DNA of 49,306 bases from a virus, in the IMG/VR virus record IMGVR_UViG_3300032770_000031, positions 1 through 49,306 of that record. One strand, written 5' to 3'. Position 1 is the stretch's first letter, and each line of letters starts with the position of its first letter. The translations under genes were made by a program, and so were the position numbers. Shown piece by piece: positions 1 to 49,306 of this stretch. The notes beneath the pieces were generated by a model that searched no databases, was not told the DNA's origin, and worked only from the letters and a program-made list of their open reading frames with translations.

Positions 1-127
1 GACTGGAGTAAAGGTCAAGGACGAGCTGTCAGGCTGTCCAAGACCGTTAGTCACACATCCGGTAATAATCCCGGAGAAGACCGGGCGGAGCGGACAAAGG
101 AACAACAACGCTAGTATAAATCTAATC
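1..127. repeat. 127-bp terminal direct repeat, left copy
   Basis: These 127 bases are identical to positions 49180-49306. The length equals a commonly used odd assembly k-mer, and the minus-strand gene at the right end reads straight on through the repeat into 132 and finds a good start codon there. The simplest reading is a circular assembly with an untrimmed overlap, so the genome is circular or circularly permuted, about 49,179 bp. A true 127-bp terminal repeat of a linear virion genome is possible but would have to sit inside a gene. Confidence 0.95.
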
Positions 128-132
128 TTCAT
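1..132 (-). CDS. N-terminal part of second beta-helix protein (continues at 49179)
   Basis: This is the start of the gene whose main part is at 47218-49306; the gene crosses the artificial ends of the circular sequence. The ATG at 132-130 begins MKIRFILALLFLCPLRP and reads in frame into the right-end copy. The first residues are a plausible Sec signal peptide: K and R near the start, the core FILALLFL, then PVFSG before the mature chain. The upstream peptidase gene stops at 134, leaving one base between TAA and this ATG, so the genes are probably translationally coupled. The joined protein is about 697 residues. A TTG eight codons inside would remove the charged n-region and is less likely. 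Confidence 0.85.
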   Translation of the reverse strand, partial: MKIRFILALLFLCPLRPVFSGIITGCVTNGLGQPDSSSLTFTPV

Positions 133-133
133 G

Positions 134-736
134 TTACGCGACAAGTATTGCACCCGGCTGGTATAGTTCGTCATCGCAGAACAGCATCTGTGGGTTACAC
201 TCCCTCGCGGGAAGAAGCAGTGATCCCTTCAACGGGATGCCGAGTTTCCGGCAGACGTTCTGCATAACGACTACACACAGCTTATCACAGATCATCAGCC
301 GGGGTGAGTCGGCTAACCGGGTAAGAAACCGATCAAGCGCGTCTCCGGTCAGACCGTTGATAAGATGCCCGATGACGTCGTAGTTAAGCGCGTCGGCCGC
401 GATTAGACCGAAGTCGTACTTGAACCCGATAAACCGGCGGGCCTCAGCGGCTAACTCATCCCCGATTTCGGGCGTCCAGAACCACGGAGTCCGCCAGTAG
501 AGTGCGTAAGCGGCGTCGTTGTAGACACTGAGATTGTCCTCGTCAACCCCGTCCGCGTTCGCCTCAACACAGCAGGACGAACTGGACGCAGTCAACGAGT
601 GAGAAACCGGCGGAGAGCTGGTCCCACGCCACCAACGGGTGAAGTACTCGATTCCCCCACTGATAAAGGCATAATGGTTAACACTCCCCATCATGCCCGG
701 CTGCGGGACGAATCCATTAACCTGTGTGATCGTCAT
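134..736 (-). CDS. permuted NlpC/P60-like cysteine peptidase, probable lysis or virion hydrolase
   Basis: A protein of 200 residues when started at the ATG at 736, which overlaps the stop of the preceding lipoprotein gene as ATGA. An upstream TTG at 799 is possible but unneeded. The order of motifs matches the circularly permuted papain-like fold (YiiX type): VSH with His46, then CVEAN with Glu58, KYDFG near 107, and ICDKLC with Cys150 as the likely nucleophile. Known members cleave amide bonds in peptidoglycan peptides or related acyl links. Its place after the holin-like and lipoprotein genes makes it the best endolysin candidate in the window; a role as a virion-associated hydrolase is the alternative. 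No signal peptide is visible. Confidence 0.6.
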   Translation of the reverse strand: MTITQVNGFVPQPGMMGSVNHYAFISGGIEYFTRWWRGTSSPPVSHSLTASSSSCCVEANADGVDEDNLSVYNDAAYALYWRTPWFWTPEIGDELAAEARRFIGFKYDFGLIAADALNYDVIGHLINGLTGDALDRFLTRLADSPRLMICDKLCVVVMQNVCRKLGIPLKGSLLLPARECNPQMLFCDDELYQPGAILVA

Positions 737-1014
737 TTCTGTGGGAGTTGTAGAGAGTTCGTTGTCGCGTACGTCGATGGCAGGTTCGTCCCGACCCAAG
801 AAACAGTGTAAATCTGGTTCTTGAAGTCATACGATGCTGTCTGACCCGGCATTGGGGCAAGGACCACCCCGGAAATCGGACCATAAAGCCCGCCGTAATT
901 CACCGCCATGTTCGCATGGAGGTTGGATAACCCGGACGTACTCGGCGCAGTGCAGCCACTAGTGGCCAACACCAACACCAACACCAACACTGGGATTGGA
1001 TTTCTTAACTTCAT
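733..1014 (-). CDS. small lipoprotein, possible outer-membrane spanin
   Basis: A 93-residue protein beginning MKLRNPIPVLVLVLVLATSGC. It has a charged start, a Val/Leu-only hydrophobic core and a lipobox-like SGC followed by a Ser/Thr-rich stretch, as expected for a secreted lipoprotein. The 5' end overlaps the holin-like gene by 56 nt in another frame, and the stop overlaps the next start as ATGA. Its position between a holin-like and a peptidase gene suggests the lysis cassette, perhaps an o-spanin. The mature part lacks the Pro-rich character usual for Rz1, so the lysis role is inferred from context only. Confidence 0.6.
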   Translation of the reverse strand: MKLRNPIPVLVLVLVLATSGCTAPSTSGLSNLHANMAVNYGGLYGPISGVVLAPMPGQTASYDFKNQIYTVSWVGTNLPSTYATTNSLQLPQK

Positions 1015-1252
1015 TTGCTTTTCCTTCGTCTTTCAACGCATCTCCCGCCGACCAACCAAGGTAGAAAACCGCAAACGCCTCAATCGCTTGCGACCAAGAA
1101 TCTATCACGGCAGCCTTTGAGGGCCACGTTGCTTTTGCTGGACTGTTCCCAAGTTTGGCGATACCGTACAAAACTCCGCCAATCGTGGTCTTGGGGTTTG
1201 ATTTGATCGCGGACCACGTTCCCGCGAATAGCTTACTCGTGTCGATTACCAT
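959..1252 (-). CDS. holin-like small membrane protein
   Basis: A 97-residue protein starting at the ATG at 1252. The segment SNPKTTIGGVLYGIAKLG followed by a second hydrophobic stretch IEAFAVFYLGWSAGDALKDEG resembles small phage holins of the pattern NWKTTxxG...GxxAxD. The C-terminus is a GV repeat imposed by the tandem repeat at 967-990. The gene starts seven bases downstream of a copy of the dispersed 25-bp palindrome and overlaps the lipoprotein gene. A lysis role fits the neighbours, but the family match is by pattern only. Confidence 0.5.
   Translation of the reverse strand: MVIDTSKLFAGTWSAIKSNPKTTIGGVLYGIAKLGNSPAKATWPSKAAVIDSWSQAIEAFAVFYLGWSAGDALKDEGKANEVKKSNPSVGVGVGVGH
967..990. repeat. 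perfect 6-bp tandem repeat, four copies, coding in two frames
   Basis: Four perfect copies of CAACAC (GTGTTG on the minus strand). Read in one minus frame they give the VLVLVLVL core of the lipoprotein signal peptide. In the other frame they give the VGVGVGVG tail of the holin-like protein. Gain or loss of a unit keeps both frames and changes each protein by two residues. Confidence 0.95.
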
Positions 1253-1258
1253 AAAATG

Positions 1259-1283
1259 GTTATTTTCACTCGGTGAAACAAAC
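1259..1283. promoter_or_regulatory. dispersed 25-bp palindrome, site A
   Basis: The left arm GTTATTTTCACT, a central C, and the right arm GGTGAAACAAAC pair at 9 of 12 positions. It fills most of the 33-bp gap between the Ig-like gene and the holin-like gene. It belongs to the seven-member family described in the findings. It may act as an operator for the lysis genes or as one of several genome-wide protein-binding sites. Confidence 0.75.
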
Positions 1284-1285
1284 GG

Positions 1286-1738
1286 CTATGAAACGTTCAG
1301 TCCACCGGAGAGGGTATAAGTACCGCCGTTGGCATCGGTGTAGACCACGTCGTACCGACCCGGAGCGAGCGAACCTGACGGGAGGATGACGCTGAGAGCG
1401 TTGGCGGTTACGTAGGAAGTGGTCATTGGTACCCCGTTGACGGTGATCAGCGGCGCATTAGTCGAGAAGAAGTCCCCGATGACGGTGACGACATACCCGG
1501 TACTGGACAGGACGGGTGCGGACGGGTCAACTCCGTAAACAATCGGCGTCTCCGCAATCGTCGAGGTGAAAGTGACAAACGCTGCCGACGCTGCTCCCGG
1601 GTCGGAGTAGGTAACGGGCAGTTCATTCCCATCGTTCAACCGAAATACAATCTGGCTACCATCCAAGGTAACCGCCGAGATCGACCCGGTTCCGATCAGA
1701 ACATTCCCCGCTGCGAGTATAAAAGCTGGCAGACTCAC
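1286..1738 (-). CDS. Ig-like (IPT/TIG-type) virion protein
   Basis: A 150-residue protein starting at a GTG at 1738 that overlaps the upstream stop as GTGA. The C-terminal half (VDPSAPVLSSTGYVVTVIGDFF...ITVNGVPMTTSYVTANALSVILPSG) has the alternating pattern and the Gly/Asn turns of IPT/TIG immunoglobulin-like domains. Such domains are common as accessory, sugar-binding or decoration modules on phage tails. There is no convincing signal peptide. It is probably a structural accessory protein; its exact place in the virion is not evident. Confidence 0.6.
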   Translation of the reverse strand: MSLPAFILAAGNVLIGTGSISAVTLDGSQIVFRLNDGNELPVTYSDPGAASAAFVTFTSTIAETPIVYGVDPSAPVLSSTGYVVTVIGDFFSTNAPLITVNGVPMTTSYVTANALSVILPSGSLAPGRYDVVYTDANGGTYTLSGGLNVS

Positions 1739-2100
1739 GGCTTTTGCATCTCCTTCGCCTTAAGGTAGGCGATTAACTCGGTTTGCTGTTGAACAAGACG
1801 TTCCAGAAGGCTTGTTATATACTGAATCCTTTGTCCGTAGTCCGCCCTCGTTTCATCAATCCGCTTGTTAAGGGCAGCGTGCTCCGCTACGTTGCCGGCT
1901 GTCTCCTTCTGTAACGCCGGGCTTCCCTTGTCCTCAAGACTGGTTATCCTCTCAGCGTGCGATGCCACCAAAGACCGGCACTCCGCCTCCTGCGCCCGGA
2001 GTTCCACGATAGACGACAACCCCCACCCGGTGAGAGCAAGGCAGATTGCGACCAGAACAGAGATCGCCGCATTCCATATTGTTGTTTTCGATTCGGGCAT
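1735..2100 (-). CDS. membrane-anchored coiled-coil protein, i-spanin-like
   Basis: 121 residues: a short polar N-terminus, one membrane segment (WNAAISVLVAICLALTGWGLSSI, about residues 9-31), then a charged helical region with coiled-coil character up to a Lys-rich tail. This N-in, helix-out design matches inner-membrane spanins (Rz type) and also some holin partners. It lies two genes ahead of the holin-like gene and is coupled to the Ig-like gene by a GTGA overlap. There is no sequence signature that proves spanin function. Confidence 0.5.
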   Translation of the reverse strand: MPESKTTIWNAAISVLVAICLALTGWGLSSIVELRAQEAECRSLVASHAERITSLEDKGSPALQKETAGNVAEHAALNKRIDETRADYGQRIQYITSLLERLVQQQTELIAYLKAKEMQKP

Positions 2101-2110
2101 ATTTGTATAG

Positions 2111-4390
2111 TCAGAAGATGACCTTCCAACTTGGTGTTGAGGTAATGGTTAGATTGGTGTTAACCGTCGGAGGAGGCTGATTGGTCGGCAACGTCCCGCT
2201 TGAAATCCCGACATACCACAGCTCAGCCGGAATCGGTGCCTCGAACGGAGTGCCATACGGGTCAATCGCGGGCCATCGGTTCGTGCCCCACCATTCGGGT
2301 GCGCCGTTGGTGTATAACAAGGAGGCCGGTGACGGGTCCGTAATTGTTGAGTTAGTAATCCAGTGGGCCGTCGGATGATCATAGGTCTGCCACTCTAAAG
2401 CGTGCAGAATGTAGTTGTTGGTCTGGTCCTGCTGCCACTGGGGGTACTGATAGGAGCAGGAGCTAAACATTCGCCAGCCGTTGGTAACGTTTATTGGATA
2501 CGACAGAATCATGTTGGTCGTGGAGATAGACACGGCATACAGATTCTCAAAATGAGCTAGTCCGGGGTCCAACTGCTGACTCAGAGTGTGGTAGAAGTTC
2601 GTATCCACCGAGTCCTGAAATATCAGGTTGTAAGCGTTGGGAGAGCCAAGTGGCCAACCGGAGAAGTCGCCAGTGAGGTTTGTGGTTTGAACCAGAGTGT
2701 TGGTTATGTAGTAACTCAGATTGGTGTAAGTCTGAAACGAATCTCCGGGATAGTTCCATGAGATAGGAGGAGTCGTCCCCGTGTGAGCACACGCCCCGCC
2801 GATAAACGGACTCCCAAAGTTCATCATCGGGAAGTCGAGGGGGGCTCCGCAGTCGTAACCCTCTTCCGCATAGTCGTTAGTCGAAATACCGTTAGAAACT
2901 AGAACTAGGTTCGTATACCCCATCACGCAGCTAACGATGTTCATAAACGTGTTCCAGCGCATCAGGCTGATGTTCATGATGCGGTCCCTGAACCACGTTT
3001 GATGACTATTGCTTCCTGTTAACCCATCGGCCTCTACCTCGGCGTTGAAAACGTTTGCCTCATACAGGTTCATCAAGTCATGCGAGGCGTGCATGTCGAC
3101 CGCTCGGTTGATGCAGTTGGTCCAAAGGTTTGCGAAGTAAGCGCAGCCAACGGTGGAGCCGAATACGTAGTAGCTCCAGTTACACCCGTCGAAGACGTTG
3201 TTCTGGAGCAGGGTACCCGAGCACAGCGCATGGTCGAACCCGGTTTGAGTGTGTAACAACTCCATTATCTTCGCAATGTAACACCGATCTATCTCTAAAT
3301 CCACACTCGATGACGCCTTCAAATGGTCACCGGAGCAGTAAGTAATCGAGCAGTTGGTTAAAAAACAGTCGCAGCTTCCGGTTACGAATACTGCCCCACC
3401 ATTACCGCCAGAGGGTACCGACTCCCCCGTCTCAACGTTGGTCAAGGTAAGGTTCAACCCGTCAATCCCAACTCTGCGGGTGGACAAACCCATAGGACCA
3501 TGATCTTTAATGGTCAACACTGACTGATTTGTGTAAGACCAAGATAACGGCGGTGCTATAGTCAGGTTTGTTCCATCAACGCCGTCAACGTGTATAGCCT
3601 GCCCGACGATATGCTCCGAGCCAGCCGTTGACCATACCCGCATTACATCGTCCGTTCCGTTCAACTGAGACACCCGGAGCACGGTATTGGGAACTATCGT
3701 CGTGCCGTATTGGCTAGCGTTGCTGTAAAGGGTAATCGTGGTTGAGCCCTTCTGCGCTTGACTGACATACCAGTAATCCAACTGACTCACGGCGTCTCGA
3801 CCAATCTCAAAAGCGAAGGACTGAGAACCGCAGTAAACCCATTGGTCCAAAGCGTTGGTTGAGGATTCACAACGGAATGTAATATCAGCTACGTCTCGCA
3901 GGACCACACCATCATAAGCTAGGTATCGACCCTTCGGTACATATATCACATCGCCGGCGGTAACGTGTTGATAGTCCATCCAGTTCACTATTAAGCCATT
4001 ATCATGCCGGACGGTAGCGTTCGTTGCGCCAACGTACGCTGGGCTGTTCAGCGACCAAGTGTTTCCCACGATGTTGGTAACGATTGCACACTTCCCGCCC
4101 CAAGGGGTGCCGATTCCAGCGCCAGTAACATAAACACTTTGACCGATGGCGAAATCTCCTTGGCTAGAAACGGTAAGGGTGTAACTATTGAGCGCGATCG
4201 TCCCGGTCACGGTCCCGCGGTTAGTAGTCCCTCCGTAATCAAGGATACTAACCAGGTTCGTCCTGGTCGGAATACCCCCACGCACCCCCACCGTCACCCC
4301 GCGTACCCACGGAATCATCCGGTCAGCGGGGATAAAGTCCGCCCTGACCGTAAGGCACGCGAGCGCCAGCGTTGTTAAAAACAGCCTCAC
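2111..4390 (-). CDS. beta-helix tail-spike-like protein with signal peptide
   Basis: About 759 residues if started at the GTG at 4390, which overlaps the stop of the 43-aa gene as GTGA. This start gives MRLFLTTLALACLTVRA-DF, a compact signal peptide; an ATG at 4423 would add eleven residues ahead of it. Residues about 120-170 (NGLIVNWMDYQHV...GDVIYVPKGRYL) look like the entry to a pectate-lyase-type fold. They are followed by repeated short turns rich in N, C and G (FLTNCSITYCSGDHLKASSSVDLEIDRC) typical of a right-handed parallel beta-helix. Such proteins bind or cleave cell-surface polysaccharide. A Sec signal is unexpected for a spike assembled in the cytoplasm. Confidence 0.75.
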   Translation of the reverse strand: MRLFLTTLALACLTVRADFIPADRMIPWVRGVTVGVRGGIPTRTNLVSILDYGGTTNRGTVTGTIALNSYTLTVSSQGDFAIGQSVYVTGAGIGTPWGGKCAIVTNIVGNTWSLNSPAYVGATNATVRHDNGLIVNWMDYQHVTAGDVIYVPKGRYLAYDGVVLRDVADITFRCESSTNALDQWVYCGSQSFAFEIGRDAVSQLDYWYVSQAQKGSTTITLYSNASQYGTTIVPNTVLRVSQLNGTDDVMRVWSTAGSEHIVGQAIHVDGVDGTNLTIAPPLSWSYTNQSVLTIKDHGPMGLSTRRVGIDGLNLTLTNVETGESVPSGGNGGAVFVTGSCDCFLTNCSITYCSGDHLKASSSVDLEIDRCYIAKIMELLHTQTGFDHALCSGTLLQNNVFDGCNWSYYVFGSTVGCAYFANLWTNCINRAVDMHASHDLMNLYEANVFNAEVEADGLTGSNSHQTWFRDRIMNISLMRWNTFMNIVSCVMGYTNLVLVSNGISTNDYAEEGYDCGAPLDFPMMNFGSPFIGGACAHTGTTPPISWNYPGDSFQTYTNLSYYITNTLVQTTNLTGDFSGWPLGSPNAYNLIFQDSVDTNFYHTLSQQLDPGLAHFENLYAVSISTTNMILSYPINVTNGWRMFSSCSYQYPQWQQDQTNNYILHALEWQTYDHPTAHWITNSTITDPSPASLLYTNGAPEWWGTNRWPAIDPYGTPFEAPIPAELWYVGISSGTLPTNQPPPTVNTNLTITSTPSWKVIF

Positions 4391-4518
4391 TTGCCCATTG
4401 CGGCCCATAGTTGGCGGTTGCATAACGCGACAAGTCGTTTATAGGCTTGCTCGATTGACTTGTCGTAGGCCGCAACTCGGTCCTTAGTGGTTTGTCGCTT
4501 GTTGTTCTTTGTTTTCAT
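4387..4518 (-). CDS. 43-aa basic protein upstream of the spike gene
   Basis: The ATG at 4518 begins MKTKNNKRQTTKDRVAAYDK and the frame runs for 43 residues to TGA at 4387. It is strongly basic at the N-terminus and helical in character. The stop overlaps the GTG of the beta-helix gene as GTGA, the same coupling seen elsewhere in this unit, which supports both calls. No family is recognised. It could be a leader peptide controlling the spike gene rather than a working protein. Confidence 0.5.
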   Translation of the reverse strand: MKTKNNKRQTTKDRVAAYDKSIEQAYKRLVALCNRQLWAAMGK

Positions 4519-4544
4519 GTTATTGTCTTCGGGAGTTATGACAA

Positions 4545-6506
4545 TTAATTATGAGCATTCACGGAGATGGATTGTATCCATGACATACTACCAGAATCCC
4601 CGTTGGCTGTAGAATTCCACCCAACCACTAACTGAGCCGTACAGTTCGTGCTTACAAGAGATAACGCCGAATTGGTGATATAATATATAGTGCTTGCGTT
4701 AGTGAGCACTAAACTAGATGTGCTTGAATACGGCCCACCACTAGCCCCAGTTGTCCAAGACTCGACCGCAGCATAAATCTTTTCCGTCATCCCCGGTGTA
4801 CCAGGAGATCGAGTAAAACACTCTGTTATTATATCTAGTTTAGTAAAACCGGCAATTTTCTCTTGGGGAAGGTTATATATCCCTAAAGTGGCCCCGGCTG
4901 CGGCTAGTCTTAATGCCTTTGCGTTTGCCTGACCCGTGATTCCGCTACCATCATCAAAGGTCAACAAGTTTGCACCATAGGTTGTGAAAAGCGGAACCTC
5001 AAAAAAGTTATTAGTTACTATGGATTGAGTAACACTGGTAACAGGACCAACAACGCTTAAACGGTACAAGTTAAATCCCCCGGTATTAACCACGCTACTT
5101 AGCTGGCCTGTACAGTAACCATTGGTCTTGTCAAAGATATTTTGCACAAAAACAGTATTAGTGTAAATACCAGGGATGTTGGTTAGTGCCACAGCAAACG
5201 ATCCAGTTGCATTGGTCTTCAAATTCCAAAACCCAATAGCCACATCACCGTTGGCCAACTTACGAACAATTATGTGTTGATTCGTGCTATCAGTCCAACT
5301 ATCCACCGACGGTAATATAACCCCCGGTAAGGCCGCAGGGTCTTGATCTATAGCAATCGCCGCTATATTAGTTATGAACTGGGACGCAAGATTAGTTACC
5401 AAAGTGTTTGGGTTAGATACTTGAACACACAGAGAAGAAGGAGCCAGACACATAGTTCCCATATCTGCTCTGGCATAGTTGGTGTTCCACCACGTTGGAC
5501 CAGTGAAATCAGGTAGCCCAACGGGACTACAATACAAAAAGAACCCCGGGCCAACAGCAACGTTATTGGAGAACAGATTTAGCAAAGCAAACTGTCGGTC
5601 CTGCGGACCATTGCTCCCGCTCGTATCACTCACCCCCACATACATTTCATTGATTATGTTAGGCAACCATGCGTTTGTTTGATACTGCCAGTAAGCTATA
5701 GCTGCGTAAATATCCACCGCAGGCGAGTAACCAGAAGCAGCAACAGAATCATCGAGGCCGTTGGCGAGTAAACGAAACGTAGGATCAAACGGCCTTTCTG
5801 GTGTCCCATCCAGACCATCCATCCAAACCTTACGAACACCCCACGCTCCTAGTGTTCTTCCTACCGAGTATGCGTTGGTTGGATAACAAACAGGTGGATA
5901 GTCTTCCGTCGTATAAAGGTGTAAGCCAAGATAACATCTATTAGTTGCCAACATGTTTATCAAATCTGGCATACCGTTTGGTGCAAAGGCAGTAAGTGGG
6001 ATTACACCTAAAGTAGGATCGTTAGTCCCCCACCCACCATCTAAAGTAATGGTGTTGAAGCCCAGGTCAACCCATCCGTTGGTATTAAGTATGTTTGCAA
6101 TCTGTCGAACTAACTCGTAAGTCCAAAACACTCCACCGTGCCAGCCCATGTTTGGTACACGGAGTGCGGCTTTGCGCATTGTTGGGTTAACATCAAACAA
6201 CTTGTTACTACCAACCCCTGACAGGGTGCTCCCATCCCCGTAGAAATGCGCAGCCGTGACATTGCCGCTCACAGTCAGAGAGCCCACGATATTACTGGGA
6301 ACCACACTCACCACCTGAGTGGTCACTACAAACACCGTCCCAGTCGGCGCGATACCGAGTGCGAGATACGCCGCGTTAGTGTCCGCCGACTTCAGGAACT
6401 GCCTGGTAAACGCCGTCGTCTCCGGCGGGAGCGGCTGACCAAGGCTCACTCCCGCCGGTGCGGAGCATATGACAACAACCAAGAGAGAAAGGATTTTACG
6501 CAGCAT
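4545..6506 (-). CDS. GH27-like alpha-galactosidase in the virion module, with signal peptide
   Basis: 653 residues from the ATG at 6506 (an ATG at 6542 is less likely). It begins MLRKILSLLVVVICSAPAGVSLG, a signal peptide. Residues about 75-98 (SLTVSGNVTAAHFYGDG) look like a fibre connector. Then come the landmarks of clan GH-D family 27: NMGW, GFNTITLDGGW at 149-159, LGLHLYTTED, VRKVWMDG with Asp230 as the expected nucleophile, VGVSDT with Asp294 as the expected acid/base, a GPGFF loop, and IAIDQDP at 384-390. The spacing between the two Asp residues and on to IAIDQDP is close to that in human alpha-galactosidase A. A beta-sandwich-like C-terminal region follows. The gene is AT-richer than its neighbours, which suggests transfer. 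The likely role is cleaving alpha-galactosides on the host surface. Confidence 0.8.
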   Translation of the reverse strand: MLRKILSLLVVVICSAPAGVSLGQPLPPETTAFTRQFLKSADTNAAYLALGIAPTGTVFVVTTQVVSVVPSNIVGSLTVSGNVTAAHFYGDGSTLSGVGSNKLFDVNPTMRKAALRVPNMGWHGGVFWTYELVRQIANILNTNGWVDLGFNTITLDGGWGTNDPTLGVIPLTAFAPNGMPDLINMLATNRCYLGLHLYTTEDYPPVCYPTNAYSVGRTLGAWGVRKVWMDGLDGTPERPFDPTFRLLANGLDDSVAASGYSPAVDIYAAIAYWQYQTNAWLPNIINEMYVGVSDTSGSNGPQDRQFALLNLFSNNVAVGPGFFLYCSPVGLPDFTGPTWWNTNYARADMGTMCLAPSSLCVQVSNPNTLVTNLASQFITNIAAIAIDQDPAALPGVILPSVDSWTDSTNQHIIVRKLANGDVAIGFWNLKTNATGSFAVALTNIPGIYTNTVFVQNIFDKTNGYCTGQLSSVVNTGGFNLYRLSVVGPVTSVTQSIVTNNFFEVPLFTTYGANLLTFDDGSGITGQANAKALRLAAAGATLGIYNLPQEKIAGFTKLDIITECFTRSPGTPGMTEKIYAAVESWTTGASGGPYSSTSSLVLTNASTIYYITNSALSLVSTNCTAQLVVGWNSTANGDSGSMSWIQSISVNAHN

Positions 6507-7224
6507 AGTAGGTAAAGGTTGCGCTGGAGTCGACCTGAACATAGGACGTTGGACTGGACGAAAGAGCGATGGTGCAGCCGGTCTTGCGAACCGGGGGACC
6601 GATCACCGGGCCGGAGGAGGACTGAGCGGTGACGACGGAGGAAGGGTTCAACCCGTCGACGCCGAAGTCAATCGGCGCGCAGGTGATATCGGGGTCGGTT
6701 TGGAGATAAACAATTGGGATGGCGACGACCGGCCGGGTTGCGTACGAATCGTCAGCGAAGACGAGGAGGAACGATGCGGCGCTGTTGGTTCGACCTGTGA
6801 CTGTAACGCGGTAAAGCCGGTGCTGGGAACCCTGTGCCTCGGCCCAAACCTGTTCAACGTCGGACGAACTGCTGTGCACCGCCGCCGCCGGATTCAACGG
6901 CTCGGCGTATTTCTCAACGTCGATCAGAAAATCGGCCTTATCGGTTGAGAGGGTCAGGGTTGCCTCAGTGGTCGAAACCGCAACATAAAGCCCCTGTGAA
7001 AGAGGAAGAATGTTCGGGTCGAACTTCCACGAGAACGGCATCTTGGACTGTAACTGGTATGACTTCAACGGAATCGCCCCGTTACCGGGGTCCGTCGTAT
7101 CATGAATCTGCAACCACGCGTCCGCTGCACCGGAGAAATACCCTTGCAGGTTGACGAGGTTACACGGAAACGAAGTGGCTTGGAGATCGCTAACCCCGTA
7201 AGCCGGTACAACTGTCTTTAACAT
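6496..7224 (-). CDS. unknown virion-module protein
   Basis: 242 residues from the ATG at 7224; a TTG at 7230 overlapping the previous stop is also possible. The chain is rich in beta-forming stretches and Ser/Thr (TLTLSTDKADFLIDVEKYA, IVYLQTDPDITCAPIDFG, TIALSSSPTSYVQVDSSATFTYYAA) with no membrane segment or catalytic motif that I recognise. It lies between the adaptor and the GH27 gene, so it is probably a structural protein of the neck or tail, for example a tail-hub or spike-adaptor component. The end overlaps the GH27 start by 11 nt. Confidence 0.7.
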   Translation of the reverse strand: MLKTVVPAYGVSDLQATSFPCNLVNLQGYFSGAADAWLQIHDTTDPGNGAIPLKSYQLQSKMPFSWKFDPNILPLSQGLYVAVSTTEATLTLSTDKADFLIDVEKYAEPLNPAAAVHSSSSDVEQVWAEAQGSQHRLYRVTVTGRTNSAASFLLVFADDSYATRPVVAIPIVYLQTDPDITCAPIDFGVDGLNPSSVVTAQSSSGPVIGPPVRKTGCTIALSSSPTSYVQVDSSATFTYYAA

Positions 7225-7226
7225 AA

Positions 7227-7964
7227 TCAATTATGGGTGGTGACTATAACCAACGGAACAACCCGCTTCGGCGTGTCGTCCCTTTGACCCGACCCGAGAA
7301 TGTAATCCTGTTTCCGAGACGGGTAAATCGCTCGCAGTTTCAGCAACCGCTGCTGCGCACGGGTTAATTTAATCTGAGCGTCTTTTTGGTCATACCGAGC
7401 AAGGAGTTCCGCTGCCGCGAAAAGCACGATGAGTTCGTCGTCGAGGTCAGCGACGGCGGATGTGGTTGGGTTACCATCGGAGCCGACCAGCGATACAGGC
7501 ACCCTCTGCCCGGTGAAGCGGAGGATTTGACCGTCCGACGCAGGAATCGGCCACACTTCAAACTGCCCCTGCTCCGAGGTCTCACTGGTCGCCGACTGCT
7601 GCGTCCCCCACTGCCACCTTTGGACCGGGTCCAGCGTTGTCCCAAGATCGCTGTCGACATCGTTATACTCGTCACTCCCAATCCCGTAGTCGACCTCTTG
7701 CCACGCTTGGTTGTATTTCACCTCAACCTTAATCGGGCGTTGGGTATCCAGCGCCGTCGGCATGGAGAAGAACCGGGTCGACGCCTTAAGCGTCACATCA
7801 AACCGGGTTCGCAGAAACGGCCAATCCCACTCGGAGGCAAGCCAGCGTTGAACGTCTGAAAGAATCTGGTAAAACACCGTATCGTTCGCCGTCCCCACAG
7901 CCGGGTTATGCCCGGTGTGGACCTTCAGCATGTTCAGCAACTGTGGGGCGGGAACGAGGTTCAT
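7227..7964 (-). CDS. head-tail adaptor protein
   Basis: 245 residues. The N-terminal region LLNMLKVHTGHNP...FYQILSDVQRWLASEWDWPFLRTRFDVTLKAS has the helical layout and the conserved W..E.DWPFL pattern seen in podovirus head-completion/adaptor proteins (gp4 of P22 and T7 gp8-neighbour types). They form the ring beneath the portal on which the tail is built. A helical C-terminal segment (DDELIVLFAAAELLARYDQKDAQIKLTRAQQRLLKL) is also typical. Its position after the capsid genes and before the tail genes agrees. Confidence 0.65.
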   Translation of the reverse strand: MNLVPAPQLLNMLKVHTGHNPAVGTANDTVFYQILSDVQRWLASEWDWPFLRTRFDVTLKASTRFFSMPTALDTQRPIKVEVKYNQAWQEVDYGIGSDEYNDVDSDLGTTLDPVQRWQWGTQQSATSETSEQGQFEVWPIPASDGQILRFTGQRVPVSLVGSDGNPTTSAVADLDDELIVLFAAAELLARYDQKDAQIKLTRAQQRLLKLRAIYPSRKQDYILGSGQRDDTPKRVVPLVIVTTHN

Positions 7965-7969
7965 AAGGG

Positions 7970-8329
7970 TTAGCCAATCTGGGTGACGGAGATGGGGTCG
8001 CTAGTCTGGAGAAACCCGCCGGAACCGGACGATCCATACATCTTCCCGGCTTTGACCGCCTGTTCCCAGGTAGTCGGCATGTTCTTCCCGTCGAACATCT
8101 TCATAACCTTGGCCCGGTTGTACTTGCTGCACAACCGCGCGACCTCGTCGATCTCGTCGCGGGTAACGTCCCCGGTCTCTTTGAAGTGCTTGTCCATATC
8201 CACCGGAATGTCCTGAACAATCGGCTGGAACATCCCGATAAGGAACTGCAACTCTGCCGGGGTGACCCCGACAATCCCTATGTCCGTATTCTCTTGCGTC
8301 AGCCGCAACCGTATACTCGCTGTTTTCAT
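7970..8329 (-). CDS. small late protein of unknown function
   Basis: 119 residues beginning MKTASIRLRLTQENTDIGIVGVTPAELQFLIGMF. The beta-strand-like start is followed by an acidic helical middle (DEIDEVARLCSKYNRAKVMKMF) and a Gly/Ser-rich tail. No family is recognised. It lies between the capsid group and the adaptor, just downstream of a terminator-like hairpin, and is preceded by an A-rich leader without a Shine-Dalgarno sequence. It may be a minor head or neck protein. Confidence 0.65.
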   Translation of the reverse strand: MKTASIRLRLTQENTDIGIVGVTPAELQFLIGMFQPIVQDIPVDMDKHFKETGDVTRDEIDEVARLCSKYNRAKVMKMFDGKNMPTTWEQAVKAGKMYGSSGSGGFLQTSDPISVTQIG

Positions 8330-8367
8330 TTGGTTCTAATCGGGGATTGAGTTTTGGGTTAGTTAAA

Positions 8368-8417
8368 TAAGCCGGACCCAGGTGAACCAACCCCCCCACA
8401 AGCCTAGGCCCGGCTTA
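8368..8417 (-). terminator. terminator-like hairpin after the capsid genes
   Basis: The arms 8368-8382 and 8403-8417 pair at 13 of 15 positions around a 20-nt loop. On the minus strand the stem is followed by TTATTTAAC. It sits in the 97-bp gap after the capsid and exported-protein genes. A partial terminator here would lower expression of the downstream tail genes relative to the capsid protein, a common arrangement in phages. Confidence 0.55.
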
Positions 8418-8426
8418 CGTTTGTTC

Positions 8427-9098
8427 CTACGGTGCCGCTTGACAGAGGCCAAACTGTTGGACCTGTAACCAGCCAGCGGTGGTAGTGTTGGTGGTCAACG
8501 TGACAACCGGGATAAACGCCTTAAAGCACTGCATCCAGGACGGAACGTTGGTGATGATGGTGACCGGGGTAACGCCGGTGGCGGTCACGGTGAACGCGAA
8601 CGAATGCGTCGAGTCGTATGTAACCCCGTCCATCGTGGGATAAACGGTAACTCCGAGAACCGAGTTCATCGCAGCGTTGGTGCCGACGACGGTCACATAG
8701 ATCGTCGAGGGCGAGACGTTGCCGTCTGTCAGAGTCCCGATCTTAGGAAAGGCCCACGGGAACCCGTTGAGCACATTCGTGTTGACCGTAGTCCAGTTCC
8801 AGCCGGCGGTTGCGTTGGTGTAAACGGCGTTAGTCGAGACTGGTATCCAAGAGACGTTGGTGGCCGACAGCGGCCAACGCATGGTGCCGTCAGCGGTGTA
8901 GAAGACGATACCATTTGTGGCCGTGGTTGTCCAAGTCGTAGTCGTTCCAGTCCCACCAAACTGCGGACTCCCGCACCAGGCGTAAAGGGCGATGTTTGTA
9001 GTGTCACCCCTAAAGAACGACTGCTTCTTGATTTCCACGCCGGAAGCGGAGAACCCGACTACCGCGGCGAGACCGAGCGAGATAAGAATGTTCTTCAT
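8427..9098 (-). CDS. exported-looking protein next to the capsid gene
   Basis: 223 residues starting MKNILISLGLAAVVGFSASG-VEI, a convincing signal peptide. The rest is Thr/Asn-rich and beta-like (TTTTWTTTATNGIVFYTADGTMRW...TNTTTAGWLQVQQFGLC). It directly follows the major capsid gene, with GGAGG in the capsid C-terminal codons serving as a ribosome-binding site. A gene in this position is often a head decoration protein, but decoration proteins do not normally carry Sec signals. It could instead be a secreted or outer-surface protein. No family is recognised. Confidence 0.7.
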   Translation of the reverse strand: MKNILISLGLAAVVGFSASGVEIKKQSFFRGDTTNIALYAWCGSPQFGGTGTTTTWTTTATNGIVFYTADGTMRWPLSATNVSWIPVSTNAVYTNATAGWNWTTVNTNVLNGFPWAFPKIGTLTDGNVSPSTIYVTVVGTNAAMNSVLGVTVYPTMDGVTYDSTHSFAFTVTATGVTPVTIITNVPSWMQCFKAFIPVVTLTTNTTTAGWLQVQQFGLCQAAP

Positions 9099-9101
9099 AA
9101 C

Positions 9102-10172
9102 TTATGCAACCTCCATGATTTCGTGGCAGTTGAGCTGAGTGGCCTCGAGTGCGCCGGTCCAGGTCATGGACCGAAGGAAAACGAGGTATTGATACGGACG
9201 CTCAGGCGCTCGCACCTTGTCGTCCTCACCCGCCATCGGGCGGAGGGTCAACCGGCGACCGTCGATGAAGTAGGCGAACTTCGACCGGCCAAGAGAGTCG
9301 AGAGTGGGGTCGTACTCGAACTCGAGGTTGTCGATATAGAACGCCCCCATGCCGATTTCATTCTTGCGTTTGAAACCGGTCTGGGTGTAGGTGCCTTTTG
9401 CCTGGACCTCAAGCATCAGCGCGTCCCAGAAATCCGAACCCATGAACACCTTGGAGGGCTTGCCGCCGTAGCGTTTGAGCTGGATAATCTCATGCCGGAT
9501 GGCCTTTGTGAGGGTTTGGTCGGACTCACTCGGCGTGATGCGACCGGGATTCGTAGCCGTTGGTTCTCCCATGCGAGCACGGAAGTTCCACCAGCTATAC
9601 GTGGTGCAGGACAGCCCACCGATGCTGGCCACACCTGGGCCACCATCCTGTAGAATCGACCGGACTCCGGGGCACTGCTTGGCGTCCTGAGAGCCATCCA
9701 TCCAGAACATAACGTTCTTTCCCCGGCTGTACGCCTCGCCGTAGTCATCCAAGCGGTTCTCAAGTATGCCGGTTAACCGAGCTACCTCAGCCTCCGCGTG
9801 GTCGCTCGCCTTCATGGAGTCGTTCACCGAGACACCGTCCTTCTTGAGTTCGGTCTCTGTTATGATCAACCCAGCGTGGCACTCTCTCCACGGGTAAAAA
9901 ACCCGATGTAGGTTCTGTGCCTGCATGAAGGTCAAGGCGTCGTCTTCGCTGTACCCGGCAAAGAAGCCGGCTGCCGACGTATTCGACGCCATGAAGTCTC
10001 CTTGAACCGGGGAGGAGATGTTCCCCTGACCACCGCCGAACTCCTTTTGGTTCTCTTTCAAAAACCGGAGCAGCGGCTTGTCCTGTATCGTCTGAAGAAA
10101 GGCTTTGCCTTTCACGTAGAAGTCAAGTGCGGCATAGACGATGTCCGCAGCGACTGTTGTACCTAACGCCAT
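9102..10172 (-). CDS. major capsid protein
   Basis: 356 residues. The pattern MALGTTVAADIVYAALDFYVKGKAFLQTIQDKPLLRFLKENQKEFGGG, then VQGDFMASNT, WRECHAGLIITETELKKDG, KPSKVFMGSDFWDALMLEVQAKG and a C-terminal strand RPYQYLVFLRSMTWTGALEATQLNCHEIMEVA is that of HK97-fold capsid proteins of podovirus-like phages. Order (portal, scaffold, this gene) and length agree. The start has a weak AGAAAG ribosome-binding site. It is probably the most abundant virion protein, forming the icosahedral shell around the scaffold. Confidence 0.85.
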   Translation of the reverse strand: MALGTTVAADIVYAALDFYVKGKAFLQTIQDKPLLRFLKENQKEFGGGQGNISSPVQGDFMASNTSAAGFFAGYSEDDALTFMQAQNLHRVFYPWRECHAGLIITETELKKDGVSVNDSMKASDHAEAEVARLTGILENRLDDYGEAYSRGKNVMFWMDGSQDAKQCPGVRSILQDGGPGVASIGGLSCTTYSWWNFRARMGEPTATNPGRITPSESDQTLTKAIRHEIIQLKRYGGKPSKVFMGSDFWDALMLEVQAKGTYTQTGFKRKNEIGMGAFYIDNLEFEYDPTLDSLGRSKFAYFIDGRRLTLRPMAGEDDKVRAPERPYQYLVFLRSMTWTGALEATQLNCHEIMEVA

Positions 10173-10186
10173 GTGAATGTTTCTTT

Positions 10187-11215
10187 CTATCCGATACCGT
10201 GCTTTTCTTTGATAACACGGCTGACGTGCTCAAGCAAGGTCTTTGCCGGAGCCGCGTCGGGGTTCGCTATTGAAGAACCATTTGAATTCAACGCCTTGCG
10301 CGCAGGCTTTGGAGGGAGGAACTTCGAGAGGCTTTCGGTCACCTCTTTCCACGCTTGCTCACACAGGGCGACGGCCTGCTCAACGGTTTTGACAGGAGAA
10401 ACGGCGTTAAGCTTCAACCAGCGGTCCTGGATGAGATCGCGCTTTTTCTCGAAGTCGGTGTCCGTCTTTAGCTTCGCTTCGTCCCATGTGTTCATGGCAG
10501 TGGTCATGTTAGCAACGAGTTGCTGGGCCTGTTGTTGCGCGGTCGACTGAGTCGTCCGCTTTCCCTGCGCTTCCAGTCGCTGGTTTTGCAGCCGGAGTTT
10601 GTTAATCTCCGCTGCCGTCTCCGGGTCGAGCACTCCCTCTTTCACCCGTCCGGCCAAATCCGGTGCGAGTTCCGTCGGGCTTGCCTTCCCGGTCAACCCA
10701 CGAAGGGCGGATACGATCGGTTCCAGCTTTGCCAACGCTTTGTCGGGTTCGGTATCGAGTTGGACCGCGACTTCGAGCAGCTCTTGGAGGTTGATGTTGT
10801 GCGTCTTGCACAGGTTATCAATCTCCTGTTGCTTCTCGATCAGTGGTTTCGTCGATTCAGCCAACGCCCGAGCGTCGTCTCGTTCTTTCAAAACCCGCTT
10901 CCATGCGGGGTGTTCGTGAAACGGAGGCTTCTCAGTCTCGTGTTCCTCAAGAACCGGAGGTTCTTCCTTACCGGGTTCCTTTGCTCCGTTAGATTCAACC
11001 GGTGAATCTAACGCGCTATCCGCTGCTTTCTTCGGTTCCGGGTCCGAATCCGCCTTTGCTAGTTTCGCTTTCACAGCGTCCAGCATAGTCGGCTCCTTCG
11101 GTGGAGTTTGCTGCGGTTCGCCGGAAGTTGACGGGGCTCCGGTCTGGTCTTTATCGTCGATTCGAGCGGTGGACGACTCCAGCTCGGTGTTAGCGTCCGG
11201 GTTTGTTGGTTCCAT
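10187..11215 (-). CDS. capsid scaffolding protein
   Basis: 342 residues, highly charged, Glu/Lys/Ala/Pro-rich with a long disordered N-terminal half. There is a helical coiled-coil-like region (AAEINKLRLQNQRLEAQGKRTTQSTAQQQAQQLVANM) and a basic C-terminus (HVSRVIKEKHGIG). This composition, between portal and major capsid genes, is standard for phage scaffolds, which guide shell assembly and leave before DNA packaging. The linker sequence LDSPVESNG is encoded by dispersed palindrome site B. The start ATG follows the portal stop after three bases. Confidence 0.8.
   Translation of the reverse strand: MEPTNPDANTELESSTARIDDKDQTGAPSTSGEPQQTPPKEPTMLDAVKAKLAKADSDPEPKKAADSALDSPVESNGAKEPGKEEPPVLEEHETEKPPFHEHPAWKRVLKERDDARALAESTKPLIEKQQEIDNLCKTHNINLQELLEVAVQLDTEPDKALAKLEPIVSALRGLTGKASPTELAPDLAGRVKEGVLDPETAAEINKLRLQNQRLEAQGKRTTQSTAQQQAQQLVANMTTAMNTWDEAKLKTDTDFEKKRDLIQDRWLKLNAVSPVKTVEQAVALCEQAWKEVTESLSKFLPPKPARKALNSNGSSIANPDAAPAKTLLEHVSRVIKEKHGIG
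10988..11012. promoter_or_regulatory. dispersed 25-bp palindrome, site B (inside scaffold gene)
   Basis: The left arm GTTAGATTCAAC, central C and right arm GGTGAATCTAAC match at 11 of 12 arm positions, the most symmetric copy in the window. Translated in the scaffold frame it gives LDSPVESN within a disordered Ser/Pro/Glu linker, where insertion would be tolerated. Confidence 0.8.
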
Positions 11216-11218
11216 AAA

Positions 11219-13354
11219 TCACTTGCCTTGGTTGGCAGGGTTGGGGACGGGAGAACCGTCGGGGGTCTTTTGTTCCTGTCCCTGGTTGCCGAGTGCCATC
11301 ATGTTGCCGATAGCCATGCCACCCGGGGTCGCAGGGTGGGTCGGGACCAACGGGAAGGCTTCCTCCGGGTCAAGGCGGTCGTCGAGGCGTTTGACGAACT
11401 CCCTCACAAGGAACATCGGGTTCGCACCGGCCTGTAGCAGGAGTGGGCCGAGCATTTGTGCGTTCGAGATTTCAACCGCTTTGTTCGGCCGGCCACTCGA
11501 CGCCGCTTGGATTTCGAGGTATATACGGTTGAGAAAGTCGGCCCTGTCGCCCTCACTGGGCCAGACGGAGCCGGGTCCGCACTTGCGGACGACGGTAGTT
11601 GGGGAGAACTCTTGAAGCATCATCTCACCAGATGCCCGAGCCAACATTGAAAGGAAGTCGTCCAGATCGTCGATGTTCGACGACGCCATGCTCATGCGGG
11701 ACTGCTCGGCGATGTTACCAACAGTGGCGGTCACATTCGGCTTCGCGGGACCGAGGTTGGCGTCCTGAAGTCCCGCCGAGCGGAGAATGTCGTCTTCGAG
11801 CGGGCGGGTGTCATACATCGACGGGTCGATGGGAGCGACCGGGAGCCGGGTTAAGAGCTTGGTTATATCCTCACCCCGGTTCGCGCCTTCGAGCTGGACA
11901 ACGCTGTTCGGGTTGGCATTGACAATGTTGGCCAGGTCCTCCTCTGTGAGCCAGCCTTTGCCGGTGACATAGACCGGAGCCGACGCCTTTCTCTGGTCTC
12001 TCAGGTCGTTCCTCGTCCGGTTCCACTCCTTCTGCGCGTGCCGCATGAGGGTTACATCCGAGGGCGGGAAGACCGACGCCTTTGTCCCCTCAACGACTTC
12101 AACGTCGTTGAACGTCAAAGCGAAAATCGGCCAGAAGCCACGGATTTCGGGGGTCAGCCGTTCCGGCTCCATCGCGTACTTGTTGTAGCCGTCGACGATG
12201 AAGAACTGGGTCTTGTCGTCGAGGTTCAGGACGCACCAGAGACAGACCTTCGGCTTGCACAACGGGTCTTCTTTCTCGCCTTCGGCACTGGCGGAGGGAG
12301 TGAGTTCCTGACCTTTGTCGTTGTACTGTTTAACCCCAGACTCCGACCCACCACCGATCTTTATCTCGGTTTCAAAGAACGCATTGACATAATCAAGCGG
12401 AAGGATGAACTCGTGTGCGAGCCACCGGGCACCGACGAAGCCCTTAAGGTTCCGACAAGCCGGGTCGGGAATCAAAGAGGTCGGGGGAATGAAGTCGAAC
12501 GTTAGCCGCTCGTTAAGCTGCTCGGATTGTTCAAGCGGGGTGGGGGCACCAAGGGAGGACATCAACAGCCGGAGTTGCTCTGCGTCTGCGTCCGACGGCT
12601 GGATTTTATCGTCCTCGAGTTTCTGCATCAGGAGTTTGACCTTTTTGGCCCGTTCGACAATGTCCGACCGGGTAGACGATGTATCCGGGTGCGACGGGTT
12701 CATCCGCTCGAAGTTGACCCGGACATACCCCACCCCGGTTACAACAACCCGGCGAACCAACTGCTTCATCTGGGTTTTGAAATCGGGTTCCTGCGTGTCG
12801 ATTTCATACTGCCAGAGGGTTTCCATCGTCCGGCCAACCCGGTCCACTAACTCCCTCTGCATCCTCCCGCGCTGGTAATCCGCAATGATTGCCATTGACT
12901 CGATGTCAGGGGGAATCGGGTCACCAGTAGCTTGGAGTAGTTGGATAGCGGTTTGTCTTTGAACCGCGGACCCAAGGGACTCGAGCTTTTCATCCCAGAC
13001 TGAGTAATCCAACCGCTTTCTACGACGAGCCACGACTCTCGGGTCCCGTGCATAGAGGATAGCGACCTTTTGATTAACCGCGCGATTCGTAAGGTTCGCG
13101 ATGTATTTTTCATACTGAGCGGTTTTCTGCCCCTTCCACTGGATGTTGGCGTGGAAATTCATGTCATCCCGCATCCGGTCGAAGTCGTCTTTGAACCGGT
13201 TCCTGGCGTCACGAATACGCTTGGTCCACCGTTTGATGGAGGCGGTGGTGCTGTCCTTACGCTCCGCCTCGTGAGCCTTGGAGTCTTGTTCGGGTGACTC
13301 CTCGACCGGCGCTTTCGACGGGTCGTCTAGTTGAGCTGTCTGTTCCTCGGGCAT
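11219..13354 (-). CDS. portal protein
   Basis: 711 residues, the length class of podovirus portals (P22/T7 range to larger). After an acidic disordered start there is RWTKRIRDARNRFKDDFDRMRDDMNFHANIQWKG and AKYIANLTNRAVNQKVAILYARDP-type text. Then come a long mixed region with FDFIPPTSLIPDP and the helical portal core TATVGNIAEQSRMSMASSNIDDLDDFLSMLARASGEMMLQEFSP. The portal forms the dodecameric DNA channel at one capsid vertex. The ATG lies three bases after the large-terminase stop, as expected for the packaging block. Confidence 0.85.
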   Translation of the reverse strand: MPEEQTAQLDDPSKAPVEESPEQDSKAHEAERKDSTTASIKRWTKRIRDARNRFKDDFDRMRDDMNFHANIQWKGQKTAQYEKYIANLTNRAVNQKVAILYARDPRVVARRRKRLDYSVWDEKLESLGSAVQRQTAIQLLQATGDPIPPDIESMAIIADYQRGRMQRELVDRVGRTMETLWQYEIDTQEPDFKTQMKQLVRRVVVTGVGYVRVNFERMNPSHPDTSSTRSDIVERAKKVKLLMQKLEDDKIQPSDADAEQLRLLMSSLGAPTPLEQSEQLNERLTFDFIPPTSLIPDPACRNLKGFVGARWLAHEFILPLDYVNAFFETEIKIGGGSESGVKQYNDKGQELTPSASAEGEKEDPLCKPKVCLWCVLNLDDKTQFFIVDGYNKYAMEPERLTPEIRGFWPIFALTFNDVEVVEGTKASVFPPSDVTLMRHAQKEWNRTRNDLRDQRKASAPVYVTGKGWLTEEDLANIVNANPNSVVQLEGANRGEDITKLLTRLPVAPIDPSMYDTRPLEDDILRSAGLQDANLGPAKPNVTATVGNIAEQSRMSMASSNIDDLDDFLSMLARASGEMMLQEFSPTTVVRKCGPGSVWPSEGDRADFLNRIYLEIQAASSGRPNKAVEISNAQMLGPLLLQAGANPMFLVREFVKRLDDRLDPEEAFPLVPTHPATPGGMAIGNMMALGNQGQEQKTPDGSPVPNPANQGK

Positions 13355-13357
13355 GGG

Positions 13358-14866
13358 TTAACGGTCGATCAATAATTCCCTCTCCCGGCGTTCCATCCGA
13401 GCTGTGGACTCTTTGATGTAGCGGAGGGTAATACGGGGCGGGTCCAAAGTGACAGGAGTGACCGGGGAGGAGCGGTGACCGATCACCCTGTCAATCCCCA
13501 TTCCGATCTCGGCCAACGCGTCGACGAAGTCGTCATGCGTGCCTTTGTCGAAACGGAGTAATTCGTTCTTCGCATCGGGCCACCAGTCGGCGAAGGAGGG
13601 GATGAAGACTTGTCCGCGCTTCATAAACCCACGGATGGACTGGGCGCGGGCGGCTTTGTTGTTGTCCGAGCGGCTGGAGGTGGTTTCTTCGAGAGGGACG
13701 AAGACGTGTTCCTTCATCTCCCTTTGGCGTAGGAAGGGTCCGATCGACCCCGTGATATGGTCCTTCCCCGCCCACCAGAAGTTGATGCGAAAGCGATGAC
13801 AGAAGTGAAGCATCTGATCGACGACGACGTCAGACGTCTCCCGCTTCCACCAGACACCGTCGGGGAGAAGCCAGATATTGTCGTTGGAATCCGCGCCGAC
13901 AACGATCATACAGGTTTTGTCCGCTTCCTCCCGTTTCGAGAGAGCGTGGTCGGACCCAGCGTAGTAGCGCAGGTCGGAGGGGAGTTGTTGTGGCGTTTGG
14001 TAATAGCGGAACCATTCCTGTTTGAAGTAGTCGCCGGACTCGGGCGTCGGCTTTTGTTGGTACAACGGGATAAACGCTTCGGAGTTCCGAGCGTCTTCAA
14101 CCAGGGTCGGGGTGAACCACTCCGGCCAAAGAGATTCCCCGGGTTTGCGGCCCAACGGATCGTTGTCCTCCGCAATCAACGGGAGGACGATTTTCTCCCA
14201 CCGACCTGGCTCTTTGATCTCCAACCTCCCACACAGGTCATCATCATGCCAGCGGGTGTTGATGATGACAACGGAGGCACCAGGCTTCAACCGCGGCTTG
14301 AAATCCCACTCCCACCAGTCCCAGACTTTGTCCCGGATGAGCTTGGACTCCGCTTCTTCTTTGGAACCGATAGGATCGTCGATTAGTCCCAGGTCGGCCC
14401 GGTGACCAGCGATCTTGGCTCCCACCCCGGCGCAGAAGTACCGGCCGCCGTTGGTCGTCTCCCACTCGTCCGCAGCCTTTGTATCTGCTTTTAGAGAGAA
14501 ACCAAGGACCGTCGGATGACTCTCGATACTATTGCGGGCACGGCGACCGAAGGAGACGATTAGGTCTTTGTTATGGGAGGCGGCGAGGATACTCTTATTC
14601 GGTGACTGCGCGAGGAAAAACGGCGGGAACAGGACAGACGAGTACGTCGACTTCGCCGACCCCGGCGGCATACAGACCATGATCCGTTTATCCGGCTGAC
14701 TCGCGGCTTCCATTAGTTTTGCGTTCAACAACCGATGATGCAGGGCCGGGACAAAGCCGTTCTGCTCTGCCCATTTGTCTAGGTTACTCCGGGTACTAAG
14801 ACGCTCCCGTTTCTCCAATAGCAGTTCCAGCAAGACGTCGTTCGATTTCACGGTCAAGCTGTTCAT
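13358..14866 (-). CDS. terL: terminase large subunit
   Basis: 502 residues from the ATG at 14866, which is preceded by GAAGAAG; the frame is open further upstream, but that part is only an overlap with the small terminase. Walker A is MPPGSAKST at residues 66-74, a Ser/Ala variant of the GKST loop. Walker B is GLIDDP near 160-165. The RNase-H-like nuclease domain begins at YYAGSDHALS and ends with the acidic motif HDDFVDAL. It is the packaging motor ATPase and the nuclease that cuts the concatemer. The 71-nt overlap with the small subunit is longer than usual. Confidence 0.9.
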   Translation of the reverse strand: MNSLTVKSNDVLLELLLEKRERLSTRSNLDKWAEQNGFVPALHHRLLNAKLMEAASQPDKRIMVCMPPGSAKSTYSSVLFPPFFLAQSPNKSILAASHNKDLIVSFGRRARNSIESHPTVLGFSLKADTKAADEWETTNGGRYFCAGVGAKIAGHRADLGLIDDPIGSKEEAESKLIRDKVWDWWEWDFKPRLKPGASVVIINTRWHDDDLCGRLEIKEPGRWEKIVLPLIAEDNDPLGRKPGESLWPEWFTPTLVEDARNSEAFIPLYQQKPTPESGDYFKQEWFRYYQTPQQLPSDLRYYAGSDHALSKREEADKTCMIVVGADSNDNIWLLPDGVWWKRETSDVVVDQMLHFCHRFRINFWWAGKDHITGSIGPFLRQREMKEHVFVPLEETTSSRSDNNKAARAQSIRGFMKRGQVFIPSFADWWPDAKNELLRFDKGTHDDFVDALAEIGMGIDRVIGHRSSPVTPVTLDPPRITLRYIKESTARMERRERELLIDR

Positions 14867-15341
14867 CGGTGAGCTTCTTCGGGTCTTTGGTTTCGTTACG
14901 GAACGGCTGGACGGCTTTGCCGAGTAGCCGGTTGACGAGTTCGATATTCGCATCGAAGCCGTGTTTGGACGGTGGACGGAAGCTATCAGGATCGAGGGAC
15001 TCGGCGACGGCGACAACCCGCCTCAACGCCTTCAACCCTTCTTCCTCGATCAGTCGATGGAGTTCCTGGTTCGTATCCCGTTTAGCTGCTTCGATCATAT
15101 GTTGACGAATGAAAGGCTGTCGCAGAACTCGGGATACGTACGGCTCTTTATACCCTAACAACCCACCGATTTCCGCGTTGGTATAACCCTGCAAAGCCAT
15201 CTCTGCCATGCGACGGTGCACAGGTCTCTCCCTCTGGAGGACCAGAGTTGTATCCTGATCGTTATGCAGGGCGTCCCGTAGACCCGAGTTAATCCCGAAG
15301 TTAACCCTGGTCTTGGAATTCCGCCCGATGTTCGGGTTCAT
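14796..15341 (-). CDS. terS: terminase small subunit
   Basis: 181 residues. A helix-turn-helix region (MAEMALQGYTNAEIGGLLGYKEPYVSRVLRQPFIRQHM, about residues 45-82) is followed by helices and a basic C-terminus (KKLTDEQLDREIERRLAG). This is the pattern of DNA-recognition subunits that bind the packaging site and stimulate the large subunit, whose gene begins within the end of this one. It overlaps the small upstream ORF by 41 nt. Confidence 0.8.
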   Translation of the reverse strand: MNPNIGRNSKTRVNFGINSGLRDALHNDQDTTLVLQRERPVHRRMAEMALQGYTNAEIGGLLGYKEPYVSRVLRQPFIRQHMIEAAKRDTNQELHRLIEEEGLKALRRVVAVAESLDPDSFRPPSKHGFDANIELVNRLLGKAVQPFRNETKDPKKLTDEQLDREIERRLAGTAIGETGAS

Positions 15342-15513
15342 TATTATGGCGGGGTCGGCGAAAGCGCAAAATCGGCGAGAAGTCCTGCGTACGCAGAATC
15401 TCGTCCAGCGACAACTCCGTCACCGACACCCTCCGCACCCTCACAGGTCGCTCCTCCCCGCGCAGGGCGCTAATCAGTTCAACGCTTTCAGGCATTACCC
15501 TATCATACTCCAT
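15301..15513 (-). CDS. first small ORF of the late unit
   Basis: Up to 70 residues from the ATG at 15513; the GGAGG just before that codon is too close, and an in-frame ATG at 15495 is also possible. The product is very basic in the middle (EERPVRVRRVSV) and again near the end (FRRPRHNN). No family is recognised. It could be a small DNA-binding or regulatory protein made at the head of the late transcript, or merely a leader ORF for the small terminase with which it overlaps. Confidence 0.45.
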   Translation of the reverse strand: MEYDRVMPESVELISALRGEERPVRVRRVSVTELSLDEILRTQDFSPILRFRRPRHNNEPEHRAEFQDQG

Positions 15514-15534
15514 CCTCCAAAGGGCGCAAATACT

Positions 15535-15611
15535 GCTTTCTACGCGGCCCCTTCTCCCGGGTTATCTTCACTCGGTAAAAATAACCCGGCGATCCCGGCG
15601 CTTTCTACGCG
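15535..15611. repeat. 12-bp direct repeats framing palindrome site C
   Basis: GCTTTCTACGCG occurs at 15535-15546 and 15600-15611. The dispersed 25-bp palindrome (site C) lies at 15561-15585, exactly centred, with 14 bp on each side. This gives a fixed order: repeat, 14, palindrome, 14, repeat. It sits about 50-75 bp upstream of the first late ORF and may be the main operator or a partition/packaging site. Confidence 0.75.
15561..15585. promoter_or_regulatory. dispersed 25-bp palindrome, site C
   Basis: The left arm GTTATCTTCACT, central C and right arm GGTAAAAATAAC match at 9 of 12 positions. Flanking CCGG on the left and CCGG on the right extend the outer stem to nine perfect pairs (15557-15565 with 15581-15589). 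Confidence 0.8.
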
Positions 15612-16007
15612 AGAGGTTGGATTTTTGGTGGGAATTTTAGAGCGGGGGTCCCATACCGGTCACCACACCGTCGTCGTGTGGGGGGACGGGACGGTCAGGG
15701 GTTCGGCGTCAAGCGCGGACCCGCTACGGGCGCGTACTAACTACTATAGCAGCGAGATGAAGATTGCTTGATGCCCTGGGAGGCGTCGCTTGACTTTGCC
15801 CTCTCTGGTATAGCGGGAGGGAGGGAAGATCGCTCCTAGGGCCTACTGGTGCGCAGCAAATGGCATTCCTGCGAATCAGGGCCAATCTGCTACCAGCAAA
15901 TCGCTTGATGTCAGCTTTCCTTACACCCTCTCAGAATCGCGTAATCGCTTGCAGCGCAATCGCTTAGAAAGCGAGCCGATAGCTTTGCACGGCAAAGCGT
16001 CGGAAAT

Positions 16008-16083
16008 CTTTACACTCGCTAAGTGCTTGATATGCAAGGAGTTAGGAAGGATTGAATATAACAGTGTAAAGAAGCTTTACACT
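16008..16083. promoter_or_regulatory. CTTTACACT operator-like boxes
   Basis: A perfect inverted repeat at 16063-16083 has arms AGTGTAAAG and CTTTACACT around AAG. A third exact half-site CTTTACACT lies at 16008-16016, and a weaker CTTACACC near 15920. A dimeric regulator binding site is the natural reading. It is about 155 bp upstream of the first early gene, so it could control either divergent unit. No obvious repressor gene was found. Confidence 0.65.
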
Positions 16084-16183
16084 CTTGGGGGATTTGGGCT
16101 ATGGGGTTAGGCGAAAAGCGGATTGGCACGGGGGTTGCTATGGATAACCCGCTCTTTGAAATAGCCGTAGGGATGATTTGGGA

Positions 16184-16219
16184 TAGAACGCGATTGATCC
16201 GCGATATGCGGCCGTTCTA
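16184..16219 (+). promoter_or_regulatory. nested hairpins in the leader of the first early gene
   Basis: An outer stem TAGAACG/CGTTCTA (16184-16190 with 16213-16219) encloses an inner CCGC/GCGG stem (16199-16202 with 16208-16211). The structure ends 18 bases before the ATG at 16238, just before the AGAAAGAGAG ribosome-binding region. It may be an operator or an mRNA leader structure. Confidence 0.5.
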
Positions 16220-16237
16220 AGAGAAAGAGAGAAACCT

Positions 16238-16612
16238 ATGGCAAAGGATAAGATGGCGTTGAATGAGGCGTTTCGTACTGCGGTCGAAACGATGATCGAA
16301 GCGAAGCGTTGGGAGAAGACGCGAACCGACTGGGGTTGGTTGAACATGAGGGATGCGGTTTGGACGGTGGTGAGAGATGGGGTTCTGAGCAAGTACTTCG
16401 TTCCCAGTGGGAAAGCGAAGAAAGCTGACGGAACGGTCATCCCGGCGTCAGACGAAATGGCCTACCGAAAGTTAGCTCGGGCAGCGTTTGACAAGGCGTT
16501 CGATGCGGGTTACACGGTGGAAGCGAGCAACTGCGGGAAGCATCTTGTGGATAACGAGTTGGCAACCGCGCCCGTCAAAGGGCAAACGCCGAGTGGAGAG
16601 AGTTACGTATAA
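16238..16612 (+). CDS. first early protein, unknown
   Basis: 124 residues from an ATG preceded by the purine-rich AGAAAGAGAG, one of the better ribosome-binding sites in the window. The N-terminal helix (MALNEAFRTAVETMIEAKRWEKTRTDWGWLNMRDAVWTVV) is followed by a Lys-rich and then helical part and a tail ending GESYV. No family is recognised. It is a single-gene transcript followed at once by a strong terminator, and its place beside the control region suggests an early regulator or host-takeover protein. Confidence 0.75.
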   Translation: MAKDKMALNEAFRTAVETMIEAKRWEKTRTDWGWLNMRDAVWTVVRDGVLSKYFVPSGKAKKADGTVIPASDEMAYRKLARAAFDKAFDAGYTVEASNCGKHLVDNELATAPVKGQTPSGESYV

Positions 16613-16618
16613 CGGAGT

Positions 16619-16648
16619 GGCGAGACTGGAAACGGTCTCGCCCTTTTT
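16619..16648 (+). terminator. rho-independent terminator
   Basis: A perfect 8-bp stem GGCGAGAC/GTCTCGCC (16619-16626 with 16635-16642) and an 8-nt loop, followed by CTTTTTG. It lies seven bases after the stop of the first early gene. This is the clearest terminator in the window and isolates the first gene from the rest of the early unit. Confidence 0.9.
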
Positions 16649-16730
16649 GCGTTCAGGGGTATGGGCTGGGGTTGGGGCGTACTAATTCGGTCGGCAAGGA
16701 ATGTAAAGATATAGGCATTAGTTCGTCGGT

Positions 16731-17000
16731 GCAATCATGCATCAGGGGGGGGGCCTCCCTGTTGGAGGTACAGCTCTATTGTGGCAGGTAACGGAGGGTA
16801 GAGACAATAACGTAGCTCAAAAGGATTAGCAGTGACTAGATACAGTTTTTTTTAAAAAAAAAGTACGTTACACGGCTACCGAGTTGCCTGGTCCTACGTT
16901 ACAATCTGGTTGTCCGTTATATTCACCCAGTGAGGATAACGGGGTAAAAGGGTAGAGCAGTGCTTGGAAAATAGACCCTCCCCCTATGATGCATGATTGC
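16731..17000. ncRNA. candidate 270-nt structured non-coding RNA or DNA element
   Basis: The stretch 16650-17170 has no convincing gene. GCAATCATGCATCA at 16731-16744 and its exact reverse complement at 16987-17000 form a 14-bp closing stem. A run of nine G inside the left arm faces a C-rich run inside the right arm and could extend it. Inside are a CCTCC/GGAGG hairpin near 16755, palindrome site D at 16916-16940, TAACGTA near 16810 that can pair with TACGTTA near 16863 or 16904, and a T8A9 tract near 16846. The element may be a regulatory RNA or an origin-like structure. The strand of any transcript is unknown. Confidence 0.5.
16916..16940. promoter_or_regulatory. dispersed 25-bp palindrome, site D
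   Basis: The left arm GTTATATTCACC, central C and right arm AGTGAGGATAAC match at 9 of 12 positions; CC/GG flanks extend the outer stem to CCGTTAT/ATAACGG. It lies inside the 270-bp inverted-repeat element. Confidence 0.75.
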
Positions 17001-17146
17001 ATGGATGAACTAAAGGGGGGATGTTTGACAATGGATTACGGAGGAATGATGGATGGTGTTGGGTGAGACGGATTGGTCCTGGGTACCGGCTTGGCACAGC
17101 TTTTGCTCTCTTTTCAGCATCCGGCGGAGAGTATCCGCTGGTTTTG

Positions 17147-17171
17147 GTGAGATAAAACGAAAGAGTCAAAA
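17147..17171 (+). promoter_or_regulatory. 25-nt leader box, copy 1
   Basis: An exact copy of the sequence at 17361-17385, containing the core GATAAAACGAAAGAGTC. It abuts the ATG at 17171. Similar AAGAGTCA or CGAGTCAA text precedes the starts at 17388, 18392 and 20229. It may be a ribosome-recruiting A-rich leader, a repeated promoter, or both. Confidence 0.7.
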
Positions 17172-17356
17172 TGAATGATGAACAATTAGAGCAAATCGCA
17201 GAGGCGCTTGTGCACATAGCGCAAGACCCAAAGAACATACTGGCACAATCGACGCTGAACGCAGTGTCAGCGGTGCTGGAGAAAAGCACGACAGAGAATA
17301 GAGCCAGGGTTCTGGTCCTGGTGATTCGTGAAATCGACGCGGCAATAATGGACTAG
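17171..17356 (+). CDS. small acidic/helical protein, unknown
   Basis: 61 residues beginning MNDEQLEQIAEALVHIAQDPKN, almost wholly helical by pattern, ending EIDAAIMD. No motif is recognised. The start directly follows the first leader box, and the second copy of that box follows the stop, so it is flanked by duplicated control sequence. It is probably one of the small early host-interaction proteins. Confidence 0.6.
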   Translation: MNDEQLEQIAEALVHIAQDPKNILAQSTLNAVSAVLEKSTTENRARVLVLVIREIDAAIMD

Positions 17357-17360
17357 GTCA

Positions 17361-17385
17361 GTGAGATAAAACGAAAGAGTCAAAA
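17361..17385 (+). promoter_or_regulatory. 25-nt leader box, copy 2
   Basis: Identical over 25 nt to 17147-17171. It ends three bases before the ATG at 17388. Confidence 0.7.
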
Positions 17386-17387
17386 CT

Positions 17388-17462
17388 ATGCAAATAAAAG
17401 CAACAGATAGCCCTACGGGGCGAAGATGGGTGTTGGACCTGTCAAAGAAGGCAAAGATATGA
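17388..17462 (+). CDS. 24-aa leader peptide
   Basis: The ATG at 17388, immediately after the second leader box, opens a 24-residue basic peptide (MQIKATDSPTGRRWVLDLSK...). Its TGA overlaps the ATG of the next gene as ATGA. This may be a coupling leader rather than a functional protein. It also carries the AAGAAGG sequence that serves as ribosome-binding site for the next gene. Confidence 0.45.
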   Translation: MQIKATDSPTGRRWVLDLSKKAKI

Positions 17463-17677
17463 AACACAAAACCTATACAAAAATCGAAGTGGAGGTCGGT
17501 GGTAACATCGTCCTGTCGCTTGCTGACACCAAGCTAAACGATGCACGAATGACCGTGCGTCGTTGGTTGGACACCAACAAACACGCCTACGCCGTAATAA
17601 CAGCTTACATCGGTGACCGCGCTGTGAAATCAACCTGGGTTGGACCTACCTGTCATCGTTCCAACCCAGCCGACTGA
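17459..17677 (+). CDS. small unknown early protein
   Basis: 72 residues from the ATG at 17459, preceded by AAGAAGG at a good distance. The chain MKHKTYTKIEVEVGGNIVLSLADTKLNDARMTVRRWLDTNKHAYAVITAYIGDRAV looks like a small alpha/beta fold. No family is recognised. It is coupled to the 24-aa leader by an ATGA overlap. An ATG at 17426 in the same frame is a less likely start. Confidence 0.65.
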   Translation: MKHKTYTKIEVEVGGNIVLSLADTKLNDARMTVRRWLDTNKHAYAVITAYIGDRAVKSTWVGPTCHRSNPAD

Positions 17678-17707
17678 CCATGGTGGTCGGGAGAAAGAGA
17701 ATGAAGT

Positions 17708-18220
17708 ATGAACATAAAAATCAAACACGGCGGTATGATCTCAGGTATGGGTGAAGTTGCAGACCGTATCTGGCGGTGTATACCGTGTAAAGACAACCCA
17801 AAGCAACGCTGGTTTTGGCCGATTAACGACCCCGAACCCGGAGCACATGTCCACTTTGACCCGAACGATCCGACAAGCAAGGGCTACGGCGGTTCCACCC
17901 TCGACTTCCACATGGAAACCCGCGAAACTATATCGGTCAAAGGTCCGTGGCACGGGAATACGGACTCGATGTTCAGGGACACCGGGATTGACCTGAGGGA
18001 CCAACATCTCACCTTGGTTATCCTGTCCAAGGAAATCGGTGGCGACTTTCGTAACCCTGAAATGGTTGACGTGATCTATCACGAGGACAAACCAGTTCTT
18101 GGTCGCTTCGACCGCTACAAGGACATCATCCAAGCCCACCCGGAAGCGAACTACTACTACATGGAGTCCCACGGTGGGAGTAGCATAGGTCCGTGTGGTG
18201 GCTGCCGGAACCAAGGGTAA
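17708..18220 (+). CDS. unknown early protein with Cys pair at the end
   Basis: 170 residues. It has scattered His, Asp and Cys (RCIPCKDN near 23-30, HVHFDPND, FHMETRET, GPWHG) and a C-terminal GPCGGCRNQG. Possible metal binding by CxxC pairs is suggested by eye, but I recognise no family. The start is in a purine-rich stretch (GAGAAAGAGAATGAAGT). The stop codon lies within a hairpin. Confidence 0.65.
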   Translation: MNIKIKHGGMISGMGEVADRIWRCIPCKDNPKQRWFWPINDPEPGAHVHFDPNDPTSKGYGGSTLDFHMETRETISVKGPWHGNTDSMFRDTGIDLRDQHLTLVILSKEIGGDFRNPEMVDVIYHEDKPVLGRFDRYKDIIQAHPEANYYYMESHGGSSIGPCGGCRNQG

Positions 18221-18228
18221 TCCCTTGG
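18211..18228 (+). terminator. hairpin over the stop codon, possible terminator
   Basis: CCAAGGG/CCCTTGG form a perfect 7-bp stem with a TAAT loop that contains the stop codon of the upstream gene. A second weaker CCCTTT/AAAGGG hairpin follows at about 18230-18249. There is no T-run, so termination is uncertain. The remaining 140 bp up to the next gene holds repeated AGTCAA text. Confidence 0.35.
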
Positions 18229-18391
18229 CACCCTTTATGCTATCAAAGGGCATCCGTATAAATACGTACTTGCAATGCCCCATAGGGTATGCTACTATCC
18301 ATCATGGCGCGCATAGCGCATCCGCTCTAAGCGCGACAGAGTCAAAACCGTCAATCAAGTCAACTGAGTCAACAAAACAAAATCGAGTCAA

Positions 18392-18925
18392 ATGAAAAAA
18401 ACAAAATACTACCTTGCGTTTAAATGTACCAATGAGAAATATCAATCCGCGTTCGTTGGAGCAATAAACCCGAAGAGTCCACTGTGCAAAACATACACCG
18501 TCGGCAAATCGGTAGTGTTTCACAAACGGCTGAACGGGTTTCTGGCTGATATACAAAACCCAACTAGGCCGTTACTTCTACATGGTCTCAACACCGGCAA
18601 TATTGCCTACTGTACTAAAGTCCTGGTTGTCAAACTACAGGTCTCGGCTTACAGCGGAACCCCGGATAATCAAGCGGTTTTTAACCTCAAAGCATTCTCA
18701 CCAACCCTGGTCCCAATTACAGCCGCCGACATTAACGCTTGGCTTCTAAGCCACGACCCCGGAGAACACTTCTACCCAGGCACAAGCCGACTGACCGTAC
18801 TATGCGAAGTCTCGACCCCGTATAAACAAACCGTCGTATCGGCACTGTCCAAGTACGGTGCAAAATACAACCTTCCTTGGATTCCGGCGTACGACGTATT
18901 CACCCAACCTGTATGCAACAAGTAG
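18392..18925 (+). CDS. unknown early protein
   Basis: 177 residues beginning MKKTKYYLAFKCTNEKYQSAFVGAINPKSPLCKTYTVGKSVVFHKRLNGFLADIQNP. The N-terminal part resembles small phage beta-rich proteins with a pentapeptide-like tail, but no family is certain. The leader is A-rich (CAAAACAAAATCGAGTCAA) without a Shine-Dalgarno sequence. Its end overlaps the next gene by 13 nt. Confidence 0.65.
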   Translation: MKKTKYYLAFKCTNEKYQSAFVGAINPKSPLCKTYTVGKSVVFHKRLNGFLADIQNPTRPLLLHGLNTGNIAYCTKVLVVKLQVSAYSGTPDNQAVFNLKAFSPTLVPITAADINAWLLSHDPGEHFYPGTSRLTVLCEVSTPYKQTVVSALSKYGAKYNLPWIPAYDVFTQPVCNK

Positions 18926-19218
18926 AGTCCTTCTCCAACTTGGACGACTTCGTACGCGCTTACCGCCTCATACTCCCGCCACCGCGTCACTGGTGGCTCT
19001 GTGACCCCGACCGGGGACAGATCGCTACTTTGCCGTCGTTCTGCGGAGTCGCAGTAGCGACGAATGGAATCTTGGTCGCAATCAAAAACCAGACCGGGAA
19101 AATCGTATTCGGTCACCGAGAGTGGTTCGACCTGCCGCCCGAGTTCTTCAAAGAGTCAACCAAACGGGAGTCCAAGCCGAAAGCGGAACCCGAACCGGAT
19201 ATATCCGAATACTACTAA
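18913..19218 (+). CDS. unknown early protein
   Basis: 101 residues from the ATG at 18913, inside the last codons of the upstream gene. The sequence is MQQVESFSNLDDFVRAYRLILPPPRHWWLCDPDRG, then a beta-like middle (GVAVATNGILVAIKNQTGKIVFGHREWFDLP) and a disordered tail (ESKPKAEPEPDISEYY). No family is recognised. The overlap suggests co-translation with the upstream gene. Confidence 0.65.
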   Translation: MQQVESFSNLDDFVRAYRLILPPPRHWWLCDPDRGQIATLPSFCGVAVATNGILVAIKNQTGKIVFGHREWFDLPPEFFKESTKRESKPKAEPEPDISEYY

Positions 19219-19267
19219 CCCATCTCCCCCGCACGGGCAACCAACCCTCCGGTGGGTGCGGCCACCG

Positions 19268-19283
19268 GTTTTACTAGTAAAAC
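19268..19283. promoter_or_regulatory. perfect 16-bp palindrome
   Basis: GTTTTACTAGTAAAAC is perfectly self-complementary and lies 14 bases before the ATG at 19297. It is the only strong signal in this intergenic gap and is a likely operator or promoter element for the downstream gene. Confidence 0.6.
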
Positions 19284-19296
19284 AAATCGAACATAT

Positions 19297-20055
19297 ATGA
19301 GTGAAAAAACAGAAACACCAAAGCAAAAGCCGGTAGTCCCGCCGAACATGCGGGTTGAAACCGTCGACTCGCTCGGCATCGGGGACCTGTTAGAGATCGC
19401 CGTCTACAACAGCATCGCTGACATCGACGCGGACGGTGGTCCCAACACCGCCCTCACCTTGGCCAACATGTACATGCGCCAAAAGGGCGGGTTGGTCGAA
19501 GGTCGAGATGTGGTCGTTAAGGAGCTGATCAAACGCTCTGGTTTCGGCTGGGACCCGACGAAGGAGAAGGAGAAGACCGTTGACGGGAAGACGGTGAAGT
19601 ACAACAGCGAAACCGAGGGCCAGTGGATGGCGAGGTTCAAACCTGCTGTCCTTGCCGGGAAAGCCAAGCTGGATGGGACCAGCTACAAGGACGAAGCGTC
19701 ACTCGACGCTGCGATCACCGCGATCAGCCGTGCAGTCGGCCCGTTCATCGTCTCTGCGAAGAAGTCGGTCAAAGAGGCGAAAGCGAAGACTCCGCCCGAC
19801 TACGCCCTCAACGGTGCCGAGTCGATCATCAAGAACGGCAGTCAGGCGAAGTGGAAGGACATCTTGTCAAAGCCGGACGCCAAACTGGGAATCCCGGCGA
19901 TCGTGTTCAACGACTTCACCAAGCCGTATCCCGCCGGCGCGGACGCCGCTGCGAAAGCCGCGGTGGACACGGAGAACAAACTCAACCTCGCGTGGGCAAT
20001 CAAGGCCCGCGAAGACGCGAAGCGTGCTGCCCAGGCTAAGAAGGAGTACGTGTAG
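19297..20055 (+). CDS. unknown early protein, Lys/Ala-rich
   Basis: 252 residues from the ATG at 19297 (MSEKTETPKQKPVVPPNMRVETVDSLG). A helical central region rich in Ala, Lys and Asp is followed by a charged tail (KAREDAKRAAQAKKEYV). No catalytic motif or family is recognised. It is monocistronic in appearance, with a palindrome in front and a strong hairpin behind, and GC-rich codon use suggests good expression. A DNA-binding or capsid-independent early structural role is only a guess. Confidence 0.7.
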   Translation: MSEKTETPKQKPVVPPNMRVETVDSLGIGDLLEIAVYNSIADIDADGGPNTALTLANMYMRQKGGLVEGRDVVVKELIKRSGFGWDPTKEKEKTVDGKTVKYNSETEGQWMARFKPAVLAGKAKLDGTSYKDEASLDAAITAISRAVGPFIVSAKKSVKEAKAKTPPDYALNGAESIIKNGSQAKWKDILSKPDAKLGIPAIVFNDFTKPYPAGADAAAKAAVDTENKLNLAWAIKAREDAKRAAQAKKEYV

Positions 20056-20121
20056 CCCTTTCCCACTGAGCGACGAAAGGTCGAGGTGTTTGACTCCCTC
20101 CCTTGGTCGTTCATTGCGATA

Positions 20122-20163
20122 GGTGGGTGGATAGTCTTCATTTCATTCAACTATCCACCCACC
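20122..20163 (+). terminator. perfect 14-bp-stem hairpin
   Basis: GGTGGGTGGATAGT at 20122-20135 pairs perfectly with 20150-20163 around a 14-nt pyrimidine-rich loop. It follows the 252-aa gene by 66 bases. No T-run follows, so it may be an mRNA-stabilising or processing hairpin rather than a standard terminator. Confidence 0.55.
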
Positions 20164-20228
20164 GACGCAGTGAACGGATGAACCGTTCGGCATAAATAAC
20201 AAAACCTATGAGAACAAAAGAGTCAGTC

Positions 20229-20435
20229 ATGAGTTTGAAAGTCGGCGACAGGATTATCCTGTTGGATGTTGAGAAAATCTATAACGACGGGTACCAAACG
20301 GTCCTGGACGAGCAGGCAACGGTGGTTAAAGTCGACGAGGACCTTGGTCAGATAGAAGTACACTGTGACGACCTGCCGCATTGTTATTTCCTCGCGCGAA
20401 CCACTCAACCTACCTACACCTTCATCCGGTTATGA
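20229..20435 (+). CDS. small SH3-like protein, unknown
   Basis: 68 residues from the ATG at 20229 (MSLKVGDRIILLDVEKIY); an ATG at 20208 would add seven residues. The GDRIILLD...EQATVVKVDEDLGQIEVHCDD pattern is that of a small SH3/KOW-like beta barrel. The preceding AAGAGTCAGTC resembles the leader boxes at 17147 and 17361, which favours the inner start. The stop overlaps the next gene as ATGA. Confidence 0.6.
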   Translation: MSLKVGDRIILLDVEKIYNDGYQTVLDEQATVVKVDEDLGQIEVHCDDLPHCYFLARTTQPTYTFIRL

Positions 20436-20692
20436 CCACCACCCTCACCCTCACCTCGCATCGGGACACTTCGTTCCCTGTCCCGATCAGGTCCACCTGG
20501 AGAGACCCTGTTGGCCCTCTCCTGACCGACCGTCGCATCGCTTACTGGGAGAAAGAGGGGTACTACGGCGCAGAGACAAAGCGCCGCGCCCTCCGTCTCA
20601 AAGAACAAAAAGCGGAGCAAACGCTCCGTCGTATCAACCGCGAAAAGCAAGAACGCAAACTCGCCCGTCGGCGGGAAATGGAGTATGTATGA
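20432..20692 (+). CDS. small basic protein, unknown
   Basis: 86 residues from the ATG at 20432, coupled to the upstream stop by ATGA. A short hydrophilic N-terminus is followed by PLLTDRRIAYWEKEGYYGAETKRRALRLKEQKAEQTLRRINREKQERKLARRREMEYV. The latter part is a long, very basic helix that could bind nucleic acid or form a coiled coil. The tail EYV and the junction GAGTATGTATGA are shared with another early gene ending at 22149. Confidence 0.6.
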   Translation: MTTTLTLTSHRDTSFPVPIRSTWRDPVGPLLTDRRIAYWEKEGYYGAETKRRALRLKEQKAEQTLRRINREKQERKLARRREMEYV

Positions 20693-20889
20693 TAATGGGA
20701 ATCTTAACAATCGTTGAGGACGAGCACGGGTGCCACATGCGTCTCACCATGAAAGGCAACTCGACCGAGGGGGAAAGACGCGTCGCCGCGATAGTCAACG
20801 AGGCGATACAGAAGACCGCAGATAGTTCCGAACTCCTCGTCCGCGACACCCCTCCATGTCCACCGGACTCGTCGTCGTGCTCGCAGTAG
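20689..20889 (+). CDS. small unknown early protein
   Basis: 66 residues beginning MIMGILTIVEDEHGCHMRLTMKG from an ATG that overlaps the upstream stop as ATGA. The middle NSTEGERRVAAIVNEAIQKTADSSELLV suggests a short alpha/beta unit. The C-terminus is Pro/Ser/Cys-rich and is overlapped by the 32-aa membrane-peptide gene. No family is recognised. Confidence 0.55.
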   Translation: MIMGILTIVEDEHGCHMRLTMKGNSTEGERRVAAIVNEAIQKTADSSELLVRDTPPCPPDSSSCSQ

Positions 20890-20954
20890 GAACAACCGCG
20901 TTCCTAATCTTCACCGCCCTTTGGCTGTATACCAGAGGGCGGGAGAAGCGTTAG
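20856..20954 (+). CDS. 32-aa single-pass membrane peptide
   Basis: The ATG at 20856 opens MSTGLVVVLAVGTTAFLIFTAL... and the frame runs to TAG at 20954, ending in a basic TRGREKR tail. It has one membrane segment with a positive C-terminal side. It overlaps the upstream gene by 34 nt, and its stop overlaps the start of palindrome site E. A similar 35-aa peptide is at 26246. It may be a small membrane toxin, an anchor or a superinfection-exclusion factor; the function is unknown. Confidence 0.5.
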   Translation: MSTGLVVVLAVGTTAFLIFTALWLYTRGREKR

Positions 20955-20974
20955 ATTCACCGAGTAAAGATTAC
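20950..20974. promoter_or_regulatory. dispersed 25-bp palindrome, site E
   Basis: The left arm GTTAGATTCACC, central G and right arm AGTAAAGATTAC match at 7 of 12 positions, the least symmetric copy, but the left arm is the consensus. It lies four bases before the ATG at 20979, so a bound protein could block expression of that gene. Confidence 0.65.
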
Positions 20975-20978
20975 CAAA

Positions 20979-21680
20979 ATGCAAGAGACAAAACTCCCAC
21001 AACAAGGTGACTTCTGCCACGCAGAGATCGACCGGGGCGCAAAGAGAATCGTCGTCAAAGTCGGACACTACACCGGCGAGGGGTTCTACTCCTGCGTCGG
21101 CGACGATATGAACGCTTACCACATCCACAAGTCAAACCTTTCGCCAATGACCACAATTCCATCACGCTTTTCAGAACGCAACTTCACCCGCGTTGCCCAT
21201 GTAATCGGTGCGGCGCTCCGTTCGTTCCCCGAAATGATCGAGGTCGACCCGGCACCCCTCGCACCCGAGACCTACTGCCGACTACTCCGCGAAGCACGAG
21301 ACGGTAAACACCGCTTCGGCCACAAGCACGTCACAATCAACGAAGAACTCTTCAAAGAGCTTGCGGATAAGATTGGGTTTTCCCCCGGCTTCCACGGCGA
21401 GGTCCGAGTCGGTCCTTTAGACCGTATAAAGGACAAATCCAGCGTTCCAACCGGGATAATCAAGGCGGACGCAAACCCCACTGCCCCGCAGTACCTGGTT
21501 GACAACAAGCCATTCGTGATTGAACAGGTTTGCCTCCTACTTCACAACCGCTCCCTCACTCCGCCTCCCCGCTTCGTCATCCGTAACCCTCTGCCCGCCG
21601 ACATCCAACTCTACGAAGACCGCTTCGACGTGGTCTTCAGCCCGTTGGCCGAGGACCCAACACTCTACGAAATACGCTAA
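20979..21680 (+). CDS. unknown early protein
   Basis: 233 residues. The N-terminal part MQETKLPQQGDFCHAEIDRGAKRIVVKVGHYTGEGFYSC looks like a small beta domain; the middle is helical and the C-terminal third has beta-like stretches (RFVIRNPLPADIQLYEDRFDVVFSPL). No family is recognised. The start follows palindrome site E closely, and the stop is directly abutted by the next ATG at 21681. Confidence 0.65.
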   Translation: MQETKLPQQGDFCHAEIDRGAKRIVVKVGHYTGEGFYSCVGDDMNAYHIHKSNLSPMTTIPSRFSERNFTRVAHVIGAALRSFPEMIEVDPAPLAPETYCRLLREARDGKHRFGHKHVTINEELFKELADKIGFSPGFHGEVRVGPLDRIKDKSSVPTGIIKADANPTAPQYLVDNKPFVIEQVCLLLHNRSLTPPPRFVIRNPLPADIQLYEDRFDVVFSPLAEDPTLYEIR

Positions 21681-22139
21681 ATGAACTCACCCTTTGAAAA
21701 CCCATACGGTTCCCTCCCACCTAACCGAGTACTCCACACCTCCGTCAACATCGACATCACCCACGCCTCGTTGTTCAAAACCCTCTACGGTCGCAACGGG
21801 GCAATACAAACAACCATCGCAATTCTTGTCAACAAATTATATGAACAACTCATCAAATCCGGGTTCCAACCCGAGTTCAACCCCGAGCGATTCGAGCACG
21901 CAGTCGCCGACGCTACCCTTACCCTTGGTGGAGAACCCGCCGCCAACCTGGGTCTCCGAGGCGGAGAACCCGGGACTGGACGAAGCGCCGAAGCCGTTGA
22001 GCGAGATGACCGACGCGGAGTTGGCCGTCTGGGACCAGAAGCTCAGGGATGTGACGACCAACATGCAGACTCTCAGTGCGCACCTGCGAAAACCGGGAGT
22101 CGTAAAGAAGCGGTCAGAGGTGCAAAGAGACATAAGTGA
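21681..22139 (+). CDS. unknown early protein, second half possibly out of frame
   Basis: 152 residues, starting right after the upstream stop. The first 90 residues (MNSPFENPYGSLPPN...IAILVNKLYEQLIKSGFQPEFNPERFEHAVADATLTLGG) look like a real protein. The remainder is Arg/Gly-rich and low in sense, as expected for an antiframe reading of the gene in the +1 frame. Either the true product ends by a frameshift into that frame or the two genes overlap by more than 200 nt. Confidence 0.5.
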   Translation: MNSPFENPYGSLPPNRVLHTSVNIDITHASLFKTLYGRNGAIQTTIAILVNKLYEQLIKSGFQPEFNPERFEHAVADATLTLGGEPAANLGLRGGEPGTGRSAEAVERDDRRGVGRLGPEAQGCDDQHADSQCAPAKTGSRKEAVRGAKRHK

Positions 22140-22149
22140 GTATGTATGA
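21928..22149 (+). CDS. small acidic protein overlapping the previous gene
   Basis: From the GTG at 21928 the +1 frame gives 73 residues (MENPPPTWVSEAENPGLDEAPKPLSEMTDAELAVWDQKLRDVTTNMQ...SEYV). It has a coherent helical part, and its TGA overlaps the next start as ATGA. An ATG at 21841 would give a longer Ser/Pro/Asn-rich N-terminus. A frameshift joining it to the upstream gene near 21920 is the alternative. Confidence 0.5.
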   Translation: MENPPPTWVSEAENPGLDEAPKPLSEMTDAELAVWDQKLRDVTTNMQTLSAHLRKPGVVKKRSEVQRDISEYV

Positions 22150-22400
22150 ATGTATCACTCAAGCACAAATTGTGTCTTCCCTCATCTTACAAGCACGTAT
22201 CTAACTTTCAGTTTACTATGAGGCGGGACGGCCGGAAAATCTTGACCACAGCCCACCGATTCGTGAGTGCGACACCGGGTGCGACGCCGGTGTACGCACT
22301 GGTCAATGTAGACCACCCGGAGGGGTTAGAGATAGACGAGGAGCGTTACCGGAAGGTGGTTGAGATGTCCGCCGGCGGGCTATTCGAGGTGGACTTCTAA
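22146..22400 (+). CDS. small unknown early protein
   Basis: 84 residues from an ATG that overlaps the upstream stop as ATGA. The sequence MNVSLKHKLCLPSSYKHVSNFQFTMRRDGRKILTTAHRFVSATPGATPVYALVNVDHPEGLEIDEERYRKVVEMSAGGLFEVDF looks like a compact alpha/beta domain. No family is recognised. The stop lies three bases before the tRNA-like element. Confidence 0.6.
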   Translation: MNVSLKHKLCLPSSYKHVSNFQFTMRRDGRKILTTAHRFVSATPGATPVYALVNVDHPEGLEIDEERYRKVVEMSAGGLFEVDF

Positions 22401-22403
22401 CAT

Positions 22404-22548
22404 GAGCGCGTGGCAGAGAGGTCTAATGCAGGCACGGGAGATAATAGCTCTGAGACGGCCTTGTGGCTCTTGGCAAGCCGCGCCGTTGGCCGAGCCGGGT
22501 CGTAACCAAGCAGCTACCGGCTCCGCAGGTTCAAATCCTGCCGCGCTC
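22404..22548 (+). ncRNA. tRNA-like element with replaced anticodon domain
   Basis: A 7-bp acceptor-like stem GAGCGCG/CGCGCTC (22404-22410 with 22542-22548) closes the element. T and G follow at the positions of tRNA 8 and 9. A D-like arm GCA/TGC encloses a GG-containing loop (22413-22429). A perfect T-arm GCAGG-TTCAAAT-CCTGC is at 22525-22541. In place of an anticodon arm there are about 95 nt holding three hairpins: GAG/CTC with a 7-nt loop near 22438, GTGGCT/AGCCGC with the loop CTTGGCA near 22463, and GAGCCGG/CCGGCTC near 22492-22522. No CCA is encoded. A normal tRNA, even class II, is under 100 nt, so this is a tRNA mimic, a degenerate tRNA or one with an insertion. Confidence 0.6.
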
Positions 22549-22605
22549 CTTACTTTACAGAGTTGACCACTCTGGGAGAAACAAAACAAAACAAAAACAA
22601 AACAT

Positions 22606-22812
22606 ATGACAACATCACAAATAATCCTACTGCTGACCAAAAGAGAGTCCGACACCCGGAAACTCCGGGACCGAGCACTCGTTCGTGGCCACTGGCACCT
22701 TGCAATTGCACACGAAGCCGAGATTGAGGTTCTCGCCAAAGTGCGGAACGAAATCGCTGACGCCGTTGAAAAGGAGACGGTTCAGGGTTTGAACGAAGGG
22801 AGGACGGTATGA
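22606..22812 (+). CDS. small helical early protein
   Basis: 68 residues (MTTSQIILLLTKRESDTRKLRDRALVRGHWHLAIAHEAEIEVLAKVRNEIADAVEKE...), almost fully helical. The leader is a CAAAA repeat (22580-22604) without a Shine-Dalgarno sequence. The end overlaps the next start as ATGA. No family is recognised. Confidence 0.6.
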   Translation: MTTSQIILLLTKRESDTRKLRDRALVRGHWHLAIAHEAEIEVLAKVRNEIADAVEKETVQGLNEGRTV

Positions 22813-23102
22813 CGCTGAACGAACTAATCCGCTTTATCCCGGTGCTTGAAGCACTGAAACAGTGCAAGAAGATACAGTGGAAGGACCAGGACGGAAATTG
22901 GGTCGATGCGGACGGGGAGTACTGTGTTGCACCTAACATCGAGTTCCGGGTCAAACCCGAGTTAAGACGGTTCTGGGTTAACATCTACCCGGACAACTCC
23001 AGTGCATATCCCTATCTCTACTCTAGCTTGTCAGAAGCTTTGAGGACCAGAGACGGCGACGCCACCACCATCATGGTCCAGGAGGTTCCCGATGAGTCTT
23101 AA
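22809..23102 (+). CDS. small unknown early protein
   Basis: 97 residues beginning MTLNELIRFIPVLEALKQCKKIQWKDQDGNWVDADGEYCVAPNIEFRVKPE. The start looks like a short helical unit followed by strands with DxDGxW turns. It lies directly ahead of the recombination genes and overlaps the nuclease start by 11 nt. No family is recognised. Confidence 0.6.
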   Translation: MTLNELIRFIPVLEALKQCKKIQWKDQDGNWVDADGEYCVAPNIEFRVKPELRRFWVNIYPDNSSAYPYLYSSLSEALRTRDGDATTIMVQEVPDES

Positions 23103-24060
23103 ACTCCCACCCCTGCCTCTGGTCGATTCCCCCGACGGCCCGGTTTTCCTCTGTGACAACAGCTCACTCGAGAAACTCGTCTGCCCGAGGTTGTGGCAAT
23201 TGGTCAACCTGAACAGGCGAACCCTTGTTGAGTCCCGTGCTGGGCGGAACTTCGGTGCGGGGTTACATGTTGGTCTCAAAGAGCGTTACTCGCTCTGTGG
23301 CCACAACGAGGTAACCCCTGATAAAACCAAGATCATCAACTCAGCTATCTCGGAGTTCTTCCGGTCGTCCCCGCAACCCGTGGACGACTTCCGCACCCTG
23401 GAGCACTGTCAAAGGGTAATGCAAGCCTATAACGAGTACTACCGCTCCGAGCCGTTCAAAATCCTCCAGCGACCGGACGGCAAGCCAGCCGTTGAGTCCT
23501 CCTTCTCGTTCCCACTCGGGAAGGTAGACGAGGTCATGGTCTACTACATCGGTCGTATGGACATGAACATCGAGGACAACACCGGCGAATGGGTCTTCGA
23601 CCATAAGACCGCGTTCATGTTCGGAGACGGGTTCCGCCGCTCTTTGGAACGCAACGCCGGCCAAATCGGCTACTGTTGGGCGCATCAACAAATCTACGGA
23701 CGATTGCCTCGTGGCTACGTCATCGACGCAATCCGTATCCGTCGACCGAAGAAGGGTGACGAGTACACAGGTGCACCCCCCATCGACTCCTCCGATCTCC
23801 AACGCATCCCGTACTTCATCATGCCGGATAATGTGGAGTACTGGAAACAGAACACTCTACGAAAGATCGAAAACATCTTCCTAATGCACTCCGTTGGGTA
23901 CTTCTACCAAAACGAATCCCAGTGTGAAACGAAATACGGTCCCTGTGACTTCTACGACCTCTGTTCCGCTCCTGAGTCGTCCTGGGATGAGATTCTGAAC
24001 TCAACCCGATACGAGCACAACGACTGGAGCCCGTTGAACCTCCCGACGAAAGGAGAGTGA
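23092..24060 (+). CDS. Cas4/RecB-type PD-(D/E)XK exonuclease with Fe-S cluster
   Basis: 322 residues. The nuclease core is visible: GLHVGL with His59, GRMD with Asp157, FDHKT with Asp170 and Lys172, and QIGY with Gln191 and Tyr194. Four cysteines placed as in Cas4/AddB proteins, one early (Cys31 in VCPRLW) and three late (Cys278, Cys285, Cys291 in CETKYGPCDFYDLC), should hold a [4Fe-4S] cluster. Such phage enzymes resect DNA ends. The next gene, two bases on, encodes a Sak4-like ATPase, so the pair probably forms the virus's own recombination system. No CRISPR genes are nearby. Confidence 0.8.
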   Translation: MSLKLPPLPLVDSPDGPVFLCDNSSLEKLVCPRLWQLVNLNRRTLVESRAGRNFGAGLHVGLKERYSLCGHNEVTPDKTKIINSAISEFFRSSPQPVDDFRTLEHCQRVMQAYNEYYRSEPFKILQRPDGKPAVESSFSFPLGKVDEVMVYYIGRMDMNIEDNTGEWVFDHKTAFMFGDGFRRSLERNAGQIGYCWAHQQIYGRLPRGYVIDAIRIRRPKKGDEYTGAPPIDSSDLQRIPYFIMPDNVEYWKQNTLRKIENIFLMHSVGYFYQNESQCETKYGPCDFYDLCSAPESSWDEILNSTRYEHNDWSPLNLPTKGE

Positions 24061-24061
24061 G

Positions 24062-24898
24062 ATGAAACTCATACGCGAGGGCCGTTTCGGCCTACCAAAA
24101 TCGGCAAAGACCGTTGCCGTCGTCGGCACCTACCCGAAACCGATGCTCGTCTTCTGCTTCGACGAAGAAGGGCTGTCAGTCATCCCCCGGCGGGACACCG
24201 TTATCCCGCCGGACCTTATCCAACCTGACATTCGCTACGAGGACGTCGTCTGGTGCAACCCGGAGGAAATCGGCAAGTATCTCGACCACACCCCAGCCGA
24301 CCAACTCCCCAAGGTCGTCGCGATGAACTTCTACGATGCGACGCTACGCCAGGTCGACCTGCAGTTCCAAGCAGCGGCCAACTCAATGCCAATGAGCAGG
24401 TTGATGAATGCGCTGAACCTGGTGGTCACCGGGGACGGCGGTCGGACAAGACGGGACCCGAATCCGTTCCGCACCATCGTCCTTGACTCGACGACGGGAA
24501 TGACCGACATAATCCTCGGTCTCATCGCACAGATCAATCCGAATAGTCTCAAAGACGGCCGGCTCTGGGCACCGTTAGTGGGGTCCAAGGTCCAGCAAAT
24601 CGTCGGCGTCGTCTGCGGGATTCAGTCCCATGTCGTCTTCATCGCGCATAGTCAGCTTGATAAGAACGAACTCGTTGGCTCTATCATCGAACTCCCGGCG
24701 ATCTATTCGTCCTACCGAGAGAAAATCGGGGCTTACTTGTCCCAGTTTCTCTACGCAACCAAACAAAACGGCAAACCCGTTGTCTGGACCAGCGATCAGA
24801 TGTTCGTCCGGGGCATCGGCTGCCGGTGGCCGGTTGGACTACCGCCCGTCTGCGGTCCAACATTCAAAGACATTTATGGCAAAGAGTTACCATCCTAA
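24062..24898 (+). CDS. Sak4/RecA-like ATPase
   Basis: 278 residues. The P-loop is GRFGLPKSAKT at residues 7-17, with Ala in place of the last Gly before Lys16, as also seen in this virus's large terminase. Walker B is TIVLDST with Asp142, and VVFIAHSQLDK near 190-200 resembles a sensor strand of RecA-fold NTPases. Single-domain proteins of this type in phages (Sak4/phage nucleotide-binding family) anneal single strands and promote recombination, generally beside an exonuclease and an SSB, as here. Confidence 0.7.
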   Translation: MKLIREGRFGLPKSAKTVAVVGTYPKPMLVFCFDEEGLSVIPRRDTVIPPDLIQPDIRYEDVVWCNPEEIGKYLDHTPADQLPKVVAMNFYDATLRQVDLQFQAAANSMPMSRLMNALNLVVTGDGGRTRRDPNPFRTIVLDSTTGMTDIILGLIAQINPNSLKDGRLWAPLVGSKVQQIVGVVCGIQSHVVFIAHSQLDKNELVGSIIELPAIYSSYREKIGAYLSQFLYATKQNGKPVVWTSDQMFVRGIGCRWPVGLPPVCGPTFKDIYGKELPS

Positions 24899-24899
24899 T

Positions 24900-25220
24900 A
24901 TGAGACAGCCAACACCAGAAGAACGCCAACGTATCGTCTCCGACGCCATGTCCCATCTACCGCCGGAGTGGAAACCGGAGCGGATGAACGACATTCAACA
25001 AGTCGTCAGCGACTCAAAAAAGATTCACCTGGAAATCCTGAAACTCTGTAAGGAGATAAAGGAACTCGACGAGTCCTCCGGCGGAGTCTACGACCCCTCC
25101 GCTCTGCGACTCATGATCTACAAACTCTGCCTTGACTCGTACTCCAAATGGGACAAGGAGAAACTCGAAGCTCTGAATGCCGCGTGGCAGACGGATAAAG
25201 TAATGGAGGCACTCCAGTGA
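24900..25220 (+). CDS. small helical protein in recombination operon
   Basis: 106 residues from the ATG at 24900, one base after the upstream stop; an ATG at 24876 would add eight residues. The chain (EERQRIVSDAMSHLPPEWKPERMNDIQQVVSDSKKIHLEILKLCKEIKELDES...) is mostly helical with coiled-coil-like spacing. No family is recognised. Its operon position suggests an accessory role in replication or recombination. Confidence 0.6.
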   Translation: MRQPTPEERQRIVSDAMSHLPPEWKPERMNDIQQVVSDSKKIHLEILKLCKEIKELDESSGGVYDPSALRLMIYKLCLDSYSKWDKEKLEALNAAWQTDKVMEALQ

Positions 25221-25291
25221 CTCCCGAGGGCTCAGTCGACGATGACAGCGACGACTCCGGCGGAATGCCGGAAGACCAAAACGATGACTAA
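25217..25291 (+). CDS. 24-aa acidic peptide
   Basis: A GTG overlapping the upstream stop as GTGA opens VTPEGSVDDDSDDSGGMPED, ending at TAA 25291. It is extremely acidic. The coupling is like that of accepted genes here, but the length gives little statistical support. Confidence 0.3.
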   Translation: MTPEGSVDDDSDDSGGMPEDQNDD

Positions 25292-25295
25292 TTTA

Positions 25296-25411
25296 GGCAC
25301 CGAGTGTACCTTTCCAGAGAGCATAATCGCCCTCAACATTTGCTCTCGGGGTGAACACCATATTCACCCCCTCGGTGCCGAGCAATCTCTTGTCAGAGTT
25401 CGCTCTCTGAC
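25296..25411 (+). promoter_or_regulatory. nested inverted repeats ahead of the SSB-like gene
   Basis: GGCACCGAG/CTCGGTGCC (25296-25304 with 25371-25379) encloses a perfect GGGGTGAA/TTCACCCC hairpin (25348-25370). CAGAGAGC/GCTCTCTG (25315-25322 with 25402-25409) and GTCAGAG/CTCTGAC (25392-25398 with 25405-25411) offer alternative pairings. Mutually exclusive stems of this kind are usual in attenuators and regulatory leaders. An A-rich CAAAA leader follows up to the ATG at 25455. Confidence 0.55.
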
Positions 25412-25454
25412 CTGATGAAACGAAACGAAACAACAAACCAAAGCAAAACAAAGT

Positions 25455-25967
25455 ATGAATCAAAACGAAAACAACATCCCGCTTGTTGACCTGAACCTCA
25501 ACGAGATGGACACGTCACTCCCGCTTATCCCCAACGGCATATACGACCTCGTCGTCGCGAAGTCCGAGGTGATCGACCCGACTACGGCCGACGAAGTCCC
25601 ATCGTGGAAGCTGGAGCTGAAGACCACACAGCCGACCACGTCCCTACCGAACAGCAAGGGTCAGATCGAGCAACTGCCGCCGGGTCACCCGGTCTACACC
25701 CAGACCCAGCTTGAACCGACCGGCAAAGCAACACTGAAGATGTGTGCCGGGAACGTTGCCCAGATCATCCAGTCAATGCGACCGCCGGTCTCCGTCCCTC
25801 CGTTCTCCGGCGGGGCAAAGGAGTTCTCGGCCTTCGTTAAAAGCTGGCATAATATGACCATGGGTCACATGGTCCGCTGCCGGGTTGAGGCGCAACCGGC
25901 CGGGGTTTCCAAGAAAGGCAAGTCGTACAAGGCGGGTAACCGCGTTGTCGAGTTCGCTCGGGCCTAG
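25455..25967 (+). CDS. possible ssDNA-binding protein (DUF669-like)
   Basis: 170 residues. The pattern LPLIPNGIYDLVVAKSEVIDPTTADEVPSWKLELKTTQ...MVRCRVEAQPAGVSKKGKSYKAGNRVVEFARA resembles phage DUF669-type proteins that often stand in for SSB next to recombination genes. The opening beta strands and the closing basic strands fit an OB-like fold. There is no acidic SSB tail. The assignment rests on position and general pattern. Confidence 0.5.
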   Translation: MNQNENNIPLVDLNLNEMDTSLPLIPNGIYDLVVAKSEVIDPTTADEVPSWKLELKTTQPTTSLPNSKGQIEQLPPGHPVYTQTQLEPTGKATLKMCAGNVAQIIQSMRPPVSVPPFSGGAKEFSAFVKSWHNMTMGHMVRCRVEAQPAGVSKKGKSYKAGNRVVEFARA

Positions 25968-26027
25968 GACGATCCAACCATCCGTTGTCACCACTTGGGT
26001 CCGATCCCCGGTGGTGGCTTTTCGCAT

Positions 26028-26249
26028 ATGACATTCACAACGACCATATACAACCCGGAGAACGACAGCGAGACCGAGGCAACCGTCGACTTCACCTTCC
26101 TCAAAGGCGACCCCGGTGACCCCATGAGCGACTCCAGAATCGAGATTAACTCCGTCACCAACTTATTCGGCTTTGATCTGGGTTCGGACTTATCCAACGC
26201 CCAGTTCAAAAAGCTGGAGGAACTTTGTTGGAAGCGGGTGAAACCATGA
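26028..26249 (+). CDS. small unknown protein
   Basis: 73 residues from the ATG at 26028 (MTFTTTIYNPENDSETEATVDFTFLKGDPGDPMSDSRIEINSVTNLFGFDLG). An in-frame ATG at 25995 is less likely. It looks like a small beta-rich domain with a helical end. The stop overlaps the next start as ATGA. Confidence 0.6.
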   Translation: MTFTTTIYNPENDSETEATVDFTFLKGDPGDPMSDSRIEINSVTNLFGFDLGSDLSNAQFKKLEELCWKRVKP

Positions 26250-26353
26250 ACTTTCTCTACCGCTCACCGCAGTACTGGGCGCTTACTGTCCTACTGTTCT
26301 CCGCCGCGTTCTGCCTCATCAGTCTCGGTATATCACTCCTCAAACGCAAATAA
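26246..26353 (+). CDS. 35-aa single-pass membrane peptide
   Basis: MNFLYRSPQYWALTVLLFSA... runs to TAA at 26353 and ends LLKRK. It has one clear membrane segment and a basic end. The start is coupled to the upstream stop by ATGA, and the next gene follows after three bases, so the reading frame fits the operon exactly. The function is unknown; compare the 32-aa peptide at 20856. Confidence 0.55.
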   Translation: MNFLYRSPQYWALTVLLFSAAFCLISLGISLLKRK

Positions 26354-26356
26354 ATT

Positions 26357-26719
26357 ATGAGTCCAACTTACAGAGAAATCATCCGTGAAATGAAATTGTC
26401 GGGCCACTACAGTGAGGCCGAATCGTTGGAGCGTTCTCTTAAGCGCGGTCACGGCTCTGAATACGATAGGGTCTATTCACGTAGCGATGCCCGCGACGGC
26501 CTATCCATAATGTCCTACGCCGGGGACATTGCTGAACGCGCCTATGATGACCTTCGCTACAGGGAACGTCGGGAACAGGAACGTAAGGAGGAAGAAGAAC
26601 AGGAACAACGGTGGCAAGAACAGGAACGCCACCGACGCGCCGAACAAGAGTTCTACGAAGCACAGCGTGAGGCCGAAGAAGCGCAACAGGAACAACAAGA
26701 TGAAAATCACAATCTATGA
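26357..26719 (+). CDS. coiled-coil protein rich in Glu/Arg/Gln
   Basis: 120 residues. A helical N-terminus (MSPTYREIIREMKLSGHYSEAESLERSLKRG) is followed by an extended E/R/Q helix from about residue 70 to the end (RYRERREQERKEEEEQEQRWQEQ...). This is a coiled coil or single alpha-helix with no catalytic motif. It overlaps the ATP-grasp gene by 20 nt. The role is unknown. Confidence 0.65.
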   Translation: MSPTYREIIREMKLSGHYSEAESLERSLKRGHGSEYDRVYSRSDARDGLSIMSYAGDIAERAYDDLRYRERREQERKEEEEQEQRWQEQERHRRAEQEFYEAQREAEEAQQEQQDENHNL

Positions 26720-27893
26720 TCACGGGTTGAACACCGAGGTCGGCGTCGCCCTTGCAAAAGCGGGCCACCCCACCGGCTACTTCACCCCCTGGGACGAAGC
26801 GTTCCCAAAATCCGCCAAAGCTTTTATCGGGACAGGGTTAGAGGGAATCGAACGCGTCACCGACTTCGAGAAAGCCGCTGAACGCTCGGACCTGCTGGTC
26901 TTCCCCGATACCTTCAACGGCGAAAAGGTCGACTACTGGCGACGACGGGGCAAGAAGGTCTGGGGCGCTGGCTACTCCGAACGCCTTGAACAAGACCGAG
27001 TCTACATGAACTCTCTGCAAAAGCAACTCGGTATCCCAACACCAGCCCGCAAAGTCGTCAAGGGCATCGAGGCTTTGGACTCTCACCTGAAAACAGTGAA
27101 AGACAAATGGGTCAAACTCTCCAAATACCGCGGCGACAAGGAAACCTTCCACCACGCGGACTACGAATCCACCCGTGCACAATTCCTCGGTACTATGTGG
27201 TCCGAGTTCGGTGCTAACCCCGACCTTGAATGGATAATCGAGGACAGTTTCGACGGCGTCGAGGTCGGCAACGATGACTTCTTTGTCGACGGGGAATGGC
27301 TCCAACCCGGGATAATCGGGTACGAGAAGAAGGATGAGGGTTACCTGTGTAAGATTGAACCCGCTCCGCCGTTTGTTCAACGAATCAAAGACGCCCTCCG
27401 GCAGACTCTCCGGTCGTACGACTGCAACTCCTGGGTCTCTTTCGAGATACGGGGCGGGAAACTGATCGACCCGTGTATCCGCTGCCCTCACCCTCCCACC
27501 GCCACGATGCTCGTGATTTACAAGAACATCGCCGACATAGTCACCTTCAAGTCCACAACGCTACAACCCGTCGCCGCCTACGGTGCTGGGATAATCGTCG
27601 GGTCGGAATGGGCCGAGAATCACTGGTGTGAAATCAAAATCGAACAGAAGTATCGGGACTTCGTGAAACTCCAAAGGGCCTGTCGAGTCGACGGACGCTA
27701 CTACAGTCTTCCCGGTAGTCCAACCGTCTGCACCTGCGTCGGCATCGGGGACACTCCCGAAAAGGCGATCAAACAAGCGAAGACGGTTGTCGAGTCGATC
27801 TCTGTAACCGGGGCATCGTTCAACACATCGTCCCTTGATGAACTCCTTTCAAAGACGGTTCCCGAGGGCAAAAAGGCCGGCATCCCGTTCTGA
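26700..27893 (+). CDS. ATP-grasp ligase (PurD-like)
   Basis: 397 residues from the ATG at 26700. The order of elements resembles phosphoribosylamine-glycine ligases: KVWGAGYSERLEQDRVYMNSLQKQLGIPTPARKVV (compare E..K.....L...GIPTP), then a WVKLSKYRGD strand-loop, IIEDSFDGVEVGNDDFFVDGEW (acid residues after a strand as in EEFLxGxE), and VSFEIRGGKLIDP toward the end. The glycine-rich GKGV loop of true PurD is not conserved. The substrate is unknown. ATP-grasp enzymes ligate amino groups to carboxylates; in a DNA-metabolism operon a nucleotide or DNA-base modification role is a possibility. Confidence 0.6.
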   Translation: MKITIYDHGLNTEVGVALAKAGHPTGYFTPWDEAFPKSAKAFIGTGLEGIERVTDFEKAAERSDLLVFPDTFNGEKVDYWRRRGKKVWGAGYSERLEQDRVYMNSLQKQLGIPTPARKVVKGIEALDSHLKTVKDKWVKLSKYRGDKETFHHADYESTRAQFLGTMWSEFGANPDLEWIIEDSFDGVEVGNDDFFVDGEWLQPGIIGYEKKDEGYLCKIEPAPPFVQRIKDALRQTLRSYDCNSWVSFEIRGGKLIDPCIRCPHPPTATMLVIYKNIADIVTFKSTTLQPVAAYGAGIIVGSEWAENHWCEIKIEQKYRDFVKLQRACRVDGRYYSLPGSPTVCTCVGIGDTPEKAIKQAKTVVESISVTGASFNTSSLDELLSKTVPEGKKAGIPF

Positions 27894-27895
27894 CT

Positions 27896-28207
27896 ATGGC
27901 CCTCCGTCAACAACGCTGGGCCGCTCGTCGCCGGCTCTGGCTCATCGAACTCCTTGGTTCCGAGTGCGCTCACTGTCACAAAAAGGTCGGTGCTCTCGAC
28001 CCTGACGGAAAGCCGCTACGGTTCGAAATCGACGTAATCCATCCATCCGGCGACTACAAACACCACCGCATAATGGGTTCCATAGGACGAATCTGTTTCT
28101 ACATCCGGGAACTCAAGAACCACAACATCCAACTCCTCTGCGAACCGTGCAACAATAGCAAACACAACCGCGACCTTGAAGAATACTACGAACAAAATCC
28201 GTTCTAA
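27896..28207 (+). CDS. HNH endonuclease
   Basis: 103 residues. Zinc-site cysteines occur in pairs (CAHC near 24-27, and CEPC near 83-86). The HNH-like core reads FEIDVIHPSGDYKHH, then IQLLCEPCNNSKHNRDLEEYY, in which N-x-x-K-H closes the motif. It is a free-standing small nuclease between the ATP-grasp and ParB-like genes. It could be a homing enzyme, or it could work in recombination or host-DNA degradation. Its start follows the upstream stop after two bases. Confidence 0.7.
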   Translation: MALRQQRWAARRRLWLIELLGSECAHCHKKVGALDPDGKPLRFEIDVIHPSGDYKHHRIMGSIGRICFYIRELKNHNIQLLCEPCNNSKHNRDLEEYYEQNPF

Positions 28208-28212
28208 CAAAT

Positions 28213-29565
28213 ATGACCACAAAAGTAACCAACATAATCATCCCCGACCGCTTTCGGCAGGAATACGGGAATGTCCAGGAACTCGCCGATTCGATCAAAC
28301 GCTACGGTCTCATCCACCCACCGTTGGTCGACATATCCCCCGACGGGAAGATCACTCTCGTCGCCGGCGGACGCCGGATGCAGGCGGTAAAACTCCTTGG
28401 GTTGGAGGAAATCCCGGTGACCGACCGAGCCAACATGACCCTGATGGAGCAAAAGGAGGTCGAGTTCGAGGAGAATCACAAACGCCTTGATACAACCTGG
28501 TGGGAGGATGCGCTCGCTGTTGCCGAAATGCACGATCTAAAACGGGCGGAGTTTGGCACGAAACTCCGGGGGCCTTCCGACGAGTCCAACATCGAAGGCT
28601 GGACCCAAGACAAAATGGCGGCCTTCGCAGGTGAATCCGTCGGCCACATCAGCTACCTTCTCCGTATCGCAAAGATGCTCAGGTCAACCCCGAAGGTCAA
28701 CGAGGCCGGCGAGCCCAACGGTATCTGGGCCTGCACTGGCTACAAAGACGCCGTGCGCTTCCTCATCGCGACTACGACCGGCCAAAAGGCGTCCGAGGAA
28801 ATCAACCGTCGCCGGGCGGTGCTCGAAGCGGCGACTCAGTCCACCGAAAGCCCGGAATCCCCCGCTCCGTTAGTTTCACCCGATGAATCTAACCAGGCAT
28901 CGAAGCCACCTATCGAGAACACCGCCGTCATCAACGGCACCCCGAAGGACTATCTCACCTGCAACTTCAAGGACGATCTTATAGAAGACTCCGCCTCCTG
29001 CATCGTCGCCTTAGACCCTCCCAAAGTCGCTTGGCCTATCATAAAGCAACACCTCCGGCAAAGCAACGGCTACGCCGTCCTCTGGTTCACCTCTTTCTCC
29101 GACTGGGAAAGCTATCACCGCTCTCTCGACGGTCAAGTCTTCCGCATGGGTTACCCGCTTGTCTGGAACCGAATAAAAGCCACCGACAAAAGTGAGTGGC
29201 CTCATGCATCAACGGCTACCTATGGCTTGGTTGTCAGTAAGGGGTTGCATAGTGAAGTCGAGAAACCAGCACCGTCGGTCGTCGCGGCCTTACCCGATAC
29301 CCCCGACTATCTCCCGGTCCAAGTCCTTGACTTCAGTATCAACCAGTTCACCAACGACGGCATGGCGGTTAACTGTCTCTGGGGAGTAGACCCGGTGGAT
29401 GTTGCGTCTCTCGCCCGGGTACCGGTCTTTTATGAAGGCGACGCAGAGAAATACGACCGCGCTGTCAAAAAGCTCACCCTTTACTACCAGGAAACCGTCC
29501 CCAATATCAGGGTTATCACTCGTCAACAAGCTATCGAAGAACTGAACAAGTATAACTGTCTATAA
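28213..29565 (+). CDS. ParB-like protein fused to a methyltransferase-like domain
   Basis: 450 residues. Residues 1-120 have the ParB/Spo0J N-terminal pattern (VQELADSIKRYGLIHPPLVDISPDGKITLVAGGRRMQAVKLLG), though the arginine patch of CTPase-type ParB proteins is only partly present. A KorB-like helix-turn-helix follows (WTQDKMAAFAGESVGHISYLLRIAKML, about 135-162). A disordered linker at about 205-245 contains palindrome site F. The C-terminal part begins with ALDPPK at 267-271 and has GYAVLWFTSF and PLVWNRIKATDKS, resembling an N6-adenine methyltransferase with a degenerate DPPY motif. It may bind the dispersed palindromes. No ParA partner is seen. Confidence 0.7.
   Translation: MTTKVTNIIIPDRFRQEYGNVQELADSIKRYGLIHPPLVDISPDGKITLVAGGRRMQAVKLLGLEEIPVTDRANMTLMEQKEVEFEENHKRLDTTWWEDALAVAEMHDLKRAEFGTKLRGPSDESNIEGWTQDKMAAFAGESVGHISYLLRIAKMLRSTPKVNEAGEPNGIWACTGYKDAVRFLIATTTGQKASEEINRRRAVLEAATQSTESPESPAPLVSPDESNQASKPPIENTAVINGTPKDYLTCNFKDDLIEDSASCIVALDPPKVAWPIIKQHLRQSNGYAVLWFTSFSDWESYHRSLDGQVFRMGYPLVWNRIKATDKSEWPHASTATYGLVVSKGLHSEVEKPAPSVVAALPDTPDYLPVQVLDFSINQFTNDGMAVNCLWGVDPVDVASLARVPVFYEGDAEKYDRAVKKLTLYYQETVPNIRVITRQQAIEELNKYNCL
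28869..28893. promoter_or_regulatory. dispersed 25-bp palindrome, site F (inside ParB-like gene)
   Basis: The left arm GTTAGTTTCACC, central C and right arm GATGAATCTAAC match at 10 of 12 positions. In frame it encodes LVSPDESN in the linker between the ParB-like and methyltransferase-like parts. A binding site inside the gene of its possible binder recalls parS sites located within parB genes. Confidence 0.8.
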
Positions 29566-29604
29566 CCAATATCCGTAAGTCCAAAAGAGAAAGATTAAAA
29601 ATAT

Positions 29605-29955
29605 ATGACACCAAACGAAATCGCAAAAGTCTGCCATGAAGCAAATCGTGCCTACTGTCAGACGCTCGGTGACAATTCGCAACAAACGTGGGAAGAAGCA
29701 CCCGAATGGCAAAGGACGAGCGCCATCAACGGCGTGAACTTCCACTTGGCGAACCCCAACAGCAAACCATCTCATAGCCACGAGGAGTGGCTCAAAGAGA
29801 AAGAGGTAACCGGCTGGAAATACGGCCCGACAAAAGACCCAGCCAAGAAAGAGCATCCGTGCTTTGTGCCGTATGACCAACTCCCGGTGGAACAGAAAGC
29901 AAAGGACGCAATCTTTGTGGGTATTGTGAACGCACTACGCGCTTACACACAATAA
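29605..29955 (+). CDS. RyR-domain protein
   Basis: 116 residues. The sequence MTPNEIAKVCHEANRAYCQTLGDNSQQTWEEAPEWQRTSAINGVNFHLANP...EWLKEKEVTGWKYGPTKDPAKKEHPCFVPYDQLPVEQKAKDAIF is the typical phage version of the RyR domain named after ryanodine receptors. It is frequent in phages and recently linked to nucleotide-signal binding in some defence proteins, but its role in phages is not established. The leader is A-rich. Confidence 0.8.
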   Translation: MTPNEIAKVCHEANRAYCQTLGDNSQQTWEEAPEWQRTSAINGVNFHLANPNSKPSHSHEEWLKEKEVTGWKYGPTKDPAKKEHPCFVPYDQLPVEQKAKDAIFVGIVNALRAYTQ

Positions 29956-29965
29956 AGACGCAACT

Positions 29966-30469
29966 ATGAAAAACAATGAAGACACAGGAAAAACTAACAA
30001 TCATCGCGCTGTCAACCGCCGCGCTCTGCTTCTCAGCCCTGTCTTACCATTACTGGTCCGAGGCAAAGGTTGCAGAGGCGGAAGCGGTTCAACTCCGTGG
30101 CATCGTCTACGCTCTGCAATCGTCCTCACCTGCATCCTCGCGCTACCCTTGGGTGCGGGCGAAGGCCAACCAGTAAAGTACGCCCCTCCCTGTGCGAAGC
30201 TGAACCTAACAGCGGTGTGGCAGGGCACTACTCTGCGAACCTACGCCAGCTTGGCCGAACCCATCACATTTCCGTGCTCCTGTCCGGGAGTGTTAATCCT
30301 GATCGAAGGTCGGGCCTACTCGACGGGCTGGATATGGACCCGGGTCTCGACGAATCAGATCGGAGTAGTCTGCTCAACCAACATCATATCCTCCGACTTC
30401 TCGCCATGCACCACCAATGGGACCGTAACCTTCTACCGGGTCAAGTTCGAAACCGTGAACAGCCCATAA
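29966..30469 (+). CDS. secreted or membrane protein with overlapping gene in its first half
   Basis: 167 residues from the ATG at 29966. After a basic start there is a hydrophobic stretch AIVLTCILALPLGAGEG at about 50-66. The C-terminal domain (KLNLTAVWQGTTLRTYASLAEPITFPCSCPGVLILIEGRAY...TNGTVTFYRVKFETVNSP) looks genuine and carries several Cys residues. No nearer standard start exists before the hydrophobic stretch, so either the long N-terminus is real or the domain is reached by a frameshift from the gene at 29976. The function is unknown. Confidence 0.55.
   Translation: MKNNEDTGKTNNHRAVNRRALLLSPVLPLLVRGKGCRGGSGSTPWHRLRSAIVLTCILALPLGAGEGQPVKYAPPCAKLNLTAVWQGTTLRTYASLAEPITFPCSCPGVLILIEGRAYSTGWIWTRVSTNQIGVVCSTNIISSDFSPCTTNGTVTFYRVKFETVNSP
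29976..30176 (+). CDS. small membrane protein nested in another frame
   Basis: 66 residues from the ATG at 29976 (MKTQEKLTIIALSTAALCFSALSYHYWSEAKVAEAEAVQLRGIVYALQS...). There is one membrane segment near residues 7-27, then a helical exterior part. The whole gene lies within the 29966 gene in a different frame. Nested membrane proteins recall Rz/Rz1, but the location in the early unit argues against lysis. Confidence 0.5.
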   Translation: MKTQEKLTIIALSTAALCFSALSYHYWSEAKVAEAEAVQLRGIVYALQSSSPASSRYPWVRAKANQ

Positions 30470-30470
30470 A

Positions 30471-31073
30471 ATGAAACCTTTAACCCTCCACCAACGCATC
30501 TCTCTCTACAATGAACAATTTCCCCCGCCGCCACTATACGTCTCCGCGCTCAACGGACGCGAGTTCATCCTCGGTTTCTGGTTCCTCGGTGGAAACCGTC
30601 ATAGCGGCTTCTACGGAGCGTACCATCAAGAATATCTTACTCGCATCACTTCCCTCTTTCCCGACGCGGGACGCGTTCTGCACCTGTTTAGCGGCTCGCT
30701 GCCGCCCTCTGCTAACTACACCCGAGTGGGCATTGACCCAACAGGAAAAGGAACAACGGCGGATATTATTGGAAACGCTGAAGCGCTTTCCTCGTTCCTT
30801 CCGTTCAGGCCGGACGTAATATACGCGGACCCGCCTTATACCAAGCAAGAGGCGGAGGACGAGTACCAGGTTAGTCTCATCAACGGTCCCCGGGTAGTAT
30901 CCGAGTGCGCCCGTGTGCTCCAACCCGGTGGGTATCTCGTCTGGCTCGACCAGCGACTACCCGTCTTCTCCAACAACGAGGTGAATCTCGTTGGAGTGAT
31001 CAGCTACATCCGATCAACAGGTAACCGGTTCCGCTGCGTCTGCATATTCAAGAAACCCGCGAACTCTAAATGA
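30471..31073 (+). CDS. DNA adenine methyltransferase-like protein
   Basis: 200 residues. RVLHLFSGSLPPSANYTRVGIDPTG resembles the SAM-binding motif I region, and DVIYADPPYTKQEAEDEY carries the DPPY catalytic motif at residues 120-123. GGYLVWLDQRLP follows as a later strand. It is likely to methylate DNA at N6-adenine or N4-cytosine, for protection from host restriction or for replication control. It overlaps the polymerase start (ATGA). Confidence 0.75.
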   Translation: MKPLTLHQRISLYNEQFPPPPLYVSALNGREFILGFWFLGGNRHSGFYGAYHQEYLTRITSLFPDAGRVLHLFSGSLPPSANYTRVGIDPTGKGTTADIIGNAEALSSFLPFRPDVIYADPPYTKQEAEDEYQVSLINGPRVVSECARVLQPGGYLVWLDQRLPVFSNNEVNLVGVISYIRSTGNRFRCVCIFKKPANSK

Positions 31074-33784
31074 GCGTACCAAACAAACTCCCCACGATCG
31101 TCTCCGCCCGACGGGTTGCACTGATCGGTGAAGCACCCGGCGAATCCGAGACCTTCTACAACGAACCCTTCTGCCCGCGCCGTACCCCAACCAACCCCTA
31201 CGCCGGTGCCTCCGGTCGGCTGTTGTCCATGATTCTCAACCGACCAGCAATCTCCCAACCCCGCGAAGCCTGCTTCCTCGGTAACATCTGCCAAGAACGC
31301 CCACCCGGAAACCAGCTTCACCTGTTCAAATGGGACGGACCGGAGATACAGGAATCCTTGGTGCGGCTCAAAAGCGACCTCGACGCGTTCAAACCCCAAG
31401 TCATCGTCCTTATGGGCAACCTCGCACTCAAAGCTGCGATGGACCCGGACGGCAGGCATCCTCTCACCGCCAACGCCTACCGCAACAAAATCAGCAACTG
31501 GCGTGGCTCGGTTCTGGATGGGAACTTTCCGAACTCGATCTTCGCGGGGTATCGCTGTGTGCCGTGCATTCATCCGGCGAACGCGCTTCGGTCGTCAGAC
31601 GAAACTCCTTTGGTCGAGTTCGACCTCCGCAAAGCCGTCAGCGTCACAAACGGCTACAAACGCATTCATCGAGACTTCGTTATCCCGACTACCCTCGCGG
31701 AGCAACTCGCCCTCCTCGACAATGTCCAGCAAAGGAAACAGCTCGTCGCAACCGATATAGAGGGATACTGGAACAACCTCAAGTGCATCGCCTTTGCCCT
31801 GTCTCCATCCTTCGCCTTTATCGTCCCCTTCGTCCGGCGAGACGGCTCCCGGTACTGGTCCGCCGTCGAGGAACCCATCGTCTGGCGGAAACTCGCCACC
31901 GTCCTCGAAGACCCCAGGGTCGGCAAGGTCTGGCAGAACGGTCTGTACGACCGCTTCGCCCTTGCTTACGGCCACCGGATTTACGTCAAAGGCAACGTAG
32001 CCGATACCATGCTTAAATGGTGGGAGATGTATGCGGAGTTGCCGAAAGCTCTCAGTATGCAAACCAGTATCCTGACCGATGTCCCCTACTACAAAGGTGA
32101 CATAAAATCCGACGACGACGCGACCTTCTACCGGTACTGCTGCATGGACGCCGCCGTTACCTACGAGATCAACTCGAAACTCGACACCGTCCTCCCTGCT
32201 TCCTCCGCTAATCACTCCGAGTTTAACCAACTCCTCCATAACGCCTTACTCTTCATGGAACTCCAGGGTATCGCGTACGACCTCAACGGGGCAAGAACCC
32301 GACGAACCGTCCTCCAGAACAAAATGTATGAAGAACAAGCAAAGCTCAATGGTCTCACCGGACGCCGGCTGCCGAGTCCAACCGGACTCTTCAACCGTGC
32401 CCGCGAAATCTACGGTTACAAATCCGCCAACATTCCCGACTGGGACACTCTCGCCCGCAACACTTACGCCGGAAAAGGCGAGAGAACTGAACGACTTTGT
32501 CACCTTGTTCGCCAACCTCTTACTCTCCAGGTTCTAGGAGAAATCGAGGACCTGTGCGAAGTCTCTCTCAACACCAGCAGCAGCGACCAGTTCATCCCGT
32601 TCCTTTATGAAGAACTCAAACTCCCACCGCAGTACAAAGAAACCAAAGATAAAGCAGGGAACAAGACCAAAGCACTCACAGGTGATTATGAAGCGTTACT
32701 CAAACTCTCAAAACACTGCCAACGAGAAGGACTCACACTCCACCACCGTATTCTCCAACATTGTATCACAATCCGTGCACTTGATACTCGGCAGAGAATG
32801 TTGGGGATTGAGTGTGACCCGGATGGGCGTGTGCGCTGTGGATATAACATTGTGGGTTCGGACACTGGGCGAGTCCAATGCTACACCAGCCCTTCCGGTT
32901 CAGGTTACGCTTTGCAGACGATACCTGACTACAGCAAACCCGATGAAGCACCGGGTGGTGTACTCGGCGACCGTGACCTATTCCTCGCCGACGCCGGTCA
33001 CAAATGGCTCAAAGGTGATCTCAAGGGAGCTGACGGCTGGACAGTGGCAGCGTATAGCGCGTTCCTTGGTGACCCGACCATGCTTGAGGACTATAGATAC
33101 GGTCTGTCCCCTTTTGAGATAATGGTCCTGATTCTCCGGGGGACACCCGGGGTTGACTACCGAGACCGGGAAAGCATCAAAGCCGCGATCACAACCGTAA
33201 AGAAAACCGACTGGGACCGGTTTGCTATGAAACGGGTCCAACACGGAGCGTCCTACCTAGAAGGCGGGTTAACCATCTCCAACAACATCCTCAAAGACAG
33301 CGAAGGGAAACTCTTTATCGAGCCGTCAGAATGCGCCCGTATCCGGGACCAAGTCTTCTTCACCCGCTACTGGGGCATCCGTAAATGGCATGACTGGGTC
33401 GCTCGACGGATTAAAGAACGACCAGAACTAACCGCGGCCTCCGGTCAAGTACGTAAGTTCTTCGGCAGAACCGACGAAATCCTCCCCAAGGCCATCGCCT
33501 TTGAACCACAAAGCAATACCACTTATGTTCTCAACCTCGCACTCCGCAATCTCTGGCTCGACCGGGAGAACCGGCGACCTGACGGCGGCCTATTTATCCG
33601 CCCCTGTCACCATGTTCATGACGAACTCAATACCCAGGCACCGACCGACCGCCTCCAGTGGGCGATTGAGAAGTTCCGTTCTTATTTCCAGAACAAAGTC
33701 CGGATTGCTGGCGTCGACCTGGTTATACCTTTCGACGGTGCTTATGGGACGGCATGGGGGAAGTGTGACGAAGGGAAGATTTAA
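31070..33784 (+). CDS. uracil-DNA-glycosylase-like domain fused to family A DNA polymerase
   Basis: 904 residues. Residues about 15-200 resemble family 4-type UDG: GEAPGESE at 20-27, PYAGASGRLL near 43-52, a ...GNICQERPPGN loop and a late CIHPAN. The 3'-5' exonuclease follows with DIE (Asp229, Glu231), NGLYD with Asp294, and YCCMD (Tyr356, Asp360), all intact. The polymerase has motif A at about Asp650 (GDLKGADG), motif B RFAMKRVQHGASY with Lys721, and motif C HDE with Asp851. The position equivalent to E. coli Pol I Phe762 appears to be His725, which is unusual. Replication may be linked to uracil sensing. Confidence 0.85.
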   Translation: MSVPNKLPTIVSARRVALIGEAPGESETFYNEPFCPRRTPTNPYAGASGRLLSMILNRPAISQPREACFLGNICQERPPGNQLHLFKWDGPEIQESLVRLKSDLDAFKPQVIVLMGNLALKAAMDPDGRHPLTANAYRNKISNWRGSVLDGNFPNSIFAGYRCVPCIHPANALRSSDETPLVEFDLRKAVSVTNGYKRIHRDFVIPTTLAEQLALLDNVQQRKQLVATDIEGYWNNLKCIAFALSPSFAFIVPFVRRDGSRYWSAVEEPIVWRKLATVLEDPRVGKVWQNGLYDRFALAYGHRIYVKGNVADTMLKWWEMYAELPKALSMQTSILTDVPYYKGDIKSDDDATFYRYCCMDAAVTYEINSKLDTVLPASSANHSEFNQLLHNALLFMELQGIAYDLNGARTRRTVLQNKMYEEQAKLNGLTGRRLPSPTGLFNRAREIYGYKSANIPDWDTLARNTYAGKGERTERLCHLVRQPLTLQVLGEIEDLCEVSLNTSSSDQFIPFLYEELKLPPQYKETKDKAGNKTKALTGDYEALLKLSKHCQREGLTLHHRILQHCITIRALDTRQRMLGIECDPDGRVRCGYNIVGSDTGRVQCYTSPSGSGYALQTIPDYSKPDEAPGGVLGDRDLFLADAGHKWLKGDLKGADGWTVAAYSAFLGDPTMLEDYRYGLSPFEIMVLILRGTPGVDYRDRESIKAAITTVKKTDWDRFAMKRVQHGASYLEGGLTISNNILKDSEGKLFIEPSECARIRDQVFFTRYWGIRKWHDWVARRIKERPELTAASGQVRKFFGRTDEILPKAIAFEPQSNTTYVLNLALRNLWLDRENRRPDGGLFIRPCHHVHDELNTQAPTDRLQWAIEKFRSYFQNKVRIAGVDLVIPFDGAYGTAWGKCDEGKI

Positions 33785-35049
33785 TGGGCTATCTCGCTGA
33801 CTTCGTCAGCTACAACGCTGGCGACGAGTGCCCCGAGCAGTTCCGAGTTTGGAGCGCCCTCTCACTCCTCGGTGCCGTCCTGGGCCGTAAGGTCTGGTAC
33901 ATGCACGGGAAGTTCCCGGTTCACCCGACTATATATGTTGCTCTGATCGGGACCGCCGGCTCTGGTAAGTCGACGGCAAGAGGCGAGACAAAACGCCTTT
34001 TCATCGAGAACTTCCCCGTCATGCTCACCTCCGCCTCGATACAGTCCCGAGAGGACATCATCAAAAAGATGGGTTCGCCAGAAGCCCTGCGCACATGGCG
34101 ACTCACCCCCAACGATCCTATCGAAGAATACCGCGCGTTTTACATCATTGCTAACGAGCTGGGAGCTTTCGTCTCGGTCGACGCTCGTAAGATGCTCGAC
34201 TTCTTGGTCGATGTATTCGATGAGAACTGGTACAGCACCGGGTTCAAATCTACCGAGTCTCAGGATTTCAAAAACCCCTCCGTCTCTATCCTCGCCTGCG
34301 GCACCCCTGACTGGGTCATGCAGAACATGCGGTTGGACCTGATAAAGGGTGGCATCGGACGGCGGCTTATCCTTGTCCCCGGTGAGAAGAAAGACCTAGT
34401 TGCATTCCCGTCCTCCCCTACCGGCTGGGAAACCGCCAAGTCCCGAGTGGTCGAACATCTGAAAGACGCCTTCAATCTCTGTGGCGAGGTGAAGGCGACC
34501 CCCGCCGCCCGCCTGTGGTGGAAGTCCTGGTACGAGAACTGGTCCAACCATCGCAACGACGATCCGATTCTTAACCAGTTCTATCAAACCAAGTTCTACA
34601 TCCTACTCAAAGTCGCACTCCTTATCTCGGTCGACGAGCGGCCATTCAAAATGCAGATGACGGATGTTCACATGCAACAGGCCGAGGCGTTGCTGAACCA
34701 GAACGAGGAGCCGATTAGGCAGTTGACAAGTGGGGTCGGCCGGAACGAGTTAGCCGCGATTTCTCAACAACTCATGGAACACCTACGGCTTCATGACGGC
34801 ATGGGACAGGAGAAGAAACTCCGTATCATGTTCGCGCGGAATGTCCGGGAACAGGAGTGGCGGGAGATCGTTACCCATCTTATGCAGACGGAACAAATCG
34901 TCGCACAAGCTTACGGGAGCAACGGAGGAATGCCGAAGTACTTTTACTTCCTACCGGAACGGTGGGCCGAAATCGAACGGGAGATAAAGGACCGGACTAA
35001 GGCGAACCCCTTCCCGCCTTCGCCATGTCCGCCCGGAGCAACGACCTAG
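33784..35049 (+). CDS. DUF3987-type P-loop protein, probable helicase/primase
   Basis: 421 residues. The start YLADFVSYNAGDECPEQFRVWSALSLLGAVLGRKVWYMHGKFPVHPTIYVALIGTAGSGKST is the hallmark of DUF3987 phage proteins, with Walker A GTAGSGKST at about 56-64. An acidic strand (FYIIANELGAF) and VSILACGTPDW follow as Walker B and sensor-like parts. In similar phage replicons the protein stands in for a replicative helicase. The ATG overlaps the polymerase stop as TAATG. The last 53 bp overlap the giant minus-strand gene tail to tail. Confidence 0.7.
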   Translation: MGYLADFVSYNAGDECPEQFRVWSALSLLGAVLGRKVWYMHGKFPVHPTIYVALIGTAGSGKSTARGETKRLFIENFPVMLTSASIQSREDIIKKMGSPEALRTWRLTPNDPIEEYRAFYIIANELGAFVSVDARKMLDFLVDVFDENWYSTGFKSTESQDFKNPSVSILACGTPDWVMQNMRLDLIKGGIGRRLILVPGEKKDLVAFPSSPTGWETAKSRVVEHLKDAFNLCGEVKATPAARLWWKSWYENWSNHRNDDPILNQFYQTKFYILLKVALLISVDERPFKMQMTDVHMQQAEALLNQNEEPIRQLTSGVGRNELAAISQQLMEHLRLHDGMGQEKKLRIMFARNVREQEWREIVTHLMQTEQIVAQAYGSNGGMPKYFYFLPERWAEIEREIKDRTKANPFPPSPCPPGATT

Positions 35050-38000
35050 CACGGTTCCTTGCCTGGGTCAACCGGGCATCCAGTTGCTTCTGTAAAACCC
35101 CGTCCGACTTCCACCTCTCGATCATGCCGTAAGAGGCAAAGTTGGATATGCGGGTGTTGTACTCTTTGACGATGTAACCCCGTAGTTTCTCCTGTTCCTC
35201 CCTTGTCAGAGGCAACTTCTCCTTCTCCACCGACAACTCGTCATGGAACCCAGTTAAATGCAGCTTGTTCACCCGCAGAAACTCCTGATTCGCCTTCGAC
35301 AGGTCGGGCTTCAAACCATCCGTCTTCGCCGCCTCTCTGAACACATCTCGTCTCGCGGCTTCCAACCGTGCCTGTTCGTTCAAATTCGGGTGCATCGCTC
35401 TTTGGACGTTCATCTCCTTTTGCACCCCCGCCCTCTCACTAAGGGTTGACTGCTCCGGGGTCTTTCCCGAAATCTGTTCAAAGCGCCGCTCCCACGTCGG
35501 CACCCGGCCTTTCTTCATAACACCCGTCGCCCTTGCTAAGGTCGCCACCAACTCCTTCCCCCCTCCCGTCTCCTGCTCCCTTCCACGAAGATACGCCGAC
35601 ACCATTGGGTTCGCGTTGAACAGCGCCGCCTTGATATTCTCAAACCGGTCGTCGGGATTCTTACTAACCAGATAACCCGAGGCCGTCGGCTCATGCCCGG
35701 TTATCGCTATCGACGCGGTGCGGACGACTGGCCCGGTCCACGGACGGATATACCCGTCTAAGACGTCTTTGAATATCTCCTGTCCGGTCTTGTACAATCC
35801 AAGCTTCTCGTCAATCCCTCGGAACGCCGCCTGTGCACCGATGTTTCTCACTCCCCTACGAAGAGTCATAGTCTGCAACGGGTCTATCAGTATCGGCCGT
35901 CCCGCTTCATCGTCCTTCCCGGTGTCAATCATCCCAACCTGGGTGCCGGGCCGACCGGTCCAGGTCTTCGTCAGAGCCAGGTTCGCCAACACCGGAATCA
36001 CAACCATCGAAGCGAGCCACGACAACGCTTCAACCACGTGCATCTTTGCCCATGCCTCGGTGTTGACCGCCTTAACCCCGGGTGACATCAAAAGCTTCTG
36101 AACCGCCAGTCGGTTAAAGTTCTTCCCGGCTACCACGAAAGACGACAACTGCAACTCTCGCATTGTCGAATCCAGGCGTCCCATCAACCTTTCGTTATAC
36201 TGCCCCATTTTGTTCACAAACTCCCGGCGATTGAACTCGTTGTCCTCGACGAGCTTCTGGTCCACCAGGTTATCGAACATCTTGTTCAACGCAAGGCGAC
36301 CGGCTTTGTCCACGGTCTTGATGAAAGCCGACGTCCACTTGAAAGGATTCGCCACAGTCGACTCCCCGACCAGCTTCTCAACCCCTCTCGCTGCCAACCC
36401 GTGCCGGTATGGCTCACCTCTCCCTGCACCGACCCTCGATATCTCCGCCAGTTCCTTTTGCACTTCCGGGCTGTCCGCGACAATCCGAGCAAACTGATGC
36501 CCGACACGGACCGCCGCGTCGATCACGTTCACACCCGGCAACCTTCGGCCTATATCCAGCCAAATGTTCGGACTCCCCGGCGACGTCGCTATCGCCGCTG
36601 CCATGTTGATCGTATGCCACCAGGCATCGGTCAACCCGATAATCTGCACGTCAGTCGCAGCATCCAGCAACAAACCCAACCCGGCCGACTTCTCCCATCG
36701 GCTGTTCTTCAGAGTCACCTGGTCGAACTCGGATACCAGGTTTGGATTGATATACAGGTCAACCCGTCGAGTCATCCCGGGTCCAGCACCCCGGAGTTCG
36801 ATTGTTCGATTGACATACTTAACTCCCTTAGCCGTCGGCGGCGGAGTCGAACCCCCCGGCTTTCGCTCGTACGCATTCCCCGAGTCGATCAACGATCGGT
36901 AATAGTTCCTAAGCGCAACCTGTTCGTAATTCCCCCGGATCATCCGTTCTGCTATCGCTCTGTACGACCGCTCATAATCCGCCGCCGTGCCCTTGCGCTG
37001 CTTACTAAACACCGAGCCCTTCCGCAGGACATTCGTTATATCCCCTTTCTTACTCCCGTAGATCATTGACCGAGCGCCCTCTACATCGTCAACCCCATGA
37101 ATCGCTATCAGGTTCGCAAAGGCGTCGGTCGCCTCCCCTCCACGTGCCGCCTTTCCACCCAACATCTTGTGCGCTGTCTCCGCCCAGGGTTGGATGATGT
37201 TCTTATGCCGTTCAATCGAGTCCTTTATATCCGGGTTGTTCAACAACCTTTGAAACTGCGCCTCCGTCTTCAACGCATGGTCCGCTCTGCCAATGAGGGA
37301 GACGACGTCGCCTGCCATCTTCGTCAACTCCGCCGCCTCTGCCGGGTCAGTCGCCTTCTTCGCCGCGTCCAGAAATCCCTGCTTCACCCCTCGAAGCTGG
37401 TCCTCAACGATCACATCCCCGAGAACCCGGTCAAACGCTGCGTCCTTATAGTGCTTCCCCAATACATCCGTCGCCATACTCCGGGCGACCAGCGGTGCTG
37501 CTATCCGTGACGACCCATACCGTGCCCCCTTATTCGCCAAGTCCTCACTAATCGCCGCATGTCTCGGCATCGTGTACCCCGCGAGTTTGCCCGCGATGCG
37601 ACGCGCTCTCTCGCTGAAGGCTGTATCATGCAGGACGACAGCCGGTGTAGCCGCCGACGGTGGGGCCGCAGGCAGTACCTGACTCATAATCGTCTTCGGT
37701 GCTTTACCGTAAAAACTCCACCCGTCATGCTCCTTCGCCTCACTCCCCAAAGCCGACAAAGTATCCAACATTCTCTCCGCCGCCGAACCACTCGGCACCC
37801 CGAGTACCTCTTTAATCCGGGTCCAGACGGCTTGGAAGACGTTCCGTGCCGGTAACAACGGGTGAGCGCCTTTCAACCACTCCCGGTATCCCACGTCGTT
37901 AAAGAACGTGGCTGTGAACTCGAAATTGTTATGCAGAGCATAAAACCGGCTGAACCAGTCATACGGGTCCACCCCGACTTCGTACGCTCGTTGCATTCGG

Positions 38001-41000
38001 CCACCGCCGAATAACTCGGTGTCTTCGAGACCCCGGTTCTCCAGCCACGGCAGGAACTCCTGGGTATAAAATCGGCGGACGTTCTCGGGCATCCCCTCAA
38101 CCAGTTTCTTCCGCAGCGCCGTCAGTGCCTCGACCGCCTTAATCTGAGTCGGCGTCTTCGGCTCTTGCAGCGCCCACACCGTCGCCGCATGAGCCATCTC
38201 GTGTAACGCCTGCTGGGTAAGAGTCCAGCCGGAGGCTCCGCCGACTCCGTTGTCCAAGGCGAGCCATATCTTCGATGACTCAATCGCGACGTCGTCATCG
38301 AACTCGTACCTAACCTGATGCGCCGGGACGGGACTCGTCGGATGCGTACCCGCCTTTAACTCCGTTGACCGGAGAGCACCCTCAAAGTTGTCCCTCAGAA
38401 ACCTCGCTAACTCTGCTTCGTCTCTCCCCAACTCCTCAGGATGCTCGGCAATCCGGTCGACGAGGTGAAACGCGTTCATCCCGTCTTTGAAGTCCAGGAC
38501 CTTTGCCTCGGTTGCTTTCTCCGGTGGAAGGGTCTTTACTGCGTCGTCGAACTTGGTCCACGGGTCGCCTGTGTTGACGATCTGAGAGAGCTTGTCGGGG
38601 AGGTCGACTGGCGGACGGTCCTTTCCAAAGAGCGAGAAGTCGGTGGATTTGACCTTGTCCAAAGGGAAGGACAAGGCGGTGATGTCGGTTTTGGGAGTAC
38701 CGTCTGGGTTGCGGAAGATGAGGTCTTTGCGAGGACTACGTACAAGTGAAGTATCGTCAACGTTACCACGACGTTGTCCGGTGTATTTTTCCTCGAACGC
38801 CATCTTATGCTCCCCGAAACTCACCCTCTCCCCCTTACTTCCTGTCAACTCCTCCAGTATTTTAGGGAGGGTGCGGTCGTAGTGGAGTTCCATGCCTTTC
38901 GTCTGCGGTGGAAGCTCCTGCTTTACGTGAAACCCTGCTTTACGCCAGTTCTCCGCGTAGGCCGTCTCAAACCCACTCACGCTCCCTTGTAACTTTTTTA
39001 GGTCATCACGGTAAAGACCAAAGTTCTCATGTAAAGTTTGATTGTCGAACTCCTCTAGTAGCTCGTCAGCCAATGCTTTGTTGTGCGCATTATTAAGCAC
39101 GAACTCTGACGCCATGCGATCATGCCCCTCACTCATCATCGCCGTCTCTGCATCACTCACCGCAATCCGCTTCGCACCGCTTTTAATCGCGTGCTCAACG
39201 GCGGCTTTGAGAGCGAGGCGTTCGTAGTGGGCGAGAAGGGGGTCTTGTTGTCTAGCTAGGTTTTTTTCCATCACCTCCCGGGCGTGTGGATTGTACGGGG
39301 TCTTTTCTAAGTCCTCCTTCAATTCTCGTTGTTTCTGCGCCCAATCACTCTGCACCTCTACCACATGAAACGTATCCCCCTCCATATACCCACGAGCGAA
39401 GGCGAGGGTGTTCGGGGGGAAGGAGTGGGTGGAGGGAAATTGCACTTGCTCCCGTTGTAGGTCAGCCTTAGACATGTCCCCAAGGCGCTTCGAGAAACGT
39501 CCAACCGGCTTCACCGCCGCCAGCTCCACATAACCCTTCATCTCGGATTCGGGTTTGGGGGAGATGGAGGACCAGTGAGTTTTGCCCCTATCCACAGTCA
39601 TCACATCCCCTTCATACTGCGCGTCCTCTGGACCGGTTGCACCTGCTTCGATTTCCGACGCTCGTTTGTTTGCTTCCCAAAGGCGAACAAACTTTTCTCT
39701 AACGTTCTCTGGTAGTTTAGCAATTTGCTCTGGCCTGTTGTAAATCCAATCCCTTGTTTCTAGTGGCCCCCGTTTAGAAATCGCAGTGTCTTCACCACTA
39801 ACACGATCAGGCACGACTTCATAGCCGAGTGTCTCTAACTCATGTATAAGTTGATTAACTTCTCTAAGACTGGTACTACGAATATCTTTACCCTTACTTT
39901 CTTCCCCAAATGTCCTCACCTCCACCCTCGGCGCGTTCTCCCCTAACCACTTCTCCGCCTCCTGCTGACTAACCTTCGTCCCCGACTTAAACACCTCCCT
40001 AATTCCCGCTTTGTCATACATCTCCCACTCCGCCGGATGCAGTTTGTTCTTCAACGTATTCACCAACTGATCCGCCGAGTACATCCCTTGTTTATCCGGT
40101 TGCAGCCTCAGCTTCGACGGGTCACTCACCAACCGGGGTGCCTCCGCCATCGGGAGTTGGTTCATCCCCTCAGCGGACAACTCCGCTTCGAGTTCCTCTT
40201 TTGACGGGTGATCAGGAGCGGGTTCAACCGGCTTCTCCGCACCCCGGCCCGCCAGTGCATCCAGGTCCGCTTGCCTCTCCGCCCGTGCTTGCGCCTCCCT
40301 TACCTGCACATCCGGCGACGGTGGAATAACCTCCGGCCCACTTGGGGCGTTCAACTTCGGCTGCTCAGTCGGAATCGGGTTCGCCGCATCCGCCGCACGC
40401 TTCTCCTGTTTTTTGTTCCATTCCCGCAGAAGTTCCAGTTGCTTGGTCACTGGCAGCTTGTTCAGGTTCGGAATGACATCGTGCATTTCCTGTTCTGACA
40501 AACTATCATTCAGCTTTTTGAAAAGAACCCGGTGCTCATCCGACTCCTCAGGGGTTAAAGTGTCCTTCTTCGGAACCTCCGCAGTCCGGTCTTCCTCGGA
40601 CAAAACTCCCTTCGCTATCAAAGCGTCAATATCCGCCTGACCCTGATCGGGCTTTCGTGGCTGCTGTGGTGCGTGCTGCGGAGTCGGAGCAACCGGCGGA
40701 ACACTCGGTATATCCCCGCCGGCTCGACGTCGGGCCTGTTCAATCAGGTTATCCAACCCAATATCAAACCCCATTATCTGTCCCGGCTTCGGACCGTTCA
40801 CTAACTCCCACTGGACCTCAGGTGGAAGTTTCAACACCCTCAACTGGTCCTGCGGCCTAAGAGTGTCCCGCCACTCGTCAACCTGCCGACGAATATCCGG
40901 CACAACCCTCTTTCCCTCTTTCCGCATAGGCATGTCGGGAGTCGGGCCTTTTGGGCCAACGGGCTTAGCGTGAGCCGCACCACGTCCGGCGAGTCCGGTG

Positions 41001-41683
41001 AACAGACCAGACGTCCCCACCTCACCCAGCTTCTCCCCCCGTTCCTCCGGGCTCATCTTACTCCATCCGCCCGCCAACTCCCCCGCCTGCTGCCCCGTAG
41101 CCTTCGCCATTTGACCCGCGAAGATGAGGGAGGCGAGGCGTTGACCGATAGGACCAAGACCCATAGTCGCCGCGCCGACTGGAGACTCCACAAACTCCAG
41201 TCCCCCAATCCCGGCGTTGGCCACCCCACGCAACGCGGCAGCGGGGTTCGCCCCAACCAACTGCGCCGTGGGATTAAGCACATTGGCGATCACATTCTCC
41301 CACCCGGTCGGCTGCTGACCCAGCCTCGGTAACTGCACCGCTGGGTTCAGCATAGTTTGGGAGAACGTCCCAGGCTGCGGCGGCATCTGACCGAAGGAAC
41401 TGTACAACGGGTTCCCCAACCCCGGGTACTGCCTCGCCGCCTCCAACTGCCTCCGACCCATCTCCGACGCCATGCCGACGGCGGGATTCAATAGTGCACC
41501 CTGAACATCCCCGATGGCGGTCATCGCCGTTCCTAACCCAGCCGACAAATCCGGGTTAGATTCACCCGATGAAACTAACGGATGGGAGAAAATCTGGTTC
41601 AACTCCGCCTCTGTCGGCGGAGAATCCCCCTCTAGTTCCAGCTTCTTCCCGGTTAACGTATCCTCGACAGAAAACTTTGGCAT
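34997..41683 (-). CDS. giant ejection/polyvalent virion protein
   Basis: 2,228 residues, the last gene of the late unit. The N-terminus is disordered and contains site G. A stretch around residues 650-1050 (HWSSISPKPESEMKGYVELAAVKP...DTFHVVEVQSDWAQKQREL) matches the style of large polyvalent protein domains. HEMAH at 1161-1165 is a zincin-type metallopeptidase motif. The rest is largely helical and Ala-rich, with long helical C-terminal parts. Podovirus internal proteins of this size form the ejectosome and enter the cell with the DNA; polyvalent proteins also carry anti-host activities. Parts of the gene near 39.7-39.9 kb are AT-rich. Confidence 0.75.
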   Translation of the reverse strand: MPKFSVEDTLTGKKLELEGDSPPTEAELNQIFSHPLVSSGESNPDLSAGLGTAMTAIGDVQGALLNPAVGMASEMGRRQLEAARQYPGLGNPLYSSFGQMPPQPGTFSQTMLNPAVQLPRLGQQPTGWENVIANVLNPTAQLVGANPAAALRGVANAGIGGLEFVESPVGAATMGLGPIGQRLASLIFAGQMAKATGQQAGELAGGWSKMSPEERGEKLGEVGTSGLFTGLAGRGAAHAKPVGPKGPTPDMPMRKEGKRVVPDIRRQVDEWRDTLRPQDQLRVLKLPPEVQWELVNGPKPGQIMGFDIGLDNLIEQARRRAGGDIPSVPPVAPTPQHAPQQPRKPDQGQADIDALIAKGVLSEEDRTAEVPKKDTLTPEESDEHRVLFKKLNDSLSEQEMHDVIPNLNKLPVTKQLELLREWNKKQEKRAADAANPIPTEQPKLNAPSGPEVIPPSPDVQVREAQARAERQADLDALAGRGAEKPVEPAPDHPSKEELEAELSAEGMNQLPMAEAPRLVSDPSKLRLQPDKQGMYSADQLVNTLKNKLHPAEWEMYDKAGIREVFKSGTKVSQQEAEKWLGENAPRVEVRTFGEESKGKDIRSTSLREVNQLIHELETLGYEVVPDRVSGEDTAISKRGPLETRDWIYNRPEQIAKLPENVREKFVRLWEANKRASEIEAGATGPEDAQYEGDVMTVDRGKTHWSSISPKPESEMKGYVELAAVKPVGRFSKRLGDMSKADLQREQVQFPSTHSFPPNTLAFARGYMEGDTFHVVEVQSDWAQKQRELKEDLEKTPYNPHAREVMEKNLARQQDPLLAHYERLALKAAVEHAIKSGAKRIAVSDAETAMMSEGHDRMASEFVLNNAHNKALADELLEEFDNQTLHENFGLYRDDLKKLQGSVSGFETAYAENWRKAGFHVKQELPPQTKGMELHYDRTLPKILEELTGSKGERVSFGEHKMAFEEKYTGQRRGNVDDTSLVRSPRKDLIFRNPDGTPKTDITALSFPLDKVKSTDFSLFGKDRPPVDLPDKLSQIVNTGDPWTKFDDAVKTLPPEKATEAKVLDFKDGMNAFHLVDRIAEHPEELGRDEAELARFLRDNFEGALRSTELKAGTHPTSPVPAHQVRYEFDDDVAIESSKIWLALDNGVGGASGWTLTQQALHEMAHAATVWALQEPKTPTQIKAVEALTALRKKLVEGMPENVRRFYTQEFLPWLENRGLEDTELFGGGRMQRAYEVGVDPYDWFSRFYALHNNFEFTATFFNDVGYREWLKGAHPLLPARNVFQAVWTRIKEVLGVPSGSAAERMLDTLSALGSEAKEHDGWSFYGKAPKTIMSQVLPAAPPSAATPAVVLHDTAFSERARRIAGKLAGYTMPRHAAISEDLANKGARYGSSRIAAPLVARSMATDVLGKHYKDAAFDRVLGDVIVEDQLRGVKQGFLDAAKKATDPAEAAELTKMAGDVVSLIGRADHALKTEAQFQRLLNNPDIKDSIERHKNIIQPWAETAHKMLGGKAARGGEATDAFANLIAIHGVDDVEGARSMIYGSKKGDITNVLRKGSVFSKQRKGTAADYERSYRAIAERMIRGNYEQVALRNYYRSLIDSGNAYERKPGGSTPPPTAKGVKYVNRTIELRGAGPGMTRRVDLYINPNLVSEFDQVTLKNSRWEKSAGLGLLLDAATDVQIIGLTDAWWHTINMAAAIATSPGSPNIWLDIGRRLPGVNVIDAAVRVGHQFARIVADSPEVQKELAEISRVGAGRGEPYRHGLAARGVEKLVGESTVANPFKWTSAFIKTVDKAGRLALNKMFDNLVDQKLVEDNEFNRREFVNKMGQYNERLMGRLDSTMRELQLSSFVVAGKNFNRLAVQKLLMSPGVKAVNTEAWAKMHVVEALSWLASMVVIPVLANLALTKTWTGRPGTQVGMIDTGKDDEAGRPILIDPLQTMTLRRGVRNIGAQAAFRGIDEKLGLYKTGQEIFKDVLDGYIRPWTGPVVRTASIAITGHEPTASGYLVSKNPDDRFENIKAALFNANPMVSAYLRGREQETGGGKELVATLARATGVMKKGRVPTWERRFEQISGKTPEQSTLSERAGVQKEMNVQRAMHPNLNEQARLEAARRDVFREAAKTDGLKPDLSKANQEFLRVNKLHLTGFHDELSVEKEKLPLTREEQEKLRGYIVKEYNTRISNFASYGMIERWKSDGVLQKQLDARLTQARNRARSLLRADMAKAGRGSP
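41555..41579. promoter_or_regulatory. dispersed 25-bp palindrome, site G (inside giant gene)
   Basis: The left arm GTTAGATTCACC, central C and right arm GATGAAACTAAC match at 10 of 12 positions. On the minus strand it encodes VSSGESN in the disordered N-terminus of the giant protein. Confidence 0.8.
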
Positions 41684-41685
41684 GG

Positions 41686-42612
41686 TTATTTCTTGGTTAC
41701 CTTAAACCGGCCTATCTGAACCGGAGCGTTCGTTTCCCCAGCCGTACCCCCCTCGTCCTTCGGCATCGGAGCGGTCAACACCCGCTGCGTTCTACTCCCG
41801 GCAATCGCCGCGAGCGTTCTCACAATCTCCTGGTTCACCTGTTCCGTCGCCAGCCTGACCGCTTCCTCCGGTTCCATTCCACCGGCCTGGACGTAGATCG
41901 CCGCTCTTCGGGTTATATCAGCAGAGAGATTACCTAGCTTTTGATCCGTTGGCGGCTTAGGATTCGCCGTCGCCTGCCCCGGCTGTGCGACCGGTCCCCC
42001 GCCGACACTCACCCCGCCGGACGGGACATTGAACCGTCCCTGCTCCGTCGGCTGACCGCCCGGCCCGAATGCCGTCTCTCCCTGTTTCAAAATCGTCTGT
42101 GCCGGCTGACTCCAGTTCCCACTCGGCCCCTGGACCATCTCGTTCGGCTTAGCCGTCTTCGGCTCTTTGGTCTTGGTAAGAACATCCGCCGCCAGCGACT
42201 TGTTCGTCATCAACCCCGCCGACATCATCGCCATCGCCTCCATGATGGCGTTCATTGCCTGTTCAGGATGCGCCGGGTTTGCCCGGTTCGCAAACATCGC
42301 CAGGTCCTGCCACGTCGTATCCCCCTGCGGAAGCGTCGCGCTTTGCTGCTGGTCCAACCCGGTCTTCCGGGAATCCCAGTACCCCCTCTGCGCATCATAC
42401 ATCCCCGCACGGCTTTTCGCTGCGCCTGCCGACGCCCGGTAATTCTCCGTCTCTGCTTGGTACAACGGCAACATCGCCTGCAACTGCTGCTGTTGCATCG
42501 CCTGTTGCTGCCGCAGACGAAGCGAGTTAAGATACATCTGCGTATATCCCGGGTTAATCGCGGCTGCGCCTGCGTCACCCAGTGACGACCATATCGAACT
42601 TGGAAAGGGCAT
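41686..42612 (-). CDS. internal virion protein, Gln/Ala-rich
   Basis: 308 residues. A helical, Gln-rich N-terminus (LRLRQQQAMQQQQLQAMLPLYQAETENYRASAGAAKSRAG) is followed by a Gly/Pro-rich middle and a helical region with Glu-rich text near the end. It lies in the block of ejection-type proteins just before the giant gene. This composition is usual for podovirus internal (DNA transfer) proteins. No catalytic motif is seen. Confidence 0.6.
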   Translation of the reverse strand: MPFPSSIWSSLGDAGAAAINPGYTQMYLNSLRLRQQQAMQQQQLQAMLPLYQAETENYRASAGAAKSRAGMYDAQRGYWDSRKTGLDQQQSATLPQGDTTWQDLAMFANRANPAHPEQAMNAIMEAMAMMSAGLMTNKSLAADVLTKTKEPKTAKPNEMVQGPSGNWSQPAQTILKQGETAFGPGGQPTEQGRFNVPSGGVSVGGGPVAQPGQATANPKPPTDQKLGNLSADITRRAAIYVQAGGMEPEEAVRLATEQVNQEIVRTLAAIAGSRTQRVLTAPMPKDEGGTAGETNAPVQIGRFKVTKK

Positions 42613-42613
42613 A

Positions 42614-43324
42614 TTAGTAAAGAGTTGCGGGCATTACACTGTCGAAAGAACCAAAGCCGCCGTTGACTGGCGTCGTCCTTATATTCGCTGCTTGGGGGTT
42701 CTGGAACGCCGGCGCGACCGCCTGCGGAAGCAAACCCAACAACCCCGTCCCAACATCCGCGCCCCCCATCAACCCACCCATTGAGAGTCCGCTGCCGATC
42801 ATACCCAACATCTGACCCCAACCAGCTCGTTGCTGCTGAGAGTTCGCCGCCGACGCCATGAACTGGGGTTCAAGCTGTTGCCAACCTCGGCCGGCCTGAC
42901 TGTACAGAGCCAACTGCTGCGCGGTCGAAAGGTTCTTAATCATCTGCTGGAGTTGGAACTCGTTATACCCCTCCAACGGGGCCTTCTGCGCATTTGACAT
43001 TCCGGCCCAAGCTGCGTTCTTCTTCGCACTCACCTCGTTGGACATCGCGGGAGGAGTGGGCGTTTGTGCAACCGACTCCGTCTCCTTGTACTTATCCAAC
43101 TGACTCTCCGTTCCTGCCTTCATCGCGGCGTTGAAACTCCCCTTCCCACTGTTGAGGATAGAGTTATCCGTCACCTGCTTCATCGAGTTCCCATACACCG
43201 CCTGTGCATAGTTCATCAGGTCGTTCACACCACCCATCGCTGACGCACGACGATTCTGCGCGGAGATTTCCATCCCCATGCCGACGCCGCCGGCGACGAG
43301 TCCTAAAGCTGCTGCGTAACCCAT
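42614..43324 (-). CDS. internal virion protein with hydrophobic ends
   Basis: 236 residues beginning MGYAAALGLVAGGVGMGMEISAQNRRAS. The Gly/Ala-rich hydrophobic segment at the start and a second one near residues 165-195 (GWGQMLGMIGSGLSMGGLMGGADVGTGLLGLLP) are separated by a helical Gln/Asn/Lys region. This membrane-active layout is common among DNA-ejection proteins (T7 gp14 and P22 gp7/gp20 types). Confidence 0.65.
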   Translation of the reverse strand: MGYAAALGLVAGGVGMGMEISAQNRRASAMGGVNDLMNYAQAVYGNSMKQVTDNSILNSGKGSFNAAMKAGTESQLDKYKETESVAQTPTPPAMSNEVSAKKNAAWAGMSNAQKAPLEGYNEFQLQQMIKNLSTAQQLALYSQAGRGWQQLEPQFMASAANSQQQRAGWGQMLGMIGSGLSMGGLMGGADVGTGLLGLLPQAVAPAFQNPQAANIRTTPVNGGFGSFDSVMPATLY

Positions 43325-43328
43325 AAGA

Positions 43329-43955
43329 TTAGTTTATTGATTCTGTGGAAGGTAACGCTCCGCCACCACTACCGCCACCACCGGGACTAGCGTAAAGAGA
43401 GGCCGAAGCGAGTGAACCGGCACCGCCGGCTAGGTTGGATAAAAGGTACTGCTGTGCGAAGTTGCCGAACAAGTTAGGCAACTGCCCGGCGACTGTCTGC
43501 TGTGCCGTGTAAGCCGGCATTCCAGCAATCCCGGTTTGCAGGGCGAGAGTCGGATTCGAGGACGATTGGATTTGCTGGGCGACGGTGTTCTCATACCCCG
43601 TGATCTGCTGCCTCAACTGGTCCGCGTACGACTGCCCCATCTGACCGAGAGCTTGCTGCTGTACGGTTATATCCCTCGACAACGCATCCCCCAACTTCAC
43701 CCCCGCGCTGCTTTTCGTCAACCCTTGGTTCGCCAGTTTGAACCCCAGCGCGTCCTTCGTCTGTTTGATCTGCTGGTTTAACTGCGGCTCGTTCGCCTTG
43801 ATGTAGTTCTTCGCCGCCTTGTTGTAAAAGTCCTTGTTATACCCAGAAAACACTTGCTGGAGGTTAGCCATCGCGTTGTTCTGCCACTCCTCATTGTTGA
43901 GTTGAGTTTGCAGCGCGAAGCTAGACCCGTAATCAGATGAACCACCCATGCACAT
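43329..43955 (-). CDS. internal virion protein, MCMGGSS type
   Basis: 208 residues. The start MCMGGSSDYGSSFALQTQLNNEEWQNNAMANLQQVFSGYNKDFYNKAAKNYIKANEPQLNQQIKQTKDALGFKLANQGL is of a kind seen in many podovirus ejection proteins. It is followed by a Gly-rich C-terminal part (LSNLAGGAGSLASASLYASPGGGGSGGG). It is probably a component of the trans-envelope channel formed at infection. Confidence 0.65.
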   Translation of the reverse strand: MCMGGSSDYGSSFALQTQLNNEEWQNNAMANLQQVFSGYNKDFYNKAAKNYIKANEPQLNQQIKQTKDALGFKLANQGLTKSSAGVKLGDALSRDITVQQQALGQMGQSYADQLRQQITGYENTVAQQIQSSSNPTLALQTGIAGMPAYTAQQTVAGQLPNLFGNFAQQYLLSNLAGGAGSLASASLYASPGGGGSGGGALPSTESIN

Positions 43956-43959
43956 AATT

Positions 43960-44313
43960 TTATAGTGATTTAATAAACATATCCATACGACCGAAGGAGG
44001 TGAACCCTAACCGCTCCATATACGGATGGAACGGGCTGGTGACCGAACACGGCATACAGATCAGGTTGAGACCCCCGGCTTTAGCCGTCTGCTCGCAGAA
44101 CTGCTCCACCCGGAGAGAGTCTCTCGCCTTTGCACGCTGAGTGTGCATCCAAACGCCGAAAACCGGGAGAGCTGCGACGGAGATGTAGCCGATCGTCAGG
44201 CCGTTCTTCTCCACGATATGAGTCGGGCGGACGACTGAGTGACTATCCTGGCGAACGGTATCCACCAGATCGTCAATGTCGCTCAGCCGGGCTTCACGGA
44301 TTATCATGCTCAT
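43960..44313 (-). CDS. GNAT-like protein of the late unit
   Basis: 117 residues. MIIREARLSDIDDLVDTVRQDS and GLTIGYISVAALPVFGVWMHTQ, then a helix with RAKARDSLRVEQFCEQTAKAGG and a late MERLGFTSFGRMDMFIKSL, follow the order of a small GNAT acetyltransferase fold. The acetyl-CoA loop (Q/RxxGxG/A) is not evident, so it may be a structural or inactive member, as is common in this gene position. It is coupled to the upstream gene by ATGA. Confidence 0.6.
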   Translation of the reverse strand: MSMIIREARLSDIDDLVDTVRQDSHSVVRPTHIVEKNGLTIGYISVAALPVFGVWMHTQRAKARDSLRVEQFCEQTAKAGGLNLICMPCSVTSPFHPYMERLGFTSFGRMDMFIKSL

Positions 44314-45566
44314 GACACATCTGCTCCCTCGAAAACCAATGTAAGCGCGGAGAGAACCGGGTTATTCGGTCCCGGCGTATCGTCACTGCACTGCGCAAAG
44401 AAGGCGAAGTGGGTTCCACGACCGGGCAACGCTATCAGGCCGGATTGTCCCGGCTGGATACCGTCCGGTGTCGAGGCGTCGTAGGTGGAACCGCTAAGTT
44501 TGGCGACTTGAGTCCCAGGATTGCTGAATGGGTTCACCACCGTCGGGTCCATACAAACGGAGACCGACCAGGTACCCCTGAGAGCCAGGTCCACCCCGAA
44601 GGCGATCTTGTTCGACGACGGCTTCTTCGCGGGCAACCAAGGAGTCTGTACAGTCGCAACGCATTTGTCGTAGACGTTGTTCGACGCTCCACCGTATAGA
44701 AAGACGTAGTCCGTTCCGCTCGCCGTCCCCCGGACATACACCCTTCCCTTGTAGACGATAATCTGCGTTGGGACAAACGATACCTGATTCTCACCACTAG
44801 CGAACGTTGGCAGATACGTATTCCAAGCGGTTATCTTTGAGTTAGGGTAGTAGGACAGGACATAAAAGGTGTCATTCAGAAAACACCAGTACCTCCCTGT
44901 TCCAGGGTCGACGATGGATACCGGAGCGGGAGTGGTGCCGGGGATGTACCCCAACAAAGCATTCTGCACAATCGCATCAATCGGGGTGCCGAGGTCAACG
45001 ATCAACGCATTCAGCGAGCTGTCCCGTACCCGAAGCGACCGGAATCCGGTCTGAGAGAGGAAAACAACGTCCCAGTCACCGAGTGACTGCACACTGTATG
45101 AAGCCACCGTACCGATATTAGACAGTACCTGACGCAAAACCATCTGCGTCGGGTCCGCATTCGGAACCCATATCTGGATGGTTTGCTGCATTAAGACTGC
45201 CAGCATACCTTGGTAAGTCGCCAGGGACATCGTGGTATCCTGAATACCGTAGTTCGACAACAAATCAACATACCCCGCACCCGGGTTCTGCTCCTCCCAC
45301 GAGGACGGATCGTTATTGTCACTGAAATTAAACTGCGACCCCGCACAAATATACATCCGCTCTGCGAGTGCCAACCCGTAAACCGGGTTAATCCCGGCAA
45401 CCCACCCGGCACCAAGCATAAAGTCGCCCTGGTCCGCCGCTGAGTCGATTTGCCAGGTGTCCCCGTTGTCCCACGTAGTCCCGGCGGTCGCCAAGAACTG
45501 GAACACCTGCTCCTGCCCGTACGGAGCTGCGTACGCTCCGCCACCTGTGAAAGTATACTCGCTCAT
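44310..45566 (-). CDS. tail nozzle/hub protein, second part
   Basis: 418 residues. The beta-rich chain has blocks such as ALAERMYICAGSQFNFSDNNDPSSWEEQNPG, LAVLMQQTIQIWVPNADPTQMVLRQVLSNIGTVASYSVQSLGDWDVVFLSQTGFRSLRVRD and GRYWCFLNDTFYVLSYYPNSKITAW. This resembles the propeller-like nozzle proteins of podoviruses (T7 gp12 or P22 gp10 class), which prolong the portal channel and open at infection. The start is coupled by ATGA to the 552-aa protein, which looks like the first part of the same function. Confidence 0.65.
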   Translation of the reverse strand: MSEYTFTGGGAYAAPYGQEQVFQFLATAGTTWDNGDTWQIDSAADQGDFMLGAGWVAGINPVYGLALAERMYICAGSQFNFSDNNDPSSWEEQNPGAGYVDLLSNYGIQDTTMSLATYQGMLAVLMQQTIQIWVPNADPTQMVLRQVLSNIGTVASYSVQSLGDWDVVFLSQTGFRSLRVRDSSLNALIVDLGTPIDAIVQNALLGYIPGTTPAPVSIVDPGTGRYWCFLNDTFYVLSYYPNSKITAWNTYLPTFASGENQVSFVPTQIIVYKGRVYVRGTASGTDYVFLYGGASNNVYDKCVATVQTPWLPAKKPSSNKIAFGVDLALRGTWSVSVCMDPTVVNPFSNPGTQVAKLSGSTYDASTPDGIQPGQSGLIALPGRGTHFAFFAQCSDDTPGPNNPVLSALTLVFEGADVS

Positions 45567-47221
45567 ACACCGATGCCGATTGTGAAGATGACGGTGACTT
45601 GAACTGTCACCGTGTTAGGAACCGCAGCATTATCAGTAACCGTGCAAATATAAACCGCTGTCGTCGTCCCCGCTCCCGCCGCGGTTGCAACCGTTAGTGA
45701 GAAACTGGTCGTCGCCCCGGTTGGGTTGTTTACAACAATCGGCGTTCCGGACACCTTCGCCCTCCATTGAAACTTATACCCCGTCCCCATAGTCCCGCCA
45801 GATGGAGAGACGGTCACGTTTCCAGAAGTGAACTTCTTCGGGGTGATTACCCCGCCGCTCCAGATGACCTGTCCTCCGGTGGTCAACGAAGTGGGCTTAA
45901 CCGTCGCCGTAAGATTCAGCGTCCCCGCCGCCGTAAGTGGCAACGATGCCCCGCCGCTGTTAAAGATTTCAAAGTAACCCCGGAAATCCCCCCACTCCGG
46001 GTTTGCCAACGGGAAAACCGAGTAATTCGACGACTGCGCGGTGTACCCGATTATATTCTGGTTAATCACTGCGGCCATAGCTGCCGCGACGGTGGTGGTC
46101 GTTGCACCTGTCACGTTGAAACTCTCATCCACGCAGAAGGCATAAAGGAGTTCAAAATACCCTGTCGTATCCGCGGTGTAGTCCCCCGAGGAGCCCGAAA
46201 CCCCGATTGTAAAATACTTCCCGTGGGAATCGAACCCACTCCCGATGACCTTATACGCTCCCGGATGAAACGCTGTACCACTTATCCTAACAATATTACT
46301 GGCAACAGGGTAAAGCGTTTCACTGGGGTTAAGATAGAAGTTAAAAGTCGTGCCCGACGTCTGCCACCGACCCAACGACTGCAAACTCGTCTTCTGCGGG
46401 TAGTAAGACGCGGCCATACAAACTGTTGCCGACGGTACCGACGACAGCCCGAAGCCATGGTTCGTTGCACTAAGGTAGGCCGGAACCGAGTTACCCACAA
46501 AATCATACCCCACGAGAGTAGAGGCGAGTGCGCCGACGGAGGAGTTAACCGTGGTCACCGGTTCAAAATACTCCCCTGATGGAGAGGTCAGGATCACCGT
46601 CCCGCCGCCCGTCGCCTGCGCGTTCCACCCGGCTCCCAACGTCGCGGCTTGCTTTGCCAACAGCGTTGCCATGTCGCTCGGAGTCATCGGGGTAGTAGGC
46701 GACTTGGGAACGACAATCCCGGCGGAACTCTGTAGGATAAGGGTTGCAATAGGGACCGTCCCAAATCCCGAAACCGTACCCGTCCCATAATAGAGAAAGG
46801 TATTCCCATCTACAAACTTCGCTGCGACGAAAGCCTTCCCGTTGTAGTTCCGAGAAAACACCACGCTCTGCAAGGCATGAACCGTCGCGGAGTAAAACCC
46901 CCAGCCGAAGCAGTACGGATACGGATGAATAACCGGGATATACGATACCCCGGGTGGGAGAGACGCAGTGCCGGTAAAGCCGGGTGATGTACCAACCGGT
47001 AACCCACCGAAGACGACCAGTCCATCAGACGTCGCCTCAAGCCCGAACGTCCCGGCCAGACCGCCGGCTGCCAACGGCACAAACGCCTTCCGCTTTTCGA
47101 CCTCACCACCTGGGGTGATGTGAGCGTTTTCCAGCTTGACCAGAGTCCCGGGCTGACTCGACAAAGCCAACCGACGGCTGTCAAGCCCGAACTTGAAGTT
47201 CTCTAAGACAACGTATCTCAT
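45563..47221 (-). CDS. tail nozzle/hub protein, first part
   Basis: 552 residues. The start VVLENFKFGLDSRRLALSSQPGTLVKLENAHITPGGEVEKRKAFVPL is characteristic of phage nozzle/stabilisation proteins whose first strands read F..GLD.RR......PG.L..LENA....GGEVEKR. The long Ser/Thr/Gly-rich beta region that follows has Ig-like text near the end (GGTMGTGYKFQWRAKVSGTPIVVNNPTGATTSFSLTVATAAGAGTTTAVYICTVTDNA). Nozzle function therefore seems to be divided between this and the following gene. Confidence 0.7.
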   Translation of the reverse strand: MRYVVLENFKFGLDSRRLALSSQPGTLVKLENAHITPGGEVEKRKAFVPLAAGGLAGTFGLEATSDGLVVFGGLPVGTSPGFTGTASLPPGVSYIPVIHPYPYCFGWGFYSATVHALQSVVFSRNYNGKAFVAAKFVDGNTFLYYGTGTVSGFGTVPIATLILQSSAGIVVPKSPTTPMTPSDMATLLAKQAATLGAGWNAQATGGGTVILTSPSGEYFEPVTTVNSSVGALASTLVGYDFVGNSVPAYLSATNHGFGLSSVPSATVCMAASYYPQKTSLQSLGRWQTSGTTFNFYLNPSETLYPVASNIVRISGTAFHPGAYKVIGSGFDSHGKYFTIGVSGSSGDYTADTTGYFELLYAFCVDESFNVTGATTTTVAAAMAAVINQNIIGYTAQSSNYSVFPLANPEWGDFRGYFEIFNSGGASLPLTAAGTLNLTATVKPTSLTTGGQVIWSGGVITPKKFTSGNVTVSPSGGTMGTGYKFQWRAKVSGTPIVVNNPTGATTSFSLTVATAAGAGTTTAVYICTVTDNAAVPNTVTVQVTVIFTIGIGV

Positions 47222-49306
47222 TGATAAAGCGGGTATTTGAAGACGCTGCCGTCGCTCAGGTTGGTATAGTTCGCCCAGCTAACGATGCTATTGGTGTTAC
47301 CCGGGGCTGAGTTGGTCCCACCTGCCCACCCGGTTGCCTGATTGATAAACCCCTGAGCTGAGATTGGTGAATAGGCTACATGCGGCAACGCCGGGTTCGT
47401 CGGGACCAGATCGACCACTGCCCCGCCGTAAGCCAGCACAAGGGAGTTACTCGCATCGGTGTAGTTCCCCCAGCCGACAACACTGTCGAAGTAGAAGTTG
47501 GTTCCGTTATACCTGGTTCCGTAATTCCCGCCGGCGACGGGGACGTTAGTTGGGTCCAACATAGTATAGGGATAAGTAGCCGGGTCCAGAACCTTTACCA
47601 TCCCATGCGGACAGGGGTTACGGGCAGAGAACGCATTACTCCAACCGCTCTGTGCCCAGTTTGTGAGATAGTACCCGAGGTCGCAGTAACCAATATAATA
47701 GCTCTTAGGCGTGAAGAAACAGAACCTTGCACCGGTCGTCGCACAAATCGGCTGCGCAGACGGGTCGGCGGCCGTGTCAATCTCCTTCCCGTCCCCGTAA
47801 ATATTTATCGTCCCCGCCATTTGCCAGTACGACGACGGGACGGGCAGCCACGCGAGGTAGTTCAGAGGGGCAGCCACGAACTCGTTTCCCGAAATCCACC
47901 AGAAGTTGTCATTCAACGGCCCGGTGTAGTTCCCGCTTCCGTCGTACGACCCCGTCGACGGCTCTTTGAAAACCACATTCGCCCCTATCCAGTAGGGCGA
48001 GTTTGTCGGCCATAGATTCTGTCCCCACCTCCCGGCGATTCCACAGTTCTCAAACGCATTGTTCTCAATCGCACCCCAGTCAGAGGCGAACGAGATGCCG
48101 CAGTTAAGACCGATGAACGTACTGTCCCGAATCGTTATCTGATCGTTGAAATTGCAGTCAACGTTAATCCCAATCAGGTTGAACTCTGTCGTTCCTGCCG
48201 GGCCGTGAGACCAGGTTGAGTTGGTCATCGCTCCGTAGAGAAAGATACACCGGTAAATATCGGCGGACTCTACGGACCCGACACCGGCGTAAGAACCCAA
48301 CGGGTGCGCCGCCGTAATGCGTAGGATATTGGTGCACCCATCAAGCGTTGACGACATGTACATGTTCTTAAACGATACGCTCACAGTGTCCGGAAAATTG
48401 CCTCCGACTGGGTCGCCGACATACACCGGTTCTACCGTCATTACCTCTTGAGTCACTGACCCAACATAGGTTATCCCGCTTGATATTTTCCCACTACCCT
48501 CGATGTTGAGGGTGACCATGTTTGTCCCCCAATCAGGCCCCGGTATCAAGATGTTAGTGAGAGTATAAAACGGTCCAGGAGCGAGGTAAATCGTGCCACC
48601 GGGTTTTCGGTTGGGACCGTTGGTACCGAGCAACCAGTGTATCGCCTCCTGAATCCCCGCAGTCATCGACCCGGGATTAAGATAAACGGTGCCGTTCGCT
48701 ATGAAACTCCCGTTTGTCTGGACAACCACAAAGGGAAACGGCGCAGCGTTATTCGTCGCCAGTGCGATTATGTCAGCGACGACAAACCGGGAATCCACAT
48801 TCGACGGAGTGTCCCCGGCAACGAGGCTGTCGCCGGTTACAGAGGCAACCGGGAGATTCGACAAGACAGCTCCGCCTGAGGGACCGTTCGACCCGCTGTA
48901 GTAGTTGATTGTAACGTTCGTAGTGATTGTCTGGTAGTATACGTTATTCGTCACCGGCACATACGCTACCAGGTTCGTCATACAAACCCGCCAGTCAATC
49001 GGTCCGTCATTCGTCGGCGCTGAGAACCACTGCGGACACGAGAAAATCGGGGAACTGAGCCAGTAGTTCCCCGGAGTGAAGTACTTCGTGAAGCACCCGT
49101 TCTCGTCAGGCACAAACCTCACCGGCAACATCGAGATTATACTAGCGCCGTTGTACAGCGCCGCCCCGTTTGTTGGCGGGACTGGAGTAAAGGTCAAGGA
49201 CGAGCTGTCAGGCTGTCCAAGACCGTTAGTCACACATCCGGTAATAATCCCGGAGAAGACCGGGCGGAGCGGACAAAGGAACAACAACGCTAGTATAAAT
49301 CTAATC
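47218..49306 (-). CDS. second beta-helix spike-like protein (main part)
   Basis: This continues from the start at 132 across the window ends; positions 49180-49306 duplicate 1-127. The full protein is about 697 residues with a signal peptide. A central beta-helix is shown by TVYLNPGSMTAGIQEAIHWLLGTNGPNRKPGGTIYLAPGPFYTLTNILIPG and later short-turn repeats (TIRDSTFIGLNCGISFASDWGAIENNAFENCGIAG). The pattern is that of a pectate-lyase-like spike. The C-terminal part is Thr/Asn/Tyr-rich. The protein probably binds or trims surface glycans; its stop overlaps the nozzle gene start as ATGA. Confidence 0.75.
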   Translation of the reverse strand, partial: IRFILALLFLCPLRPVFSGIITGCVTNGLGQPDSSSLTFTPVPPTNGAALYNGASIISMLPVRFVPDENGCFTKYFTPGNYWLSSPIFSCPQWFSAPTNDGPIDWRVCMTNLVAYVPVTNNVYYQTITTNVTINYYSGSNGPSGGAVLSNLPVASVTGDSLVAGDTPSNVDSRFVVADIIALATNNAAPFPFVVVQTNGSFIANGTVYLNPGSMTAGIQEAIHWLLGTNGPNRKPGGTIYLAPGPFYTLTNILIPGPDWGTNMVTLNIEGSGKISSGITYVGSVTQEVMTVEPVYVGDPVGGNFPDTVSVSFKNMYMSSTLDGCTNILRITAAHPLGSYAGVGSVESADIYRCIFLYGAMTNSTWSHGPAGTTEFNLIGINVDCNFNDQITIRDSTFIGLNCGISFASDWGAIENNAFENCGIAGRWGQNLWPTNSPYWIGANVVFKEPSTGSYDGSGNYTGPLNDNFWWISGNEFVAAPLNYLAWLPVPSSYWQMAGTINIYGDGKEIDTAADPSAQPICATTGARFCFFTPKSYYIGYCDLGYYLTNWAQSGWSNAFSARNPCPHGMVKVLDPATYPYTMLDPTNVPVAGGNYGTRYNGTNFYFDSVVGWGNYTDASNSLVLAYGGAVVDLVPTNPALPHVAYSPISAQGFINQATGWAGGTNSAPGNTNSIVSWANYTNLSDGSVFKYPLYQ
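49180..49306. repeat. 127-bp terminal direct repeat, right copy
   Basis: An exact copy of 1-127. It shows that the contig closes on itself and that this segment should be counted once. Confidence 0.95.

Follow-up and report, generated by a model that had tools for sequence, protein, structure and literature searches.

A distant GH27 relative behind a fibre-type connector in the virion gene block of an uncultured phage

Introduction

What would a phage do with a glycoside hydrolase domain of family GH27 encoded among its virion genes? This question is raised by an IMG/VR virus record of 49,306 bases, which was analysed over its whole length (hereafter, the window). A reading frame on its minus strand had been described in an initial annotation as a GH27 alpha-galactosidase-like enzyme with both catalytic Asp residues and a fibre-like connector, which could act as a virion spike on an alpha-galactose-containing host glycan. 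Podoviral tailspike depolymerases that are known (P22, Sf6, HK620 and the K1 lyase type) are mostly trimeric beta-helices. In this study we examined the homology, the active site and the genomic setting of the protein, designated as the slot-1 protein after the position of its gene, and weighed its possible roles.

Results

Genome and gene layout

The first 127 bases of the window are identical to the last 127 bases, and the window is thus very probably a complete phage genome. Judging by its neck genes, the source is an uncultured phage of apparently short-tailed type. Terminase, portal, capsid and adaptor genes are carried on the minus strand (Table 1). Among named phages, Microcystis phage Mae-Yong1326-1 and Rhizobium phage RHph_N65 come closest, with capsid proteins that are 39.5 and 32.5% identical, respectively; both resemble this phage in the capsid, TerL, adaptor and DNA-stabilisation proteins and in gene order. 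The counterpart of the adaptor at the matching place in the Microcystis phage is annotated as "tail tubular protein".

Related genomes were collected by searching with profiles of the adaptor and capsid proteins, and about 21 related uncultured phages have the same layout as the window: capsid gene, signal-peptide protein, small protein, adaptor, beta-sandwich protein, slot 1, lysis-type genes and DNA-stabilisation protein. Elsewhere in the wider family, for example in the Microcystis phage, the adaptor is followed directly or almost directly by the stabilisation protein. Unlike this phage, Mae-Yong1326-1 and RHph_N65 have neither a spike slot between the adaptor and the stabilisation protein nor a GH27 domain. 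Slot 1 is a conserved spike position in the virion module of the clade. The initial annotation had placed the gene between a neck-type protein and a beta-helix spike; the virion module and the beta-helix neighbour, a probable second spike, were confirmed, but the protein immediately upstream is a beta-sandwich protein and the adaptor lies one gene further up. This upstream protein is predicted to have two beta-sandwich domains (AlphaFold2 pLDDT 85), and structure comparison gave no clear solved match, the nearest folds being those of uncharacterised phage proteins.

The slot-1 gene is a late, tightly packed gene on the structural-gene strand. Its start overlaps the stop of the preceding gene (6496), and translational coupling of the two genes is hence likely. 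An alternative ATG lies upstream at 6542 and would give a protein of 665 aa.

Table 1. Features of the slot-1 protein and of the surrounding virion genes
Feature	Coordinates	Strand	Basis
Slot-1 protein with GH27 domain, 653 aa (P0001), ATG at 6506	4545..6506	-	open frame, GH27 homology
Sec-type signal peptide, residues about 1-22 (MLRKILSLLVVVICSAPAGVSLG, then QPLPP)	6441..6506	-	rule-based scan
Fibre-type connector, residues about 23-110 (TTAFTRQFLKSADTNAAYLALG; NVTAAHFYGDGSTLSGV)	6177..6440	-	
GH27 (beta/alpha)8 barrel, residues about 111-403	5298..6176	-	
Asp230, aligned with catalytic nucleophile	5817..5819	-	
Asp294, aligned with acid/base	5625..5627	-	
GH27 C-terminal beta-sandwich (Melibiase_C-like), residues about 404-489	5040..5297	-	Pfam 22.4 bits
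C-terminal region, residues 490-653	4548..5039	-	model confidence low
Major capsid protein	9102..10172	-	phrog_9953 E 4e-22
Signal-peptide protein, clade-specific, right behind capsid gene (post-capsid gene)	8427..9098	-	
Neck adaptor ("tail tubular" type)	7227..7964	-	34-41% identity to relatives
Beta-sandwich protein between adaptor and slot 1, clade-conserved	6496..7224	-	
Beta-helix protein, signal-peptide-like N-terminus	2111..4423	-	Beta_helix 22.3 bits (sub-cut-off)
Third spike-like protein; frame runs over the 127-bp terminal repeat, then starts MKIRFILALLFLCPLRPVFSG	47218..49287	-	

Several other features of the genome were observed. The DNA-stabilisation (gp10-like) protein is encoded by two ORFs here (44310-45566, with an Ig-like tail, and 45563-47221) and by one ORF in many relatives. 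A family-4 uracil-DNA-glycosylase-like domain is fused ahead of a family A DNA polymerase (31070-33784, plus strand), and an ORF at 26529-27893 (plus strand) weakly matches an ATP-grasp enzyme (PurD, E 2.4e-4). A 25-nt imperfect palindrome near GTTAGATTCACCCGATGAAACTAAC occurs in six copies (1259, 10988, 15561, 16916, 28869 and 41555), one of them within a gene for a protein with a ParB N-terminal domain (28213-29565); the copies are possibly binding sites of that protein.

Homology to GH27

Residues 111-489 of the slot-1 protein are homologous to GH27, and the relationship is distant but real. The Pfam models Melibiase_C (22.4 bits, cut-off 22.9) and Melibiase_2 (15.0-17.7 bits, cut-off 23) stayed just under their cut-offs. 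The best phmmer match in the PDB was human NAGA (3h53, E 6.6e-4), and blastp and tblastn aligned bacterial GH27s with the domain over its full length (20-26% identity, best E-value 6e-14). An HMM of bacterial GH27s built without the slot-1 protein gave 72.6 bits, against 4.0 for the best of 2000 shuffled sequences, with the mild circularity that the GH27s in it had been picked partly by their likeness to the slot-1 protein. The 38 best PDB fold matches of an AlphaFold2 model were all GH27 enzymes (TM-score 0.81 on the target for 1UAS); because a GH27 alignment guided the prediction and so biased it towards this fold, the model is not a fully independent line of evidence. The same alignment-guided model has the GH27 architecture of a barrel followed by a C-terminal beta-sandwich, the latter with pLDDT mostly above 90. 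For residues 490-653, no relative was found in related phages. As the four methods agree, membership of the GH27 family, as originally proposed, is secure.

Compared with rice alpha-galactosidase (1UAS), human GLA (1R46), human NAGA (3H53), SaArap27A (3A21) and isomaltodextranase (5AWO), the slot-1 protein is alike in the barrel and beta-sandwich, in the placing of the Asp nucleophile and acid/base, and in the MGW motif, the first Asp of the DD pair and the QD motif. It differs from these enzymes in its low identity, in the losses described below and in its N-terminal phage fibre connector.

Active site and substrate

The residue aligned with Asp230 is Asp in all 78 relatives and that aligned with Asp294 is Asp in 76 of 76, which bears out the catalytic pair of the initial annotation; the region of Asp294 was predicted with low confidence (pLDDT about 58). 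Asp156 (the first Asp of DD), Trp159, MGW including the pocket Trp, and the QD motif are also kept. Among 36 aligned positions that are near-invariant (at least 97%) in GH27 relatives, 19 are kept and 17 are lost. Given that about half of such positions are kept, retention of both Asp residues by chance would not be rare, and the pair is suggestive, not proof, of catalysis. Nor do relatives support selection on the pair, because no other phage of the group has a related GH27 domain.

Most of the residues that hold the sugar are among the losses. The Lys preceding the nucleophile is replaced by W228 and the Arg preceding the acid/base by V290, the Cys pair of the active-site disulfide by T200 and L232, and the second Asp of DD, a position less strictly conserved than the 36, by Gly157; the DxDML (NDxDML) loop of the binding site is absent. 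Judged by human GLA (W47, D92, D93, Y134, C142, K168, D170, E203, R227, D231 and D266), these lost positions are mostly sugar contacts. With the galactose-binding set thus missing, neither the name alpha-galactosidase nor the proposed alpha-galactose-containing substrate is supported; if active, the enzyme probably attacks a host-surface sugar other than alpha-galactose. In characterised GH27 enzymes, one active-site position reported to govern the preference for Gal or Ara is Asp, Glu, Ile or Cys (PMC4598101); we infer that it may correspond to Gly157 here.

Slot 1 across related phages

The cargo of slot 1 is swapped between relatives and the proteins, fibres among them, are unrelated: a GH28 beta-helix plus LamG (L005), LamG (L170), a GDSL-like protein (L175, weak match) and a K1-lyase C-terminal tailspike domain above the cut-off (L188). 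Several of them nevertheless share the N-terminal connector. When the N-terminus of the slot-1 protein was compared with all ORFs of 86 related loci, the first match was the slot-1 ORF of L200 (E 8.6e-7; E 1e-4 without the signal peptide) and the second that of L187 (E 0.0064). The connector motif TTxYTRxFLxSADxxAA was also visible in L198 and L004, and an initial three-sequence alignment of slot proteins was informative at the N-terminus only. Such slot-1 proteins hence join differing C-terminal cargo to a common attachment module at the N-terminus, and the fibre-like connector suspected earlier is common to four other phages. PHROGs was uninformative for this protein and for most of its counterparts in the clade.

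Signal peptides in the clade

The N-terminus of the slot-1 protein has a basic n-region, a hydrophobic core and a small-x-small cleavage site followed by Gln, as called by a rule-based scan and not by SignalP. By the same scan, signal-type starts near the adaptor were found in 42 of 209 ORFs in 11 clade loci, against 8 of 309 in 23 outgroup loci. By a script count, roughly 18 of 22 slot-1 proteins carry one. The post-capsid gene has one in every genome with the slot in which this gene can be seen, and so do two further proteins of the window, the beta-helix protein and the third spike. The signal-peptide proteins of the window have few charged residues and are fairly Cys-rich. The outgroup phages are mostly without the slot and without signals, and the Microcystis phage, unlike this phage, has no signal peptides within the scanned region. 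The association is imperfect: L207 and L208 have a post-capsid signal but no slot, and L245 and L260 gave marginal outgroup calls. The second slot protein of L171 (12198-12998) has a Tat-like twin-arginine start (MKLSRRQFVKTGA) followed by a LamG domain.

Rarity and origin of the GH27 domain

GH27 was not found in 62 related phage records or among the ORFs of the 86 related loci, and the slot-1 protein had no match in 50,697 phage records; searches of IMG/VR, phage records and genomes found no close relative of it. Searches with canonical GH27 yielded seven unannotated human-gut contigs among phage records and two contigs only in IMG/VR; L168 and L169 carry canonical GH27. The family is thus as unusual in phages, within the collections searched, as had been supposed. 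The literature searched contained no paper combining GH27 and tailspike.

The slot-1 gene has a GC content of 47.5% (46% in the domain), against 55-57% for most of its neighbours. Because the gene is AT-richer and the other phages of the group lack GH27, the module looks acquired. In a search for the host, the capsid profile matched none of 388 genomes from the phylum to which a Victivallales genome belongs, and the GH27s present there were no closer to the slot-1 domain.

Discussion

The explanation that we prefer, at roughly an even chance, is that the slot-1 protein is an exchangeable receptor- or glycan-processing spike or fibre, with a cellular GH27 enzyme domain joined behind the N-terminal signal peptide and fibre connector of the clade. 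It draws on the homology, the catalytic Asp pair, the slot, the common connector and the swapping of cargo between relatives; the slot, the cargo, the connector and the low GC content together match the picture expected of a spike gene that has recently gained an enzymatic module. The protein would sit on the virion or be loaded onto it late, and would hydrolyse a host-surface glycan by the retaining mechanism of GH27, with Asp230 as the nucleophile and Asp294 as the acid/base, in a remodelled pocket that may no longer read galactose in the usual way. The C-terminus, which is rich in beta structure, may serve in binding or oligomerisation. Such a protein would resemble podoviral tailspike depolymerases in its virion module, its carbohydrate-active cargo and the swapping of catalytic parts; it differs from them as a TIM-barrel glycosidase with a signal peptide.

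The plain reading as a virion spike is supported by the position of the slot but complicated by the signal peptide, which the initial annotation had overlooked. A Sec-type signal should remove the protein from the cytoplasm, where virions assemble, and this leaves free secreted enzymes, late joining to the virion, or a hydrophobic N-terminus that serves for attachment. A free enzyme, exported by Sec during infection to remodel the surface glycan of infected or nearby cells with no part in the virion, might ease release, free progeny from debris or block superinfection. The signal peptides with small-x-small and Gln on this and most other slot-1 proteins of the clade, the Tat-like start in one relative, and the few charged residues and fairly high Cys content of the window's signal-peptide proteins are in keeping with this role. 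We nevertheless consider it rather doubtful in view of the tail-fibre-type connector, the tailspike C-terminus of K1-lyase type that one relative has in this slot, and the location of the slot beside the adaptor within the block of virion genes. A related proposal, that the outermost proteins of the clade (spikes and the post-capsid protein) are exported to and mature in the periplasm and join the virion only at or after lysis, with GH27 as one exchangeable cargo, seems quite improbable at present.

The losses in the binding pocket (Lys, Arg, second Asp, disulfide and DxDML loop) would also suit a lectin-like GH27 fold that is non-catalytic and serves adhesion only; this is improbable, given that the protein retains Asp156 and the MGW pocket Trp beside both catalytic Asp residues. 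The same losses of galactose-binding residues argue against an auxiliary metabolic gene (AMG) through which the host could better use galactosides from plants or algae as food. A signal peptide would fit an AMG, and a GH27 is listed among the viral AMGs of a coral virome (PMC11656804), but the fusion to a phage fibre connector and the location in the spike slot led us to reject this idea, which has barely any chance of being correct.

If the slot-1 protein is indeed an exchangeable spike or fibre, a TIM-barrel glycosidase would join the mostly beta-helical depolymerases of phages. The pairing of the spike slot with signal peptides across the clade raises the testable question of the place and manner in which spikes are added to these virions.
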